Assembly (NCBI GenBank): GCA_946479785.1
Contig: CAMLHQ010000009.1
Location: 1 to 57,154, forward strand
DNA from: an uncultured Nitrospira sp.
GTDB lineage: Bacteria > Nitrospirota > Nitrospiria > Nitrospirales > Nitrospiraceae
Reading direction: 5' to 3'
DNA: 57,154 nucleotides
Part shown: positions 1 through 57,154 of the stretch, in pieces
Position numbering within the stretch: the first letter of the stretch is position 1
How the letters are laid out: the number at the start of each line of letters is the position of its first letter
The notes under the pieces: model-generated
Told to the model about the DNA's origin: nothing
Database searches by the model: none
Seen by the model: only the letters and a program-made list of their open reading frames with translations
Program-made: the position numbers and the translations under genes

Positions 1-1007
1 TTCTGCCGAGAAATGATGTTTTGTTTCACCGCACCGGCCAACTGCACAATCTTTCTGCGAATCCTCCCACCCCTACAATAACGATTATAATGATCGTAGT
101 GATATTGAACGGTATGAAGATGAACCTGCACCCGGTCCCGCAGCGCATCGGCAGGCACATTGCAGGCTTTGCTCAAGTTGTTTGCTGCCTCATTTAAGAC
201 ATCCTCTAGCTCCCCTAAATCGACAGTCCCGAGAGCGCGATCGTATGCCCCATGAGAAAATGCAGCGAGATCGAGAATGGCAGGGTCGTGCTTAACCCTC
301 CCCGTCACCCACGCCAGATTGCTGATACTCGTGTTGATGACATGATCCAGGAGCGGATTGCCTATTCCTTTCGAGAGACTCTTCGGAGTGTCCCGATAAA
401 TTTGTAAGACTTCGGGTATATTGGCCACATCAAACTCTCGAGCGACTCGAGACCACAACTCGTAATCTTCAGCTGCTCTTCCCATGCTCTCTGCTACATA
501 ACTTCCCACGCGATCGACAACAGTTTTTCGTATCATCATAGAACTATGAACAAAAGGATTATCAAACAAGAGTTCATATTTCAGGACGTGGTTTTCGGAA
601 GAGTGGTTGTGTGCTTTCCCTACCTCCTTTCTCTCGGATAAAACCGTTGCCCAGGTACCCACAAGCCCGTAATCCTGGTGCGTTTCCAGAAACTCAACTT
701 GTCTCTCAAATCTTTTCGGCAGCGCCACATCATCCGCATCCTGTCTCGCAAGATAGACTCCGCGCGCCAGTTGAATAGCGCGATTAAGCGTCCCGACGAT
801 TCCCAGGTTCATCTGCTGAAAAGCACGAATTCTCGGATCCTGCACTGTTTCGATTGTGTGCCATGAATCATCAGTGGAGCCGTCATTAATAATGATCAGT
901 TCAAAGCGGTGATAGGATTGCCTTAGGATGCTGTCGATCGCCTCGCGCAAATACGACCCACCGTTAAACACAGGGAGAAGCACGCTGACGAAAGGCTCGT
1001 TAACCAT
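1..1007 (-). CDS. Family 2 glycosyltransferase (3' end cut by window edge)
   Basis: An open frame runs from an ATG at 1007 to the window edge without a stop, giving about 335 residues; the C-terminus lies outside. The N-terminus reads as a GT-A fold family 2 transferase: FVSVLLPVFNGG opens the first beta strand, LIIINDGSTDDS is the nucleotide-binding loop, and ARQDADD supplies the DXD metal/nucleotide-sugar motif at about residue 90. A later AAEDYELWSRVA segment resembles the ED(Y)xLW catalytic-base region of this family. It would transfer a sugar from a nucleotide sugar onto a growing surface glycan at the inner face of the cytoplasmic membrane. It is the last visible gene of the minus-strand polysaccharide cluster and lies 25 bp after a methyltransferase. 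Acceptor and sugar cannot be predicted. Confidence 0.88.
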   Translation of the reverse strand, partial: MVNEPFVSVLLPVFNGGSYLREAIDSILRQSYHRFELIIINDGSTDDSWHTIETVQDPRIRAFQQMNLGIVGTLNRAIQLARGVYLARQDADDVALPKRFERQVEFLETHQDYGLVGTWATVLSERKEVGKAHNHSSENHVLKYELLFDNPFVHSSMMIRKTVVDRVGSYVAESMGRAAEDYELWSRVAREFDVANIPEVLQIYRDTPKSLSKGIGNPLLDHVINTSISNLAWVTGRVKHDPAILDLAAFSHGAYDRALGTVDLGELEDVLNEAANNLSKACNVPADALRDRVQVHLHTVQYHYDHYNRYCRGGRIRRKIVQLAGAVKQNIISRQ

Positions 1008-1032
1008 GTCGCTTGCCTTTCAGGATCCTGGT

Positions 1033-1866
1033 TCATCCCGTCTTGACAGCTTCCACCAGATATCCGACGGTGAACTCTTCCACGGGCACTGCTGCATCCA
1101 ATTGCGCAAGATATCTCGGGAGCCAATCGGTCAGCATAAATCGCGCAAGCATCGACAGCTTCTGCGGAGCCTTCTCGACAAGCACCCGGCCTGCCCGGTA
1201 CGTCTCCTGCGCGACGTTTCGCATGAGCCCTCCGATAGGTCTAACCTCACGGACCTTCAAACCGCATTCGGCTAAGTACTTCGCGTAAAAATGCGGCGTA
1301 TACCCACCATAAAAATGGAACGGCTGCTGATGCAGTCCACTCCCCAACGGAGCGGTGATAAATAGCCTGCCGCTCTTGGCGAGCACCCTTGAAAGCTCCT
1401 TCAGGACCGCAACAGGCTGAGGAACATGCTCCAGCACTTCGGTGCAAAGAACCGCATCAAAGTAGTTATCATCCACCGGAATATTCGTGATGTCGCAAGC
1501 ATAATCCAGCTGCCCGTAAGACCAGCTGTCGGCTAACACTCCTCCCGTCGTGCCACCGTATTGAGCAAAATCCTGAGTTCTGTACTCGCAATGAGAAAAC
1601 AGCTTGCGATACCGGCATTCTCCCGCCCCCGCATCCAGCACCCGAGATCCCGGCTGGAGCGACGCAGCCATCTGGGCAACCCACGTATCTCGTGTATACG
1701 CGCCGAAGTTCGCAATGTGATCCATGACGGCGACATGATCCCCGGACTTGCGGGATCCCATCTCTGCTGCAAGCGACAGGAGCTCACCAGCCAGTCTCGG
1801 ATCAAGGCATGGAAACCGGCGAACGATCTTCCTAACAAGTATTGGCAGCGACCACTGTCCGCTCAT
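1033..1866 (-). CDS. Class I SAM-dependent methyltransferase
   Basis: This 277-residue protein has the Rossmann-type methyltransferase signature: motif I is VLDAGAGECRYRKLF near residue 95 and a post-motif region VLCTEVLEHVPQPVAVLKEL matches the Methyltransf_11 pattern. The segment after it (GRLFITAPLGSG) is the usual beta-strand 5. The closest broad class is methyltransferases that act on sugars or glycan intermediates in O-antigen clusters, but the substrate cannot be read from sequence. It sits between another methyltransferase (14 bp upstream) and a glycosyltransferase (25 bp downstream), so co-transcription is likely. Start is the ATG at 1866, preceded by a weak GGAT-type ribosome site. 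Function class is secure; role in glycan methylation is inferred from context. Confidence 0.85.
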   Translation of the reverse strand: MSGQWSLPILVRKIVRRFPCLDPRLAGELLSLAAEMGSRKSGDHVAVMDHIANFGAYTRDTWVAQMAASLQPGSRVLDAGAGECRYRKLFSHCEYRTQDFAQYGGTTGGVLADSWSYGQLDYACDITNIPVDDNYFDAVLCTEVLEHVPQPVAVLKELSRVLAKSGRLFITAPLGSGLHQQPFHFYGGYTPHFYAKYLAECGLKVREVRPIGGLMRNVAQETYRAGRVLVEKAPQKLSMLARFMLTDWLPRYLAQLDAAVPVEEFTVGYLVEAVKTG

Positions 1867-1880
1867 ATCAACGATCCCTA

Positions 1881-2840
1881 CTACATCCTCTTGGCGACGA
1901 CAGCAAAATCCGAGCAGAGCAGTTTTCGAAATACACTCTCAACAAGAATCATCAGATACCGTCCATCCGACTCCAACCCTGTTATCGCAAAGTACGGGTT
2001 TCTCACCCTTGCCACGTCTGCGAACCCATGCCGCAACATTGTGCTCATCACTTTATAGCCGTAGTAAGCAAGAGGCGCCGATTCGACAATCGAGAATCCA
2101 TAAGTTTTAAGCAGCGTCTCGAGTCCTCGATGGGTATACAGGACTCGATGGCAGGGCTTCCAGCAGTTGATGTCCCAGCGTAACTCTTCCGGGCTATACA
2201 CACGTGCAGTAATGATGGGAAGACGCAGCAGAAGGAGCCCGTCCCGGGTGAGACAAGCCGCGGCGTTGTCCAAAAATGCTGCGGGATCGTCGAGATGCTC
2301 AAACACTGCGTTGCAATACAGCACGTCAACCCTGGACGAGACTTTATTCCCCAATGCAACGCGATCGCTGAACTGAGGATTCGACGCTCGGAATCTGGAC
2401 ACGGCTTCACAGCTCACATCAATGCCGTACATGTTGGCTCCGGCCTTCAGATAGTTCGCCAGCTCATGTCCCGAACCAAAACCCACTTCGACAGATTTGT
2501 GGGCGGCGATGATGCTCTTTGACATGTGATCGAGCACGGCGTGGAAGGCTTCCCGTTCTTTCGCATGAACAGCCGAATAGATATTCTCCCACCTATGGAA
2601 CTGCCGGTATCGTTTTTCGATCGCATGCCGCGTGGCATCGGAATAGACTTCGTCGAAGTATGTAGCGTTGTCAGCCTCGGCGCTCAGGACGGAGACGTAA
2701 TTCGCACTTCCGCACGCGCCACAGATTGAGTAGGTGTCAACCTCCGCGCCATGCAGCTCCTTGCCGCAGGCCCGACACGGCAGGGAATCCCTCGCCGAAC
2801 CGGTGACATACATGGGGTCACTCACGACAGATATGGCCAC
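1881..2840 (-). CDS. SAM-dependent methyltransferase with N-terminal zinc-ribbon-like four-Cys motif
   Basis: The 319-residue product begins with a CRACGKEL ... CGACGSANY pair of CxxC knuckles (residues about 22-45), followed by a class I methyltransferase domain whose glycine motif is SVEVGFGSGHELANYL and whose later VLYCNAVFEHLDDPAAFLDN segment is typical of Methyltransf_23/11 proteins. This architecture resembles sugar C-methyltransferases and other polysaccharide-locus methyltransferases that carry an N-terminal zinc-binding motif, but the dedicated C-methyltransferase C-terminal domain is not obvious here. The chosen start is a GTG at 2840. It lies 7 bp after a glycosyltransferase and 14 bp before the next methyltransferase. 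Methylation of a surface glycan is inferred. Confidence 0.82.
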   Translation of the reverse strand: MAISVVSDPMYVTGSARDSLPCRACGKELHGAEVDTYSICGACGSANYVSVLSAEADNATYFDEVYSDATRHAIEKRYRQFHRWENIYSAVHAKEREAFHAVLDHMSKSIIAAHKSVEVGFGSGHELANYLKAGANMYGIDVSCEAVSRFRASNPQFSDRVALGNKVSSRVDVLYCNAVFEHLDDPAAFLDNAAACLTRDGLLLLRLPIITARVYSPEELRWDINCWKPCHRVLYTHRGLETLLKTYGFSIVESAPLAYYGYKVMSTMLRHGFADVARVRNPYFAITGLESDGRYLMILVESVFRKLLCSDFAVVAKRM

Positions 2841-2847
2841 GATGACA

Positions 2848-3768
2848 TCATCCTCCGGCTATTCTTCGAAAATCCCAATCAGTCTTACAGTACCTCTTGA
2901 TGCCATAGAAGATTCGTCGCTTGACTGAATTGAGCCAAGCGGTGAAAGACGCAGCCCACTTGCCAGATACTGGGAAATTGCGAGCTGTCCGGTGCACGTC
3001 CTCATGCGACTTCGTGACCCATGCGCCGATCTCGGGTTTGTCGTGGTGATAAAAGACACCTTGCCATTTGTCGATATAGGCACTCCAATCCGACCGCTCT
3101 CCCGACAGGTTGCTCGCACGGACCTTCTCATTGGTATGCGTAAAATGTTCGACGAACGCCGAGGGGCAGTCCACCACTTCATACCCTTGCTGCCACAATT
3201 TCAAACAGACATCCCCGTCCGCGTAATAGAACTGAAAGCGGTCTTGATCGATCCAGCCGACCTGCTCCAACGCCGACCGCACATACATGCCGTGGTTCAC
3301 GAACATCTTCCGGCCCAACGTCAGTCCGACCCAGTAGTCCTGTTGCTCAGGCCAGTTTCTCCAATAAAATGCGACCGCGCCGACCACCCGGCCCTGCGCC
3401 TGCAAGGATTGGCAGTGCTGCAGGGCGTTCATGACTGCGCCGGGGACCAACAGAGAATCGTCGCTTATCATCACGATGTATTGTCCTTCAGCACACTTAA
3501 AACCGAGATTCATGAAATAGCCCCAACTGCGCTTCCTGGTCACTCCTCCGTCAAGGCTGGACCGGTTATGCTGAGCAATGGTGATCACATCCTTCTGGCG
3601 AGCCAGCCAGCTGAGCGAACCATCGGTCGATCCCCCATCCACCACAATGATCTCGTAGGGAACAGCGATCCCGTTGAGACGAATGCTCTCGATCGCTTCC
3701 TTCAAGAATTCCTTCCGATTGTAGGACCCGAGAACGATGCTGACGATGCTGCGGCTCCCTGTGCTCAT
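2848..3768 (-). CDS. Family 2 glycosyltransferase
   Basis: The protein (306 residues from the ATG at 3768) starts with [20 protein letters not shown] and [16 protein letters not shown], the classic GT2 nucleotide-binding elements, and carries [13 protein letters not shown] as the DXD-equivalent. The C-terminal part ([19 protein letters not shown]) is the conserved D-containing catalytic region, followed by a basic tail. A longer frame reaches back to 3804 but would overlap the upstream gene by 14 bp from a TTG; the ATG at 3768 places the first beta strand at the usual distance from the N-terminus. It probably acts in the cytoplasm on a lipid-linked glycan in the same pathway as its neighbours. 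Confidence 0.86.
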
Positions 3769-3790
3769 ACAATTAACCAACCCGATGGTT

Positions 3791-5002
3791 TCACGAAGCG
3801 GCAACTTCTCGACAGAGCCCCAGAAGAGAACGCCCGTGAAGCGCTGCGAATTCTCTTTCCTCCGCCAACGCTTTTTGTTCTCCGGCGAAATCGGGGCCGG
3901 GACTCAACGTTTCCCAATGTGACGCCAACAGGTCCGCCAACGTATCCGGCTCATCGCATGGAAAGAACCCCGTCGCGCCGGGAACCTGTTCACGGTGAAC
4001 GGGAATATCCGAGCACAGCAAAGGCCGTCCGAGTGCCTTGGCGTCCTGCACCACCGTACTCCAACCCTCAAAGCGGGAAGGCTGAATCACGATCTCCGCG
4101 GCGCGCATCAAATCGATCACATCGTCGCGCGGCACCTCTCCAAGCAGCGTCACCTGATCCGACAGACCACTCGTCGCCACTGACTGCAACAATCTCGACA
4201 AGAGCCGGTTGCCCGGATCCCTGTGATCGGCCGGCAATCCGGTCATTACCACAGGAATTCGTACGCCCTTCCGCCGGAGCCGGCGAAGTCCTTCCACCAC
4301 TAGCTCGTGATTCTTGTGCACCCACAATTGGTTGACGACCAAAGCGAACTTATCCGGCAGGTGATACTTGCAACGGGTCCCAATCGGATCGCCGGAGGGT
4401 GATTCAAAGGCAACCAGAGACGGGAACGACACGACGCGCGTTTTATGGGCGAGAGCCGGGGCAAATGCCGCGAAGTGGCCATAGGCAGTGCGGCTGGACA
4501 GCAGTACAACATCGGCACGCTCCGCAAGACTTCGAAACATGCGATCTCGATTCCGACGCTCTTCCTCAGTGAAGTAATGAGGCAGATGGCGGTGCTGAAA
4601 ATCCGGGATCCATCCAATGGTCCTGACTCCTGCTGTCCAGTCTGGCACTACGCCAGGCGGTAGCAAGACGGGAATACCGTACTCGCTGGCCGTCGCATAG
4701 GCGTTAAAGGTAACCTTTGGATCAGGCCGGCTCCACATGCGCCTCAGCAGTCTCTGGCTCAAGGAACGGGAGACCCTGGGGGGTAGCCCAAGCAGCGGAG
4801 ACGGCACTTGCAGGACTTTCACCGGCAGCTTGTATTTCGCCAGATTCGCCTCGTTCTCTGTCAGCACTATTACTTCTGTCCCGTCTCGTCGACAGGCTTG
4901 CGCCAAAGACCAGGTCAGCATGCGGGTAAACGTCGCACCAGCGGTCCAGTCAGGACTTGTAAAATCCAACACGCCGATTCGTCGTAGGTTGGTTTTATCC
5001 AT
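3791..5002 (-). CDS. Family 4-type (GT-B) glycosyltransferase
   Basis: About 403 residues from the ATG at 5002. The C-terminal half holds the GT-B donor-binding pattern: [20 protein letters not shown] (glycogen-synthase-like strand), then [20 protein letters not shown], the E(x7)E motif region that binds the nucleotide sugar. The N-terminal half ([20 protein letters not shown]) is the acceptor domain. A frame continues upstream to 5242 but those residues lie inside the epimerase gene and are shadow sequence; the ATG overlaps the epimerase stop by 8 bp, suggesting translational coupling. Likely a retaining glycosyltransferase of the surface-polysaccharide pathway. Confidence 0.87.
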
Positions 5003-5942
5003 CACAACATGCCTTCTCAGACTTGGCCTGCCATGCCTCCACGCAGGTACGAAGTGTCGCCAGAAAGGGGCGCGGCCGCCACAGGGAAACAAGCGCGCGC
5101 AGACGAGACACATCCGCGCACCACCGAAGCGGATCTCCTGGCCTCCTGCGTCCCCGGCAACGAATGGATTTGCTCGAGCCCATGAGATCGCGAAGGCGCC
5201 CGGCCAGTTCCCGGACGGCCATCTGTTCACCACTGGCCACATTGACTATCCGGAATGCGCCAGACGGAGGGAGACTCGCCCGATCTCTCCCAAGTCCCAT
5301 CATGGCTGATGCCACCTCGCCCACATGAAGGTAATCCCGAACTTCTTCTCCAGTGCCTTCCAGCCAGACAATCGGTTCAGGTCCCGCGAACTGCGTGTAT
5401 AAGTCCCAGACAAGCAAGCGCCGCTGCCATTCTCCGAACACCGAAAACAGCCGACAGACCACGATGTTCAATTCAAAGCAGACTGCGTATTCTTTCGCCA
5501 ACAATTCACAGGCGGCCTTGTGAAACCCATAGGGCGAAATCGGCGCAATCGGCTCGTCTTCCGAAACCGGAAGATGAGCCGGATTGCCATACACCGCCGC
5601 GCTTGAAGGAAACAGGATCACCGGTTTTCTTTCAGAGCGTCTGACGCTATCCAACACGTTGGCCCAAGCCGAAACCGATCCACGAAAATCGTCTAGCGGA
5701 GCGCTCATGGACCCACCCACAGAAGCCGGTCCTGCTGCATGCACCACCATGTCAGGGTCATAGTTCTTGATCAGCTCCGCCAGATCAGTCTGCCCGACAT
5801 CGAGATGCACATACCGGCCCGGCCAATCGAGCCGAGGCTGGCTGGAGCGTCCGATCCCTAAGACGTCGTCACCGACTTCCACGGCACAGCGCCCGACGGC
5901 CTGTCCGATGAAACCTTGACTTCCCGTGACCAGAACCCTCAT
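4995..5942 (-). CDS. NAD-dependent epimerase/dehydratase (extended SDR)
   Basis: The 315-residue protein begins [18 protein letters not shown], the GxxGxxG NAD(P)-binding motif at the very N-terminus, which decides the start at 5942. The SDR triad is visible as a serine in LFPSSAAVYG and YxxxK in SPYGFHKAACELL. A DYLHVGEVASAM segment is typical of nucleotide-sugar epimerases and dehydratases. The substrate (for example UDP- or GDP-hexose) cannot be told. The start codon overlaps the stop of the upstream methyltransferase in an ATGA, and its own stop overlaps the next glycosyltransferase, so the three genes are likely translated in series. It would supply or modify an activated sugar for the glycan made by this cluster. 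Confidence 0.9.
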   Translation of the reverse strand: MRVLVTGSQGFIGQAVGRCAVEVGDDVLGIGRSSQPRLDWPGRYVHLDVGQTDLAELIKNYDPDMVVHAAGPASVGGSMSAPLDDFRGSVSAWANVLDSVRRSERKPVILFPSSAAVYGNPAHLPVSEDEPIAPISPYGFHKAACELLAKEYAVCFELNIVVCRLFSVFGEWQRRLLVWDLYTQFAGPEPIVWLEGTGEEVRDYLHVGEVASAMMGLGRDRASLPPSGAFRIVNVASGEQMAVRELAGRLRDLMGSSKSIRCRGRRRPGDPLRWCADVSRLRALVSLWRPRPFLATLRTCVEAWQAKSEKACCDG

Positions 5943-6775
5943 GGTTTCTCCAACAGAAAGCTGTACAAACGTCCCGGAGTCCGATCCTGTCTCGTCACGC
6001 GTTTTATCTGCATCGCCCGGAAGTGCGGTAGACGTTGCAGCCATCGGCCGGCCCCGCCCCAACCGGTCCTTATAATCTCGTCGAGCAATGCCTGACGCTC
6101 TGCCTCCGTCCCGGGATAAAAGTTCAAGATCGACTCCAGCGGCCCCCAGGCGTCTACAAGCCGCAGCCCGGCCGATTCAAACGCACCGAGATAAACGGGA
6201 AGAGCATACGCCGCTTCACCGCCATACAGTCCATGCAGCGGGTGCGCGGCACGGAAGGAGGCCAGTTGTTCTTCGTCATCAGCGACGTGCTCCCGTACAG
6301 CGAGTAACAGTCCTCCCGGCCGCAGCACTCTGGCTGTTTCCTTAGCCATGCCTGCCAAGCTGGAAGCATGATGGAACACTTGACGGGCGTGCACGGCATC
6401 AAACGTTTCGTCGGAGAACAGCAGACGTTCGCCGTCGCATTGTATAAGGGACACGTCCAGTCTGGCGTCTTGAGCGAGTGATCGAATTGCACCGGCTCCC
6501 ACTTCATCGCTGGGATCGGGCTCTACGGCTATGACTCGCCACCCATTCCTGGCCAAGGCAAAGCTCGCAATACCGTTTCCTGCTCCCAGATCCAAAACCG
6601 TCCGACCATTTCCGGCGCCCAATAGGCGCACGACTTCGGCAAATTCTTCGCCTCGTGCGTACCGCTCGGCGGCTTTCTGAACAGGCAGGTCAAAATAGTT
6701 GTCGCACACCGCCCGCGCATGATCGGGTTGTGCGCGAAACCATCGAACCGCCTCTTCCCAGCTGATTCCGTTCAC
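5939..6775 (-). CDS. Class I SAM-dependent methyltransferase
   Basis: The 278-residue protein shows motif I as [17 protein letters not shown] (about residue 60), an acidic strand-2 end in [12 protein letters not shown], and a Methyltransf_11-type [20 protein letters not shown] segment. The remainder contains [11 protein letters not shown], the usual strand 5. It overlaps its neighbours by ATGA on both sides (acyltransferase stop upstream, epimerase start downstream), which argues for tight co-translation. This is the third methyltransferase of the cluster, so glycan O-methylation is plausible, though small-molecule or ubiquinone-like substrates cannot be excluded. Confidence 0.85.
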
Positions 6776-7410
6776 AGACTTTCTCGTTCTTCGTCCGTCA
6801 ACGGACGAATGGTCTTGGCAGGATTCCCTCCGACAAGAGTCCAGGCAGGCACGTCACACGTCACGACGCTGCCAGCGCCGATCACCGAGCCTTCTCCAAT
6901 CGTCACCCCTTTCAGCACGATGGCTCGGGCGCCGAGCCATGCTTTATTGCCGATTCGAACCGGCCGTCTCGTCACGTGGGTCCAATCTTTGGTCCCTTTC
7001 ATCCAGTCCCGGACATCAAACCGCCGCCGGTCGAAACACAAGGCATGCGAATCGTGATCCATGATCAGCACTTCGAAGGCAATCAGGACGTCGTCGCCGA
7101 TCTCGATCTTGCAGGCGGCATCCACTAATGTTCCTCCGCCCAGATGGCAGCGGGAACCTATCCGCACCTCCGCCTGTTGCGCTTCGAGCACAATCGCCGC
7201 TTCGATATTGCTGTCTGCTCCGATGGAGAGCGAACAGCCGGGAGGGTTTCTCACGGTGAGACGCGCCGCATCTATGCGCGTACCGGTCCCGATTGAGCAC
7301 CGGCCCTGCAGCAGGCGCGACCACGTGGCGGCAGGGTCGCCGAGCGAACAGCCGCCGGCAGGCGCATCCTCTTGAAATCCCTTCAGCAGGCTTTGAATGA
7401 ATTGCATCAT
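6772..7410 (-). CDS. Left-handed beta-helix (hexapeptide) acyltransferase
   Basis: A 212-residue protein built of repeated hexapeptide turns, clear in [20 protein letters not shown] and [20 protein letters not shown]. The end ([15 protein letters not shown]) is the signature C-terminal coil of LbetaH acetyltransferases such as the maltose/galactoside and NeuD/WbbJ groups. The catalytic histidine is probably in [10 protein letters not shown]. It would acetylate or otherwise acylate a sugar of the polysaccharide using an acyl-CoA donor. The stop overlaps the start of the next methyltransferase. Substrate is unknown. Confidence 0.88.
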
Positions 7411-7448
7411 GTCTACGCGAGTTGCCTTCCTTGCCCTCTATCTTCCAG

Positions 7449-8714
7449 CTAGCATTCCCGTTGCTCATGGCGCCAAGGTAGCTGCACAAGAATATTCCCG
7501 TACTGCCGCCCATTAAACCGCCACATCTCGCTTCCGGCTTCTTCAATCTTGAATTTCAGTATTCCATCATGCGCGTCGAACACTTCTACGTTCGGACGAT
7601 GGAGGCCCACGTGGAGAGAGTACGTGTCCGGCGCCAAGAATCTTCCTGGAATAGTCACGACAAAGAAATGCTTCCCAGGACAAAGACGTGTCGTGTCCCT
7701 TGAGACATCGGACAGATTGGAGGTAAATAGCGGAGCACCCAGCATGTTCGAAACTCTGAGACTGATGTCCGCATCGAGTATTTCACAACGCGCGAACACT
7801 TCCAGTCGTATCTCGAATCCTGAGATAACGCCCACACTCCTCACAGTCACTTCTTCACCCGGTGTCGTGACCCAACAGCGCGTCACGACCAACGGCGAGC
7901 CGGCATTGAGGGAAGGATCCAGTGAGACATCGGGGAGATCACCGCTGTCCTCCGATAAATAGCCTGCCACCACCGTTTCAGACCTGCCCAGCGCCGCAAC
8001 CCTCCCGGCGCGAAGCAACACCGCGCGGGAGCAGAGCTGCACGACGGCGCCAAGGTTATGGCTCACAAATAGAACGGTGCGCCCCCCCTTTGACATTTGG
8101 TCCATTTTCCCGAGGCATTTCTGTTGAAAGGCCGCATCACCTACCGCCAGCACTTCGTCGACTAGGAGAATATCGGAGGCGAGATGCGCGGAGACTGCAA
8201 AGGCCAGTCGCATATACATGCCGCTTGAATAGCGCTTTACAGGAGTATCGAGAAACCGCTTAATTTCAGCGAACTCAACAATTTCATCGAACTGCTTATC
8301 AATTTCACACTTCCTCATTCCAAGGACAGCGCCGTTTAAATAGATGTTTTCCCGACCTGTTAGCTCGGGATGAAAACCGGCCCCGACTTCCAGGAGCGAC
8401 CCCACTCGGCCACGGATGGTGGCTGCACCCGTCGTCGGCTTGACGATCCGTGACAGAATCTTGAGCAAGGTGCTTTTCCCCGATCCATTCCGCCCAATCA
8501 CGCCCACAACTTCTCCCGTCGCCACCTCGAACGAGATATCACGAAGGGCCCAAATGCTGTTATCCTCCGGCGTATCGACCCCATGACTTTTTACGGTGGT
8601 CCAAGCCGAGAGCGCCCCTCGGAACATTGCGCGAATGTTCCGGTGCAACTGAGGCTGAGCGCCGACCGTATAGCGCTTTCCGATGTTCTCTATATGAATC
8701 GCAACCTCGCCCAT
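7449..8714 (-). CDS. wzt: Polysaccharide ABC exporter, ATP-binding subunit with Wzt C-terminal domain
   Basis: The 421-residue protein has a complete nucleotide-binding domain: Walker A GRNGSGKST at about residues 74-82, the ABC signature YSSGMYMRLAFAVSAHL, and Walker B DILLVDEVLAVGD. The roughly 160 residues after residue 260 are beta-rich and correspond in place to the Wzt carbohydrate-binding domain that in E. coli O8/O9a recognises the capped end of the O-polysaccharide. Together with the permease 3 bp upstream it should export a lipid-linked O-polysaccharide across the inner membrane. The extended C-terminus matters because it suggests the exporter reads a terminal modification of the chain rather than being non-selective. 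Confidence 0.93.
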   Translation of the reverse strand: MGEVAIHIENIGKRYTVGAQPQLHRNIRAMFRGALSAWTTVKSHGVDTPEDNSIWALRDISFEVATGEVVGVIGRNGSGKSTLLKILSRIVKPTTGAATIRGRVGSLLEVGAGFHPELTGRENIYLNGAVLGMRKCEIDKQFDEIVEFAEIKRFLDTPVKRYSSGMYMRLAFAVSAHLASDILLVDEVLAVGDAAFQQKCLGKMDQMSKGGRTVLFVSHNLGAVVQLCSRAVLLRAGRVAALGRSETVVAGYLSEDSGDLPDVSLDPSLNAGSPLVVTRCWVTTPGEEVTVRSVGVISGFEIRLEVFARCEILDADISLRVSNMLGAPLFTSNLSDVSRDTTRLCPGKHFFVVTIPGRFLAPDTYSLHVGLHRPNVEVFDAHDGILKFKIEEAGSEMWRFNGRQYGNILVQLPWRHEQREC

Positions 8715-8717
8715 GGC

Positions 8718-9572
8718 TTACACCAGGTCTGCAAATGTTTCTTCAGTTCGCCGGAAGTAATAGAGGCCGGAAACGAGCACGATCAGAGAAGTCAGCACAG
8801 AAACAAGGCACATGGCCCCCGGTCTGCTTCCTGCGCCGAGTAGTGACCAGCGAAATCCCTCCACAACACTCGCCATGGGATTCAATCCGTACCAGATCCG
8901 CCATGACTCAGGGAGGAGACTGAGGGGATAGGCAACGGGGGTGGCGAACAACCATAGTTGCGTGAGAAATGGGAGGGCATGACCAACATCTCGATATCGC
9001 ACCTCCAATGCCGAACACCATAGGCCAATGCCCAACGCTGTGGCTAAAGCCAGCAAGAGAAATAGTGGCAGTGCCCATATGAGGCCGGGAAGCATCATGT
9101 TGTAGTACGTCATCATCGCGAACAACACGACTGCAGCGATCACAAAATCGACGAGACCTACCGCAAGGGAGGACAATGGTATGATCAATCGAGGGAAGTA
9201 CACCTTCGTAATGAGGTTTTGATTCCCCACAACACTGTGGCTGACGCTCGCAAGGGTCTGCGCGAAGAGCATCCACGGGAGCAGGGCGCAATACGTAAAG
9301 ACAGGATACGGTACGCCATCGGAAGGGATGCGGGCCAACCACCCTAAAAAAATGCTGAACACCAGCATGAGACATACCGGTTTGATGACGGCCCATGACA
9401 CACCAAGAATCGTTTGCTTGTAGCGAACACGGAGATCCCGCCACGCTAAGAACACAAGCAGTTCTCGAGCCTCCCATACCTCCTTGAGGTTAAGCGGCAC
9501 CCAACCCACCCCCGATGTGATGTGAATCGGGATTCCTGCGGAATCGTGAGCCGCCGACACGCCTGTCTTCAT
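8718..9572 (-). CDS. wzm: Polysaccharide ABC exporter, permease subunit
   Basis: The 284-residue protein is an ABC-2 type membrane protein: an amphipathic N-terminal segment ending LLVFLAWRDLRVRYKQTILG, followed by about six hydrophobic stretches and the GLNPMASVVEGFRW motif characteristic of Wzm/TagG/KpsM permeases. It forms the channel for the Wzt ATPase encoded immediately downstream. Start is the ATG at 9572 with a GAGGGTGGA ribosome site just upstream. Sits at the head of the glycan-building genes and after a CgeB-like glycosyltransferase. Confidence 0.93.
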   Translation of the reverse strand: MKTGVSAAHDSAGIPIHITSGVGWVPLNLKEVWEARELLVFLAWRDLRVRYKQTILGVSWAVIKPVCLMLVFSIFLGWLARIPSDGVPYPVFTYCALLPWMLFAQTLASVSHSVVGNQNLITKVYFPRLIIPLSSLAVGLVDFVIAAVVLFAMMTYYNMMLPGLIWALPLFLLLALATALGIGLWCSALEVRYRDVGHALPFLTQLWLFATPVAYPLSLLPESWRIWYGLNPMASVVEGFRWSLLGAGSRPGAMCLVSVLTSLIVLVSGLYYFRRTEETFADLV

Positions 9573-9597
9573 TCCACCCTCGTGCTATCCACGCGAA

Positions 9598-10758
9598 TTA
9601 TGCCAGCTTGCGCAGCGATCGGAGGGTGGCAAACAAGCGATCAAACCTGTGCTGCCAGGTGTGCTCCGTCAATGCCCGTCGCTGTCCCGCCCTGCGTATC
9701 CGATACACCGCTAGAGGATGACGAGAATAAAATTGAGCTTTATCAAGCAGCTCGGCCGGTTCTGACCAAGCCTCTATTTCCTCGCCTATCTTGTAATACT
9801 GGGCGAGGTCCGGCGCCTGCTGTACAAGATAGAAGCCGCCAGACATCGGGACCTCAAAATCCCGGAGGCGACTTTGCAAATTCCCCGACGATCGGACACT
9901 CGTCTCACTATGCCATCCTGTATCGGAAAATCCCAGATTTACCTGACTTTGATTAAAGATGTCCGGCATCGCCGAGTCGTCGCATGGCCCTCTGAGATCA
10001 GCATCCTCCAGAGCTTGAAACGGCGCATTCCTGGAACATTTCCGCGTTAGGGGTCCCAGCACGCTCGCAAGCCCTTCGGCTTTCCATCTCGGCATGCCGT
10101 AATAGCGCAGATCATGACCTATCTTGTAGAGATCCCAACTGAAGCGATATGGAGTGGGATTTTCCGATGTCCAGCCCTTCCCAAACACGATCGGTCGTAG
10201 GCCTTCACGGATACATTCGGCGAGCAACGCTCGCCTGAACGGATTAAAGCTTCCGACAAAAGTCACGCCGTATGCGTGATCCACCTTCTCCGCCACGGGG
10301 CGGGTATAGAAAGTCGGATTCGCCGCCATCGGCATCCATTCGACCTGTGAATTATAGGAACGTAAGTGATCGGCATTGGACGTCTGTGCCACGGCCAACA
10401 CATCGAAGTATGGCGCCGTGCGAATAACGCGGTACCACTGAAACGCCATGTCCACATGGTAGTTCACCATCGGCGCGTTCAGATCGCGTAACTGCTTCGC
10501 CGTCTCCACAAGAAGAAAGTCGTCATAGACGATGCAGAAAATGAGGTCGAGGCGACCGGCGGCTCGAAGACGGCGTGCCGTACAGAGAAGATCCCGATTG
10601 AGTTCATCCCGCTTTCCTCGCCAAACCGATGAGCCCAGCTGCCCCATGCCACCAGGGTACGTAAATACATGAAGCTGATCGTCGTAATGCCGGCGGAGGG
10701 TGTCGAGGATATTGATCTCCATCCACCGATCGGGAGGCAAGATAGCGAGGATGTGCAT
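9598..10758 (-). CDS. CgeB-like glycosyltransferase family protein
   Basis: About 386 residues from the ATG at 10758 (a TTG five codons earlier is possible but less likely). The pattern MHILAILPPDRWMEINI, then DLIFCIVYDDFLLVETA, VEWMPMAANPTFY and VTFVGSFNPFRRALLAE is that of CgeB/Glyco_trans_1_2 proteins, GT-B enzymes that often work in spore- or surface-polysaccharide maturation. The C-terminal part (FNQSQVNLGFSDTGW, then DFEVPMSGGFYLVQQAPDL) matches the donor-binding half, with an acidic FEVPMSGG motif. It follows the permease-like gene by 27 bp, so it may share its transcript. Donor and acceptor unknown. Confidence 0.72.
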   Translation of the reverse strand: MHILAILPPDRWMEINILDTLRRHYDDQLHVFTYPGGMGQLGSSVWRGKRDELNRDLLCTARRLRAAGRLDLIFCIVYDDFLLVETAKQLRDLNAPMVNYHVDMAFQWYRVIRTAPYFDVLAVAQTSNADHLRSYNSQVEWMPMAANPTFYTRPVAEKVDHAYGVTFVGSFNPFRRALLAECIREGLRPIVFGKGWTSENPTPYRFSWDLYKIGHDLRYYGMPRWKAEGLASVLGPLTRKCSRNAPFQALEDADLRGPCDDSAMPDIFNQSQVNLGFSDTGWHSETSVRSSGNLQSRLRDFEVPMSGGFYLVQQAPDLAQYYKIGEEIEAWSEPAELLDKAQFYSRHPLAVYRIRRAGQRRALTEHTWQHRFDRLFATLRSLRKLA

Positions 10759-10785
10759 GGCGGATGTGGGCAACGGCCTTGAGAG

Positions 10786-11550
10786 CTAGAACTCTCGTCG
10801 CTCAAAGATTATCCAGGCTCCGGCTAGCAGCAAGCCCGTATAGAGGAACCCGTAGGTTGTGGCCAAGGCTTGGGTCGCTATTGCTATCGGAACGCCGCTG
10901 GCGGCTTGGCCCTTTATATTTAGGGCTTCAAGATTCGGACAAAGGTAGTACAAGACGGTCATCAAGACCTTCATCGCCTGGTACGGACTCTTTTCGGCAA
11001 TGAGCTTCAGATCGCTGGTGAGGTGTCCGACAATATACATGCCGATAGCCATGCTGGCACTCAAGGTCGATGAACTGAACGTCGAAAAGAACACCGCCGT
11101 GGCCATGACAAGCAAGGCTTCTACCACCATTAACTCGATCGCCTGGAACAACGCGCCGTGAATACCAAACCCGCTGAGCCAGACGGTGATCAGAAACATT
11201 GCGAACATGATGGCGACGTTAACCACAACGATGAATACCAGCCCTAGATACTTGCCCAGAAGAAACTGCACTCTCGTGACGGGCCTCGCCAGAATCGTAT
11301 AGATGGTCCGCCGTTCGATCTCTTTTGAAACGAGACCAATCCCCACGAACACCGCCACGATGACTGCGACAAGGTTAATGGCGGCTAAGCCAAGATCGTT
11401 GACAATTCTGGCCTGCTCTCCAAGCGTCAGAGTCCCCAGCAGCACGGAAGCTCCGATCAGGAGGACGGCAAAAAATACTATGTTGTACAGAATCTTATCC
11501 CGAATTGTTTCTCGGAACGTATTTCCGGCGACCACAAAAACGCTTTGCAT
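10786..11550 (-). CDS. ABC-2 type permease, candidate PilI-like pilus assembly factor
   Basis: From the ATG at 11550 the protein has 254 residues and about six membrane segments (for example ILYNIVFFAVLLIGASVLLG near the N-terminus and a hydrophobic C-terminal helix ending in ERREF). An internal IERRTIYTILARPVTRVQFL segment is the conserved coupling-helix region of NosY/Gld-type ABC-2 permeases. A frame extends to 11766 but lies within the ATPase gene. It follows the ATPase by 1 bp. The ATPase-permease pair behind a TPR protein and a pilin gene is the arrangement of pilG-pilH-pilI of Myxococcus xanthus, where the transporter is needed for type IV pilus assembly; the assignment is by context. 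Confidence 0.82.
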   Translation of the reverse strand: MQSVFVVAGNTFRETIRDKILYNIVFFAVLLIGASVLLGTLTLGEQARIVNDLGLAAINLVAVIVAVFVGIGLVSKEIERRTIYTILARPVTRVQFLLGKYLGLVFIVVVNVAIMFAMFLITVWLSGFGIHGALFQAIELMVVEALLVMATAVFFSTFSSSTLSASMAIGMYIVGHLTSDLKLIAEKSPYQAMKVLMTVLYYLCPNLEALNIKGQAASGVPIAIATQALATTYGFLYTGLLLAGAWIIFERREF

Positions 11551-11551
11551 C

Positions 11552-12484
11552 TCACCTCCGACACATACTCTGTTCGACAAATATTTCCTCGAGCGACCCT
11601 TTGTGCGGCAGAACCGACACGAGCTTCCCCCCCGCCTCACGTATCGCCGACAGCGTGTCTTCCAGGACATCTTGTCCAGGAAGAACGATGAGACATCGAT
11701 TTCCTCTCTGTAATACTCGAAGGGCATGGCGCTTAATGAGCTCGATGTCGTCACCCACCACGCCATCGCAGACGACTTCGACTGATTGCGTAATATGTTC
11801 GCTCACCAAGTCTTCGACGCGCCCCACTGCAAAGACCCTTCCTTTTGCAAGAATTCCCACTCTGTCACAGATCATTTCGACATCGGACAAAATATGGGAA
11901 CTGAAAAATACCGTCTTGCCTCGATCTCGAAGACTCAGGATCAGATCCCTCACCTCTTTGCGTCCCATTGGGTCAAGTCCGGACATAGGCTCATCGAGGA
12001 TGACGAGTTCGGGATCGTGGATCATCGCTTGGGCCAGTCCGATCCTTTGCAGCATCCCTTTTGAGAACCTCCGCAGCTGTCGATGACGAGCCTCCTCAAG
12101 CCCGACTCGCCGCAGCAATTCCGGAACTCTCTCTCGTACGGTCGCCAGGGAAAGTTTGGCGAGCTTCCCATAAAATGTTAGAAACTCCTCCGCCGTGAGG
12201 TAATCGTAGAAGTAGGGAGATTCGGGGAGATAGCCGATGCGCGCATGGCGCTCCACTTCACCGGCTGGTGCTCCCAACACTTCGACAGATCCACTGGTGC
12301 CTCTCAGGAGCCCAAGCAAGATCTTCATCGTGGTCGTTTTTCCGGCACCGTTGTGCCCCAAGAATCCAAAGATCTCTCCCTGCCGAACAGTCAATGAGAC
12401 GTCGGTGAGTACGGTCGTCGCTTCCTGCCACGGCCACATCGGCCTGAAGGTCTTGCTTAAGCGATCAATTGTGATGGCATCCAT
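11552..12484 (-). CDS. ABC transporter ATPase, candidate PilH-like
   Basis: A 310-residue single-domain ABC ATPase: Walker A GHNGAGKTT at residues 43-51, Q-loop region IGYLPESPYFYDYLTAEEFL, signature RFSKGMLQRIGLAQAM, Walker B LVILDEPMSGLDP and switch histidine in FFSSHILSDVE. The roughly 80 C-terminal residues form the small regulatory extension common in DrrA/NosF-type exporters. The next gene is its permease partner. Genes upstream (TPR protein, Wzy_C protein, pilA) suggest a role in pilus biogenesis like PilH of Myxococcus; generic exporters such as GldA or NosF look similar, so the specific role is inferred. Confidence 0.9.
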   Translation of the reverse strand: MDAITIDRLSKTFRPMWPWQEATTVLTDVSLTVRQGEIFGFLGHNGAGKTTTMKILLGLLRGTSGSVEVLGAPAGEVERHARIGYLPESPYFYDYLTAEEFLTFYGKLAKLSLATVRERVPELLRRVGLEEARHRQLRRFSKGMLQRIGLAQAMIHDPELVILDEPMSGLDPMGRKEVRDLILSLRDRGKTVFFSSHILSDVEMICDRVGILAKGRVFAVGRVEDLVSEHITQSVEVVCDGVVGDDIELIKRHALRVLQRGNRCLIVLPGQDVLEDTLSAIREAGGKLVSVLPHKGSLEEIFVEQSMCRR

Positions 12485-12511
12485 ATTTCGTCCCCTCGTT
12501 CAGCGACGTGT

Positions 12512-13417
12512 TCATTTGGGTGATTGGACGTGGCTTCTCGCCCATCGTCGAGGCTGTTTTCGCTCCTCGACTTCGCTGCTTCTCACCTTGCCGCTCACCG
12601 CATCATAGAGATAGTGCCCGCCGAATGGTTCGACAGGCAATGACGGCAACAAACCCGGACGAACCAACTCTTCTAGCCGAGACGGCCGCCGAGCGTATTC
12701 AGCCTGGTACTGACCGATCGCTTGCTCGAGAATCTGAAGATCGCGCTCGACGATGGTTTCCTTCAGGCGCTGCTCCAAGAGCAATCGCACATTCTCATCT
12801 GTTGTCTCTTCATACACGTTCGCAAGAAGTTCCACAGCCTGTTGAGGCGCCCTTGCCGACACCAGAAGCCTCGCGGCAATTCGCGGGACATTGGAGGGAG
12901 CACCAGGCAGACGTGCCGCCTTTGCCATGAACTCCGCAGCCTTCTCATCATCGACAAACTCGAAATAATGGTTGATGCCCAATAGAAACGGCAGTGTCCA
13001 CGCCTGGGGATTATGAAGCATTCCCTTCTCCAACAACTGGTTGCTCTCTTCCGGCATGGCGACCACGGTGCATAACGCGATGCCTCCAATCTCATAGGCC
13101 TTCACGAACTTCGGGTCGAGCGTGGTGACGACATCCAGGGCTCGCGCGATCCATTGACCAGCTTCTAAAGAGACCTGTCTTTCTCCCGTGACTTGAATGA
13201 CTTGAAGCCAGATGAAATCTGACGCCACTTCTCTAAAACCCAGTGTGGCAGCCTTGAGAATTTTTCCGTCCGGAAGATACATAAAGCGCTGATGCTTTGG
13301 AACAGCGGCCCCTAGCTGGTCCAGTTTTGTTTGGGCCACGCACATGGCCGCGAACAAACAGAGGGCGATTATGAAAGGCGTTGTCTGCTGCTTGGCGGAT
13401 GCCATCATGTCGATCAC
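12512..13417 (-). CDS. TPR-containing exported protein, candidate PilG-like
   Basis: The 301-residue product has an N-terminal hydrophobic helix (FIIALCLFAAMCVAQTKLD) that can be a signal anchor, then helical repeat-like sequence. A recognisable block is YLPDGKILKAATLGFREVAS DFIWLQ, found in conserved TPR proteins next to pilA/ABC genes in delta-proteobacteria and relatives. The C-terminal region includes YQAEYARRPSRLEELV and GGHYLYDAVSGKVRSS, resembling the small domain seen at the end of pseudopilin-like proteins. It lies 15 bp after the Wzy_C protein and 27 bp before the ABC ATPase. A periplasmic partner of the ABC pair (as PilG is thought to be) is a fair inference, not shown by sequence. 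Confidence 0.72.
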   Translation of the reverse strand: MIDMMASAKQQTTPFIIALCLFAAMCVAQTKLDQLGAAVPKHQRFMYLPDGKILKAATLGFREVASDFIWLQVIQVTGERQVSLEAGQWIARALDVVTTLDPKFVKAYEIGGIALCTVVAMPEESNQLLEKGMLHNPQAWTLPFLLGINHYFEFVDDEKAAEFMAKAARLPGAPSNVPRIAARLLVSARAPQQAVELLANVYEETTDENVRLLLEQRLKETIVERDLQILEQAIGQYQAEYARRPSRLEELVRPGLLPSLPVEPFGGHYLYDAVSGKVRSSEVEERKQPRRWARSHVQSPK

Positions 13418-13432
13418 GGCTTTTGCACGTAC

Positions 13433-15463
13433 TTACGGCAGTTTGGCGGATTCTACCGTCAAGAACTGTTGTTCGAGATGGCTCAAGGCTTGCCCCTGAT
13501 ACTTCAATTGAATATCGTGTACCATGGCCCGCTGCGCAGCTGCTGTTTCCGGGTGTCCCATTTCTGTGGCCAGGTCAGCCAACATCTTCCGAGCCGGGAG
13601 AAAATTTGGTTCATGCGCAATAGCGCGGGCGAGAAACGTCTGCGCCGCCATACTGTCGCCTTGTGCGCGCCGGATCTTCCCCAATTCAAGGTAACTGAAG
13701 GGAGAAAATGGGTCTACTATAACTGCCTTTTCGAACGCGCCGGCGGCTTGCGATACCAACTCATCCCGCTGTGATGCCAAGGCCGGTTGTCCGGATAACA
13801 GCAGATATACGGTCCCCAGCCGGTGCGGGAATCGCCCATCCAGCGGATTCAAAGCCATGCAAATTTTCAACTCCGTACCAGCCTGGATCAGCCAACCTGG
13901 ATCGCCTGAATGACTAAACTGATTCACATACAGACGCGCCACCGCATCGCGATGTCCCGTTGCACCAGGATCGACGAGCGTGGCACGTCGATACCATTCG
14001 AGCGCACTGCCGTCATCGCCGTTCATAAGGGCGCGGCTGCCCTGTTCCGACGCAAACCATGCCGCGGCAGGCTGGATAGACAGACACGCGAACGAGACCA
14101 CGAGGATTCCGGCCAATACCATCCTGATAGGATGATTCGAGAAGGGATGGCGCCATTCTTGTGTCTCCCCGATACCATCGAGCCGGCTCAACGTCAGCAC
14201 CAGACTTCCCAGCAGAACAAGCAGCAGCACTAAGGCCGGCTCATGGAATACGGAATCCACCCCAGCATGCACGATGATGGCCACCACGCCACCGCACATC
14301 CCGATCGCGGCTCCTCTGTCCAGCCGAGAGGCTGCCGAGGCAAGGACACGTTTCGCTTCCCGGCCCCATATGCCGAGGCCCAAGAAGAACAGCACCACTC
14401 CACCGATTCCTAGTTCCACGCCCATCTGTAAGTATTCATTGTGAGCGGACTCGGCGCGCTTGCCGTACTGAACAATGGCCTGTTCAATCGGAAAACGGTA
14501 TTGAAACGAGGTGTACTTGTAGGTCCCTAACCCCGTTCCCAACGGACGGTCGACAATCCGCTCGAGCGAGTTCTTCCATATCTCAAACCGTGTATAGGCA
14601 TAGGGGTCATACGCACCGACGTCCAGGAACCGTTGCTTCACGGGATTCGGGAATATGATTCCGCTCAGAATGAGAAATAGAAGAACAATCAAGGCAGCTT
14701 TTCCATACCGATACAAGCCGATGAACGTCACCGCCACGAGACAAGCCAGGACCGCCCCTCTCGATTGGGCCATGACCATTGCACTGAATGTTATTGCCGC
14801 CGTAAATGCCAGAAACAGTTTTCCCTTCCAACTGACATCACCCTGTTTGAGGCACAGCAGCAGCCCAAGCGCCAGCATGCACCTCGCAACTTCGTAGGTG
14901 GCAAAAAAGTTGGGATTGAAAAAGGTTCCCTTTGCCCGTGCTTCTCCCAGCCATATGTACTGTACGATTCCCAGTCCACCCTCGAACAGGCCCATAACCA
15001 GTAGAAGCATCATGAACATCTTTACATGCCTGCGCGACGTGACCCCTGCAAGTACGACTACAAAAAAAACAGAATAGGAAACCAGATTGACCGCTCCCTG
15101 GAGACTCACGTTCATATAGACGGACCAAAAGATGGACACACCGGCCAAGCCCGTGAAGGCAACCACCGGACCCAAGAGCGGCGAATCAGTGATAGTCAGG
15201 CGTTCCGCCTGCATCCCGCGAATCAGCCAGATACAAGCGACACACAAGAGGATCAATCTGATGATAGTGACAGGAAGGTACGTCGTCCCGCCTTCAATCA
15301 GGGGGGCAAATACAGTCACACCACATGTCGCGAGGCATGACCCCGATAGGGGAAAGAACGAACGGTCTAGTGGAACAGTGTGATCCTGAGAGATGTCGAT
15401 CTGGCAACTCGGTGCGCCCATAACCTTGACTGCAAGAGACAACGCTGAAACGGGACCCGCCAT
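13433..15463 (-). CDS. Wzy_C (O-antigen ligase/polymerase) membrane protein with C-terminal TPR
   Basis: The 676-residue protein has about ten to twelve membrane spans, a large periplasmic loop holding the Wzy_C signature (RAESAHNEYLQMGVELGIGG) and, after residue about 450, a soluble region with TPR units such as ALEWYRRATLVDPGATGHRD and LELGKIRRAQGDSMAAQTFL. Wzy_C enzymes include O-antigen ligases (WaaL), polymerases (Wzy) and pilin or protein O-oligosaccharyltransferases (PilO/TfpO, PglL); they use undecaprenyl-linked glycan. It starts 138 bp downstream of the pilin gene on the same strand, with a hairpin between them. The TPR tail is common in this family outside enterobacteria. Which acceptor it uses cannot be decided from sequence. 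Confidence 0.88.
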   Translation of the reverse strand: MAGPVSALSLAVKVMGAPSCQIDISQDHTVPLDRSFFPLSGSCLATCGVTVFAPLIEGGTTYLPVTIIRLILLCVACIWLIRGMQAERLTITDSPLLGPVVAFTGLAGVSIFWSVYMNVSLQGAVNLVSYSVFFVVVLAGVTSRRHVKMFMMLLLVMGLFEGGLGIVQYIWLGEARAKGTFFNPNFFATYEVARCMLALGLLLCLKQGDVSWKGKLFLAFTAAITFSAMVMAQSRGAVLACLVAVTFIGLYRYGKAALIVLLFLILSGIIFPNPVKQRFLDVGAYDPYAYTRFEIWKNSLERIVDRPLGTGLGTYKYTSFQYRFPIEQAIVQYGKRAESAHNEYLQMGVELGIGGVVLFFLGLGIWGREAKRVLASAASRLDRGAAIGMCGGVVAIIVHAGVDSVFHEPALVLLLVLLGSLVLTLSRLDGIGETQEWRHPFSNHPIRMVLAGILVVSFACLSIQPAAAWFASEQGSRALMNGDDGSALEWYRRATLVDPGATGHRDAVARLYVNQFSHSGDPGWLIQAGTELKICMALNPLDGRFPHRLGTVYLLLSGQPALASQRDELVSQAAGAFEKAVIVDPFSPFSYLELGKIRRAQGDSMAAQTFLARAIAHEPNFLPARKMLADLATEMGHPETAAAQRAMVHDIQLKYQGQALSHLEQQFLTVESAKLP

Positions 15464-15544
15464 CTGAATCTCGGCAGCATTGGGGTGATTATGAACCCTG
15501 CGTCATGGCTGTCAAGAATTACGGATATTACGCCGAAACACGAA

Positions 15545-15574
15545 GGAGAGGGACCGTGTGTACGATCCCTCCCC
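15545..15574 (-). terminator. Hairpin after the pilin gene
   Basis: A strong inverted repeat (GAGGGA at 15548-15553 pairing with TCCCTC at 15566-15571, extended by inner and outer pairs) begins 28 bp beyond the pilA stop. On the minus strand it is followed by CTTCGTGTTTCGG, so the U-tract is poor. It may attenuate transcription between the highly expressed pilin and the following Wzy_C gene, or stabilise the pilA mRNA 3' end. Confidence 0.5.
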
Positions 15575-15601
15575 TCGTGTAGAGAACCCGTGCCCGCTGT
15601 C

Positions 15602-16111
15602 TTAGCTGGACACGTCGTTCTTCGTGTTGTTCAAGACACGTTGGTCATTGATATACCAATCATCGCAGGTCACGTCCTGATCGATGTTCCCCGATGCGCC
15701 GGCCGTAAAGCCGGTGGGTGACGCCTGGACACTCCAGTTACCGCTCGTCGTGGGCACTGCCGTACAGACGGTTGGCGCCACGATCGACGCCGGAAGCGGA
15801 ACGTTTGTTGGCGTGCCTGGCGCGGCGAGGCCCGTTGCGTAATAGTAGGTGTATCGAGGTGTTCCAGACGGCTGCCAACCAATGTCGCCAATGGCGGGAG
15901 CAAGGAAGGTCGTAGCGGGCTGTTCAGCCGCATACGACACGGCCGAGGTGAAGATGGCTCCAAGACTAATCTTCGCTTCGGACTGTTTGGACTTCGCCTG
16001 ATAGGCGACGAAGTTCGGAATGGCGATGGCCGCCAAGATGCCGATGATCGCGACCACGATCATCAACTCAATGAGTGTAAAACCTTTTTGCTCTTTCCAC
16101 TGCTTACACAT
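15602..16111 (-). CDS. pilA: Type IV pilin (PilA)
   Basis: A 169-residue type IVa prepilin: short basic leader [10 protein letters not shown], then the processing site G/F and the helix [20 protein letters not shown] with the conserved Glu at +5. The prepilin peptidase PilD should cut after the glycine and methylate the phenylalanine. The C-terminal half has two cysteines (VCTAV and VTCDDW) that could form the D-region disulfide, and the chain ends in two serines. AGGAGGAGCAGCG before the ATG is a strong ribosome site, and a sigma-54-type promoter lies about 100 bp upstream. Downstream genes on the same strand are a Wzy_C protein and candidate pilus assembly genes. Major pilin versus minor pilin cannot be proven, but size, strong signals and context favour the major one. 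Confidence 0.95.
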
Positions 16112-16208
16112 CGCTGCTCCTCCTTGTTAATGGTTCTTCGACTCGCCCTTTCGTTCCCTCAGACTATGCCCAATTTCCTTCGCGTCCTCGCGTTCACGTT
16201 GACTGTGA

Positions 16209-16225
16209 AAGCAGGTTCGGTGCCG
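16209..16225 (-). promoter_or_regulatory. Sigma-54 type -24/-12 promoter of pilA
   Basis: Read on the minus strand, CGGCACCGAACCTGCTT has the invariant GG and GC dinucleotides separated by exactly 10 bp and matches the TGGCAC-N5-TTGC consensus well apart from the first base and one T. It would start transcription near 16200, leaving a leader of about 90 nt before pilA. Type IV pilin genes are classically RpoN-dependent and activated by PilR, so both the match and the position are convincing. The pilSR genes are not in the window. Confidence 0.75.
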
Positions 16226-16684
16226 CGAGGCGTGCTACCTTCAGCACAATCCCAACCATACAGCTTTTCAATAATTTAGAAGGAGCAACCGATTTTGGAC
16301 TTCTCTTACCAGCGTCTTAAGATCCCGATTTCGCTCTTAGCTGCCAAAATTTGTCGCCAAACCGTCCAAAACCTATAGTTGCAGCGAGAGGACGATCCCA
16401 ATCAAGAGCGGCAATACTCTTACCTCCCAATTACTTACGTAGATGGAGCAGCAGGCAGACACTATGGGTAAATACTGAAGGACAAATCGAAGAGCATGAG
16501 ACGATCCTGAAGTTGGTCGGCGGCACACACCAGATCTGTATCTGACTTAATACATCCGACGCGAAATTAGGTACGCCTTCTCCCCCGTATACCCTTTAAG
16601 CCACGACCGTCTGAGACATGAATGCGCACAATGAGAGACGAGGAGATAGTCTGAGACTTTATTTGCGCATGAGAATCGCGTGCT
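16226..16684. other. Non-coding spacer upstream of pilA promoter
   Basis: This 459-bp stretch separates the pilA promoter from the end of the spermidine-synthase-like gene. I see no convincing gene: the 64-codon frame at 16351-16545 has no ribosome site and low-complexity, unfamiliar sequence. The part nearest 16226 is where an enhancer-binding protein such as PilR would bind, but I could not pick out a clear paired site. Confidence 0.5.
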
Positions 16685-19600
16685 TCACGGGAGAGACACA
16701 TGCGACTGAGGTGTGAAACTTTCAGCTAATGGCGGACCCACAAGGCTGTGCGCGACAAGCAGTTGAAACACCATGCTAGGCTGACGACCTTGAAGGATAC
16801 GTTGCTTATATTGCCCCCAGAGTTTTGCCGCCTTGTCCCCGTCGTGCTGAACAAGGGCCCCCGTCATTCCAGCCATCAGCAGGTAGCTTTGTTGATTCTC
16901 CCTTACCTCTGTTTTCATGGCCAGGAGTCGTTCTGCGATCACCACCATGTCGTCAGCTTGTCGGGCTCCGACGGCTTTCAGTAAGGAGATCCACAGTCGC
17001 TGCGCCTCATTCAATGAGGGGAAGCATGGCGATCGCTCAATTCCGTTCCAAAATCGGCCAGCCTCGGCCGCTGTCTGGAATACATTTACCTTGTCCCCCA
17101 CGTTGAAAAGCGCATCAAGCCACCGATCCGTCCGACTCGAGTCATCGCATTTGAAAAGGTGCAGCCTGATGAGGGCCAGATCCCGAAGCAAGGCAGGCGC
17201 CGGTTCGTCCCGGCCTATTGTTCCATTATTGAGAAGATATAGCTGCGCTTGCCGAGCCTGCTGCGTACCAGATGTCCTGAAGTGTTTCACATTCTGCTCC
17301 GATACGACCGCATCGAACGGAAGCGCGGTTCTTTCAATCATTTCAATCAAAGGAACCGGTGCTTTCACCATATTTACAATTTCGGACGCACTCTGCCTCA
17401 TAAACCTGCTTCGGGATGCGTTGAGGTCCAGGAAGGGGAAGTATTCTGAATTCACAGGCGTGTTGAAGGCCATGAGCAACGGGATCAGGGTGTCTCGATC
17501 GGCCACCCGCAAGAGAGCCAAGTCTTCAGCCGTTTTGATCGCGAAGGGCTCAAGCTCTTTTTTCAAAGAAGGATATTTGAAGATTTCTCCGGACGGGGCA
17601 GAAACATTCCCTCCATTGCTCGCCAGAATGAGGATATCGGAACCACCTGGAGCGCTGTACATCGCAGAACGGCTGAAGTTGTTGTTGACGGCCTGCAGCA
17701 CTGAGAAGACAAGCGGCGGGTCCATTTCGTACACTTGAAACCACTGGACGAGCACACCGCTCTCGTTCAGATGAGTTCGGATGGCCCGATAAAACTCGTC
17801 TGTAAACAGGCTGGCCACGCCGCTAACCCAAGGATTAGACGGCTCTGAGATGATAATGTCGTATTTCGAATGTCGTGTGGAAAAGAAGGTTCGCGCATCC
17901 TCGATATAGATGTGACTTCTTGGATCCGAATAGACCGCCTCGACGCGGGGACGAAAGCGCTGCGCCCCCTCAACCATGGCCGGCTCGATTTCAATCGTGT
18001 CGAGTCGTTCGATTGAGTTGTTTCCCAGCAATACATGGCTGGTCAACCCGGATCCGAAGCCGATGTTCGCGACGACCCTTGCCTTCGGATTCAGGGCCAT
18101 CGGCAGAGCGGCTGCTATGACCATCGTGTCTTCATCGGACGTGACCCGACGTCCATCCATCTGGAGTGCCGCATCTACCTTCCCGTTAGTGCGAATGCTC
18201 ATGCTGCCATCAATCAGTTTCACAATGTCAACGGTAGAGGTTTTCCCATCTTTATGAAAAGGCACCGACACGTGCTCCGATGGAAGAAGCACTCCATGGC
18301 GGTAGACCCCAGAGGCCATATGAATGGGGTTCCACTCAACGACAAAGGACGCGAAGCCGATTGAGAGAGCCACGGTTGCCACAACTCCAGCGGCCCATTC
18401 AGAAATTGGCGAGCGCCGGACATACCAGAACAGGGTCACGCCGAGTACTATATCGACAACTGCCCCGGCTGTGACGAGACCCTTGAGGCCTAGCATTGGC
18501 ATCCCAATATGCGTGGCTGCAAAGACGCCTATGATGGCACCAAGGGTATTGACAGCATACACATGTCCAACACTCTTCTCCCCATACTGATGTTGCATCA
18601 ATGCTTGCGTCAGAAGCGGCAATGTCATACCTGCGCAAAACGTGGCAGGAAGCATGAGGCCCAAGGACAAGAGGAAGCTGATCACATTGAATAGGAAATA
18701 TCCGCCACTCGTTCTCCCTAAGGAATCCATCACCGCTTGCATTGCGCCAAACAGCTGCGGATACAGCGCGATCGTACTCAAGGCGAGCAGCCCCATCACG
18801 AGTTGAATCACTCCTAAGTACCGCACCGAATCGCTAATCTCACCAATGCGCCGTTTGATCCACAAACCACCGAGGGCAAGTCCAAGAATGAATGAGCTCA
18901 ACATCACCTCGAACGAGTGTGTCGAGCTTCCCAACACCAGGTTTAACATCCGAATCCAACTAATTTCATAAATGAACGATGCCACCCCGGTAAAACAGGC
19001 TACCCCTAACAACAGCCAAGATAACGAACCTGTTTGTGAGATTGTTCTGGCGACCATTGGCCACGACTCGTTGGGTCTGGGCTCAGCCGATTTGGCTACC
19101 AGCCAGGCGATCAATGCGACCACGATATTCAGAAGCGCGGCCGTCAGAATCGCGCCTGGAAGCCCTACTTCTGCCACTAACCAGAATCCGCTCACCAACA
19201 CACCAACTGCCGCACCAAGACTGTTGGTGAAATAAAGAATCGCGACCGTTGCGCCGGAAGAACCAGGGAATCTTCGAATCAGGCTGGTGCTCATCAGGGG
19301 AAAAGTCATCCCGAGCAGGATGGACTGTGGAAGAATCAGGCACCCTGAAAGCGCCCACTTGAATAGCGTAATGGCCATCGGGCTCTCGAGCCAAGGGAAG
19401 ACGGATGAATAGGCCGTGGCGATGGCCCACACGAACGTTGCATGAAATACAAGCCCGAACAGTCCAATCGCTCCCTCTGTGATCGCATAGACTTGGAGGG
19501 CGTTACTCCATCGCTGCGAATATCTCGCGCTGAGCCACGCTCCTACGGCCAATCCTCCCATAAAAATCCCCAGGACGAGGGTTTGAGCATAGGCGGCGTG

Positions 19601-19756
19601 CCCAAGGAATAGTTTGAGATAGTGAGTCCAGATGTGTTCGTAAATCAGTCCGGAAAACCCTGAGAGGGCGAACACACAAATGAGCACTTTTCTGGCCAGG
19701 AGCTGAGATGCACTCGAATCTACGGCCGACACAGGCTCTGCAGCGGATAGCAGCAT
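16685..19756 (-). CDS. Fused multi-spanning membrane / spermidine-synthase-like protein
   Basis: A 1023-residue protein in three parts. Residues about 20-470 contain two sets of membrane helices resembling an MFS-type bundle (for example LSGFSGLIYEHIWTHYLKLF at the start). Residues about 540-740 form a spermidine-synthase-like Rossmann domain: VVANIGFGSGLTSHVLLG binds the SAM-type ligand and LDTIEIEPAMVEGAQRF is the strand-2 acidic loop. The catalytic loop reads DIIISEPSNPW, where true spermidine synthases have an aspartate (VDSSDP-like), so aminopropyl transfer is doubtful. The last 280 residues are helical. AAAGGA lies 9 bp before the ATG. Such fused proteins are common and uncharacterised; a membrane-linked transferase role is the most I can say. 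Confidence 0.85.
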   Translation of the reverse strand: MLLSAAEPVSAVDSSASQLLARKVLICVFALSGFSGLIYEHIWTHYLKLFLGHAAYAQTLVLGIFMGGLAVGAWLSARYSQRWSNALQVYAITEGAIGLFGLVFHATFVWAIATAYSSVFPWLESPMAITLFKWALSGCLILPQSILLGMTFPLMSTSLIRRFPGSSGATVAILYFTNSLGAAVGVLVSGFWLVAEVGLPGAILTAALLNIVVALIAWLVAKSAEPRPNESWPMVARTISQTGSLSWLLLGVACFTGVASFIYEISWIRMLNLVLGSSTHSFEVMLSSFILGLALGGLWIKRRIGEISDSVRYLGVIQLVMGLLALSTIALYPQLFGAMQAVMDSLGRTSGGYFLFNVISFLLSLGLMLPATFCAGMTLPLLTQALMQHQYGEKSVGHVYAVNTLGAIIGVFAATHIGMPMLGLKGLVTAGAVVDIVLGVTLFWYVRRSPISEWAAGVVATVALSIGFASFVVEWNPIHMASGVYRHGVLLPSEHVSVPFHKDGKTSTVDIVKLIDGSMSIRTNGKVDAALQMDGRRVTSDEDTMVIAAALPMALNPKARVVANIGFGSGLTSHVLLGNNSIERLDTIEIEPAMVEGAQRFRPRVEAVYSDPRSHIYIEDARTFFSTRHSKYDIIISEPSNPWVSGVASLFTDEFYRAIRTHLNESGVLVQWFQVYEMDPPLVFSVLQAVNNNFSRSAMYSAPGGSDILILASNGGNVSAPSGEIFKYPSLKKELEPFAIKTAEDLALLRVADRDTLIPLLMAFNTPVNSEYFPFLDLNASRSRFMRQSASEIVNMVKAPVPLIEMIERTALPFDAVVSEQNVKHFRTSGTQQARQAQLYLLNNGTIGRDEPAPALLRDLALIRLHLFKCDDSSRTDRWLDALFNVGDKVNVFQTAAEAGRFWNGIERSPCFPSLNEAQRLWISLLKAVGARQADDMVVIAERLLAMKTEVRENQQSYLLMAGMTGALVQHDGDKAAKLWGQYKQRILQGRQPSMVFQLLVAHSLVGPPLAESFTPQSHVSLP

Positions 19757-19825
19757 TTGAGAAGTCCTTTCAGAAGCAAATCATTTCAGTCTGTGCCTAA
19801 GCCGAAGGAAAACAAAACAATAATT

Positions 19826-19837
19826 CAGTTTTAACTG
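19826..19837 (-). terminator. Weak terminator-like palindrome after the YfhO gene
   Basis: CAGTTTTAACTG is a perfect 12-bp palindrome about 50 bp after the stop of the preceding gene; on the minus strand it is followed by AATTATTGTTTTGTTTTC, a T-rich run. A second, GC-rich hairpin (TTGCGGG...CCCGGCAA, about 19847-19869) lies just before it. The pair probably ends transcription from 22328. Confidence 0.4.
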
Positions 19838-19889
19838 GTTGGCACGTTGCGGGCGAACATCCCGGCAAGAGTCGAGATCAGCTGGCCTC

Positions 19890-22328
19890 TTAGGACGTGG
19901 CCCGCTCTCCATCCCGGCCCTTCCAAATGAGGAATATCGTGACAATAACGCCGAACAACGACAGTATCGCCCCGAGACGCAGCAACGGAGTTTCATACTC
20001 GAACAAGACATGGAAGCGTCCCGGCGGAACCCGAACGGCACGAACGAGCCCATTTGCACGAAAGATCTGAAGATCATTCCCGCCGTCAATCCTGGCCTTC
20101 CAACCTGACTCGAACGAGTCGACCAAGACCAACACAGCCGCATGCGACGTTTCGACTGCAATTCGAACCGTTTCCGGGCGATAGTCAAGAATGGTCGCTT
20201 GGCCTTCAGTCGATGGGTCAGGAAGGGGGAATGCAGGCCCTTCGACTCCCTCCACCTCTCCACTCAAGAAATCTTCCCGATCCAGAAATGAGAGAATCGC
20301 CTTCGAAGGCGAAAGCACCTCCGGCCGCTTAGAAAGGTAGGCTCGAGGCGTCCATGGAACGGGATTTCTGACCAAGGAAAGGTCGTAGTCCGGTACGGAC
20401 GCAATGAAGGAACCGGCGAACTTTTCCTCACTGAATCGCGAGGCACGACCAATGAAATATCCGACGTTGTATCGGGCAAGTGAGCGGGTACTCGCATGCC
20501 GGCCAACATATGTAAAGATGAACCTTTCGCCTGGAAGATAGCTATGCACCGACTCGATATGAAATACGGCATTGTGCTCCGTACCAAGTGCTTGCCGTCT
20601 CAGGGCGGCGGCTAATTCCTGAGGCCGCAGCGCTCGGACCACATCTGGTGACACCTGCACGGCGCGGTCCGTAATACTCAGAACACGAAAATGCCCGGGG
20701 CCTTCGACCTTGGCATCGTCTTTGATGGCCCTGGCCAAACCAGGGGAAAAAGTCCAGATCTCCGCTGACGAAGTATGGACGGCCGGAAGATTCGCCCTGG
20801 CGAGATCCAAAGTGATGAGGGCAATCACTACCACGGACGCCCATACCCTTCTTGAAGGCTGAATGTTGATCCAACCGGTAAGCGCTGCCATCCCAGCAGC
20901 TGTCGCGCTTCCGAGCAGTAAGGCTTTGGCGGTATTCCCAGCAACATGTTGGGCAAGATCTTCCGATATGTGGAACGCGTCAACGAGCCAGTGAGGTGAT
21001 GCGTCGGCGTACAACAGCACACTCAATCCAAGGCAGATCAGTGTGCTTCCACCCCACCACGCGGGAGCAATCCGACCTGCACGCAGAACATCCAGCCCAC
21101 CTCCTGCCAAGAGGGCAAGCGCGAATGACATCAAACCCATAAACTTTTCGGGATAACGAAAGGCGGACCAGAATGGAACCACCTGAACCAACCATCCGTA
21201 CAGACCACCATATTTACCAAGGGCAAGCACCAGGGCCGTGGCGGCAAGAAACGTAAAGACTAGGAGATCACGGCGATGCCATGCCCCGAAAAGAGCAAGC
21301 CCGAGGACAGGCAGGCCTATATAAAGACTTTCCGTCAAGAACCCAGGAACTTCCGCACTTCGATCTTTGCCGGAAAACAGCTCGCGAGCCATCCGTTCCT
21401 CATCGGTTGACTCCCCAATTGGTGAGAATGCCAGCGCGAACAGCCGCAATGGATGAGTGGACCACCGCATCGTTTGTTCCTGAAATACGGTTGCGTCAGA
21501 GCGGTCACTTTCGTGGAATACCACCCATGCCGGGGCGAGCTGAACCCCCGCCAGTAGAGCGGTCAATAGCGCGACAGGCACAATCTGAGGGACAGCCCGC
21601 CACCGGCTTTGCTTGGTCCTCAGAACCACCCACAGACATGCGATAAAACCATAGTAGTATCCTGTCTGGACATCGCCATTCAGGAACACACTGGCCCATA
21701 GCAGTGCCGAGACAGCCATCCATCTTTGCTTTCCAATCGTGCAGCTCTTATCCAGCACTACCAAGAAGACAGGCAACAGACAGATCGAATAGAGATACAC
21801 AACGTTCTCTGTCGTCGATGCTACATAGCCTGAACACAGAAAGGCTACGGCAGCTAGAAATGCCCCAGTTCGTGAGATACCGACGACGCGCCCGAGCACG
21901 AATGTTCCTGCTGCCCCCAAGAGACAAGCAATGAGCGTAGAGAGTCTGTAGGCTTCGGGAATGGGGAGGAACCAATACAAGGCCGTAAATGGATGAAACA
22001 TGCCGGTCATTGGAATTCCTATAAAGGGGCGGCCGAATCCTTCATAGGGAAACCACTGCGGGAGCTCTCCTGCCGATAGCCGTTCGATCATGTACTGTTT
22101 CAACGGCAGAAAAAAATGAAATGCATCTCGCTTGATCAGCACCAAACCCGGCAGCCACAGCTGTGCATACAACAGAAGGACGAGGCCACACAGCCCTATC
22201 AGGCAGTAGTAGTCTGCGCGATCAAAATCCGACTTGACGTACACTGTTTCCGGGAAGATCCCGGACGTTGAGTTGGAAGCCGGAGGTGGCTCGACAACAT
22301 TTATGCCCTTACGAAGTGGCACGGACAC
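19890..22328 (-). CDS. YfhO-like polytopic membrane protein
   Basis: 812 residues with about twelve to fourteen hydrophobic helices. The first periplasmic loop carries DAFHFFLPLKQYMIERL and GELPQWFPYEGFGRPFIG, the pattern of YfhO-type GT-C-fold proteins, which transfer sugars from polyprenyl-phosphate donors (YfhO of Bacillus glycosylates lipoteichoic acid). The C-terminus has a beta-rich block (VLVDSFESGWKARIDGG ... VRAVRVPPGRFHVLFEYETP) and a final membrane helix, both diagnostic for the family. The start is a GTG at 22328 with AAGGTG just upstream. Acceptor in this organism is unknown. It is 125 bp after the TPR lipoprotein gene on the same strand. Confidence 0.87.
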   Translation of the reverse strand: MSVPLRKGINVVEPPPASNSTSGIFPETVYVKSDFDRADYYCLIGLCGLVLLLYAQLWLPGLVLIKRDAFHFFLPLKQYMIERLSAGELPQWFPYEGFGRPFIGIPMTGMFHPFTALYWFLPIPEAYRLSTLIACLLGAAGTFVLGRVVGISRTGAFLAAVAFLCSGYVASTTENVVYLYSICLLPVFLVVLDKSCTIGKQRWMAVSALLWASVFLNGDVQTGYYYGFIACLWVVLRTKQSRWRAVPQIVPVALLTALLAGVQLAPAWVVFHESDRSDATVFQEQTMRWSTHPLRLFALAFSPIGESTDEERMARELFSGKDRSAEVPGFLTESLYIGLPVLGLALFGAWHRRDLLVFTFLAATALVLALGKYGGLYGWLVQVVPFWSAFRYPEKFMGLMSFALALLAGGGLDVLRAGRIAPAWWGGSTLICLGLSVLLYADASPHWLVDAFHISEDLAQHVAGNTAKALLLGSATAAGMAALTGWINIQPSRRVWASVVVIALITLDLARANLPAVHTSSAEIWTFSPGLARAIKDDAKVEGPGHFRVLSITDRAVQVSPDVVRALRPQELAAALRRQALGTEHNAVFHIESVHSYLPGERFIFTYVGRHASTRSLARYNVGYFIGRASRFSEEKFAGSFIASVPDYDLSLVRNPVPWTPRAYLSKRPEVLSPSKAILSFLDREDFLSGEVEGVEGPAFPLPDPSTEGQATILDYRPETVRIAVETSHAAVLVLVDSFESGWKARIDGGNDLQIFRANGLVRAVRVPPGRFHVLFEYETPLLRLGAILSLFGVIVTIFLIWKGRDGERATS

Positions 22329-22453
22329 TTACACCTTATAGTAGAGACCAAGAGAGTGCAGACACGGTTGAGCGGGAGCAGTAGACCCAACTAGACAGAA
22401 GGCAGTCTAACAGGAAACAATTTCAAGGCAAGAAAAAGGGAGAGGATGGCTTT

Positions 22454-24295
22454 TTACTGATTGACTGGAAGAGAAGATTTTTGATCGGCGACCCGTCGCT
22501 TAGCTTGCTGGATACGTTCCTCTTGCGCAGGATCTCCCATGCCCTGTTCACGGAATCGTTCCATGAGTTTGTTGTTGGAAGGATCGAGCTCGAGTGCATG
22601 GAGCCATGCCTCGCGGGCATCGGATAGGTTTTGCTGCTTGGCATAGATGTCACCAAGGTGCTCGTAGATCACCGGGTCGTCTCCCACGAGAGCTGCGGCC
22701 CGCTTGAGTTCCGCGAGTGCTTCATTGAGCATCCCTGATTTGAAAAATGCCCAGCCAAGGCTGTCCACGTAGTAGCCGTTATCCGGCTTGAGCGCGACGG
22801 CCTGTTTGGTGAGTGAGACCGCCTGGTCGATCTTAATGCCTCGATCCGCATAGCTGTATCCGAGATAATTCAGCGCATCGGCATGGTGAGGATCGAGTTT
22901 GATGGCCGTTTCCATGGCGCGCTCGACGTCGTCGAAACGGTTGAGTTTGTCATAGGCAGTTCCAAGGTTGAAATGCAGGTCGGCATTCTTGGGGTTGTAC
23001 TTAATCCCCTCTTGAAAGGCTTCCGCAGATTTGTCGAACTGTTCTTGCTGTAAGTAAGCCAACCCCTGCACAATGTGAGTTTCCGGCTGCTTAGGGTTGA
23101 GCGCGATTGCCCGCTCCAGATGCTCCGTCGCTTCAGGAAACTTCTTGAGCCGGTAGTACAGCACCCCGAGGTGGAGATGCCCTTCAAAAAACGTCGGCTC
23201 CAGTTGCACATTGAAGGTGTACGCCTCAAGAGCTTTAGGGATATCTTTCGACTCTTCGAAGATGTACCCGAGATAGTCCCTGACTTTCAGTTCTGCAGGT
23301 CGAGCTTTAAGAATCTGCGTCAGTCGCTCGATCGCGGGAGCATAGTCTTTCTGTTCTCCATGAATGAGAGCCAGACGAAGCTGGGCGTCCAGGTCGGATG
23401 GGTCCTCCGCAATCAACTCTTCCAATTCTTTTTTGGCTCCCTGATAGTCCTTGGCATCGATATACAGGCGCACGAGTTGATGCCGGATGTCACGATTTCG
23501 CGGATTGACGTTCTGCAGATATTTTTTGAGCACCCCGACGGCCCGATCCTTCTCATGCCGCGACTCGTACATGGAGGCCAGTGCCATGTAGGCCGGCTCG
23601 AAGGATGTGTTGACTCCGATGGCGCGCTCGAAGCTGGCCATCGCCTCGTCAGCTTTCCCCGACTCAAGGAAGACTCGCCCTAGATGATAATGCCCGACGG
23701 CACTATCAGGCGATCGGGCAAGCCCGGCCCGCATCGCCTCCTCCGCTTCCGCCTGGCGTTTAAGGTTCAGCAAAAGAAGACCTTTGGAGAAATACGCGTC
23801 GCCGGTTTCAGGATCCTGCTCAATGGCGCGGTTCAACACCCTCAAGGCCTTTTCTCCCTGACCTCCTCCGGCAAGAATACCGGCCATGTGTGTCATGATT
23901 CGTGCATCCTGGCTGGGGCCATCAGCCACCTCTTCTGCATATCGCAATGCGTTGGGCATGTCACCCAGCGAGAAATGCAAGGTCGCCAGCCGCGCTTTCA
24001 CGGACTGCGCCGTCGGATCGGCTTTCAATGCGGCTTGATATTCTTTGAGAGCCAACTCTGAATTTTGCGCAAGTTCGGCCTGGTACCCCAGCATAAAATG
24101 ATAAGCGGCCGAGGCATCGGTCTGGCGAGTACCCGGCGACGACTTGGCACTCTCCACAACCTTTGTCGGCTGCTCGGCTTGTTGGGGTGGCGTGGCACAA
24201 GCACCACTGAATAGAAGGAAGAAAGGCATCCCTATGCCGAGACATCGGACGAGCTGTCGGCCAACCGCAGCGCTAGACAAGCCGGGCCGTGTCAT
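22454..24295 (-). CDS. Large TPR-repeat lipoprotein
   Basis: About 613 residues from the ATG at 24295. The signal sequence ends in a lipobox (LLFSGAC), so the mature protein should be a lipid-anchored periplasmic or outer-membrane protein. The rest is a nearly continuous array of tetratricopeptide repeats, for example VGHYHLGRVFLESGKADEAM, ALEAYTFNVQLEPTFFEGHL and ADLHFNLGTAYDKLNRFDDV, roughly fourteen units, which build a protein-binding superhelix. Its size and layout recall TPR lipoproteins in exopolysaccharide or outer-membrane assembly systems, but no partner is evident beyond the adjacent YfhO-like protein. A longer frame reaches 24355, yet the signal peptide fits the shorter start. Confidence 0.88.
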   Translation of the reverse strand: MTRPGLSSAAVGRQLVRCLGIGMPFFLLFSGACATPPQQAEQPTKVVESAKSSPGTRQTDASAAYHFMLGYQAELAQNSELALKEYQAALKADPTAQSVKARLATLHFSLGDMPNALRYAEEVADGPSQDARIMTHMAGILAGGGQGEKALRVLNRAIEQDPETGDAYFSKGLLLLNLKRQAEAEEAMRAGLARSPDSAVGHYHLGRVFLESGKADEAMASFERAIGVNTSFEPAYMALASMYESRHEKDRAVGVLKKYLQNVNPRNRDIRHQLVRLYIDAKDYQGAKKELEELIAEDPSDLDAQLRLALIHGEQKDYAPAIERLTQILKARPAELKVRDYLGYIFEESKDIPKALEAYTFNVQLEPTFFEGHLHLGVLYYRLKKFPEATEHLERAIALNPKQPETHIVQGLAYLQQEQFDKSAEAFQEGIKYNPKNADLHFNLGTAYDKLNRFDDVERAMETAIKLDPHHADALNYLGYSYADRGIKIDQAVSLTKQAVALKPDNGYYVDSLGWAFFKSGMLNEALAELKRAAALVGDDPVIYEHLGDIYAKQQNLSDAREAWLHALELDPSNNKLMERFREQGMGDPAQEERIQQAKRRVADQKSSLPVNQ

Positions 24296-24386
24296 AGGAC
24301 CACCACATAATCGCCATAATCGCCCTATCCTTATGATGCCGTGAGAGGGGAACACTCAAGGATTATACGAAGCGATCGAGGCAGGG

Positions 24387-25742
24387 TCAAACGACTTCGC
24401 GATTGTCTAGACTTTCAAACTTGGCGAATCGGTCATGGAAAAACAGTTCTTTTTTACCGATGGGGCCATTGCGGTGTTTGCTAACCAAGATGTCGGCGAT
24501 GCCTTTGCGTTCAGAGTTTTGATCGTATACCTCTTCGCGGTAAATAAACATCACCACGTCGGCGTCTTGTTCGATTGCGCCGCTCTCTCGCAGATCCGCC
24601 AGCATCGGAATCGGCGGCTTTCGTGCCTCGACCGCGCGGCTCAGCTGCGAAAGCGCCACCACAGGCACATTCAACTCTTTCGCCAAGGCCTTCAGCGAAC
24701 GCGAAATGTCGGAAATTTCCTGCTGGCGGGATTCCGCATCGCTCCGCCCCTGCATAAGTTGCAGATAATCGACAATTAAGAGATCAAGCCCCCGCTCAGC
24801 TTTGAGCCGACGGGCCTTGCCCCTCATCTGTTGAACAGTGATTCCACCGGTATCATCTATATAGATCGGAGCTTGCTCAAGGCGGCCGGCTGCTTCCGCC
24901 AAGCGCCACCAATCTTCCTTTTGGAGTTTACCGGTTCTGAGCGCATGAGAATCGACGCGCGCCTCGGAGCTCAGCATACGAAGGACAATTTGAGGCTTCG
25001 ACATTTCGAGGCTGAAAATCCCCACCGATGTTCCTGAGTGTAGCGCCGCATGGGCAGCCATTCCTAAGACCAGACTCGTCTTTCCCATGCTCGGCCGGCC
25101 GGCGATGACGACCAGGTCGGAAGGTTGAAGTCCTGCTGTGATATCGTCAAGATCGTAAAATCCCGTCGGTACGCCCGTTACATGCTCTTTTCTCTTCGAA
25201 AGCTTATCGACAAGATCCAGGCTCTCTTTGATAATGGCGTTGATAGGGCTAAACGAGCGATCGAGTTTGCCCTGCGCGATGCTGAACACGGACCGCTCGG
25301 CAAAATCCAGCAGTTCATCAATCGGAGCCGTACCCTCATAGCCTCGTGTCAACACCTCCGTCGAGGCGTGAAGCAGCTCTCGGAGCAACGCTTTGTCGCG
25401 AACGATCTTGCTGTGATACCGAATATTGGCCGAACTCGGCACGATTTGAACCAACTCCGCCAGGTAGGCAGCGCCGCCGACCGCCTCCAATTCATCCTGC
25501 GCTTTCAGTCGCTCCGTCAGCGTAATCTGATCGATGACCTCTCCGGTCTCCGACAGTTCCAGCATCGCACGATAAATCTTTCGATGGGCGGTCCGATAAA
25601 AATTCTCCTCCACGACCAATTCCATCGCCTTTGCCATGGCTTGGTTGTCGAGCAGCACGGCCCCTAAGACCGATTGCTCCGCTTCCACGTTCTGCGGAGG
25701 AAGTTTCGGTTGAGACAGATCCATTCCCGGCATGGATTTCAT
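24387..25742 (-). CDS. dnaB: Replicative DNA helicase DnaB
   Basis: The 451-residue protein matches DnaB throughout: N-terminal domain opening LPPQNVEAEQSVLGAVLLDN, linker helix, then the RecA-like motor with Walker A AGRPSMGKTS at about 214-223, Walker B LLIVDYLQLMQG and the conserved RLSSEARV-like and LSQLSRAVEARK elements (here as MLSSEARVDS and ALSQLSRAVEARK). It unwinds DNA 5'-3' at the replication fork as a hexamer and interacts with primase. There is no intein insertion. The ATG at 25742 overlaps the hisZ stop by ATGA; the second Met at codon 7 (MDLSQPKLPP) is an alternative start. Confidence 0.97.
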   Translation of the reverse strand: MKSMPGMDLSQPKLPPQNVEAEQSVLGAVLLDNQAMAKAMELVVEENFYRTAHRKIYRAMLELSETGEVIDQITLTERLKAQDELEAVGGAAYLAELVQIVPSSANIRYHSKIVRDKALLRELLHASTEVLTRGYEGTAPIDELLDFAERSVFSIAQGKLDRSFSPINAIIKESLDLVDKLSKRKEHVTGVPTGFYDLDDITAGLQPSDLVVIAGRPSMGKTSLVLGMAAHAALHSGTSVGIFSLEMSKPQIVLRMLSSEARVDSHALRTGKLQKEDWWRLAEAAGRLEQAPIYIDDTGGITVQQMRGKARRLKAERGLDLLIVDYLQLMQGRSDAESRQQEISDISRSLKALAKELNVPVVALSQLSRAVEARKPPIPMLADLRESGAIEQDADVVMFIYREEVYDQNSERKGIADILVSKHRNGPIGKKELFFHDRFAKFESLDNREVV

Positions 25743-27148
25743 GACGATTCTTTCTGGCGCCGCCGCGATCGGCCGGCAAGCGCCGTCAACGCGGAAAGTG
25801 TGATCTTCTTCATGGCCGGCTGTTTAGCACGCCCGTTGCGGCGACCCAAATCCTGCGAGCTTAATCCCTCGAACAAAGCTACCTGGTCCTTATTCATTCC
25901 AGGGACGCCCAGGACGATGACCGCTCCGGCTCTTTGGGCCTGCCCTGCTGCAAGCGCGTTCGCAACCAGCGCTTGCTCGCTCCCTTTCACGAGATGTTGC
26001 GCGACGCGGCGTTGTCCACTCCGCAACTTGTTTGCTATTTCAATGATCATGCGCATCGATCGACGAGGACCAGCCACAATATAATCAATCCGCGCACCAT
26101 CTGCGCTAGCCTGTGGAAATCCCACGGCACGGAACAGGCGATCCACGTCTAAAGCGAACCCGGTTGAGGGAAGATCTCGGCCGAAGCGACCGATCAGATG
26201 ATCGTAGCGTCCGCCGCCGCCCAATTCGGCGCCGACTCCGGAGGCGAATACGTCGAAGACGACCCCATCATAATAATCGAACCCCCGGAATTCCCCGAGA
26301 TCCAGCAACAATGTATTGCGATGACCTGCGGCACAGAGAAGGTGGTAGAGCTGCGCCAACCGTTCAAGCGGCGCGATGAGTGTCGGCTCACCGGCAGCAA
26401 GGGCGCGACCTCGCTCCAAGACCTCTTCCTGCCCAGTCAACTCCGGCGCTTCGCGAATGGATTTGGCGACAGATTTTGCAATCCGCTCGCTCGCCAGCAC
26501 TTCTTCGAGGCGAGGCAAATCTTTCTTCGCCGTCGCCTGCTCCGCTCGTTTTTGACCTTGAGCCGAAAGGCCAGATCGCATGAGAAGTCTCTTGATGAAC
26601 CCTACGTGACCGAGAGCAATCGTAAACGATTGCAGCCCGATCGCGCGGAGACATTCGATCAGCAGACTGATCACCTCGTAGTCCCCCACAACATCGTCCA
26701 CACCGACCAGTTCCGCTCCGACTTGAAAAATCTCTCGCCCTCGCCCCGCATGTTCCGGTTCGTAGCGAAAGACGGAGGTCCTGTAGGAAAGCCGTTGGGG
26801 CAACGTGGCGCCCGTGAGCCCCATCGCAATGGTTCGTGCCACCTGGGCCGTCGCATCAGGGCGCAACAACAGCGTCCGACCGGTCGTGCGATCGACAAAC
26901 TGATAGCACGTCTCTAGGAGCTCGGCTTCCAGGCCGGGAGCCAAGACATCGAGGTACTCGAATGTAGGAAGAATGATCTCGTCGTAGCCCCAACGCGCAA
27001 TCTGTGCGAGCAATAGACTTTCAAGTTGCCTCACTTGCTTTGCCGCATGGGGCAGAATCGTCGCCATCCCAACCGGGACGAGCGAGCGTTCGTGGGACGA
27101 TGAGACTTGCCCAGAAAGTGGGCGAGACTTCGGCGAAGCAGAGACCAT
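25739..27148 (-). CDS. hisZ: ATP phosphoribosyltransferase regulatory subunit HisZ
   Basis: The 469-residue protein is a class II aminoacyl-tRNA synthetase-like fold: motif 2 region YRTSVFRYEPEHAGRGREIF, followed by FQVGAELVGVDDVVGDYEV, matches HisZ (HisS would read RYRQFHQ). Motif 1 is in the WGYDEIILPTFEYLDVL stretch. HisZ lacks tRNA charging and activates the short form of HisG at the first step of histidine synthesis. The last 130 residues resemble the anticodon-binding-type domain seen in HisS, longer than in many HisZ proteins. It is separated from any visible his operon and sits between serA and dnaB. I favour HisZ over HisS because the histidine-specific HisS motifs are altered. Confidence 0.85.
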   Translation of the reverse strand: MVSASPKSRPLSGQVSSSHERSLVPVGMATILPHAAKQVRQLESLLLAQIARWGYDEIILPTFEYLDVLAPGLEAELLETCYQFVDRTTGRTLLLRPDATAQVARTIAMGLTGATLPQRLSYRTSVFRYEPEHAGRGREIFQVGAELVGVDDVVGDYEVISLLIECLRAIGLQSFTIALGHVGFIKRLLMRSGLSAQGQKRAEQATAKKDLPRLEEVLASERIAKSVAKSIREAPELTGQEEVLERGRALAAGEPTLIAPLERLAQLYHLLCAAGHRNTLLLDLGEFRGFDYYDGVVFDVFASGVGAELGGGGRYDHLIGRFGRDLPSTGFALDVDRLFRAVGFPQASADGARIDYIVAGPRRSMRMIIEIANKLRSGQRRVAQHLVKGSEQALVANALAAGQAQRAGAVIVLGVPGMNKDQVALFEGLSSQDLGRRNGRAKQPAMKKITLSALTALAGRSRRRQKESS

Positions 27149-27175
27149 AGATGCTCGACGGGAATAAGGCCGTGC

Positions 27176-28759
27176 TTAGGATAGCGCGGCGACTTTGACT
27201 GAGAGAATGTTTGAACTGGATTTGATCAGGTCGAGCACAGTGCTCGGGAACTTCTGATCCGATCCAATGATCAGCAATGCATTGCCGCCGCGTTTTTCGA
27301 GTGCGCATTGCATTCGAACAATATTGATGTTGTTATCGCCCAACACCTTCCCGACCATCCCGATCACGCCTGGGCGATCGACATTATGGATGAAGAGCAT
27401 ATGCCCTTCGGGAACCATTTCAACCTTAAACTGATCGATCTCCACCACCCGGGGGTCCTTCTTATTATAGAGCGTCCCCGCAACAAGGTGTGACTTCTTC
27501 CCCGCTTCCACTCGTACCCGGATCAGGCTGGTAAAATCGCCTGCGTCGGTACTCTTCACTTCCTTTACTTCAATCCCGCGTTCCTTCGCGACGATCGGTG
27601 CATTCACGTAATTCACCGGGGCTTCCATAATCGGCGCCAGCAACCCCTTCAACACGGCGATGGTCAACGGTGCAATGGACAGATTCGCCACATCACCGCT
27701 GTATTCTACCGTCATCCGCTCCAATCCTCCTTCACACAGCTGAGTCTGTAATTTCCCCAACTGCTCAGCCAGTGAGAGATAGGGTTGGAGTCTCGGCAAT
27801 AACTCCGGGGATACAGATGGAATGTTCACCGCGCCACGCGCGATCCCCTTGGTAAAGTAGTCGACAATCTGTTCAGCGATTCCCACCGCCACGTTTTCCT
27901 GCGCTTCCGTCGTTTGCGCGCCGATATGCGGCGAGCAAACGAAATTATCCAGGGCCAACAGCGGATTGTCGGCCTTGACCGGTTCTTCCTCAAATACGTC
28001 GAAGGCCGCCGCTGCGACGCGCTTGCTCTTTAAGGCTTCATACAGATCGCCTTCGTGGATGATGCCACCGCGTGCGCAATTCACGATCATCACACCGGGC
28101 TTCATCGTTGCAATGGTTTGCGCATTGATGATGCCTTTCGTTTCAGGCGTCAACGGAGTATGGACTGAAATAATCTCCGCGCGCCGGAACAACTCGGCCA
28201 ATTCCACCATTTCAACGCCCATTTTCTCCGCCCGCTCTGCCGCCAAATACGGGTCGTAGGCGATCACGCGCATCCCGATGCCCTGGGCCAACTTCGTCAG
28301 GTGGCTTCCGATCTGACCGACACCGACAATGCCGAGCACTTTGTTGAAGAGTTCGACGCCCATGAACTTGTCTTTTTCCCACTTGCCGGCCTTTATCGAT
28401 GCCGTCGCTTGAGGGATGCGCCGGCTCATGGCGCAAATCATCGACATCGTATGTTCCGCGGTCGTCACCGTGTTGCCGCCGGGTGTATTCATGACGACGA
28501 TGCCTCGACGGGTCGCCGCCGGCGTATCGACATTGTCCAAACCGGAGCCGGCGCGTCCGATGACTTTCAATTTTTCTGCCGCTGCAATAAGTTCCTCTGT
28601 CACTTTCGTACCGGAGCGCACGATCAAGCCATCGGCGTCCTTGATCTCTTTAAACAGTTCCTCCTTCGGCATCTTGGACTTCACCACCACGGTGAATCCT
28701 GCCTTTTCGAGGAGTTCCACACCTTGCTTGGAGAGACTATCGCTGACCAGTATTTTCAT
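27176..28759 (-). CDS. serA: D-3-phosphoglycerate dehydrogenase
   Basis: The 527-residue length and order are those of the long bacterial SerA: substrate domain, NAD domain with VLGIVGVGQIGSHLTKLA (GxGxxG), catalytic Arg in NCARGGIIHEGDL, Glu in FDVFEEEPV and His in CSPHIGAQT, then an ASB intervening domain and a C-terminal ACT domain (HMLFIHNVDRPGVIGMVGKV) for serine feedback. It oxidises 3-phosphoglycerate to 3-phosphohydroxypyruvate, the first step of serine synthesis. The aminotransferase gene 10 bp upstream probably supplies the next step. Start ATG at 28759. Confidence 0.97.
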   Translation of the reverse strand: MKILVSDSLSKQGVELLEKAGFTVVVKSKMPKEELFKEIKDADGLIVRSGTKVTEELIAAAEKLKVIGRAGSGLDNVDTPAATRRGIVVMNTPGGNTVTTAEHTMSMICAMSRRIPQATASIKAGKWEKDKFMGVELFNKVLGIVGVGQIGSHLTKLAQGIGMRVIAYDPYLAAERAEKMGVEMVELAELFRRAEIISVHTPLTPETKGIINAQTIATMKPGVMIVNCARGGIIHEGDLYEALKSKRVAAAAFDVFEEEPVKADNPLLALDNFVCSPHIGAQTTEAQENVAVGIAEQIVDYFTKGIARGAVNIPSVSPELLPRLQPYLSLAEQLGKLQTQLCEGGLERMTVEYSGDVANLSIAPLTIAVLKGLLAPIMEAPVNYVNAPIVAKERGIEVKEVKSTDAGDFTSLIRVRVEAGKKSHLVAGTLYNKKDPRVVEIDQFKVEMVPEGHMLFIHNVDRPGVIGMVGKVLGDNNINIVRMQCALEKRGGNALLIIGSDQKFPSTVLDLIKSSSNILSVKVAALS

Positions 28760-28769
28760 GAGGACCTGC

Positions 28770-29912
28770 CTATTTCGCCATCAAGATTTCTTGCGCCTTC
28801 GCCACACCACTGCCGAGTTTCACCGGATGGCCGAGCCCCTTCAGTACCATCTCAGTGGCAGCGACTGCGGTAATTACGTCAAACCGATCCGCATAGCCCA
28901 TATGTGATAACCGGAAAATTTTGCCCTTCAGATGGTCCTGTCCTCCGGCTGCGGTGATTCCATACTGGACTCGAAGATTCTTGTACACTGCTTGCCCGTC
29001 CACGCCGTCCGGCGCCGACACGGCCGTCAACGCATCGCTGGGCGACTCTTTGGGGAACAACGACAGACCTGCTGCCTTCATCCCTTCCCTCATCGCATGA
29101 GCCAGCTGACCCTGTCGTGCGAACATTTTGTCGAGCCCTTCGGCCTTCATGATTTTGAAGACCTCTTGAAGTCCGATGATCAGAGACACCGTCGGTGTAA
29201 AGGCAGTCTGATTCTTCGTTTGATTCTCTCGTTCCTTCTTGAAATTGAAATAGAAGGCGGCATTCTTTGCTCTGTCTGCCAAGGCCCAGGCCTTCTCGCT
29301 GACGCTGACGAAGGCCATTCCCGGCGGCAACATAAGTGCTTTCTGTGAACCCGTGATGACAACATCCAATCCCCAGGCGTCCGTCTTAATATCGAATACA
29401 CCGAGCGCCGTGATGGCATCAACCACGAGGATCGTATTCTCATGCGGTTTCACGATTTCGCCCAACGCTTTCACGTCGTGCGAAACCCCGGTCGACGTCT
29501 CGCTCGCCTGCACATAGACCGCTTTAATAGAAGGGTCCTTTTTGAGTGCATCGGCCACCAAGTGCGGATTGACGGCCTGGCCCCATTCAACTTTGATTTC
29601 AATCGCTTGGACGCCGAACGTCTTGCAAATCTTGCCCCAGCGCTCCCCAAATTTTCCCCCATTGATGCACAACGCCTTGTCTCCTGGTGACAAGAAATTC
29701 GAGATCGATCCCTCCATGCCCCCGGTGCCGGATGCCGCCAACATTAATACATCGTTCCTTGTCTGGAACAGCCACTTCAATCCTTCACGCGCTTCGGCAA
29801 AAATGGGATCGAATTCAGGCGCCCGGTGATGGATCATCGGCCTCGCCATTGCCAATAACACTTCAGGCGGCACAGGTGTCGGACCCGGCGCTAACAAATA
29901 CCGCTTGAGCAT
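28770..29912 (-). CDS. Class-V aminotransferase (serine/alanine-glyoxylate type)
   Basis: 380 residues from the ATG at 29912, which has the excellent ribosome site CAGGAGGATCAG. Upstream codons to 30071 are not needed. The opening YLLAPGPTPVPPEVLLAMA and IHHRAPEFDPIFAEA are typical of the SGAT/AGAT group; the PLP lysine lies in DVVITGSQKALMLPPGMAF and the aspartate in ILVVDAITALG. Together with SerA directly downstream it probably acts as a phosphoserine aminotransferase, as similar proteins do in bacteria lacking canonical serC; an alternative is serine-glyoxylate aminotransferase. The gene is the first of the operon into serA. Confidence 0.9.
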   Translation of the reverse strand: MLKRYLLAPGPTPVPPEVLLAMARPMIHHRAPEFDPIFAEAREGLKWLFQTRNDVLMLAASGTGGMEGSISNFLSPGDKALCINGGKFGERWGKICKTFGVQAIEIKVEWGQAVNPHLVADALKKDPSIKAVYVQASETSTGVSHDVKALGEIVKPHENTILVVDAITALGVFDIKTDAWGLDVVITGSQKALMLPPGMAFVSVSEKAWALADRAKNAAFYFNFKKERENQTKNQTAFTPTVSLIIGLQEVFKIMKAEGLDKMFARQGQLAHAMREGMKAAGLSLFPKESPSDALTAVSAPDGVDGQAVYKNLRVQYGITAAGGQDHLKGKIFRLSHMGYADRFDVITAVAATEMVLKGLGHPVKLGSGVAKAQEILMAK

Positions 29913-30151
29913 CGACTGATCCTCCTGGAAATGGAAACGTGCGAATGGCTCCTCGGGAAGGGGCGACGATATCATTGCGTTCCGAAGACTGTCAAGGTAA
30001 CGACAGCCATAGATCCACGTGATTTCGATAGGTTGAGCATCGCAAACGGCAAAATGCGATCGAAACGACACACGACGCCAACAGCAGCAAGATTCTAGGG
30101 GTACCCTCGCGAGCTGCTACCAAAGGAGGGCTTCGTCCCTCTTGCAATTTC

Positions 30152-30180
30152 TTGACAACCTTCCTGTCGATCGATACTCT
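30152..30180 (+). promoter_or_regulatory. Sigma-70 type promoter upstream of mltD
   Basis: TTGACA (30152-30157), 17-bp spacer, TACTCT (30175-30180). The -35 is a perfect match. The -10 lies only 10 bp before the ATG at 30191, so the transcript would be nearly leaderless; either translation starts without a leader or another promoter is used. A GGAGGGCTTCGTCCCTC hairpin precedes the -35. Confidence 0.55.
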
Positions 30181-30190
30181 AAGCTCACAG

Positions 30191-31597
30191 ATGATGCCCA
30201 TTCGATCCAACCCAACTTCGCTGACGACTCTGGCCGGCTGTCTGTCTCCGTGGCGACGAGGCCTTCTGGTCTGCTTGCTCTGTCTGGCACCAGGCCCCGG
30301 ACTCTCGGTGACTCTTGCCGAAACTGAAACTCCGACTCAACTCGCCGAAGCCGCTCCTTCTATTAACCCAACCGATGAACAGGCGGTTGATCCTGCCGAT
30401 GAACCCGATGCGAACTTGGTCCCGGTAGATACCGATGTTCCTGCGGAAGAACAAGCGTCACCCGGCTCAGAACCAGACACCCGAGTACCGCGAGCTGAAG
30501 ATTTGCTCATGGTCACTCCCCCGCGCCATTCTCCGGCTGCCCGCTTTACGGACTCGTTCGATCCTCCGGTAGAAACCACTCAAACCGTGGAAGCGTCGGG
30601 AGTTTTCGTGGGAGCAGACGAGTCCTATTATAATGTGCCGATCGTGATGGACTCCTCGGTTCAAAGCCATATCCATTACTTCAATACCTCCATTCGCGGC
30701 CGTTTTGAGCAGTGGCTCTTCCGGTTGAGCCGGTATCGGCCGTTGGTCGAGAATATTTTTACCGAATTTCATCTTCCCAGCGATCTGGTATTCCTGTCGC
30801 TCGTGGAAAGTGGATTCAATCCTTATGCGTATTCACGCGCGAAAGCGACCGGACCCTGGCAGTTCATGAAAGGCACGGCCAAGCTCTATGGCCTCCGCGT
30901 GGATTCGTACGTCGACGAGCGCCGTGATCCCATTAAGTCGACCGTTGCGGCGGCGCGCTATCTTCGCGATTTGTACGATTTGTTCGGAGCCTGGCCGCTG
31001 GCAATGGCCGCCTATAATGCCGGCGAGGGGAAGGTCATGCGGGCTCTGCACAAGGCTCAAGCGGAAAGCTTCTCCGACATCTCGAAAACCCGATTGATTC
31101 GGCGGGAAACCAAGGAGTATGTCCCGCGATTCATGGCGGCGACGATCATCGCAAAGAATCCGGACCGCTACGGTTTCGCTCAAGAGGCGAGTACACCTCA
31201 TCAGTTCGAAGAAGTGATCGTCACGAGGCCGCTGCACTTCCACGCCATCGCAAACGCAACGGGAGTTCCCTACGAGGAACTCCGTCTGCTCAATCCGGAG
31301 CTCCGTCGTGATGCCACGCCCCCCGGCGATGATGCCTATCTCTTGAAAGTTCCGGTGGGCACGAAACGTAAGGTGGAACAGCTCCTGGATCGTGTGCCCA
31401 CCTATAAATTCCCTCCACTTCCCGGCAAAGCACAATTCGCCACCACCGGTTCGTCGCGCTGGTATAAAGTCCGTGTGGGAGACACGTTGGAAAAAGTCTC
31501 CAGGCGGTTTCGCATTCCGTTGAAGACTCTCAAGGCAAAGAATAACCTCGCCGGCCAGGTCATCAGACCGGGCGACTTCCTCTCCATCGGCCGCTAA
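30191..31597 (+). CDS. mltD: Membrane-bound lytic murein transglycosylase with LysM (MltD-like)
   Basis: About 468 residues from the ATG at 30191. A signal sequence (WRRGLLVCLLCLAPGPGLSV) is followed by a proline/acidic linker, then an SLT domain: FHLPSDLVFLSLVESGFNPY with the catalytic Glu, AKATGPWQFMKGTAKLYGL and PLAMAAYNAGEGKVMRAL. The last 45 residues are a single LysM domain (WYKVRVGDTLEKVSRRF). It cleaves peptidoglycan to 1,6-anhydro-muropeptides in the periplasm. No lipobox is seen, unlike E. coli MltD. A TTG 13 codons upstream is another possible start. Confidence 0.92.
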   Translation: MMPIRSNPTSLTTLAGCLSPWRRGLLVCLLCLAPGPGLSVTLAETETPTQLAEAAPSINPTDEQAVDPADEPDANLVPVDTDVPAEEQASPGSEPDTRVPRAEDLLMVTPPRHSPAARFTDSFDPPVETTQTVEASGVFVGADESYYNVPIVMDSSVQSHIHYFNTSIRGRFEQWLFRLSRYRPLVENIFTEFHLPSDLVFLSLVESGFNPYAYSRAKATGPWQFMKGTAKLYGLRVDSYVDERRDPIKSTVAAARYLRDLYDLFGAWPLAMAAYNAGEGKVMRALHKAQAESFSDISKTRLIRRETKEYVPRFMAATIIAKNPDRYGFAQEASTPHQFEEVIVTRPLHFHAIANATGVPYEELRLLNPELRRDATPPGDDAYLLKVPVGTKRKVEQLLDRVPTYKFPPLPGKAQFATTGSSRWYKVRVGDTLEKVSRRFRIPLKTLKAKNNLAGQVIRPGDFLSIGR

Positions 31598-31651
31598 TTC
31601 CGATTATTGAAAGATTTTGCTGAAAGGGGACGGTCTGTCTTAACCGGACAG

Positions 31652-32425
31652 CTACGGCTTTTTCTTGTCGGTTGTGGGCGCAGCCGGCGAAGGAGGAGGT
31701 ACGGATGCATCCATCGATTTCTTGACGTCCATCACTTTCGTCCTGATTGTCGCTTCGCTGGTGTAGGGTGAGTTGGGGTAGGTCTTGATCAGTTCTTGGT
31801 AGTGGGCTAAGGCTCCTTCCGGTCTTGATTGGGATTCTTCCAACCGTGCTAATTCAAACAGCGCCTGATCCTTCCCCAGCATTCCTGGACTTTCGACGAT
31901 AGCGCTGAAGGCTTTCGCCGCCTGGTCACGATCCCCCTTCAAGAGGTATGCGTAGGCCAGGCGCTGCTGGACCAGACCTGCGAGCGCAGGATTGGCTCCG
32001 TACATAAGCAGGAAGCGTTGATAGGTGTCGACGGCGGCCGGTAAATCGTTGGCCTGCGCTTGCGCGTTGCCCAAGTGAAACATGGCCAACGGGGCAATGG
32101 CCGCTCGGGGATATTGTTCGACCACTTCTCGGTACTTTGCCATGGCCTGTTTCAATAAATTCTCCGCATTTTTCGGATCGCCGGTTGAGCGGGCCATGAG
32201 CAAGCGTGTGCCTTCCCGCTCAAGTTCCTGAGCCTTGTTCGAAGCCTGCCGATCCATCCAAAACACACCACCCACAACTCCCGCTGCCAAGACCAGCACA
32301 GCCAGACCGACCGATAATGGGCGTCGATATTCCTGTAAGCGATGGAGTTGGTGCTCCAAGCCACTCAGCAGATGGGCTTCGTCTACTTGGAGCGTCTTGG
32401 CAGGAACTTTGATGCGATAAGTCAT
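31652..32425 (-). CDS. Membrane-anchored TPR protein (YfgM-like)
   Basis: 257 residues from the ATG at 32425. A single transmembrane helix (PLSVGLAVLVLAAGVVGGVF) follows a cytoplasmic N-terminus of about 35 residues, then TPR-type repeats such as AIAPLAMFHLGNAQAQANDL and ALFELARLEESQSRPEGALA face the periplasm, ending in a proline-lysine tail. This is the topology of YfgM, a SecYEG-associated chaperone-like TPR protein. The gene converges on mltD with 54 bp between stops; a weak hairpin (CTGTC/GACAG) lies in that gap. Role is inferred from topology. Confidence 0.75.
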   Translation of the reverse strand: MTYRIKVPAKTLQVDEAHLLSGLEHQLHRLQEYRRPLSVGLAVLVLAAGVVGGVFWMDRQASNKAQELEREGTRLLMARSTGDPKNAENLLKQAMAKYREVVEQYPRAAIAPLAMFHLGNAQAQANDLPAAVDTYQRFLLMYGANPALAGLVQQRLAYAYLLKGDRDQAAKAFSAIVESPGMLGKDQALFELARLEESQSRPEGALAHYQELIKTYPNSPYTSEATIRTKVMDVKKSMDASVPPPSPAAPTTDKKKP

Positions 32426-32576
32426 CGTTCTAATAGGATGGGCCGCAGAGCCCATTTCCTCCAGCTATCCTCGCGCCTTATACTAAGGAAGTTAGAGGCT
32501 TGTCAATGCAGTCCAGCGGTACCGCAAAACAAGGAGTCACCGCTGAAACGGTCGGTCGTGGGACATCTGGCAGTCT

Positions 32577-33737
32577 ATGTTTGAGAAGTATCTCGCTGAG
32601 CTAGCTGCTGAACATCTTACTCGACGGCTGCTGACGCTTGAATCAGGCACGGGCCCGACCGTGCGTATGGCCGGACGAGAGATCTTACTGTTCGCGTCAA
32701 ACGACTACCTCGGCCTGGCCGGTCATCCGGAAGTCATCGCTGCCGCTGTCCAGGCCACTACAGTCTATGGAGCCGGATCCGGCGCTGCGCGATTGATCTC
32801 CGGATCACTGCCTCCTCACAGGGAAATGGAACAGGCGCTCGCGTCGTTTAAAGAGACGGAAGCTGCGCTCACGTTCGGATCAGGCTATCTCGCCAACATC
32901 GGCGCCATCCCTGCCCTGATCAGCCGCGGAGGACTGATTCTCGCCGACCGTCTCTGTCATGCGAGTCTCATCGACGGCTGCCGTCTCAGTCAGGCCGACG
33001 TTCGAATCTATCGGCACAACGACGTGGACCACCTGGCATCCTTGCTGTCAAAGAAACGCAAGGGTCGCCGGACGTTGATCGTGACTGACGGGGTCTTCAG
33101 CATGGACGGAGATCTGGCACCCCTCCCTGACTTGGTCACAATTGCCCACAAGCATGAAGCAGAGCTGTACGTGGACGATGCCCACGGCACCGGCGTCATG
33201 GGACATCACGGTCGTGGGACCATCGAACATTTCGGCCTTGAGGACCGTATCCCACTCCAAATGGGAACGCTGGGAAAAGCACTGGGAAGCAGCGGAGCCT
33301 ATATTGCTGGCCCAGATCAATCGATCCAGTACCTTGTGCACCGCTGCCGTTCATTCATCTTTACGACCTCGCCTCCACCTGCATCGGCAGCTGCTGTGAT
33401 TGCGGCGCTACACATACTCAAACGGGAGCCGGAACGCCGCAGGCGGCTCTGGGAGAACCGTGACCGACTTTTCTCGGGACTCATTCGCGCCGGCTTTACG
33501 TTGGCACACAGCGCTAGCCCGATCGTACCGATTCTCATCGGCCAAGCCGATATGGCCTTGCGTTTTTCCGAACAACTTTTGGCCAACGGGCTCTTCGCCC
33601 CGGCGATCCGCCCGCCTACCGTACCCGAGCAGACCAGCCGAATCCGTGTGACCGTCACCTCCGAACATACCATCGCACAGATCGATCAGGCACTCGCCAT
33701 ATTCGAACAAGCCGGACAAACTGCCGGCGTCCTCTGA
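32577..33737 (+). CDS. bioF: 8-amino-7-oxononanoate synthase
   Basis: The 386-residue protein is an alpha-oxoamine synthase: FASNDYLGLAGHPEVIAAA, then TVYGAGSGAARLISGSLPPH, DDAHGTGVMG and the PLP-binding lysine in MGTLGKALGSSGAYIAG. This fits BioF, which condenses pimeloyl-ACP/CoA with alanine in biotin synthesis; KBL and other AOS enzymes share the fold but the motif set and size match BioF best. No other bio genes are in the window. The ATG is at 32577; the ribosome site is weak. Confidence 0.92.
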   Translation: MFEKYLAELAAEHLTRRLLTLESGTGPTVRMAGREILLFASNDYLGLAGHPEVIAAAVQATTVYGAGSGAARLISGSLPPHREMEQALASFKETEAALTFGSGYLANIGAIPALISRGGLILADRLCHASLIDGCRLSQADVRIYRHNDVDHLASLLSKKRKGRRTLIVTDGVFSMDGDLAPLPDLVTIAHKHEAELYVDDAHGTGVMGHHGRGTIEHFGLEDRIPLQMGTLGKALGSSGAYIAGPDQSIQYLVHRCRSFIFTTSPPPASAAAVIAALHILKREPERRRRLWENRDRLFSGLIRAGFTLAHSASPIVPILIGQADMALRFSEQLLANGLFAPAIRPPTVPEQTSRIRVTVTSEHTIAQIDQALAIFEQAGQTAGVL

Positions 33738-33887
33738 TTGCGCAGGCCAGACCCAAATAAGACCGCAAATCCCTGCCGCATAAATCAGGAGATTTGGTTG
33801 CTTTCTCCACGTCTTGTGGCATCATCACGTTCACTGATCGATATCATAATTAGTGACCGCCGGACTTCCCACTGAGGAGCTGCTTTC

Positions 33888-34949
33888 ATGGATATTTCAA
33901 AATTGCTGACGTTTTCGGCAAAAGAAGGCGCGTCGGATTGCCACATCAGCGCCGGTGAGCCTCCCATGATCCGTCTCCACGGAGATCTCAAGAAGCTCGA
34001 TCACCCGCCGCTGACGCCGGAAGAAACCCATGCGCTCGTCTACGACATGATGAGCGACGCGCAACGCAAAACCTTCGAAGAGAAGCGGGAATGCGACTTT
34101 TCGTTCGAATTGGGCGACATCGCCCGGTTTCGTGTGAACGTCTTCGTGCAGAATCGAGGACTCGGCGCCGTCTTCCGGAACATCCCCACCGAAATCATTC
34201 CGTTGGAAAAACTCGGGATGCCCCCCATCCTTCGCCAGCTCTGCGATAAGGAAAAAGGCTTGATCCTCGTGACCGGCCCGACCGGATCCGGTAAGTCCAC
34301 GACGCTCGCCGCGATGGTGGACTATTTGAACAACACCTTTGAAGGACACATCATCACGATCGAAGATCCGATCGAGTTCGTCCACAAAACAAAGAAATGC
34401 CTCGTGAATCAGCGCGAACTCGGCGTCCATACGCTGTCGTTCGCAAACGCGCTCAAGTCCGCGCTGCGTGAAGACCCCGACATCATCCTCGTTGGCGAAA
34501 TGCGGGACTTGGAAACGATCCAGCTGGCCTTGACCGCGGCTGAGACAGGTCACTTGGTCTTCGGCACCCTCCATACGTCCAGCGCACCAAAAACTATCGA
34601 CCGCATCATCGATGCCTTTCCTCCGGCTCAGCAGGCTCAAATCCGCACCCAGATCTCGGAAGCGCTGGAGGCCGTCATCACGCAAACGCTGCTCAAGAAA
34701 AAAGCCGGCGGTCGCGTCGCCGCTCTCGAAATCATGGTCGCCACCACCGCCGTTCGCAATTTGATCCGCGAAGGCAAGTTGCACCAAATCCCAGGCATCA
34801 TGCAGGCCAGCCAGAAAGACGGCATGCAGACGATGGACATGGCTTTGGTCGATTTGGCCACTCGCGGCCTAGTCACCAAGGCCGAAGCCCAATCGCGCAG
34901 TATGAATCCGAATCTGTTCGGCGGATCGGCCTTCAGCGGGGCGGCATAA
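33888..34949 (+). CDS. pilT: Type IV pilus retraction ATPase PilT
   Basis: 353 residues with the GspE/PilT layout: N-terminal PAS-like domain, then Walker A GPTGSGKST at about 130-138, Asp box TIEDPIEFVHK, Walker B LVGEMRDLETI and His box LTAAETGHLVFGTLHTSSA. The C-terminal VRNLIREGKLHQIPGIMQ matches the AIRNLIRE signature of PilT, required for retraction. GAGGAG precedes the ATG. The partner PilU follows 30 bp downstream. It acts at the cytoplasmic base of the pilus and powers retraction and twitching. Confidence 0.96.
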   Translation: MDISKLLTFSAKEGASDCHISAGEPPMIRLHGDLKKLDHPPLTPEETHALVYDMMSDAQRKTFEEKRECDFSFELGDIARFRVNVFVQNRGLGAVFRNIPTEIIPLEKLGMPPILRQLCDKEKGLILVTGPTGSGKSTTLAAMVDYLNNTFEGHIITIEDPIEFVHKTKKCLVNQRELGVHTLSFANALKSALREDPDIILVGEMRDLETIQLALTAAETGHLVFGTLHTSSAPKTIDRIIDAFPPAQQAQIRTQISEALEAVITQTLLKKKAGGRVAALEIMVATTAVRNLIREGKLHQIPGIMQASQKDGMQTMDMALVDLATRGLVTKAEAQSRSMNPNLFGGSAFSGAA

Positions 34950-34978
34950 GTCACAGAACTAGAACCAACGGAGTCACA

Positions 34979-36145
34979 ATGGATATTCGCACATTGTTGA
35001 AGGTCATGGTCGATCAGGAGGCCTCCGACATGTACCTGACAGTGGATTCGCCTCCGGTTTACCGCGTCCACGGTTCAACCCAGCCGGCTAATACTCCACC
35101 CTTTACCAACGAACAATTGGAAGCCCTGGCCCTCGCGCTCATGCGCGGCCAGCAGCGCGGCGAATTCGAAGAGAAAATGGAAATGAATCTAGCGCTGTAT
35201 TACAAGGAGCTAGGCCGCTTTCGCGTGAACATTTTCCGGCAACGGGGCAATGTCGGACTCGTATTTCGGCACATCAAAGCCGAAATCCAAACCGTGGAAG
35301 AGCTGCGCTTGCCGAGCATCATGAAAGACATCGCCATGACCAAGCGCGGTCTCGTACTGGTCGTCGGCGCTACTGGGTCCGGAAAATCCACCACATTGGC
35401 TGCGATGATTGACCATCGCAACTCGGTTCATCCCGGCCACATCGTCACAGTGGAAGATCCGATTGAGTTTGTCCACAATCACAAAAAATCCCTTATTACC
35501 CAACGAGAGGTCGGCTTCGACACGCTATCGTTTCAGAACGCCCTCAAGAACACCCTCCGGCAGGCCCCGGATGTGATCCTCATCGGCGAAGTCAGGGATA
35601 CGGAAACCATGGAAGCCGCCATCACCTTCGCCGAGACCGGCCACCTCTGTATTGGCACCCTGCACTCGAATAATGCCAACCAGGCGATCGAACGCATCAT
35701 GAACTTCTTCCCGGTCGAGCGGCATGCCCAGATCTATCTGCAACTCTCGCTCAATCTTCGCGCCATCGTGTCTCAACGGCTCATCCCTTCCACTGACGGA
35801 AAGCGCGTACCGGCCTTGGAAATCATGCTGGATACGCCGCGCATCAAGGACCTGATCAAGAAGGCCGAGGTCGACACGCTGAAGGAAGCCATGGAACAAG
35901 GCGTCGACGAAGGCTGCCAAACATTCGACCACGTGCTGTTGCAGCTCTATAAGCAAGAAAAGATTTCCTTGGAACAGGCCCTCATCAATGCAGACAGCGC
36001 CAACAACCTGCGTTTGAAAATCAAGCTGGAGGGTCTCAAGGGCGACGACGCGATCAATGTCCTCCTCGACAAAGGCCCTCATGCGACCGGCGAGAGTCCC
36101 TTCAAGATCCAAGGAGGCAATGTGACGCCGATTCGGAAGCGATGA
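34979..36145 (+). CDS. pilU: PilT-dependent retraction ATPase PilU
   Basis: 388 residues, paralogous to the preceding gene: Walker A GATGSGKST, Asp box TVEDPIEFVHN, Walker B LIGEVRDTETM and His box FAETGHLCIGTLHSNNA. It lacks the AIRNLIRE signature of PilT and instead has the PilU-type C-terminus (KEAMEQGVDEGCQTFDHVL ... ISLEQALINADSANNLRLKI). PilU assists PilT-driven retraction against load. Clearly co-transcribed with pilT, separated by 29 bp with a CGGAG ribosome site. Confidence 0.94.
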   Translation: MDIRTLLKVMVDQEASDMYLTVDSPPVYRVHGSTQPANTPPFTNEQLEALALALMRGQQRGEFEEKMEMNLALYYKELGRFRVNIFRQRGNVGLVFRHIKAEIQTVEELRLPSIMKDIAMTKRGLVLVVGATGSGKSTTLAAMIDHRNSVHPGHIVTVEDPIEFVHNHKKSLITQREVGFDTLSFQNALKNTLRQAPDVILIGEVRDTETMEAAITFAETGHLCIGTLHSNNANQAIERIMNFFPVERHAQIYLQLSLNLRAIVSQRLIPSTDGKRVPALEIMLDTPRIKDLIKKAEVDTLKEAMEQGVDEGCQTFDHVLLQLYKQEKISLEQALINADSANNLRLKIKLEGLKGDDAINVLLDKGPHATGESPFKIQGGNVTPIRKR

Positions 36146-36176
36146 ACCACACCTGAACGTTTAGCCAGCCAAGCGC

Positions 36177-36677
36177 TCATTCCAAACTGCGAACGGCGCG
36201 ATCTCCCTGAACGACCCCCGCACTCTGCTGTTCAAGATATGTCGCGATTTTTTCCAGTGCCAGCGCACTCAACTTCGTCCCGTACCACGTCGGCATCGTG
36301 TTCGCCGGGTAGCCCGGTACGACGAACACGCCGGGCTCTAACACTGATTCAACTACATACTCGTGAACAGTGCGCGCTTTGCCCCGATAGGCTTGATCTC
36401 GCAATCGTTCCGATCCGGTACTGCCTAACAGTAACGGTGGACCTACCCGGCCATCGGCCCCGGCAATGCCCGGAATTGCGTGACACACCGCACATCCGGC
36501 ACGGGTGAAGATCGAGGCGATCGGTTCATCGCCCGTCACCAGTGGCACCATTTCCGGGACCAAGGCCACTACGGCAGGGACCGGTTTCGACGGCGGCTCG
36601 TTCACCGTGCGAAGCGCCCACAGCAGACCTAAGGCCACGATGACTATAATAAGGGCGCTCACCCCTCGTTCAGACAT
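36177..36677 (-). CDS. Membrane-anchored monohaem c-type cytochrome
   Basis: 166 residues: an N-terminal membrane helix (GVSALIIVIVALGLLWAL) then a small haem domain with one CxxCH motif (GCAVCHAIP, about residue 60) and a likely distal ligand Met in ANTMPTWYG. The IATYLEQ end is the class I cytochrome c C-terminal helix. It would carry electrons on the periplasmic face of the inner membrane. It runs opposite to pilU, with 31 bp between the stops, and is followed upstream by an unrelated SUMF1-domain gene. Partner oxidase or reductase is unknown. Confidence 0.88.
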   Translation of the reverse strand: MSERGVSALIIVIVALGLLWALRTVNEPPSKPVPAVVALVPEMVPLVTGDEPIASIFTRAGCAVCHAIPGIAGADGRVGPPLLLGSTGSERLRDQAYRGKARTVHEYVVESVLEPGVFVVPGYPANTMPTWYGTKLSALALEKIATYLEQQSAGVVQGDRAVRSLE

Positions 36678-36773
36678 GGAATGGAGTATCGGTCGTTGCA
36701 GGATAAGGATTTGTGGTCGTCCAAGTACGCCTGCTTCAAGTCAGCGGCACACCAATCCAGCCACAGCGATCAT

Positions 36774-37631
36774 TCAGCGAGTTGGAGACATGGTGCACCG
36801 AAATCCGATCGTGCGGTCTTCGAATTCGGGCTCCGCCGAAATTCGCGCGGTGACGCGTAGGGCCAATGGGAGGTCCGCCCAGGATCCTCCGCGTATCACA
36901 CGTTTCTCCCCCTTTGCGGGCCCGGCCGGGTTCTTGTCCGGGCTTTTCTGGTAATAGTCACGGTCGTACCAATCCGCGACCCATTCAGCCGCATTCCCAG
37001 CCATGTGATTCAATCCATACGGACTCTTGCCCCCTTCTTTTAACCCATGGCGGACGCTCATGCCTTCGAGTCCGCTGGTCACCGCCGCCAACGTAATCGC
37101 TTCGCTTACCCACAGCCCTCGATTATAGTTGGCGATATCGACGAAGGGTTGCATGGAACCCCAAGGATAGCGGCGTGCGTCTGTCCCCCGCGCCGCTTTC
37201 TCCCATTCGGCTTCGGTTGGAAGGCGTTTCCCGGCCCATTTGCAGTAGGCCTCCGCATCCGCCCATTTCATGCCGATCGCAGGTCGATCTCCGACCGTCG
37301 TGGCCGCTTCATCATCCCAGGTGGGAGGAGACTCATGCTTTTCAGAATCGAGAAACTTTCGATAGAGGGCTAACGTCACTTCATACTGATCGATGTAGTA
37401 GGCATCCAACGTGACCGTGTGCTCTGGTCGCTCGTTCGGAAGTCCGTCGTTGGTTCCCATCGTAAAAGGACCGGGGGGGATTAATATCATCGGAGCGCCG
37501 TCTTTGCCCTTCGTCACTTCAATCGTTGGCGCTTGACCGTCCTTGGCTGATGGAGACGGCCCTGCAGCAGCCGTCAATACTCCTGTGGCAATGAGAGCCA
37601 TCAACCAAGAGACCACACTCCCATTTCTCAT
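36774..37631 (-). CDS. SUMF1/FGE-sulfatase-domain exported protein without the catalytic cysteines
   Basis: 285 residues with a signal peptide (SWLMALIATGVLTAAAG) and a complete formylglycine-generating-enzyme fold: MILIPPGPFTMGTNDGLPN, then FYIDQYEVT-type (here YYIDQYEVTLALYRKFL), KRLPTEAEWEKAARG, GNAAEWVADWYD and VIRGGSWADLPLALRVTAR. True formylglycine-generating enzymes have two cysteines right after the GGSW block; here that stretch has none, so oxidation of a sulfatase cysteine is unlikely. The protein belongs to the broad EgtB/PvdO/FGE-sulfatase family and may be a structural or binding relative. CAGGGAGGGACT precedes the ATG. Confidence 0.88.
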   Translation of the reverse strand: MRNGSVVSWLMALIATGVLTAAAGPSPSAKDGQAPTIEVTKGKDGAPMILIPPGPFTMGTNDGLPNERPEHTVTLDAYYIDQYEVTLALYRKFLDSEKHESPPTWDDEAATTVGDRPAIGMKWADAEAYCKWAGKRLPTEAEWEKAARGTDARRYPWGSMQPFVDIANYNRGLWVSEAITLAAVTSGLEGMSVRHGLKEGGKSPYGLNHMAGNAAEWVADWYDRDYYQKSPDKNPAGPAKGEKRVIRGGSWADLPLALRVTARISAEPEFEDRTIGFRCTMSPTR

Positions 37632-37679
37632 AGTCCCTCCCTGTTTTTCGAAGTCGGCTCGGCCGATGAGCTAAAGACC

Positions 37680-37695
37680 GGTAGGTAAGTCTACC
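37680..37695. repeat. Inverted repeat upstream of the SUMF1 gene
   Basis: GGTAG-GTAAGT-CTACC is a perfect 5-bp inverted repeat with a 6-bp spacer, 49 bp before the start of the SUMF1-domain gene. It has the same arm-spacer geometry as the CTAGG-type repeats found further right in the window and may be an operator. Evidence is only the symmetry. Confidence 0.35.
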
Positions 37696-37807
37696 CAGCT
37701 TACGGAACAAACTCAATGGAACGTATGGAGCGAAGTGGCGTGGCGAGCTGGCGGCATGTGGTACTTGGGAAAACCGGATTGTGTTGGGTGGCGAAGAGGA
37801 CTTCCGT

Positions 37808-38239
37808 CTAATGAAACGAGGCAGACCGCCTGTTGATCGACTCGACAATTTCATCACGGAGTTGCTCGACGGCGGCTTCCTTCGATATGACGGTTGTGGC
37901 GCCGGCCGCAGTCATGGCCCTGCGTGTATCGTCGTTCGCATAAACCGACAGCCCCACGATGACCACATGAGGATAGACCCGTTTAATCAGGGATGTCGCC
38001 TTGATGCCATTGAGCCGCGGCATGTTGATGTCCATCACGACGACCGAAGGCTTGAGGATTTGGACCGCTTCCAACGCCTCTTCTCCATCACAGGCTTCAC
38101 CGACGACTTCGAAGTTGGGATAGGTGGCCAGGATATCCCGAAGCATTTGCCGGACACCCTGAACGTCGTCCACTAAGAGGACCCGGATGAGGCCCCCTTT
38201 TTTGTTCATATCATAGTAACGACGTGAGGCCTGAGACAT
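37808..38239 (-). CDS. Stand-alone response-regulator receiver protein
   Basis: 143 residues; essentially one CheY-like receiver domain: IRVLLVDDVQGVRQMLRDIL has the acidic pocket, VVVMDINMPRLNG contains the phospho-acceptor Asp, VGLSVYANDD the Ser/Thr switch and TVISKEAAVEQL the conserved Lys. There is no output domain. Single-domain receivers act in phosphorelays, chemotaxis or pilus-type motility control, or by protein binding. No histidine kinase lies in the window. The ATG at 38239 could be replaced by the one at 38209. Confidence 0.85.
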   Translation of the reverse strand: MSQASRRYYDMNKKGGLIRVLLVDDVQGVRQMLRDILATYPNFEVVGEACDGEEALEAVQILKPSVVVMDINMPRLNGIKATSLIKRVYPHVVIVGLSVYANDDTRRAMTAAGATTVISKEAAVEQLRDEIVESINRRSASFH

Positions 38240-38512
38240 TGGACACTACCCATTTGTGAGGTTGATGCGCCGCCCGCTGATTGCAGCGTTACATGTTGTG
38301 TCCTTGTCACTTGCAGGCGGCGACATGGCTAGACAACGCAAGACATCCTGTATCTTATAGATTAAAGCAATGTCGCCACCTCGGAAGATGCCTAGTAGGA
38401 GATGGGAGGTTGCCGACCGACATGATGGACTGACCGCCTGTTGCAGCCTGTCGGCGGCTGTAGCCTTTCCCATGAAGTGATGCCGTTGGCATCCGAGAAA
38501 GAGTACGCATTT

Positions 38513-38541
38513 AGCCTAGGTCAATAGTACAAGGTTGTCAA
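38513..38541 (-). promoter_or_regulatory. Candidate promoter reading toward the response regulator
   Basis: On the minus strand TTGACA (38536-38541) is separated by 17 bp from TAGGCT (38513-38518). The -35 is perfect, the -10 poor. Transcription would begin near 38506, about 270 nt before the response regulator and about 30 nt before the doubtful 75-codon frame. Confidence 0.4.
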
Positions 38542-38687
38542 TGTGGAGCGAGTGCACTGTAGAAGCGAGCTTCAGTTGAACGAAGCCGTCTCAGTAGAGC
38601 TTGTCCTTGGGTCATAAACTCGGGGCAGTGCGGCGTATGGCGTATCATGATGAGGGCCGACATTATTATTTTCTTTCCCATAGAAGC

Positions 38688-38705
38688 ACTAGGGGATGCT
38701 CTAGT
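38688..38705. repeat. 18-bp inverted repeat (ACTAGG-N6-TCTAGT)
   Basis: ACTAGGGGATGCTCTAGT has matching 5-bp arms around an 8-bp centre and the same overall geometry as the repeats at 39532 and 56278. It lies 166 bp before the small plus-strand gene at 38872 and also upstream of minus-strand A/T-rich sequence that could hold a -10 (TAATGT). Confidence 0.5.
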
Positions 38706-38871
38706 TAAGCCAATTTAACTTGCTCATTCGAGCAACTGACGTTCGCCTTCTGATAGCTCGCCAAAATGACGTGTAATTATCGCAGTGCAATTTGAAAACC
38801 TGACGAGCATCATGTTTTTTCGCTTGTCCATTCGGTATTCTCTCACGGAGATTCCCTTAGAGTGATTTCTC

Positions 38872-39045
38872 ATGGCAGGCTTACGTAAAGAAGTCCGAGA
38901 CCTCATGCGTGCTTGTGAAGCGATACAGGCGCTCATCGCCCAGAAAGAGACACTGACTACAGAGGAACGGGATGTAATTGAGTACTGTGTGATTGATCTC
39001 CTCGGTAACGTGAAGCCCCCGAAGAAACCTGAAGGACCAAATTAA
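38872..39045 (+). CDS. Small conserved-looking hypothetical protein (57 aa)
   Basis: An ATG at 38872 opens a 57-codon frame that ends in TAA at 39043. The protein is charged and helical (LRKEVRDLMRACEAIQALI, then TTEERDVIEYCVIDLLGNV) with a basic proline-rich tail (KPPKKPEGPN). It contains no membrane segment and no known motif. Reading-frame quality (balanced charged residues, amphipathic helix pattern) looks genuine, but the ribosome site is weak (CACGGAG about 20 bp upstream). Function unknown. Confidence 0.55.
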   Translation: MAGLRKEVRDLMRACEAIQALIAQKETLTTEERDVIEYCVIDLLGNVKPPKKPEGPN

Positions 39046-39171
39046 CCCGACCGCCCCTCCGATTTACTACCCGCTCGCCTATTTCTCGTTCGAGTTACAG
39101 GACAGCTTCCTCGCCGCGTCTCGTCCTTCTCTGTGGGAATGACCCGTTACGGGATATGAGATTGACTTCTG

Positions 39172-39420
39172 TCAGGCCGCTCGATGGTGAGATCGTGGCA
39201 TCAATGTGGGTAGATGGCCTTTCGTTGAAGAGGGAATAAAGTGTTTTGAACGGAAGTGCTTAAGATTTTGTAGATGATCAGCTTCTGTATCGAGAATGTG
39301 CAACTGCTCTCGAAGCGTCACCAAATCCACATCAGATAAAGCCTCGCCTTTGGAGCGGAGGCGGTGAAACAGGCCCTTCCCTTGGGAGACAAATTCGATA
39401 ACGGCGCGTCGAATGTCCAT
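39172..39420 (-). CDS. Small hypothetical protein (82 aa)
   Basis: The frame starts at an ATG at 39420 with GGGACGGAGG about 10-20 bp upstream. The N-terminal 55 residues are helical and charged (IRRAVIEFVSQGKGLFHRL, then LVTLREQLHILDTEADHLQN), the C-terminal 25 are basic and unstructured. A promoter with TTGGAC-16-TATTAG and an adjoining inverted repeat at 39532-39549 support expression. No family recognised. Confidence 0.6.
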   Translation of the reverse strand: MDIRRAVIEFVSQGKGLFHRLRSKGEALSDVDLVTLREQLHILDTEADHLQNLKHFRSKHFIPSSTKGHLPTLMPRSHHRAA

Positions 39421-39501
39421 AAATTAAGGGCCTCCGTCCCTTGTTGAGTCGATGACATGTCACTCCAGTTGTCGTCATGTCGCAAAACGATTTACCGTCT
39501 T

Positions 39502-39529
39502 CTAATATCCATGGCGTCGCCAAGTCCAA
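39502..39529 (-). promoter_or_regulatory. Promoter of the 82-aa gene
   Basis: Minus strand TTGGAC (39524-39529), 16-bp spacer, TATTAG (39502-39507). The leader to the ATG at 39420 would be about 75 nt. The inverted repeat at 39532-39549 ends 2 bp upstream of the -35, the position of a class-II activator. Confidence 0.5.
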
Positions 39530-39531
39530 AC

Positions 39532-39549
39532 ACTAGGCAATTCCCTAGT
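39532..39549. repeat. 18-bp inverted repeat (ACTAGG-N6-CCTAGT), candidate operator
   Basis: ACTAGGCAATTCCCTAGT is symmetric at eight of nine base pairs (only the pair flanking AATT is mismatched). It abuts the predicted -35 of the minus-strand 82-aa gene. The size and symmetry suit a NarL/FixJ/LuxR-type dimer. Confidence 0.6.
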
Positions 39550-39674
39550 TTGGCGAGAATCTCCAGTCAGCTCGGTTGTTTGGTCAGTTGAAAGGAACGG
39601 ATTAGGGAGTAGGAAGCAGGTAATGCTTCATCTCGGCTTGCTTAATGATGAAAGCTTTTGTCCGTCATGAGAGT

Positions 39675-40136
39675 CTATGGCCGTGTGCAGCGGCCATCTA
39701 CAGAGTCGTTCTCCTCGCCGTTGCCCTCATCTACCTGGCCTCGTGCGTCCACCAAAACTCTAAAATCGCAATCCGGATCAAAACATGCCGCCGGAATAAG
39801 AACAGGAGCAAGCATTGTCCGCTGGCCGGCTCGCACAGAAGGTGTCGGAATGTCGATCGTTCCTCCAGGGGAAAATGCCACCCGTGTGGTTGACGCTGGA
39901 GCATCCCCTTGCCCCTGATTCTGAATCACGATTCGAAGGTGAGTTCCTCCCGTCAGATCGCAGAACGCGTCCGACCCCCCGAAACTTCCGTCCGGAACCG
40001 CTATCAAATCGGGATTCTGAGAAGACCCCTCGGGTGTGATGCATCCCCCTAAGGGAATCATAAGCATGAGGATGCCCCCAAGGGAGCAGAGAGTCGGAGT
40101 AAAGCAACTTACAGGTCTGCAGCGGCTTGTACTCAT
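39675..40136 (-). CDS. CARDB-like lipoprotein
   Basis: About 153 residues from the ATG at 40136 (GGAAG just upstream); an ATG at 40172 would add 12. A signal peptide ends in lipobox IPLGGC. The mature part has PDLIAVPDGSFGG at its start and THLRIVIQNQGQGDAPAS followed by SVRAGQRTMLAPVLIP, the strand pattern of a CARDB (cell-adhesion-related) immunoglobulin-like domain, ending DEGNGEENDSVDG as these domains do (NExNN-type Ca or turn motif). Four cysteines may form disulfides. It probably sits on the periplasmic or outer surface; ligand unknown. Confidence 0.75.
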   Translation of the reverse strand: MSTSRCRPVSCFTPTLCSLGGILMLMIPLGGCITPEGSSQNPDLIAVPDGSFGGSDAFCDLTGGTHLRIVIQNQGQGDAPASTTRVAFSPGGTIDIPTPSVRAGQRTMLAPVLIPAACFDPDCDFRVLVDARGQVDEGNGEENDSVDGRCTRP

Positions 40137-40371
40137 CACTTCCAGTTTATCTGTCTCTGCTAGCCGTTTCATAGCCGTCGAAACTTTCAGACTAAAGCCC
40201 GTTCACAAGGTCACGCATACAGCATACCGATCTTCGCTTTTCAATTCACGCTGAGGTGATGAAATCATCTGCAAGCCGAATGCGGAGGGCGGCACGCTCG
40301 AAAATTCATACCATCCCGCTCCATTCGGCCGCTTGAATTTGACGACGCCATCCGCTACGGTCCAGCCCGAA

Positions 40372-42018
40372 ATGTTTGATGCTGCGTCTCGCTCGACTCC
40401 CTGGTGGCAATCCGCCGTCTTTTATCAAATTTATCCTTGGAGTTTTCAGGACTCCAATGATGATGGCATCGGCGACCTACGCGGTATCCGGTCCAGGCTG
40501 GACTATCTCCGGGACGGCACCAGTGCCTCGCTAGGGGTGGACGCGATCTGGCTGTCACCCATTTATCCTTCTCCTATGCGAGATTTCGGCTATGACGTGA
40601 CCGACTACCTCAATGTCGATCCACGGTTTGGAACGCTGACCGACTTTGACGATCTTCTGCGCGATGCCCACCATCGAGGCATCCGCGTGATCATGGATCT
40701 CGTCCTCAACCACACCTCCGATCAGCACAAGTGGTTTCTTGAGTCACGCGCCTCGCGCCACTCGCCAAAACGCGACTGGTACTGCTGGGCGGACGGTAAC
40801 ACGTTTGGGCGTCGGCCGAACAACTGGAACGCCCGCTTCGGCGGATCCTCCTGGACCTGGGATCCAGGGCGCCGGCAGTATTACCTCCATTCGTTTTTGA
40901 GGGAACAGCCTGATCTCAACTGGCAGCATCCCCCCGTGCGGGCCGCCATGTGGAACATCGTCCGGTTTTGGCTTGACCGGGGTGTCGACGGCTTTCGCCT
41001 TGACGCCATCAATTGGCTCGGCAAGGACATGCGGTGGCCGGACAACCCCTTTCGATTCGGCCTTCGCGGCTATACCAGGCAACATCACCTCTACGACCGC
41101 GATCAGGATATTGCGCACCAGATCATGCGGGAGTTGCGCCATCTCATCTCAGCCTATCCTGACGTCGTCTTGATCGGCGAAGCAGCGGCCGACACGCCGG
41201 GCGGACCCGGGTCGTTTTACGGGAATGGCGACGACGAATTGCATTTGGTGTTCGATTTTCGCTTGATGAAGTCGCCGTGGCGAGCCGACTGCTTCCGTCG
41301 GTTCCTGTCAGAACATGTGCCGGCGATTCCGAAAGGAGGCTGGCCGACGATCGTATTCAGCAATCACGATCAGCCGCGTCATATCGACCGGTACGGTGCC
41401 GGCGGCGACGCCCAGGCACGGGCGAGAGCTGCCGCGCTCTTATTGCTCACCATGCCCGGGACACCCTTTGTGTACTACGGTGAAGAGCTCGGAATGCGAA
41501 ATGGCAGGCTGCGATACCGGGATGTGCGGGATCCCTATACCAAACACTTCTGGCCCTTCCGCCCCGGACGCGATCCGGCGCGCACACCGATGCAGTGGGA
41601 TGCATCGTCCCACGCCGGCTTCACGACGAGCCGGCCCTGGCTCCCTGTCGCACCGGACTATCGGCGGCTCAATGTCGCTCAGGAGGTTGGCGATCCTCGC
41701 TCGCTCTTGTCGCTGTATCGGCAGTTGATCCAGCTCCGCCAAGTGTCCCCAGCACTTAGTCGTGGAGAGTGCCGACTCATAGAAGGAAGCCCGGGAGATT
41801 GTCTGCTCTACCAGCGGGAGGCGCGCACCGAGGAGGGCACGATCGAGAGGATGCTGGTCGCGGTGAATTTTGCGGAACAGACCTGTGAGTTCACCCTTCC
41901 ATCAAGTTCGTTACAGGGGCGTGTGCTTGTCTCGACGGATCCCAATGCCGGCGAAGCGTGGGATCCGGGTCATATACAGCTGCGTCCCAATGAGGCTTTA
42001 CTCGTGCGCCTGTCTTAA
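40372..42018 (+). CDS. GH13 alpha-glucosidase / glucanotransferase-type enzyme
   Basis: About 548 residues from the ATG at 40372 (a TTG at 40333 is possible). All GH13 regions are present: [16 protein letters not shown] (region I), [12 protein letters not shown] with the nucleophile Asp (II), [13 protein letters not shown] with the acid/base Glu (III) and [11 protein letters not shown] (IV). [19 protein letters not shown] at the N-terminus and RTPMQWDAS place it with oligo-1,6-glucosidase, alpha-glucosidase and trehalose/sucrose hydrolases. No signal peptide is seen, so it is cytoplasmic and may release glucose from maltose, trehalose or glucan. It is convergent with glgB; their stop codons overlap in TTAA. 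It differs from the TreS of this window, so it is not a duplicate. Confidence 0.9.
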
Positions 42019-43955
42019 TGAGCACCACCGCTCTTGAAGAAGAGCGCAGCCAGCGGTGGCAGTGTCAATGTGAGTGAGTGGCCACGTCCATGCAAGGGGA
42101 CCGGCACGGCTTCGACCCCGCCCAGATTCCCCCACCCGCTTCCGCCATAGTGCGTGGCGTCACTGTTCAGCTGCTCCTGCCAAAACCCTCCGCGCGGGAC
42201 TCCCACACGATAGTTCTGGCGAGCCACGGGGGTGAAGTTGCACACGACGAGCAGGAGATCATCGGTTGACGCGCCTTTGCGCAGCAAACTGATCACGCTC
42301 GATTCAGCGTCGTTGCAATCGATCCATTCAAATCCGGCCGGATCGATGTCGCGCTCATGGAGCGCGGGCTCAGCCCGATACAACCGGTTCAAATCTCCCA
42401 CCCACCGCTGCAGAGCACTATGTAGCGGCTGGCGAAGTACATCCCATTCCAAGCTATGATCGTGCGCCCATTCGCTCCACTGGCCGATCTCACCGCCCAT
42501 GAACAGCAACTTTTTGGCGGCCTGAGCGTACATATAGCCGAAGAGCAGCCGCAGGTTGGCGAACTTCTGCCAGTTGTCGCCCGGCATCTTGCCGAGCAAG
42601 GAGCCTTTGCCGTACACAACTTCGTCATGCGAAAGCGGGAGGACAAAATTCTCGTGAAACGCGTACAGCATGCGAAAAGTCAGCTTGTTATGGTGATACT
42701 TCCGAAAATAGGGGTCTTGGCTCATGTAGGAGAGCGTGTCGTGCATCCACCCCATGTCCCACTTCAAACCGAAGCCGAGTCCACCGAGATAGGTCGGCTT
42801 GGACACCATTGGCCAGGCCGTTGATTCCTCGGCAACTGTTTGGACATCGGGGTAGTTCCGATAGACCTCCTCATTGAACCGACGCAAAAAAGAGATGGCC
42901 GCCAAATTTTCTCTGCCTCCATACTCATTGGGAATCCATTCTCCTTCTTTTCGGGAATAATCCAAATAGAGCATTGACGCCACCGCATCTACCCGTAGTC
43001 CATCTATATGATACTTTGCCAGCCAGAACAGTGCGCTACTGATGAGAAAACTCCTGACCTCGTTGCGCCCATAATTGAAGATGTAAGTGTTCCAGTCAGG
43101 ATGGAAGCCTTGGCGAGGGTCCGCATGCTCATAGAGATGGGTGCCATCGAAAAAGCTCAGGCCATGGCCATCCGTCGGAAAGTGTGATGGCACCCAGTCC
43201 AGGATGACCCCGATCCCATGTCGGTGAAGTTCGTCAACCAGATACATGAAGTCCTGAGGAGTTCCGTAATTGCCCGTGGGAGCAAAATACCCGGTGGTCT
43301 GGTAACCCCACGAGCCAAAAAACGGGTGATCCATGATCGGCAGAAACTCCACATGAGTGAACCCCATGTGTTCGAGATATGTCGGCAATGAGTCAGCGAG
43401 TTCCCGGTAGCTCAGCGAGCGGTGTCCTTCTTCAGGAACTCGTTTCCAAGATCCAACGTGCATTTCATAGATTGAGATAGGAGCATTCAACCCATTATGC
43501 TTGTTCCGCTTTTCCATCCACTGTTGATCGTGCCACGTATAATCCAAATCCCATACGATCGACGCGGTCTTGGGAGGAATTTCATTAAAAAAGGCAAAGG
43601 GATCGGTTTTGTCGACTTCGTAGTCACCAGTTCGCGAGCGAATATGAAATTTGTAGAGCGTTCCCTTTCCGACGCCCGAGAAAAAGCCTTCCCATATACC
43701 CGATTCCCTGACCGAGGACAGGGCGTGTTTTCCGTTCGTCCAATTATTGAAGGTCCCGATGACTGAGACCTGTTCAGCATTGGGTGCCCACACGGCAAAA
43801 TAGGTTCCGGCCCTGCCCTCATGCACGACAGGATGGGCGCCTAACTTGTCGTGGAGATGAAAGTGAGTTCCCTCATTGAAGAGATACAGATCATCTTTGC
43901 TGAGCAACGTCATGTTTTTGTCAGACTTATTAAACGTAACCTGGATTTTGGCCAT
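42015..43955 (-). CDS. glgB: 1,4-alpha-glucan branching enzyme GlgB
   Basis: The 646-residue protein has an N-terminal CBM48 domain ([20 protein letters not shown]) and a GH13 catalytic domain with [10 protein letters not shown], nucleophile Asp in [15 protein letters not shown], acid/base Glu in [11 protein letters not shown] and [15 protein letters not shown]. It cuts alpha-1,4 chains and rejoins them by alpha-1,6 bonds. It is the last gene of the trehalose/GlgE operon, 67 bp after the maltokinase, and GGAG lies 8 bp before the ATG. In GlgE-pathway bacteria GlgB is the obligate partner that branches the linear product. No glgA or glgC is in the window. Confidence 0.97.
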
Positions 43956-44022
43956 AGCATTACTCCATCAATACCGACCGGACCGTCGTCTTTCAATCCG
44001 CTTGACTGGGAGTTCGGGGTCC

Positions 44023-45648
44023 TCACACCGTGCTCTTTTCCCTCGTTTTCAAGAGTTCCACGAGACCATAGAGTGGAATGTCCACCCAATCTGGTCGGCT
44101 GTTCAATTCGTAACGCAATTCATACAGGGCTTTCTCGACCAGATATACATCCAACAGAAGACGGACATCCTCAGGGTTCTGTGGCCAGAACTCAGGGCCG
44201 GTTACGGCGCCACGATACCCTTTCAAAAATGCGACGCTGGTCCAATCTGACCAAAATGAAGCCCAGAGGGAATGCTCGATCCTTTGTTCTTTGAGGAAAG
44301 CGAACGGAACATAGTGAAACGACCGCACCATCCCGGCAACATCCACCAAAGACGGATGTTTCATCCGCCGCTCGGCTAACGAACGAGCCGGTTCTCCTTC
44401 AAAATCAATAATCATAAAATCGGCTCCTGTGCACAACACCTGTCCCAGGTGATAATCGCCATGACAACGAATGCGAGGAACCGGCGTGACGATATCCCGA
44501 AAGGCGTCAAAGATCCGTTCGAGCGCGGGTTTGATTTCGAACAGCAGGCGGCAGTTTGCTTGACCACCCGTCGAGAGCAGCTCCATGCGCTCCTTGAGGA
44601 GCGCCAAGGTGCCTGCCATACTGCGCATCATGGATTCATACTGACTTCGCCGGTATTCTAAGGTGAGCGGTTCCGGAGCAAAGGCAGGATCGTCGACGAC
44701 CTGGCTCAGTGCGAGGTGGAGTCGGGCCGTCCGTTGCCCCAGCCGCTCTGCTGATTCCAGATATTCGCCAATCAGGTGCCTCGCAAGGGATGAATAGTCC
44801 TCCCGTGCCAGGTCGAGAAGGCGAGTTGTGTTGATCGTCGGTCGTTCGCCCAGTAAATGTTCTCTGAGCACTCGATCGAAGAATCGCTTGACGGCTTCAA
44901 GGCTGTACTGCCAGGCATTACCGTCATTGACCACGAATTGTTGCAACACTCCGATCGTAACCAGGCTGCCTGCATTGTGTTGGTACTCGAGCGCCCCGGC
45001 AATTGACGGGACATAAGGGAACCGCATACGGGTTAACACACGCCCGATCTCAAGATCCGGATTAATCCCCTCTTCCACGCGCCGGTAAAGTTTCAGGATG
45101 ACATACCCGTCATAGACGACTGAGGTGTTGCTCTGTTCCGCCCTCATCACGACTGGTTCCGGGCGCGCCCCAATGGGCACAAGCTCGATGAAGGCACTCG
45201 TAGATGAAGCCGTCACGCAACCCGCGATCCCTCTAAATCGGCACTCCTGACCTATCGCATTCAGAAGTGCGAGAGCGAAGTCACGATTCCAGAAGGCATC
45301 GTACAACAGTCCGGCATGTTCGCTGCCGTCTCGCTGAAGCACCAGCGGAGCAATGACGGCCGTTGGAAAGTCTCGCCGGATTCGCTCGGCTTCTTCCCCG
45401 AACGCCGCCGTGACGGGCAGCGTGTAGGTCTCCGTACCGGCATCTCCATACTCGACACGGATCAACAAGAGTGTCTGCGTCGAATCGGCTGGAATGGGAA
45501 TGGAATCAAGGATACCGACCTCCTTGATTCGACGGGCTTTTCCTCCGAACCAACGCCTGGTCTGAAGGATTTCTGCCAGAGCTGTTGTCACGTCTCTGGC
45601 GATCTCTCCCTCGAATAGACGCACCCAGTCGTGCCTGGCGGTCAGCAT
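44023..45648 (-). CDS. mak: Maltokinase
   Basis: The 541-residue protein has the N-terminal cap RRWFGGKARRIKEVG typical of Mak/TreS-Mak proteins and a C-terminal kinase domain of the aminoglycoside-phosphotransferase type, with the catalytic loop RIRCHGDYHLGQVL and the metal-binding MIIDFEGEPARSLAERR. It phosphorylates maltose to maltose-1-phosphate using ATP. In many bacteria Mak is fused to TreS; here the two are separate and TreS lies elsewhere in the operon. GGAGGAG precedes the ATG. glgE is 31 bp upstream, its product uses the maltose-1-phosphate. Confidence 0.93.
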   Translation of the reverse strand: MLTARHDWVRLFEGEIARDVTTALAEILQTRRWFGGKARRIKEVGILDSIPIPADSTQTLLLIRVEYGDAGTETYTLPVTAAFGEEAERIRRDFPTAVIAPLVLQRDGSEHAGLLYDAFWNRDFALALLNAIGQECRFRGIAGCVTASSTSAFIELVPIGARPEPVVMRAEQSNTSVVYDGYVILKLYRRVEEGINPDLEIGRVLTRMRFPYVPSIAGALEYQHNAGSLVTIGVLQQFVVNDGNAWQYSLEAVKRFFDRVLREHLLGERPTINTTRLLDLAREDYSSLARHLIGEYLESAERLGQRTARLHLALSQVVDDPAFAPEPLTLEYRRSQYESMMRSMAGTLALLKERMELLSTGGQANCRLLFEIKPALERIFDAFRDIVTPVPRIRCHGDYHLGQVLCTGADFMIIDFEGEPARSLAERRMKHPSLVDVAGMVRSFHYVPFAFLKEQRIEHSLWASFWSDWTSVAFLKGYRGAVTGPEFWPQNPEDVRLLLDVYLVEKALYELRYELNSRPDWVDIPLYGLVELLKTREKSTV

Positions 45649-45679
45649 GTTTCCGCACTCCTCCGCATCCGCCGCTCCA

Positions 45680-47689
45680 CTAAAAGTAATAGTCGAAATC
45701 CCGTTCTGTATGAACCCGCCGGCGCAACCGAAAGATATGGGCGGGAGCCGAATGAGGATTGATTTCGATATAGTTCCGTTGTCCGTGCCATAAGTAATGG
45801 GCGTTCGTCAGAAGTTCGTGCGCCTGAAATGGGCGCTCCGCCTCGACTCCCAAACTCTCTAAATCCAGCTGTAGCCATCCCGAATGAACGTGGTGGGGAC
45901 TGAGGTTGACCACGACCAGAATGACATTCGACCAATCCGATGTCCGCTTGCTGTAACAAAGCAACTGCTCGTTCGCGACCTCATGGAAGCGGAGGCTCCA
46001 GTCGCTTTGCAGCGCCGGATTTTCACGCCGGATGCGATTTACGCGGCCGATAAACTCACTGAGACTGTCCGACCGATCGAAGTCCCACTGCTTGATCTCG
46101 TATTTCTCCGAATGCAAATACTCTTCGCTCCCCGCTTCACGGGCAATGTGCTCTCCGAGTTCGAACGCCGGACCGTAAATCCCGTAACTGGCGCCGAACG
46201 TTGCTGCCAACACCAACCGAGACATGAATGCCGGGCGTCCTCCGTGCTGCAGCTGCTCCGTGAGAATATCCGGAGTATTGGGCCAGAGGTTGGGTCGAAG
46301 AAATTCGCGCACCTCCGTTTGGGTGAGTTCCGTGAAGTACTGCGTAAGCTCCATTTTCGTATTACGCCAGGGGAAATAATTGTATGACTGGGTGAAGCCC
46401 AGTTTTGCCAATCGCGACATCACCTTGGGCCGCGAGAAAGCTTCCGAAAGAAAAATGACGTCCGGATGTGCCGTTTTCACTTCCCCGATGACCCATTCCC
46501 AAAAGGCGAAGGGCTTGGTATGGGGATTATCCACTCGGAATATCCGGACCCCCTGCTCGATCCAGTACACGATGATGCTCTTCAACTCATCCCACAGTTC
46601 CCGCCATCGGTCTGTCTCGAAGTCCAGCGGAAAGATATCCTCATATTTTTTCGGAGGGTTCTCCGCGTACTGCACCGTACCGTCCGGCCTGATGCGAAAC
46701 CACTCGCGATGCTCCTTCACGTAAGGATGATCCGGCGAGCATTGAAAGGCGATATCCATGGCGATCTCGATGCCATAGGTCCCTGCCCGCTCCATCAGTC
46801 TCTGAAAGTCCTGCAGGGTTCCCAACTCAGGGTGAATCGATTTATGTCCTCCCTCCAGTGCTCCAATCGCCCAGGGACTGCCAGGATCTGCCGGACCGCC
46901 GGTCGGCGCATTGTTCTTTCCTTTCCTGTGGGTTCGTCCGATGGGATGAATCGGCGGAAGATACAGCACGTCGAATCCCATCGAAGCAATGTACGGCAGA
47001 CGTGCTTCGCAGTCTTTGAACGTACCGTGCTGGCCAGCCGTGAGGCTCCATGAGCGAGGAAACATCTCGTACCAGGCACTAAAGCGGGCCTTCTCTCGAT
47101 CCACCACAACGCTCAGTTCTCGGTCATATGTCGATGCGAATCGCCGATCCGGATATCTCGCGATTAAGCCCTCAACCTCCGCACTCAACGCTATGCGAAT
47201 GCGGTCGGAGTGCGGAATTTTTTCCGAGCAGAGGTTTTTCACCCACTGGGCGAGGGTGTGACGTTCTTCCGCAGTCGTCGCTCGTCCGCTCGCTTCGTCG
47301 ATGAGCCTGGCGCCAATAAGGAGGTCGACCTGTATATCCTGCCCAGCCTCGATTTTGGTGACGAGGTCTCGACGCCACGTCGCAAAGTGATCGATCCAGC
47401 CGGTGATGGTGTATTGCCATCGCCCCAACATGGTCACTGGAAACGAGGCGCGCCAACGGTCGTTTCCAAGGAATTTCATCGGGATGTCGGTCCATGACTG
47501 CGTTCCCTCCTGGCGATACCGGAGCAGAACCGTGAGAGTATCGTGTCCATCGGTGAAAGCATCGGCTTCAACAATGACTTCTTCGCCAACCGTCCGCTTG
47601 ATCGGGAATCTTCCACCATCGACTTCCGGTCGGACACCCTCAATGGCTACCCGTTGCCTGCCATAATCTTTTGTCATGAAGTCCGCCAT
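45680..47689 (-). CDS. glgE: Alpha-1,4-glucan:maltose-1-phosphate maltosyltransferase GlgE
   Basis: 669 residues with the GlgE layout: N-terminal beta domain (VIVEADAFTDGHDTLTVLLR), a helical S domain, then a GH13_3 barrel: FDVLYLPPIHPIGRTHRKGK, EIAMDIAFQCSPDHPYV, nucleophile Asp in RIFRVDNPHTKPFAFWEWV, acid/base Glu in VIFLSEAFSRPKVM. It transfers maltose from maltose-1-phosphate to the non-reducing end of an alpha-1,4 glucan and releases phosphate. Start ATG at 47689; Met at codon 5 is an alternative. Followed by mak and glgB and preceded by the channel gene (21 bp). Confidence 0.97.
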   Translation of the reverse strand: MADFMTKDYGRQRVAIEGVRPEVDGGRFPIKRTVGEEVIVEADAFTDGHDTLTVLLRYRQEGTQSWTDIPMKFLGNDRWRASFPVTMLGRWQYTITGWIDHFATWRRDLVTKIEAGQDIQVDLLIGARLIDEASGRATTAEERHTLAQWVKNLCSEKIPHSDRIRIALSAEVEGLIARYPDRRFASTYDRELSVVVDREKARFSAWYEMFPRSWSLTAGQHGTFKDCEARLPYIASMGFDVLYLPPIHPIGRTHRKGKNNAPTGGPADPGSPWAIGALEGGHKSIHPELGTLQDFQRLMERAGTYGIEIAMDIAFQCSPDHPYVKEHREWFRIRPDGTVQYAENPPKKYEDIFPLDFETDRWRELWDELKSIIVYWIEQGVRIFRVDNPHTKPFAFWEWVIGEVKTAHPDVIFLSEAFSRPKVMSRLAKLGFTQSYNYFPWRNTKMELTQYFTELTQTEVREFLRPNLWPNTPDILTEQLQHGGRPAFMSRLVLAATFGASYGIYGPAFELGEHIAREAGSEEYLHSEKYEIKQWDFDRSDSLSEFIGRVNRIRRENPALQSDWSLRFHEVANEQLLCYSKRTSDWSNVILVVVNLSPHHVHSGWLQLDLESLGVEAERPFQAHELLTNAHYLWHGQRNYIEINPHSAPAHIFRLRRRVHTERDFDYYF

Positions 47690-47710
47690 TGTCTCGTCCG
47701 CGATGTCGCT

Positions 47711-48409
47711 CTAAATATGCGTTAACTCATCGTCTGTCTTTTCTCGCCGCAGCCGCCGCTCCAGCGCCTCTTTGGCGATGGTGCGCCCTCCCAAACCCAG
47801 CGCGATGGCCATCGCCAACACGATCCCTCCGAATATAATGGAGAAGCCTGCCACCACGATTTCCTTGGCAATTCCCAACTGGGTCAAGACCATGGCTCCG
47901 GTAAAGATCACCACACCCCATCGAACCATATTGGCGATCAACCTGGCTCCCTGAACCTGGGCATTGACTGCCGCAATCAACACCGCTTCACCGGTGAAGT
48001 TGGCCAGAAGGATACCAAAGAGTGCAACGAGGATGGCGGCGACCACATCAGGCAAGAATCCCAGGATGGCACTCATGAGGTTGGCGGTGGCCGGAAAATC
48101 CAATGCATCGACGCCCATGAATGCAAAAAACAAGAACACGATCCAGAACGAGAGCCGACCGATCAGATGAGAGATCGGCTGTTTCACCCCCGCTTTTGCT
48201 AGGGCGGGAGTGAGTCCCATCCGCTCACACAAGGCTTCGAAGCGGACGGCGCTAAAAATGCGAACGAGCAAAAGTTTCACGAGCCATCCCATGGCCAGAC
48301 CCAGCAGCAGGAATGTCACCATGGCCATAAGTCTCGGCAAGAAGAGCACGCCTCGCCTCATCATTTCTCGAAAGGCCTCAACCATAGCTTCTTGCCACAT
48401 TTCACTCAT
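47711..48409 (-). CDS. Small mechanosensitive-channel-type membrane protein
   Basis: About 232 residues from the ATG at 48409, chosen because GGAGG lies 5 bp upstream and ATGA overlaps the previous stop. Five hydrophobic helices are seen (for example LMAMVTFLLLGLAMGWLVKL and MVRWGVVIFTGAMVLTQLGI), with repeated TM-helix pairs like those of the MscS-related TM_helix repeat family (CmpX-type), and a C-terminal MAIALGLGGRTIAKEALERR. The beta domain of MscS is absent. It may gate on membrane tension and release solutes on osmotic downshift, which fits its place among trehalose genes. Confidence 0.8.
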   Translation of the reverse strand: MSEMWQEAMVEAFREMMRRGVLFLPRLMAMVTFLLLGLAMGWLVKLLLVRIFSAVRFEALCERMGLTPALAKAGVKQPISHLIGRLSFWIVFLFFAFMGVDALDFPATANLMSAILGFLPDVVAAILVALFGILLANFTGEAVLIAAVNAQVQGARLIANMVRWGVVIFTGAMVLTQLGIAKEIVVAGFSIIFGGIVLAMAIALGLGGRTIAKEALERRLRREKTDDELTHI

Positions 48410-49686
48410 TGGAACCTCCATCGCTCGACCAGATAGGGCTTCAGGGCCTCAAAGGCCTGACAACCCTGTTCGACCGTCTGCCGTACCACGTCAGGGCTTC
48501 CATCTTTCGTTTCCAGGACCAGCGAAGCGGTGCGTCCGAGGTAGAGTGGCGTCAGTGACTTGAGCAGGTGCTCACGATGGATGACTTTCTCGTGATACGC
48601 GACTGCAAAGTCATAGACGGTCTGAGTCCACAGTGTGAGAGGAAAGCGAAAGTCCTCATCATCTTTCAAACCCAGCGTGAGTACACCGGCCAATGTCTCT
48701 GGGGCCAGAATGATCTCCCAGATCGGAAGCAAATCCCTCAAACCCTGTCGAAACCCCTTCACCATCCGCTCAACGTTGATGGGACCTGATTCGACCTCAG
48801 CGTCAATCGGCTGACCGATCTCCGGAACCGCACTCGACCCGGACTGCTTTTCCCACACGTCTTGATAGCGCTCCATATAATGATACGAAGCTCCTACCGC
48901 TTGTGCGAGCATCATGGAGACGTCGACCGCGCTTGCTTTTGTATCCTGAATTTTGGCTCCAAGTCTCGCCTGCCACACCTGATATCCCTCCGCGACGGCG
49001 ACAGTGGTCAGCCAGCTGTCAATCGCGAAGCGGGCGGCGTCTTTCTCCCATAAAAAATCCTTTTCCAAATAGAAGCTGGCCAATCTCCCGGAAAACCCGT
49101 AACCGCCGCCTATCTGACAGGCGACGCGCTTTCCATAGAGTGATCGAGTCAAGGGCGCAATGAGATTATTGGTGAGACTGCCCTCATAGCGTTGGCGACG
49201 AAACACCGGCGCCACATAGTCAGCACCTTCTTCCAACACCGGCTGGGCGAGCAGATCTATCCACTCCGTCGCAACCGATCGAACACTGGCGTCAATGACG
49301 ACACAAGCCTTCGCCTGCAACCGCTCAGTAATCGCAAAGAAGGACCTGAACGCCTCCTCGCGTGCGGGCATGCCCGAGTATGACAATCGATTCAGGGCAA
49401 ATGGGTTCGCGGATATTCCTTCTGTCAAAGGCTGCACCACCGCGAGAGGGAGAAGGCCTCCCACGACACGTTTGACGATCTCTGGCGTTCCATCCTGTGA
49501 GCCGACATCGGCATTGACGATCAAGATCGACGAATGCGCCAAGGACACATTCAGTCCCGCGAGGATGGTTTTCATGACCGATTCGATCGTTGAGGACTGA
49601 TTGAACGACGGAAGAGCGACAAGGAGATCGACCTTGTGCACATCCGGGCATTGCTGCTGAACTTGTTCCCATACGGTTTCCCCCAT
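48406..49686 (-). CDS. GpgS/GT81-like glycosyltransferase
   Basis: About 426 residues from the ATG at 49686 (AAGGGA 7 bp upstream); a TTG at 49710 is possible. The N-terminal GT-A half starts VDLLVALPSFNQSSTIESVM and has ILIVNADVGSQDGTPEI. GACVVIDASVRS-like sequence (residues about 128-137, ACVVIDASVRS) sits where GpgS and mannosylglycerate synthases carry DSD or DxD; CQIGGGYGFSGRLA corresponds to their acceptor loop. These relatives make glucosyl- or mannosylglycerate-type compatible solutes. The loss of the second acidic residue of DXD is unusual. It is preceded by treT and overlaps the channel gene. Exact product unknown. Confidence 0.78.
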   Translation of the reverse strand: MGETVWEQVQQQCPDVHKVDLLVALPSFNQSSTIESVMKTILAGLNVSLAHSSILIVNADVGSQDGTPEIVKRVVGGLLPLAVVQPLTEGISANPFALNRLSYSGMPAREEAFRSFFAITERLQAKACVVIDASVRSVATEWIDLLAQPVLEEGADYVAPVFRRQRYEGSLTNNLIAPLTRSLYGKRVACQIGGGYGFSGRLASFYLEKDFLWEKDAARFAIDSWLTTVAVAEGYQVWQARLGAKIQDTKASAVDVSMMLAQAVGASYHYMERYQDVWEKQSGSSAVPEIGQPIDAEVESGPINVERMVKGFRQGLRDLLPIWEIILAPETLAGVLTLGLKDDEDFRFPLTLWTQTVYDFAVAYHEKVIHREHLLKSLTPLYLGRTASLVLETKDGSPDVVRQTVEQGCQAFEALKPYLVERWRFQ

Positions 49687-49726
49687 CACAGATTCCCTTG
49701 ACGCATTCAATGGACTACGTCCTCAA

Positions 49727-50926
49727 TCACCGGTTTCCAAACAGTCTCATGAGTGTCAGATAATCGCTCAAATGACGTGTGACGAGAAAGTTCCTTCTCA
49801 CATGTTCTCGGCCCGCACCTCCCATGCGCTGTATGTGGCTGGGATTATTTAGGAGATGCCTGGCCCTGAACGCCACCCCTTCGACAGAATGGACGGTATA
49901 CCCTGTCACTCCATCTACGATCTGGGCGGCAAGTCCACCGGCTGTGCTCCCTATCACAGGCTTTCCTTTCCACATGGCCTCAGTCACGGCAAGACTGAAT
50001 CCCTCCTTGATCGATTTCTGAAAGATGATGGTGGCAGCTCGCTGGAGAGCGTTGATCTCAACGTCCGCTTCGGGAGGTAGTTGCAGGACGTGAATATCGG
50101 GATCACCTCCGACCGCTTCCTGGACTGCCGCCAAAACCGCTTCCCCCTCCGGATCATGCATTACACCGGATCCGGCCACGATCAGGCGGCAATTATGGTG
50201 TTTCTTTACCAATTGATAGGCTTTGATCGCGCCCATCGGATCCTTAAACCACTCGAAGCGCGCCAACTGAAGGAGAATAGGTTTATCCCGCGGGATGCCA
50301 AGACGGTGGAGAACCTGGTTGATTTCTTGGCGGCTCATATTCCGGTTTTTCTCACTCAATGGATCAATCGATGGAGAAATGAGGAACTGGGGGATGGGAA
50401 GGCGATGCGCAAACCCGGGAAGTGAGAAGATGGCCGCGTCATACCCGACAATGAAACGACGGAGAAAGCTCCAGCTCTGCTGCCGGGGCTTGGCAATGTC
50501 GAGGTAACAACGCCAGAACCACTTCCCTCCCTTTCGATGCTCGATCAACGCCGCCGGTGGGGGGTCATGGATCATCACGAGGTCCGCGTCCAGATTCAGG
50601 GTCTGGGCCGTGCGCTCATTGATCTTGAGATAGACCTCTTGCATCTGCTCCGTCAGATGGTCGTCCTGGCCTTGGAGCGAATTAGCCAATCGCCTGGTGA
50701 CCTGGAAGAACTCTTGATCACCTGCCAATACCTCCCAGCGAGCATGAATGCCCAACGTATTCAGCATCGGCACCAGCCGGCGGAGGATTTCGGCCATGCC
50801 GCCCCCATACCTGCCCGCGCTGATGTGCAGAAAACTTTGTCCTGCAACCTGATCGCTCAAGCGGTAAAGAAATTCGACTGTGCCTTTCGGCGCATAGTCT
50901 CGATAGTCGTCCAATTCTTGAGCCAT
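49727..50926 (-). CDS. treT: Trehalose synthase TreT (trehalose glycosyltransferring synthase)
   Basis: The 399-residue GT4 protein has the TreT pattern: FLHISAGRYGGGMAEILRRL at the acceptor-side glycine loop, MIHDPPPAALI, WFWRCYLDIAKP and, in the donor domain, LLQLARFEWFKDPMGAIKAY, IFQKSIKEGFSLAVTEAMWK with the E-x7-E motif. TreT makes trehalose from an NDP-glucose and glucose. It lies directly after treS, so the two could interconvert trehalose and maltose and feed the GlgE route. Otsba genes are absent from the window. Kojibiose/trehalose phosphorylase-like activities are less likely given the GT-B retaining motif. Confidence 0.9.
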   Translation of the reverse strand: MAQELDDYRDYAPKGTVEFLYRLSDQVAGQSFLHISAGRYGGGMAEILRRLVPMLNTLGIHARWEVLAGDQEFFQVTRRLANSLQGQDDHLTEQMQEVYLKINERTAQTLNLDADLVMIHDPPPAALIEHRKGGKWFWRCYLDIAKPRQQSWSFLRRFIVGYDAAIFSLPGFAHRLPIPQFLISPSIDPLSEKNRNMSRQEINQVLHRLGIPRDKPILLQLARFEWFKDPMGAIKAYQLVKKHHNCRLIVAGSGVMHDPEGEAVLAAVQEAVGGDPDIHVLQLPPEADVEINALQRAATIIFQKSIKEGFSLAVTEAMWKGKPVIGSTAGGLAAQIVDGVTGYTVHSVEGVAFRARHLLNNPSHIQRMGGAGREHVRRNFLVTRHLSDYLTLMRLFGNR

Positions 50927-50953
50927 CGTGCTCAGAGCTCGTATGGGCGCCCG

Positions 50954-52627
50954 CTAAACGACGCTGCCTTCGATTCCGTAAGACGGGTCGTCACTCGATT
51001 TCTTTTCCAAGTTGAACCAGTAAAAACCGTAAGGAGCTAAGCTCAAGACGTAGGGACGCCTACCGATAGTGGGAAACCGTGACCCGCCTAACAGCTCAAT
51101 GGGGACTATGCCCTCGAATTGTGGCAGGTCCAATTCCACGGGTTGCGCCGATCCGGCCAGATTATGCACGAGCAACAGCTGGTTCCCCCGATATTCGCGT
51201 ACATACGCGAGGACTTTGTCGTTCTGTGGCCGAAGAAAGGCAAGAGTCCCTCGCCCAAATGCCGGGTGCTTTTTTCGCCTGGCAATCATTTGCCTCATCC
51301 AGTGCAATAGCGAATGTGGCGATTGCCGCTGAGATTCGACGTTCGTCACGTGAAATCCGTAGACTGAATCGGAAATAGCCGGCAAGTACAGTTTGGAGGG
51401 GTCGGCCTTCGAAAATCCCCCGTTTCGATCACCGGTCCACTGCATAGGTGTTCGAACGCCATTGCGATCTCCGAGATGGACGTTGTCTCCCATTCCAATC
51501 TCATCACCATAGTAAAGAATAGGACTTCCAGGAAGTGTAAACACAAGGCTGTTGAGCAGTTCAATCTTTCGACGATCGTTGTCCAACAACGGCGCCAATC
51601 GCCGAGCGATTCCGATATTGCGCCGCATTTGTGGATCTCGCGCGTAGGCGTAGTACATATAATCGCGTTCTTCGCCGGCACACATTTCCAATGTCAACTC
51701 GTCATGGTTCCGCAGAAACAGACACCATTGGCAGTTGTCAGGGATCGGAGGTGTGTGCGTGAACATATCGACAATGGGATGCCAATCCTCACTACGGACT
51801 CCCATGAACAGTCTGGGCATGAGAGGAAAGTGAAACGCCATGTGAAACTCATCGCCATTCCCGAAGTAGGGACGTACATCGGCGGGCCATTGATTGGCTT
51901 CCGCCAGAAGGATGCGTCCGCGATAGGCTTTGTCGATCTGTTTTCGTATTTCCTTCAGATAGGCGTGTGTCTCCGGGAGGTTCTCACAGATGGTGCCCTC
52001 GCGCTCAAATAAGTAGGGAACCGCGTCGCAACGAAATCCATCGAGCCCCTGATCGAGCCAGAAGGACATGACATCCAGCATGGCCTTCTGGAGCTCAGGG
52101 TTGTCGTAGTTCAAATCGGGCTGATGGCTGAAAAACCGATGCCAGTAATAGGCGTTTGCCACCGGATCCCAGGTCCAGTTCGACTTCTCTGTGTCAATAA
52201 AGATGATCCGCGCTTTCTCATACCGCTTGTCGGTGTCGCTCCACACATAGTAGTCGCGCTTGGCTGACTGTGGCGAACTTCTCGCCTCCTGAAACCACGG
52301 ATGCTGATCCGATGTGTGATTGAGCACAAGGTCCACAATGACGCGTATTCCCCTTTTATGCGCTTGGTCGATGAATTCTCGAAACTCTTCCAGCGAGCCG
52401 TAATCTGGAGAGATGGCACGGTAATTCGCCACATCGTAACCGTCGTCACGCAAAGGGGAAGGGAAGAAGGGAAGCAACCAGAGACAATTGACGCCGAGCC
52501 ATTCGATATAGTCCAGTTTGTCGATGAGCCCGCGAAAATCCCCTATTCCATCATCATTTCCGTCGTGAAAGGCTTTGACGTGAACCTCATAAAAGACCGC
52601 GTCCTTGAACCACAGTGGATCTTTCAT
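50954..52627 (-). CDS. treS: Maltose alpha-D-glucosyltransferase (trehalose synthase) TreS
   Basis: The 557-residue GH13_16 enzyme begins [20 protein letters not shown] and carries [16 protein letters not shown], nucleophile Asp in [14 protein letters not shown], acid/base Glu in [13 protein letters not shown] and [12 protein letters not shown], the last characteristic of Tre[21 protein letters not shown] is also a TreS-specific block. It isomerises trehalose and maltose. There is no C-terminal kinase fusion; the kinase is separate. A ribosome site AGAAGGAAG precedes the ATG. It follows the DUF5752 gene by 21 bp. Confidence 0.95.
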
Positions 52628-52648
52628 CTTCCAGCTTCCTTCTTCTCC

Positions 52649-53317
52649 CTAGGACATGTGCTCTCGATCCAAAAACTCGTCACACACCGTGAGCAGCTCG
52701 GAACGCACCCGTTCGAGACTGCCCAAATAGGGGTTGATGGCACGCAGTTTTTCAGCGAGCTCGGGCATCCCGAGACTTTGGTGAATCCACGCGGAGAAAT
52801 CGCTTTCTTCGTGCTTGAGCCGATGCCGCGCTTCAAAGACATGGAAATAGATCGCACTCACCTCGACCTCGCTCAAGGCGTTCCGGAATTCCTGTAGTGT
52901 CCGAACCTCCATACGGGTGGGCACTTGGAGAATGAGGGACTTATTGAAGTAAAACGGCTCGCCAAAAATGACTCGCGGCACGATTGGCGTCTTTGACAAA
53001 TGGTCGTCAATGATGGAGATGAGTTCGGCGCGTAGCGCATCGAGCTCCATGAACTCGAATGGATCGACCACCGACAGACGCTCTCCCAACACATGATCGC
53101 GCACTTCCATTGCGACCCATTGCGCGAAATCATTCGGGTACACGCGCTCGACATAGCTGTGCCGAAGAAAATAACTGTGCGTATGAAAGTAGATCGAATC
53201 GAGCGGAACGGTTTCAAGTAATTCTACCAACCTCTTCTCATCGTCTGCTTCCTCGCCCAGGACTTCTCGCAACTCGCTACATTCCATGAATAAAAAAGGG
53301 CGGTTTGCTGTTTGCAC
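52649..53317 (-). CDS. DUF5752-type protein with internal duplication
   Basis: A 222-residue cytoplasmic-looking protein starting at a GTG with AAGGGAGAACTC upstream. Residues 8-107 and 122-216 repeat each other: SIYFHTHSYFLR and AIYFHVFEARHR; NDFAQWV and SDFSAWI; ERLSVVDPFEF and EKLRAINPYLG; ALRAELISIIDDHL and RVRSELLTVCDEFL. Such proteins occur beside trehalose/glucan genes in several bacteria and archaea and are of unknown function. It is the first gene of the operon. The conserved His and Trp in both repeats could line a binding site. Family name is from memory. Confidence 0.78.
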   Translation of the reverse strand: MQTANRPFLFMECSELREVLGEEADDEKRLVELLETVPLDSIYFHTHSYFLRHSYVERVYPNDFAQWVAMEVRDHVLGERLSVVDPFEFMELDALRAELISIIDDHLSKTPIVPRVIFGEPFYFNKSLILQVPTRMEVRTLQEFRNALSEVEVSAIYFHVFEARHRLKHEESDFSAWIHQSLGMPELAEKLRAINPYLGSLERVRSELLTVCDEFLDREHMS

Positions 53318-53341
53318 GAGTTCTCCCTTGGGGTATGCCAG

Positions 53342-53358
53342 CCTAAATTAGGATTATA
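53342..53358 (-). promoter_or_regulatory. TATAAT box and overlapping palindrome before the trehalose/glucan operon
   Basis: On the minus strand TATAAT (53353-53358) is a perfect -10, with no good -35 (GGTCTT or GTCTTA at the right distance). Directly downstream, CCTAAATTAGG (53342-53352) is an 11-bp palindrome covering the expected start point. Transcription would start near 53346, giving a leader of about 30 nt. The weak -35 suggests an activator or an alternative sigma factor. Confidence 0.45.
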
Positions 53359-53440
53359 AGCCTCAACCGACGGGTAAGACCGAAAAAAGGACTTCCACTG
53401 AAGCCTTGAACCATTGTTCACAAGAACTAAGGCAAAGGTG

Positions 53441-53458
53441 CCTAGGGGAAGCACCAGT
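53441..53458. repeat. Half-conserved CCTAGG-N6-ACCAGT site
   Basis: CCTAGGGGAAGCACCAGT has one good CTAGG arm and a degenerate second arm, in the same geometry as the repeats at 38688, 39532 and 56278. It lies between the divergent DUF5752 operon and the small plus gene at 53601. Low-confidence member of the set. Confidence 0.3.
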
Positions 53459-53600
53459 TGTCCTTCATTTCCTAACGAAGATAAGTAGGAGGGAGCCTGT
53501 TTGCTCTTTTCCATCACCCGCAAGAAGGCCTTATCGGGCGACACCTTAATGAGATCTTCTCAATGCTATGAAGATCGGATCAACTACGAAGGAGGAGATC

Positions 53601-53780
53601 ATGACACCAGTAAATTGGGTTCATGAGTGGTGGCTGCATGAGGACTGCTGGACCGACCAGGACGAAGGGCAGCAGGTTTGCAGAAAAATAGCCGAGATCG
53701 ACGCCCTCTGGAGCTATGGAGAAAGGGCAGGTGGCGACAGGCTCGAACAGCTGGGGCTTCAAGCGATTCAACGGCAATGA
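53601..53780 (+). CDS. Small acidic hypothetical protein (59 aa)
   Basis: The ATG at 53601 is preceded by AAGGAGGAG at 5 bp spacing, the strongest ribosome site in the window. The protein starts MTPVNWVHEWWLHEDCWTD and is rich in Trp (four) and acidic residues, with two cysteines. No membrane segment and no known motif. A hairpin follows (53788-53807). The ATG 11 codons upstream is not needed. The strong translation signal and divergent position to the trehalose operon support a real stress-type small protein. Confidence 0.6.
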   Translation: MTPVNWVHEWWLHEDCWTDQDEGQQVCRKIAEIDALWSYGERAGGDRLEQLGLQAIQRQ

Positions 53781-53787
53781 CCCAGAC

Positions 53788-53807
53788 CGATCCAACACAA
53801 AGGATCG
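53788..53807 (+). terminator. Hairpin after the 59-aa gene
   Basis: CGATCC-AACACAAA-GGATCG forms a perfect 6-bp stem; T5 appears about 9 bp later (53816-53820). Stem is right but the T-tract is displaced, so termination is likely but not certain. Confidence 0.45.
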
Positions 53808-53911
53808 CAGACGCATTTTTGCGGTGACACTCCACTTGTCGTCGGAGCATCACTTCCCGGCCGCGGGGCCGTTACTCCTAGACCATAAGCAAGCGGGTAA
53901 TAAGAACAGAG

Positions 53912-53932
53912 GCAGCCGTCTATGCGGCTTGC
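53912..53932 (-). terminator. Terminator of tRNA-Glu
   Basis: Minus strand GCAAGCCG-CATAGA-CGGCTGC folds into a 7-bp stem with one bulged A, followed by CTCTGTTCTTATT. It starts 9 bp after the tRNA 3' end. Confidence 0.6.
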
Positions 53933-53941
53933 GTAGTCTTC

Positions 53942-54019
53942 TGGTGTCCCCAACGGGATTCGAACCCGTGTTGCCGGCTTGAAAGGCCGGCGTCCTAGGC
54001 CAGGCTAGACGATGGGGAC
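53942..54019 (-). tRNA. tRNA-Glu (anticodon UUC)
   Basis: The minus strand gives a full cloverleaf of 78 nt with acceptor GTCCCCA/TGGGGAC, anticodon loop CTTTCAA (anticodon TTC, reading Glu GAA/GAG), T arm ACGGGTTCGAATCCCGT and an encoded CCA. The 7-bp acceptor and 5-bp T stem are perfect. A TTGTGA box lies about 50 bp upstream but the -10 is unclear. Confidence 0.97.
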
Positions 54020-54176
54020 GTCAGGTGAGCCCGACACGATAGGCTGGACTCTTACCACACTCACAACCCGCGTGTCACTAGAAGCGTCCGGATGCCCTCC
54101 GACCTACGGTCGAATTTTCGCCTTCAATAGAGTAGGATGAACGAAGTTCTTGGCCTCTCAGGAAGAGGAGTTTCAG

Positions 54177-54665
54177 ATGATGACACGGGAAAAGACGTCT
54201 TGGTCGAAAGGCTTGATCCTTGTAAGCGGGTTATTTCTCGTTTCTTGTGCTCACGATACCTATCAGCAACGTGCGGACCTCGTGAAGGACCATTCCGAAG
54301 CCTTCTATACGCACCTCAAAGCCAATCGGGTGGAATCCGCCATTAGAGAGAACGAACAAATTGAAGCGCTGGCTAATGAGATGGGAGAGACAGTCCGTAA
54401 ACGCGCCGCCCAACAAGGCACCACTCCAGTAGAACGGGAATTTGCCTTGATGAAGACAGCCAATGAAGCCGCCGCCGCCAATTGGCTCGCCCTGGGCCAA
54501 TATTTCGCGATCAAGAAGCAGTATGCGCAAGCCAGAGCCACATACCAACGAGTCCTCAATACCTACAATAATCCGACAGACCGTCCGTATCGCGAGCGGG
54601 CCACACGGGCCCTCGAAGACCTCAACATCCTCAATCCACCGACTGCCGCAGTTCCCAATCCGTGA
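54177..54665 (+). CDS. Lipoprotein with helical repeat-like region
   Basis: 162 residues from the ATG at 54177, where AGGAAGAGGAG precedes it. The signal peptide (LILVSGLFLVSC) has a lipobox ending in Cys. The mature part is helical and includes NEAAAANWLALGQYFAIKK and QARATYQRVLNTYNNP, one or two TPR-like hairpins, and ends NPPTAAVPNP. Probably a lipid-anchored periplasmic protein. The stop overlaps the next gene's GTG by 4 bp (GTGA), so the two are coupled. Function unknown. Confidence 0.78.
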   Translation: MMTREKTSWSKGLILVSGLFLVSCAHDTYQQRADLVKDHSEAFYTHLKANRVESAIRENEQIEALANEMGETVRKRAAQQGTTPVEREFALMKTANEAAAANWLALGQYFAIKKQYAQARATYQRVLNTYNNPTDRPYRERATRALEDLNILNPPTAAVPNP

Positions 54666-55225
54666 AGCGTTTCGACGGCAGGGCTCGGACGTTGAGCTTC
54701 CTCCTTGGCTTCTTCGTGCTTTTTCCTTTGCTCTCTCTTGAAGGATGTACGCACAAGATCCATGTGACGCCGGTGTCACCCGTCACCTCATCCGCTCCTA
54801 TCAAACAGTCGCTTCGCGTGCAGGTCCCATTTCTTGCCCTGGAAGGAGCCGACCATATGCCGGGAATCGCCATGCTCGAGTGGCCGACTAAGGATTTTCG
54901 CTCGGCTCTCATCGACTATGTGCAGCAACGTCACACATTCAGTGCGGTCAGTGACAAAGAGGGATCATTAACATTGACTGTCAAACCTTGGCTGTGGATG
55001 AGGTCTCGAGGAGAATATCGCTACATCGTCCATTTCGAGTCGGACCTTGGACCGACTGGCAAACCGCCGATCAAATCATACGTGGTTGAAAAAGAAGCCG
55101 TGGGCTCACGCGTGCGTTGGGTCACGGCTTCCGATCAAAATCCTATTGCAGAAGCCGTGCAGGCAGCCCTGGACGATCTGTTCTTACAGATTGAGGAGGA
55201 TGCGACGTTGTATGGAAGGAAATGA
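54662..55225 (+). CDS. Lipoprotein of unknown function
   Basis: 187 residues, starting at a GTG that overlaps the previous stop. A signal peptide (TLSFLLGFFVLFPLLSLEGC) ends in a lipobox. The mature sequence has VPFLALEGADHMPGIAMLEWP, LTLTVKPWLWMRSRGEYRYI and an ending ALDDLFLQIEEDATLYGRK; it looks like a compact alpha/beta domain similar to small lipoproteins of outer-membrane transport systems, but I recognise no family. Likely co-expressed with the preceding lipoprotein. Confidence 0.75.
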   Translation: MKRFDGRARTLSFLLGFFVLFPLLSLEGCTHKIHVTPVSPVTSSAPIKQSLRVQVPFLALEGADHMPGIAMLEWPTKDFRSALIDYVQQRHTFSAVSDKEGSLTLTVKPWLWMRSRGEYRYIVHFESDLGPTGKPPIKSYVVEKEAVGSRVRWVTASDQNPIAEAVQAALDDLFLQIEEDATLYGRK

Positions 55226-55249
55226 TGACGACGCAGTGAGCGAATCGCG

Positions 55250-55456
55250 TTAGTCGGTTCGCCGCGATCGAGTCAGCCACATGGCGGCAAGACTTCCGAG
55301 AGCCACTCCGAACGTGAACAGGGCGCCACCGACCGCGATGCCGGCAATATTCCAATCCTGCCGATTTCGCTGCCGCAGTTCCCGTCCCAGATTAGGCACA
55401 TGCGACTCCGGTCCAAGCCATTCATCGGCGGGAGCAGGGAATGTCGATTGTTTCAT
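55250..55456 (-). CDS. Small single-span membrane protein
   Basis: 68 residues from the ATG at 55456 (AAAGG about 9 bp upstream). A soluble N-terminal 45 residues (PDAEWLG-like, actually PADEWLGPESHVPNLGREL) is followed by one membrane helix (IAGIAVGGALFTFGVALGSL) and a basic C-terminus, giving a N-out or N-in anchor. It sits between convergent lipoproteins and the MarR gene. No family recognised. Confidence 0.6.
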   Translation of the reverse strand: MKQSTFPAPADEWLGPESHVPNLGRELRQRNRQDWNIAGIAVGGALFTFGVALGSLAAMWLTRSRRTD

Positions 55457-55510
55457 GTCTAAGCCTTTTTCCAACAAGTAAGTCACGATTCGTCTTATCC
55501 GTGGGTTCGA

Positions 55511-56215
55511 TCAGCTGGCTACCTTCCGCCCGTTGTTGAATCGTTCCCACGACTCCTTGGCTTGAGAGACCGACGCTGGTTCGTACTCCGCACATTCTAA
55601 GCGCAAGGCTTGCTCACCGAACGGCGCGTTCACGTAATCGCAATGGTGAGGTTGTGCCGCATCATCATGCTGGTACGGGCGGAAATATCGGCAGGACGCG
55701 CACATCCGCGCCACCGAAATCTCTCCCTGCTCCTGCAGCGTCCGAATGACCTTCATCAGACCCTTCAAGAAGGCCACCTGCTCGGTTGACGTGAGCGCAC
55801 CGGTCGCCGCTGCCAATTGATTGGGCATGCCCACCGTCGGCGCACAAGCACGGGCGCCACGTGCTGTGAGTTCGACCGTCACGATGCGGCCGTCCCGGTG
55901 CGAACGATGCCGTTTGACTAATCGTTTCCGTTCGAGCGTCGCCACGGCCTCAGAAGCGGTCGGCAGGCGCACTACCAATTCTTGGGCAATCGCAGACACC
56001 TGCGCACTGTGGTCAGGTTTGCCACGAAGCAGCGTCAAGACCTGTCGTTGTAGAGGACCGAGCCCAGCCTGCCCTTCCCGCCGCCAGGTCCGACTCTTCA
56101 TGGCCAATCCTATTTTTTCCAATCCGGCTGCCAGATGCACGGTAATGGGGAGAGGATCCTTTTGGGCGGATTTCGACGAGCGTGTGGCTTGGTTAATATT
56201 CAATAGTTCAGCCAT
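55511..56215 (-). CDS. MarR-family regulator with C-terminal four-Cys motif
   Basis: 234 residues from the ATG at 56215 (AAGGGG 6 bp upstream). A winged-helix MarR domain is seen: GPLQRQVLTLLRGKPDHSAQ, AIAQELVVRLPTASEAVATL (recognition helix) and KRLVKRHRSHRDGRIVTVEL (wing). The final 60 residues form a separate Cys-rich tail: MCASCRYFRPY, HHCDYVN and RLECAEYEP, a CxxC-x16-C-x15-C pattern with nearby His. That suggests a zinc or Fe-S site and possibly redox or metal sensing. It has its own promoter with an inverted repeat 8 bp upstream of the -35. Confidence 0.88.
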   Translation of the reverse strand: MAELLNINQATRSSKSAQKDPLPITVHLAAGLEKIGLAMKSRTWRREGQAGLGPLQRQVLTLLRGKPDHSAQVSAIAQELVVRLPTASEAVATLERKRLVKRHRSHRDGRIVTVELTARGARACAPTVGMPNQLAAATGALTSTEQVAFLKGLMKVIRTLQEQGEISVARMCASCRYFRPYQHDDAAQPHHCDYVNAPFGEQALRLECAEYEPASVSQAKESWERFNNGRKVAS

Positions 56216-56241
56216 GCTAGCCCCTTTAAATACCACCATTT

Positions 56242-56270
56242 AGTTTAGTTTGTCAGGATACCTCCGTCAA
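56242..56270 (-). promoter_or_regulatory. Sigma-70 promoter of the MarR gene
   Basis: Minus strand TTGACG (56265-56270), 17-bp spacer, TAAACT (56242-56247). Start point near 56235, leader about 20 nt. A direct repeat (AAACTAAACTAAAT) covers the -10, a candidate autoregulatory operator. Confidence 0.6.
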
Positions 56271-56277
56271 GAGCTAT

Positions 56278-56295
56278 TCTAGGGAGACTCCTAGG
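56278..56295. repeat. 18-bp inverted repeat (TCTAGG-N6-CCTAGG) upstream of MarR promoter
   Basis: TCTAGGGAGACTCCTAGG has CTAGG and CCTAG arms with the same 6-bp spacer as 39532-39549. It ends 7 bp before the -35 of the MarR promoter. Confidence 0.6.
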
Positions 56296-56417
56296 TACGA
56301 TGCTGACAAAATGCTTATCGGAACGAATCTCCCCTCACCTGATCGAGCACGGTCCTCTACTGGAAAACCTTTGACGTTTTTGAGAGACGGGCGGCCTTTA
56401 TCATCATGTAACTTCAA

Positions 56418-56864
56418 CTACTCAATCGTGACCGTTCCAGCTATTTTCATTGCTTGCCCCTTGGCTGTTTTATCCATTCGGATGGTGTAGGAGTATGTGC
56501 CTGGAGTGGAAAAACAGAGACTCGCAGAGTCCTTACTGTGCACCGTCGCGATCACGAGAAAATTGATTTCCGATGCTCCGAACAGATACCCCCAACCGGT
56601 AGACACAAACCCCTTTTGACAGGAGACGACACCATCCAGAGAGTTCGCAAACGAGATGTCCACGGGACCGCTTCTCGTATTGATCCACCGCACTTCGTCG
56701 CCGCTCTTGGCTGTTATCACCTGAGGTGAGAGAGACTCACCAATCTGCACTTCGAACAATTCTCCTGTTAAGGAAGTCTGTGGGAACGGAGGGTGACTTG
56801 CACACCCCACAGTAACTAGTATGCCCAGCCTCACGATCACCACTCCAATACGCATCCAGTTCAT
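56418..56864 (-). CDS. Cupredoxin-like lipoprotein lacking type-1 copper ligands
   Basis: 148 residues; signal peptide ends in a lipobox (LVTVGC), and AAGGAAG precedes the ATG. The mature part has the cupredoxin pattern of strands: QVITAKSGDEVRWINTRSGP, then LCFSTPGTYSYTIRM and AMKIAGTVTIE. True blue-copper proteins have His in the first block and Cys-x-His-x-Met in the last; here those positions read GPVDISF and TIRM, so the Cu site is absent. Two cysteines (VVSCQKG, LCFST) may form a disulfide. Likely a periplasmic binding or structural protein. Confidence 0.75.
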   Translation of the reverse strand: MNWMRIGVVIVRLGILVTVGCASHPPFPQTSLTGELFEVQIGESLSPQVITAKSGDEVRWINTRSGPVDISFANSLDGVVSCQKGFVSTGWGYLFGASEINFLVIATVHSKDSASLCFSTPGTYSYTIRMDKTAKGQAMKIAGTVTIE

Positions 56865-57100
56865 GGTCGACTTCCTTTTCCTACATAAATGCCATCGAGT
56901 TCTGCTTCGCCGCTACTCTTCCTGCTTACTTCTTGGATCGAGCATCGTACAGCAGCTTTGCAGTCGAACACCGGCTTTCGCTAACTGGTCACCGAATCCG
57001 AGAAGCTGTGACTCGGCTGGGTCTGGCGTTCAACATGTCCAATGAAATGTCCAGTGAACAGAGTGCCGTCGCAATTGGCGAGGCTAAATACTGGAAAATG

Positions 57101-57154
57101 TGGTGAGCCGCCTGGGACTCGAACCCAGGGCCCTCGCCTTAAAAGGGCGATGCT
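57101..57154 (-). tRNA. tRNA-Lys (anticodon UUU), 5' part beyond window
   Basis: The minus strand shows an anticodon arm TCGCC-CTTTTAA-GGCGA (anticodon TTT), variable loop GGGCC, T arm CTGGGTTCGAGTCCCAG, acceptor strand GCGGCTCA and encoded CCA. The 5' half (acceptor and D arm) is outside the window. Confidence 0.9.

Follow-up and report, generated by a model that had tools for sequence, protein, structure and literature searches.

Introduction

To our knowledge, the assembly of type IV pili is normally described without any ABC transporter. For Myxococcus xanthus, a passage of PMC3924187 states that such a transporter is needed for it, and PilG, PilH and PilI (MXAN_5782-5780, TCDB 3.A.1.144.5) are listed there as being required for social motility, for building pili and for exporting PilA. 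Deletion of pilGHI left M. xanthus with no S motility and no EPS, as reported in a passage of PMC5544727; further passages on these proteins occur in PMC3724824 and PMC3546991. The view of Wall and Kaiser (1999) that the pilus ABC transporter is unique to Myxococcus is quoted in PMC6060248, a 2018 paper whose relevant passages present Myxococcus-like pilGHI clusters in Geobacter, Pelobacter and others, and pilGHI matches in almost all bacteria studied there. A second point of comparison is provided by the pilin-accessory cassettes of Pseudomonas, with TfpO and others (passages of PMC11841053).

Our literature search found no PilGHI report for Nitrospirota and no experiment on a Nitrospirota module, the papers on the pilGHI requirement being concerned with M. 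xanthus, and no word starting with 'nitrospir' occurs in the main text of PMC6060248. The novelty of what follows is nevertheless limited, as PilGHI has been known since 1998, and in other Deltaproteobacteria since 2018 (PMC6060248). 'Nitrospira' and 'PilH' are named together in a passage of PMC7820017, where community genes PilG-PilJ are discussed in biofilm formation; these are most likely unrelated chemosensory genes.

Here, we analysed a stretch of 57,154 nt (the window) from an uncultured Nitrospira sp. (GCA_946479785.1, contig CAMLHQ010000009.1, positions 1 to 57,154, forward strand). With a probability of about 0.75, three of its genes make up a genuine PilGHI module serving a type IVa pilus of the Nitrospira type, and a Wzy_C/TPR gene separates pilA from pilG as an insertion; PilHI and PilG would form a pilin hand-over machine, and the Wzy_C/TPR protein would be a pilin-linked accessory.

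Homology and order of the trio

An earlier note on this DNA had described pilA, a Wzy_C/TPR protein, a TPR protein, an ABC ATPase and an ABC-2 permease as encoded on one strand, which we confirm (Table 1), and had proposed that the last three are the equivalent of M. xanthus PilG, PilH and PilI. The profile search that it had called for supports this proposal, as does the shared gene order: the ATPase, the permease and the accessory protein are reciprocal best hits of PilH (tested in six genomes), PilI and PilG, at low identity (40%, 31% and about 28%, respectively).

Table 1. Coordinates of the pilin locus and of the pilus ATPases in the window
Feature	Position	Strand	Remarks
Sigma-54-like promoter element, 5' of pilA	16210..16225	-	3 mismatches; no significance by itself
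pilA, major-type type IV pilin, 169 aa	15602..16111	-	N_methyl 8.1e-11; NF041775 (Myxo PilA) 106 bits, cut-off 400
Strong hairpin right after pilA stop codon	15538..15580	-	z -4.48; stem position derived from predicted structure
Sigma-70-like promoter, 5' of Wzy_C gene	15488..15515	-	11/12 consensus matches
Membrane protein of the Wzy_C (O-antigen ligase) family, 676 aa, with a TPR tail at the C-terminus; candidate glycan ligase accessory to the pilin	13433..15463	-	
pilG homologue, 301 aa: TPR protein anchored in the membrane, C-terminal segment T2SS-G-like	12512..13417	-	
pilH homologue: ABC ATPase, 310 aa	11552..12484	-	
pilI homologue: ABC-2 permease, 254 aa	10786..11550	-	
PilT/PilU-family ATPase	33888..34949	+	TIGR01420 501.6 bits, cut-off 319.1
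Second PilT/PilU-family ATPase	34979..36145	+	TIGR01420 451.7 bits, cut-off 319.1

Searched against the M. xanthus genome, the window PilH scores highest with the pilA-linked gene (229.9 bits; runner-up 173.7). In the reverse search of four Nitrospirota genomes, M. xanthus PilH ranks the pilA-linked gene at the top in each (222.6-258.7 bits; runners-up 141.3-147.9). For PilI, the linked gene is the sole strong match per genome in both search directions (six genomes), and the same holds for PilG (ten genomes one way, six the other), except in G006 and G010, where a second PilG or PilG piece exists besides the linked gene.

The window and M. xanthus have in common the order G-H-I after pilA, in the window on one strand, as well as a sigma-54-like element upstream of pilA, whereas the window differs in having the Wzy_C/TPR gene (the single gene inserted there), the hairpin and the sigma-70-like site between pilA and pilG. 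The genes 3' of pilI differ as well, with a pilD-type gene in M. xanthus and a glycosyltransferase followed by Wzm/Wzt genes in the window. The two PilT/PilU-family ATPases represent T4aP machinery elsewhere within the same window.

Distribution of the module

Strong PilG matches occur in 110 of the 295 Nitrospirota genomes, at 112 places. At every one of the 95 places that are clear of contig ends, PilG has both PilH and PilI next to it. Counting all 112, the two genes are on its strand and no more than 4 kb away at 106, and the other 6 are at contig ends; the gene order is G-H-I at 96 places, H-I-G at 5 and I-G-H at 5. A pilin is encoded upstream of PilG at 98 places, while at the other 14 no upstream pilin was detected, some of these being at contig ends and others, such as L141, L143 and L148, not. 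The synteny survey of Nitrospirota pilA loci suggested by the earlier note thus found the order with pilA conserved. PilM is present in 110/110 PilG genomes versus 265/295 overall, raw counts that ignore completeness and kinship.

In a third phylum, 38 of 118 genomes have a strong PilG. Synteny was counted at all 112 strong Nitrospirota places, in 20 of these 38 genomes and in 20 of 167 genomes of the Myxococcota phylum; PilG, PilH and PilI are listed together, with no distance limit, in 18/20 and 17/20, respectively. Among the 40 sampled genomes, PilH is on the opposite strand in four, and one or both PilG partners are missing at L263, L267, L284, L293 and L299. PilG occurs in 110/295 Nitrospirota genomes, where PilH and PilI almost always accompany it and a pilin usually does, and in 38/118 genomes of the third phylum; this makes PilGHI a lineage-wide component and provides a large set of natural variants for learning its role. 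The proposed wider spread of an ABC-dependent pilus step is supported for Nitrospirota, but the occurrence of pilGHI outside Myxococcota had already been reported (passages of PMC6060248). Because a Nitrospira-type bacterium carries the Myxococcus trio beside its pilin gene, our data suggest that a poorly understood ABC-dependent step of pilus building is widespread.

PilG and its pairing with pilin types

The PilG model (pLDDT 88) has a TPR fold, and PilG is predicted to be a TPR protein anchored in the membrane, one end of which resembles pseudopilin G. Short proteins matching its C-terminal segment are T2SSG or N_methyl pilin-like in all three cases checked of the seven stretches fetched. 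As 13 of the 112 PilG proteins show no match to this segment (a further one is truncated at the end of its contig), it cannot be essential to function. The 50 VIA matches listed for PilG fall mainly on the TPR part and are of little use for judging the C-terminal segment, and searching the PDB with the PilG sequence yielded no match at E values up to 1.

For 90 of 93 loci, the closest pilin head shares the Wzy class, and in two genomes with two modules each (G245 and G006), every module has its own pilin. Pilin and PilG distances, compared among the loci with a usable pilin and PilH, correlate (0.84), a value confounded by shared descent; fragments shorter than 170 aa were left out of the PilG tree. 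The pairing with pilins, combined with the predicted pseudopilin-like tip of PilG, offers a direct, testable idea of its partner.

Pilins linked to a Wzy_C gene end in an (N/D)D(V/I) tail in 36/36 cases versus 7/57 of the others, and carry a C-terminal Ser/Thr in 18/36 versus 2/57. In Pseudomonas, TfpO, which belongs to the Wzy_C family, glycosylates the C-terminal serine of the pilin. We considered C-terminal serine modification in the TfpO style and set it aside, given that the Wzy+ loci mostly form one clade, so that few independent events underlie the tail pattern, and that the tail is also present in Wzy-less Myxococcus pilins.

The Wzy_C/TPR gene

The Wzy_C/TPR gene does not belong to PilGHI; it is an insertion linked to the pilin type and occurs at 38 of the 112 Nitrospirota PilG places. 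In 43 of the loci examined, the window included, the gene immediately 5' of pilG is of the Wzy_C family, and in the window and its relatives it stands directly behind the pilin gene. TfpO-like pilin O-glycan ligases carry the motif His-[Asn/Ser/Gln]-x9-Gly-x2-[Gly/Thr/Tyr], which the window protein matches; the aligned His is present in 43/43 loci and the strict motif in 24/43, among them L115, where it is at another place. The protein model has a pLDDT of 66, with low confidence in the membrane part, and the Foldseek matches listed are TPR or helical-repeat proteins. The glycosyltransferase behind PilI is kept in only 10 of 42 Wzy+ loci and is hence not part of the module.

We read the Wzy_C/TPR protein as an accessory linked to the pilin type, and consider it plausible, at somewhat below even odds, that it attaches a glycan to the pilin of the adjacent pilA type. 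As in the Pseudomonas cassettes, the accessory gene follows the pilin gene immediately, a strong hairpin separating the two, and its presence in Nitrospirota loci goes with the pilin type. Unlike TfpO, the window protein has a long TPR tail, and its glycan is a predicted one.

Mechanism and alternative readings

PilH (ATPase) and PilI (ABC-2 permease) would form an inner-membrane ABC machine that has PilG as its partner. A single helix would anchor PilG in the membrane, with its TPR scaffold most likely periplasmic and ending in a pseudopilin-like tip. ATP hydrolysis by PilH might move PilI and thereby drive PilG, which would hold pilins of the adjacent pilA type just after their insertion and hand them over to the assembly platform in a usable state. 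We infer this mechanism tentatively. The need of the module for pilus assembly in the window's organism, and for pilin export as cited by others, would likewise be carried over by homology from M. xanthus. An even broader reading appears rather unlikely as a whole: that PilGHI is a common but neglected machine, present in three phyla or more, which uses ATP to hand over pilins, with a TPR scaffold and often a pseudopilin-like tip gripping pilin heads. On this reading, every pilin type would retain a dedicated PilGHI, joined in one old lineage by a dedicated glycan ligase, and the pilin, its ABC module and its modification would evolve jointly as a cassette.

The window ATPase and permease share superfamily (ABC-2) and domain types with NosF/NosY and Gld exporters, and because this exporter superfamily is large, the substrate of PilHI is unreadable from sequence. 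An ordinary NosFY/Gld/DrrAB-type exporter of an unrelated substrate, located near pilA by chance, would fit the nearest NCBIfam names of PilH (GldA, 216.4 bits; DrrA, 205.1), the 22% identity over 194 residues between PilI and a permease called NosY by its position in a nos cluster, and the solved structures nearest by sequence, which are ABCA lipid transporters and NosF. However, both scores are far below the cut-offs (402.6 for GldA, TIGR03522, and 312.45 for DrrA), and in a 55-row tree PilH is separate from two NosF rows, named from nos neighbour genes, and from 24 other ABC ATPases of six genomes. The PilH group, which includes a Manganitrophus plasmid ATPase, has a support of 85/92, not full; the tree includes some near-duplicates or repeats of one gene (L197 and L189), and the five long-branch or far rows win_Wzt, L212, L240, L245 and L219 were left out of the final version. 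Moreover, unlike NosF/NosY and Gld, PilH and PilI are associated with PilG, and usually with a pilin, across the loci examined; the trio stays together in Nitrospirota and, in two further phyla, at the majority of the loci sampled. The GldA cut-off and the ATPase trees lead us to reject a generic exporter as highly improbable; NosFY/Gld clustering combined with lost synteny, named by the earlier note as its refutation, was not found, Gld being judged by the NCBIfam GldA cut-off alone.

The whole locus could instead be a pilin glycosylation system, in which PilHI flips a lipid-linked glycan that Wzy_C transfers to the pilin, in line with the position of the Wzy_C gene before pilG and with the glycosyltransferase and Wzm/Wzt genes that follow in the window. 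Yet most PilGHI modules lack Wzy_C, which is why we reject glycan flipping as the explanation of PilGHI; M. xanthus, too, has no Wzy_C between pilA and pilG and still needs PilGHI for pili, and the window Wzm/Wzt could already export a glycan, making this reading quite improbable. Older M. xanthus papers proposed that PilGHI exports the pilin, taking it into the inner membrane or across it in place of Sec or in support of it, and Wu et al. (1998) are cited for its need in PilA translocation or export (passages of PMC3724824 and PMC3924187). An ABC-2 permease of 254 aa would, however, be an improbable channel for a folded pilin head. Elsewhere, pilins are inserted via SRP/Sec/YidC, and we regard export by PilGHI as unlikely.

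Hairpin and promoter elements

None of 200 shuffled sequences is as stable as the hairpin behind pilA, which is a possible attenuator or 3' stabiliser. A stable structure is found at the same post-pilin place in 36 of 37 Wzy+ versus 44 of 63 Wzy- loci; unlike in the Pseudomonas cassettes, the window hairpin has no clear T-run and is not called by a terminator scan. According to a passage of PMC3546991, M. xanthus pilGHI is co-transcribed with pilA in one operon; in the window, pilA and pilGHI are on the same strand with the hairpin and the sigma-70-like site in between. As five sigma-70-like sites were found in the 6-kb region versus 3.4 expected, this site is a consensus match only. Similar sigma-54-like elements occur at a similar distance from pilA in many relatives.

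The pilA-linked trio in the window

Downstream of pilA the genes follow with gaps of 138, 15, 27 and 1 bp from pilA through to the permease gene, in a window with 55% G+C. The domains that the earlier note had assigned to this locus were recovered as named, except for the TPR-like gene, which the same note had read as a TPR protein. Among 120 listed relatives of this protein, the best two are metagenome proteins (97% and 93% identical), and the five that carry an organism name all belong to Nitrospira or Nitrospiraceae. A type IVa pilus is very likely present, since genes for two PilT/PilU-family ATPases lie elsewhere in the window.

Features of the window, with strand and Pfam result where reported
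Feature	Position	Strand	Pfam
ABC-2 permease gene (pilI homologue)	10786-11550	minus	
ABC ATPase gene (pilH homologue)	11552-12484	minus	
TPR-like gene (pilG homologue)	12512-13417	minus	no match
Wzy_C/TPR gene	13433-15463	minus	
pilA	15602-16111	minus	
Fused MFS/spermidine-synthase and YfhO-like genes	16685-22328		
633-aa TPR protein gene	22454-24355		
PilT/PilU-family ATPase	33888-34949	plus	
Second PilT/PilU-family ATPase	34979-36145	plus	
GlgE-type alpha-glucan metabolism cluster	42015-52627		

A degenerate pilin-start pattern, run against a species-genome collection, returned 37 stretches, including Myxococcus xanthus, other Myxococcaceae, Nitrospira and Deltaproteobacteria MAGs; homologues of the ATPase, the permease and the TPR protein were all present in 17 of them, and many of the others stop near pilA. 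M. xanthus strain AM003 carries pilA, PilG, PilH and PilI in this order, followed by a gene that, from its position and sequence, we take to be of the PilD type. The primary paper on the M. xanthus genes is reportedly Wu et al. 1998.

The equivalence to M. xanthus PilGHI that had been proposed for the trio was supported by reciprocal best hits for all three proteins. The PilG of the window, searched against ten genomes, had the pilA-linked gene as its best match in M. xanthus (79.1 bits, the next match reaching 29.3). With M. xanthus PilG as query, each of five further genomes gave a single match, the linked gene. For PilH, the linked gene was best in both directions by a wide margin, out of 19 to 41 ABC ATPases that matched in each genome. 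For PilI it was the sole strong match in both directions. Clustering of the ATPase with NosF, which the earlier note had named as evidence against its proposal, was not seen: when 55 ABC ATPases were placed in a tree, the 28 PilG-linked PilH and one Manganitrophus plasmid ATPase formed one group (support 85/92), with two NosF and the remaining 24 ATPases outside it. An earlier 42-row tree had placed its 13 linked PilH on one side of a branch with support 87.

Distribution of PilGHI

With a PilG profile, matches at E up to 1e-4 came from 131 of the 295 Nitrospirota genomes. Strong matches (>80 bits) occupy 112 places in 110 genomes, the weaker listed ones being mostly short and confined to the C-terminal segment. 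All 112 places were fetched, and synteny with pilA proved to be conserved: in 106, PilG has both PilH and PilI on its own strand at a distance of no more than 4 kb, and 98 show a pilin in the 6 kb upstream. The six places without PilH and PilI are all at contig ends; away from contig ends, both are present in 95 of 95. PilM was found in 265 of the 295 genomes, among them all 110 with a strong PilG match (hypergeometric 3e-7, uncorrected for genome completeness or kinship).

PilG also occurs in the M. xanthus phylum, where 167 of 193 genomes have it, and in 38 of 118 genomes of a third phylum, reached via the Deltaproteobacteria MAGs and sampled in two nearly identical draws from that same phylum. 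In most of 40 loci sampled from these two phyla the trio occurs together. Some genomes of the Myxococcota phylum (loci L291, L292, L297 and L298) carry the PilH homologue on the strand opposite PilG and PilI. A Candidatus Manganitrophus plasmid (CP114559.1; locus L259, 4487-8995) bears a type IV pilus locus with a prepilin, a PilH-group ATPase, an ABC-2-like permease, a 276-aa TPR-like protein, PilZ and pilM; the Pfam matches of the permease and the TPR-like protein are both below cut-off, and the locus is probably PilGHI in the order H-I-G.

PilGHI itself is a known system, already found beyond Myxococcus according to passages of PMC6060248. Since our searches of the open-licence literature on pilGHI in general and on Nitrospirota pil genes, ABC transporters and pilH turned up, among the papers listed, no evident description of Nitrospirota PilGHI or of the Wzy_C insertion, we regard the locus as a variant of that known system.

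The Wzy_C gene

The Wzy_C gene is separate from the PilGHI module. Of the 112 Nitrospirota places, 38 have it immediately upstream of PilG (in one of them, L165, no pilin was detected), as do four of the 40 loci from the other two phyla (L264, L266, L296 and L300). In L295 it is farther upstream, with a pilin between; in L267, L275 and L277 the match is weaker or located elsewhere; L075 also carries the gene. The pilA-pilG interval of M. xanthus contains no Wzy_C gene. On a 121-row PilG tree its presence needs 4 changes, against 35.6 in shuffles, and 40 of the 43 rows with the gene (Wzy+) form one clade (support 86), which argues for an old trait, mostly vertically inherited, with a few independent cases.

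The presence of Wzy_C goes with pilin type: an (N/D)D(V/I) tail is shared by all 36 Wzy+ pilins. None of these 36 has a Cys close to the C-terminus, compared with 39 of 57 from loci without the gene (Wzy-less). Both module types co-occur in two genomes (G245 and G006), each module having a pilin and a PilG of its own. The ligase-type His is retained in all 43 Wzy_C proteins. By analogy with Pseudomonas cassettes, in which, according to parts of PMC11841053, TfpO glycosylates its pilin, whose gene has a terminator behind it, the Wzy_C/TPR protein would be a candidate pilin-accessory glycan ligase. The likeness lies in an accessory gene behind the pilin gene and an RNA structure or terminator after the latter.

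Expression signals

Directly after the pilA stop, the RNA can form a hairpin whose 19-bp stem is interrupted by a single bulge (-39.5 kcal/mol over 91 nt, z -4.48). Of the Wzy+ loci, 36 of 37 show comparable stability after the pilin stop (z < -1.5, simple shuffles), as do 44 of 63 Wzy-less ones; these counts cover the window as well as two Myxococcus loci. Because the hairpin has no clear T-run and was not called by the terminator scan, attenuation and 3′ stabilisation are both possible roles. As for the sigma-54-type promoter previously read upstream of pilA, the single site in the window is not significant by itself, but such sites are strongly enriched across relatives, often at a similar position.

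Proposed function

Sections of PMC3724824, PMC3924187, PMC3546991 and PMC5544727 state or cite that M. xanthus needs PilGHI for S motility, for assembling pili and for exporting or translocating PilA. Given its parts, an ABC ATPase and permease with an anchored TPR partner bearing a pilin-like tip, the most economical reading of PilGHI is an ATP-driven step that handles pilin ahead of assembly. PilH and PilI, in the inner membrane, would drive PilG, which as the membrane-anchored partner would be paired with one pilin type.

Other genes in the window

The gene for the 633-aa TPR protein adjoins dnaB and hisS; homologues precede the pil module in 36 of 42 Wzy+ loci and in 43 of the 80 that are Wzy-less, and the protein could be part of the pilus system. 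Between this gene and pilA sit those for a fused MFS/spermidine-synthase protein (1023 aa), found within the fetched stretches in 1 of 80 Wzy-less loci, and for a YfhO-like membrane protein, found within these stretches in 1 of 42 Wzy+ loci. The GlgE-type cluster comprises maltokinase-like, GlgE, amylase and trehalose-synthase-type glycosyltransferase genes.
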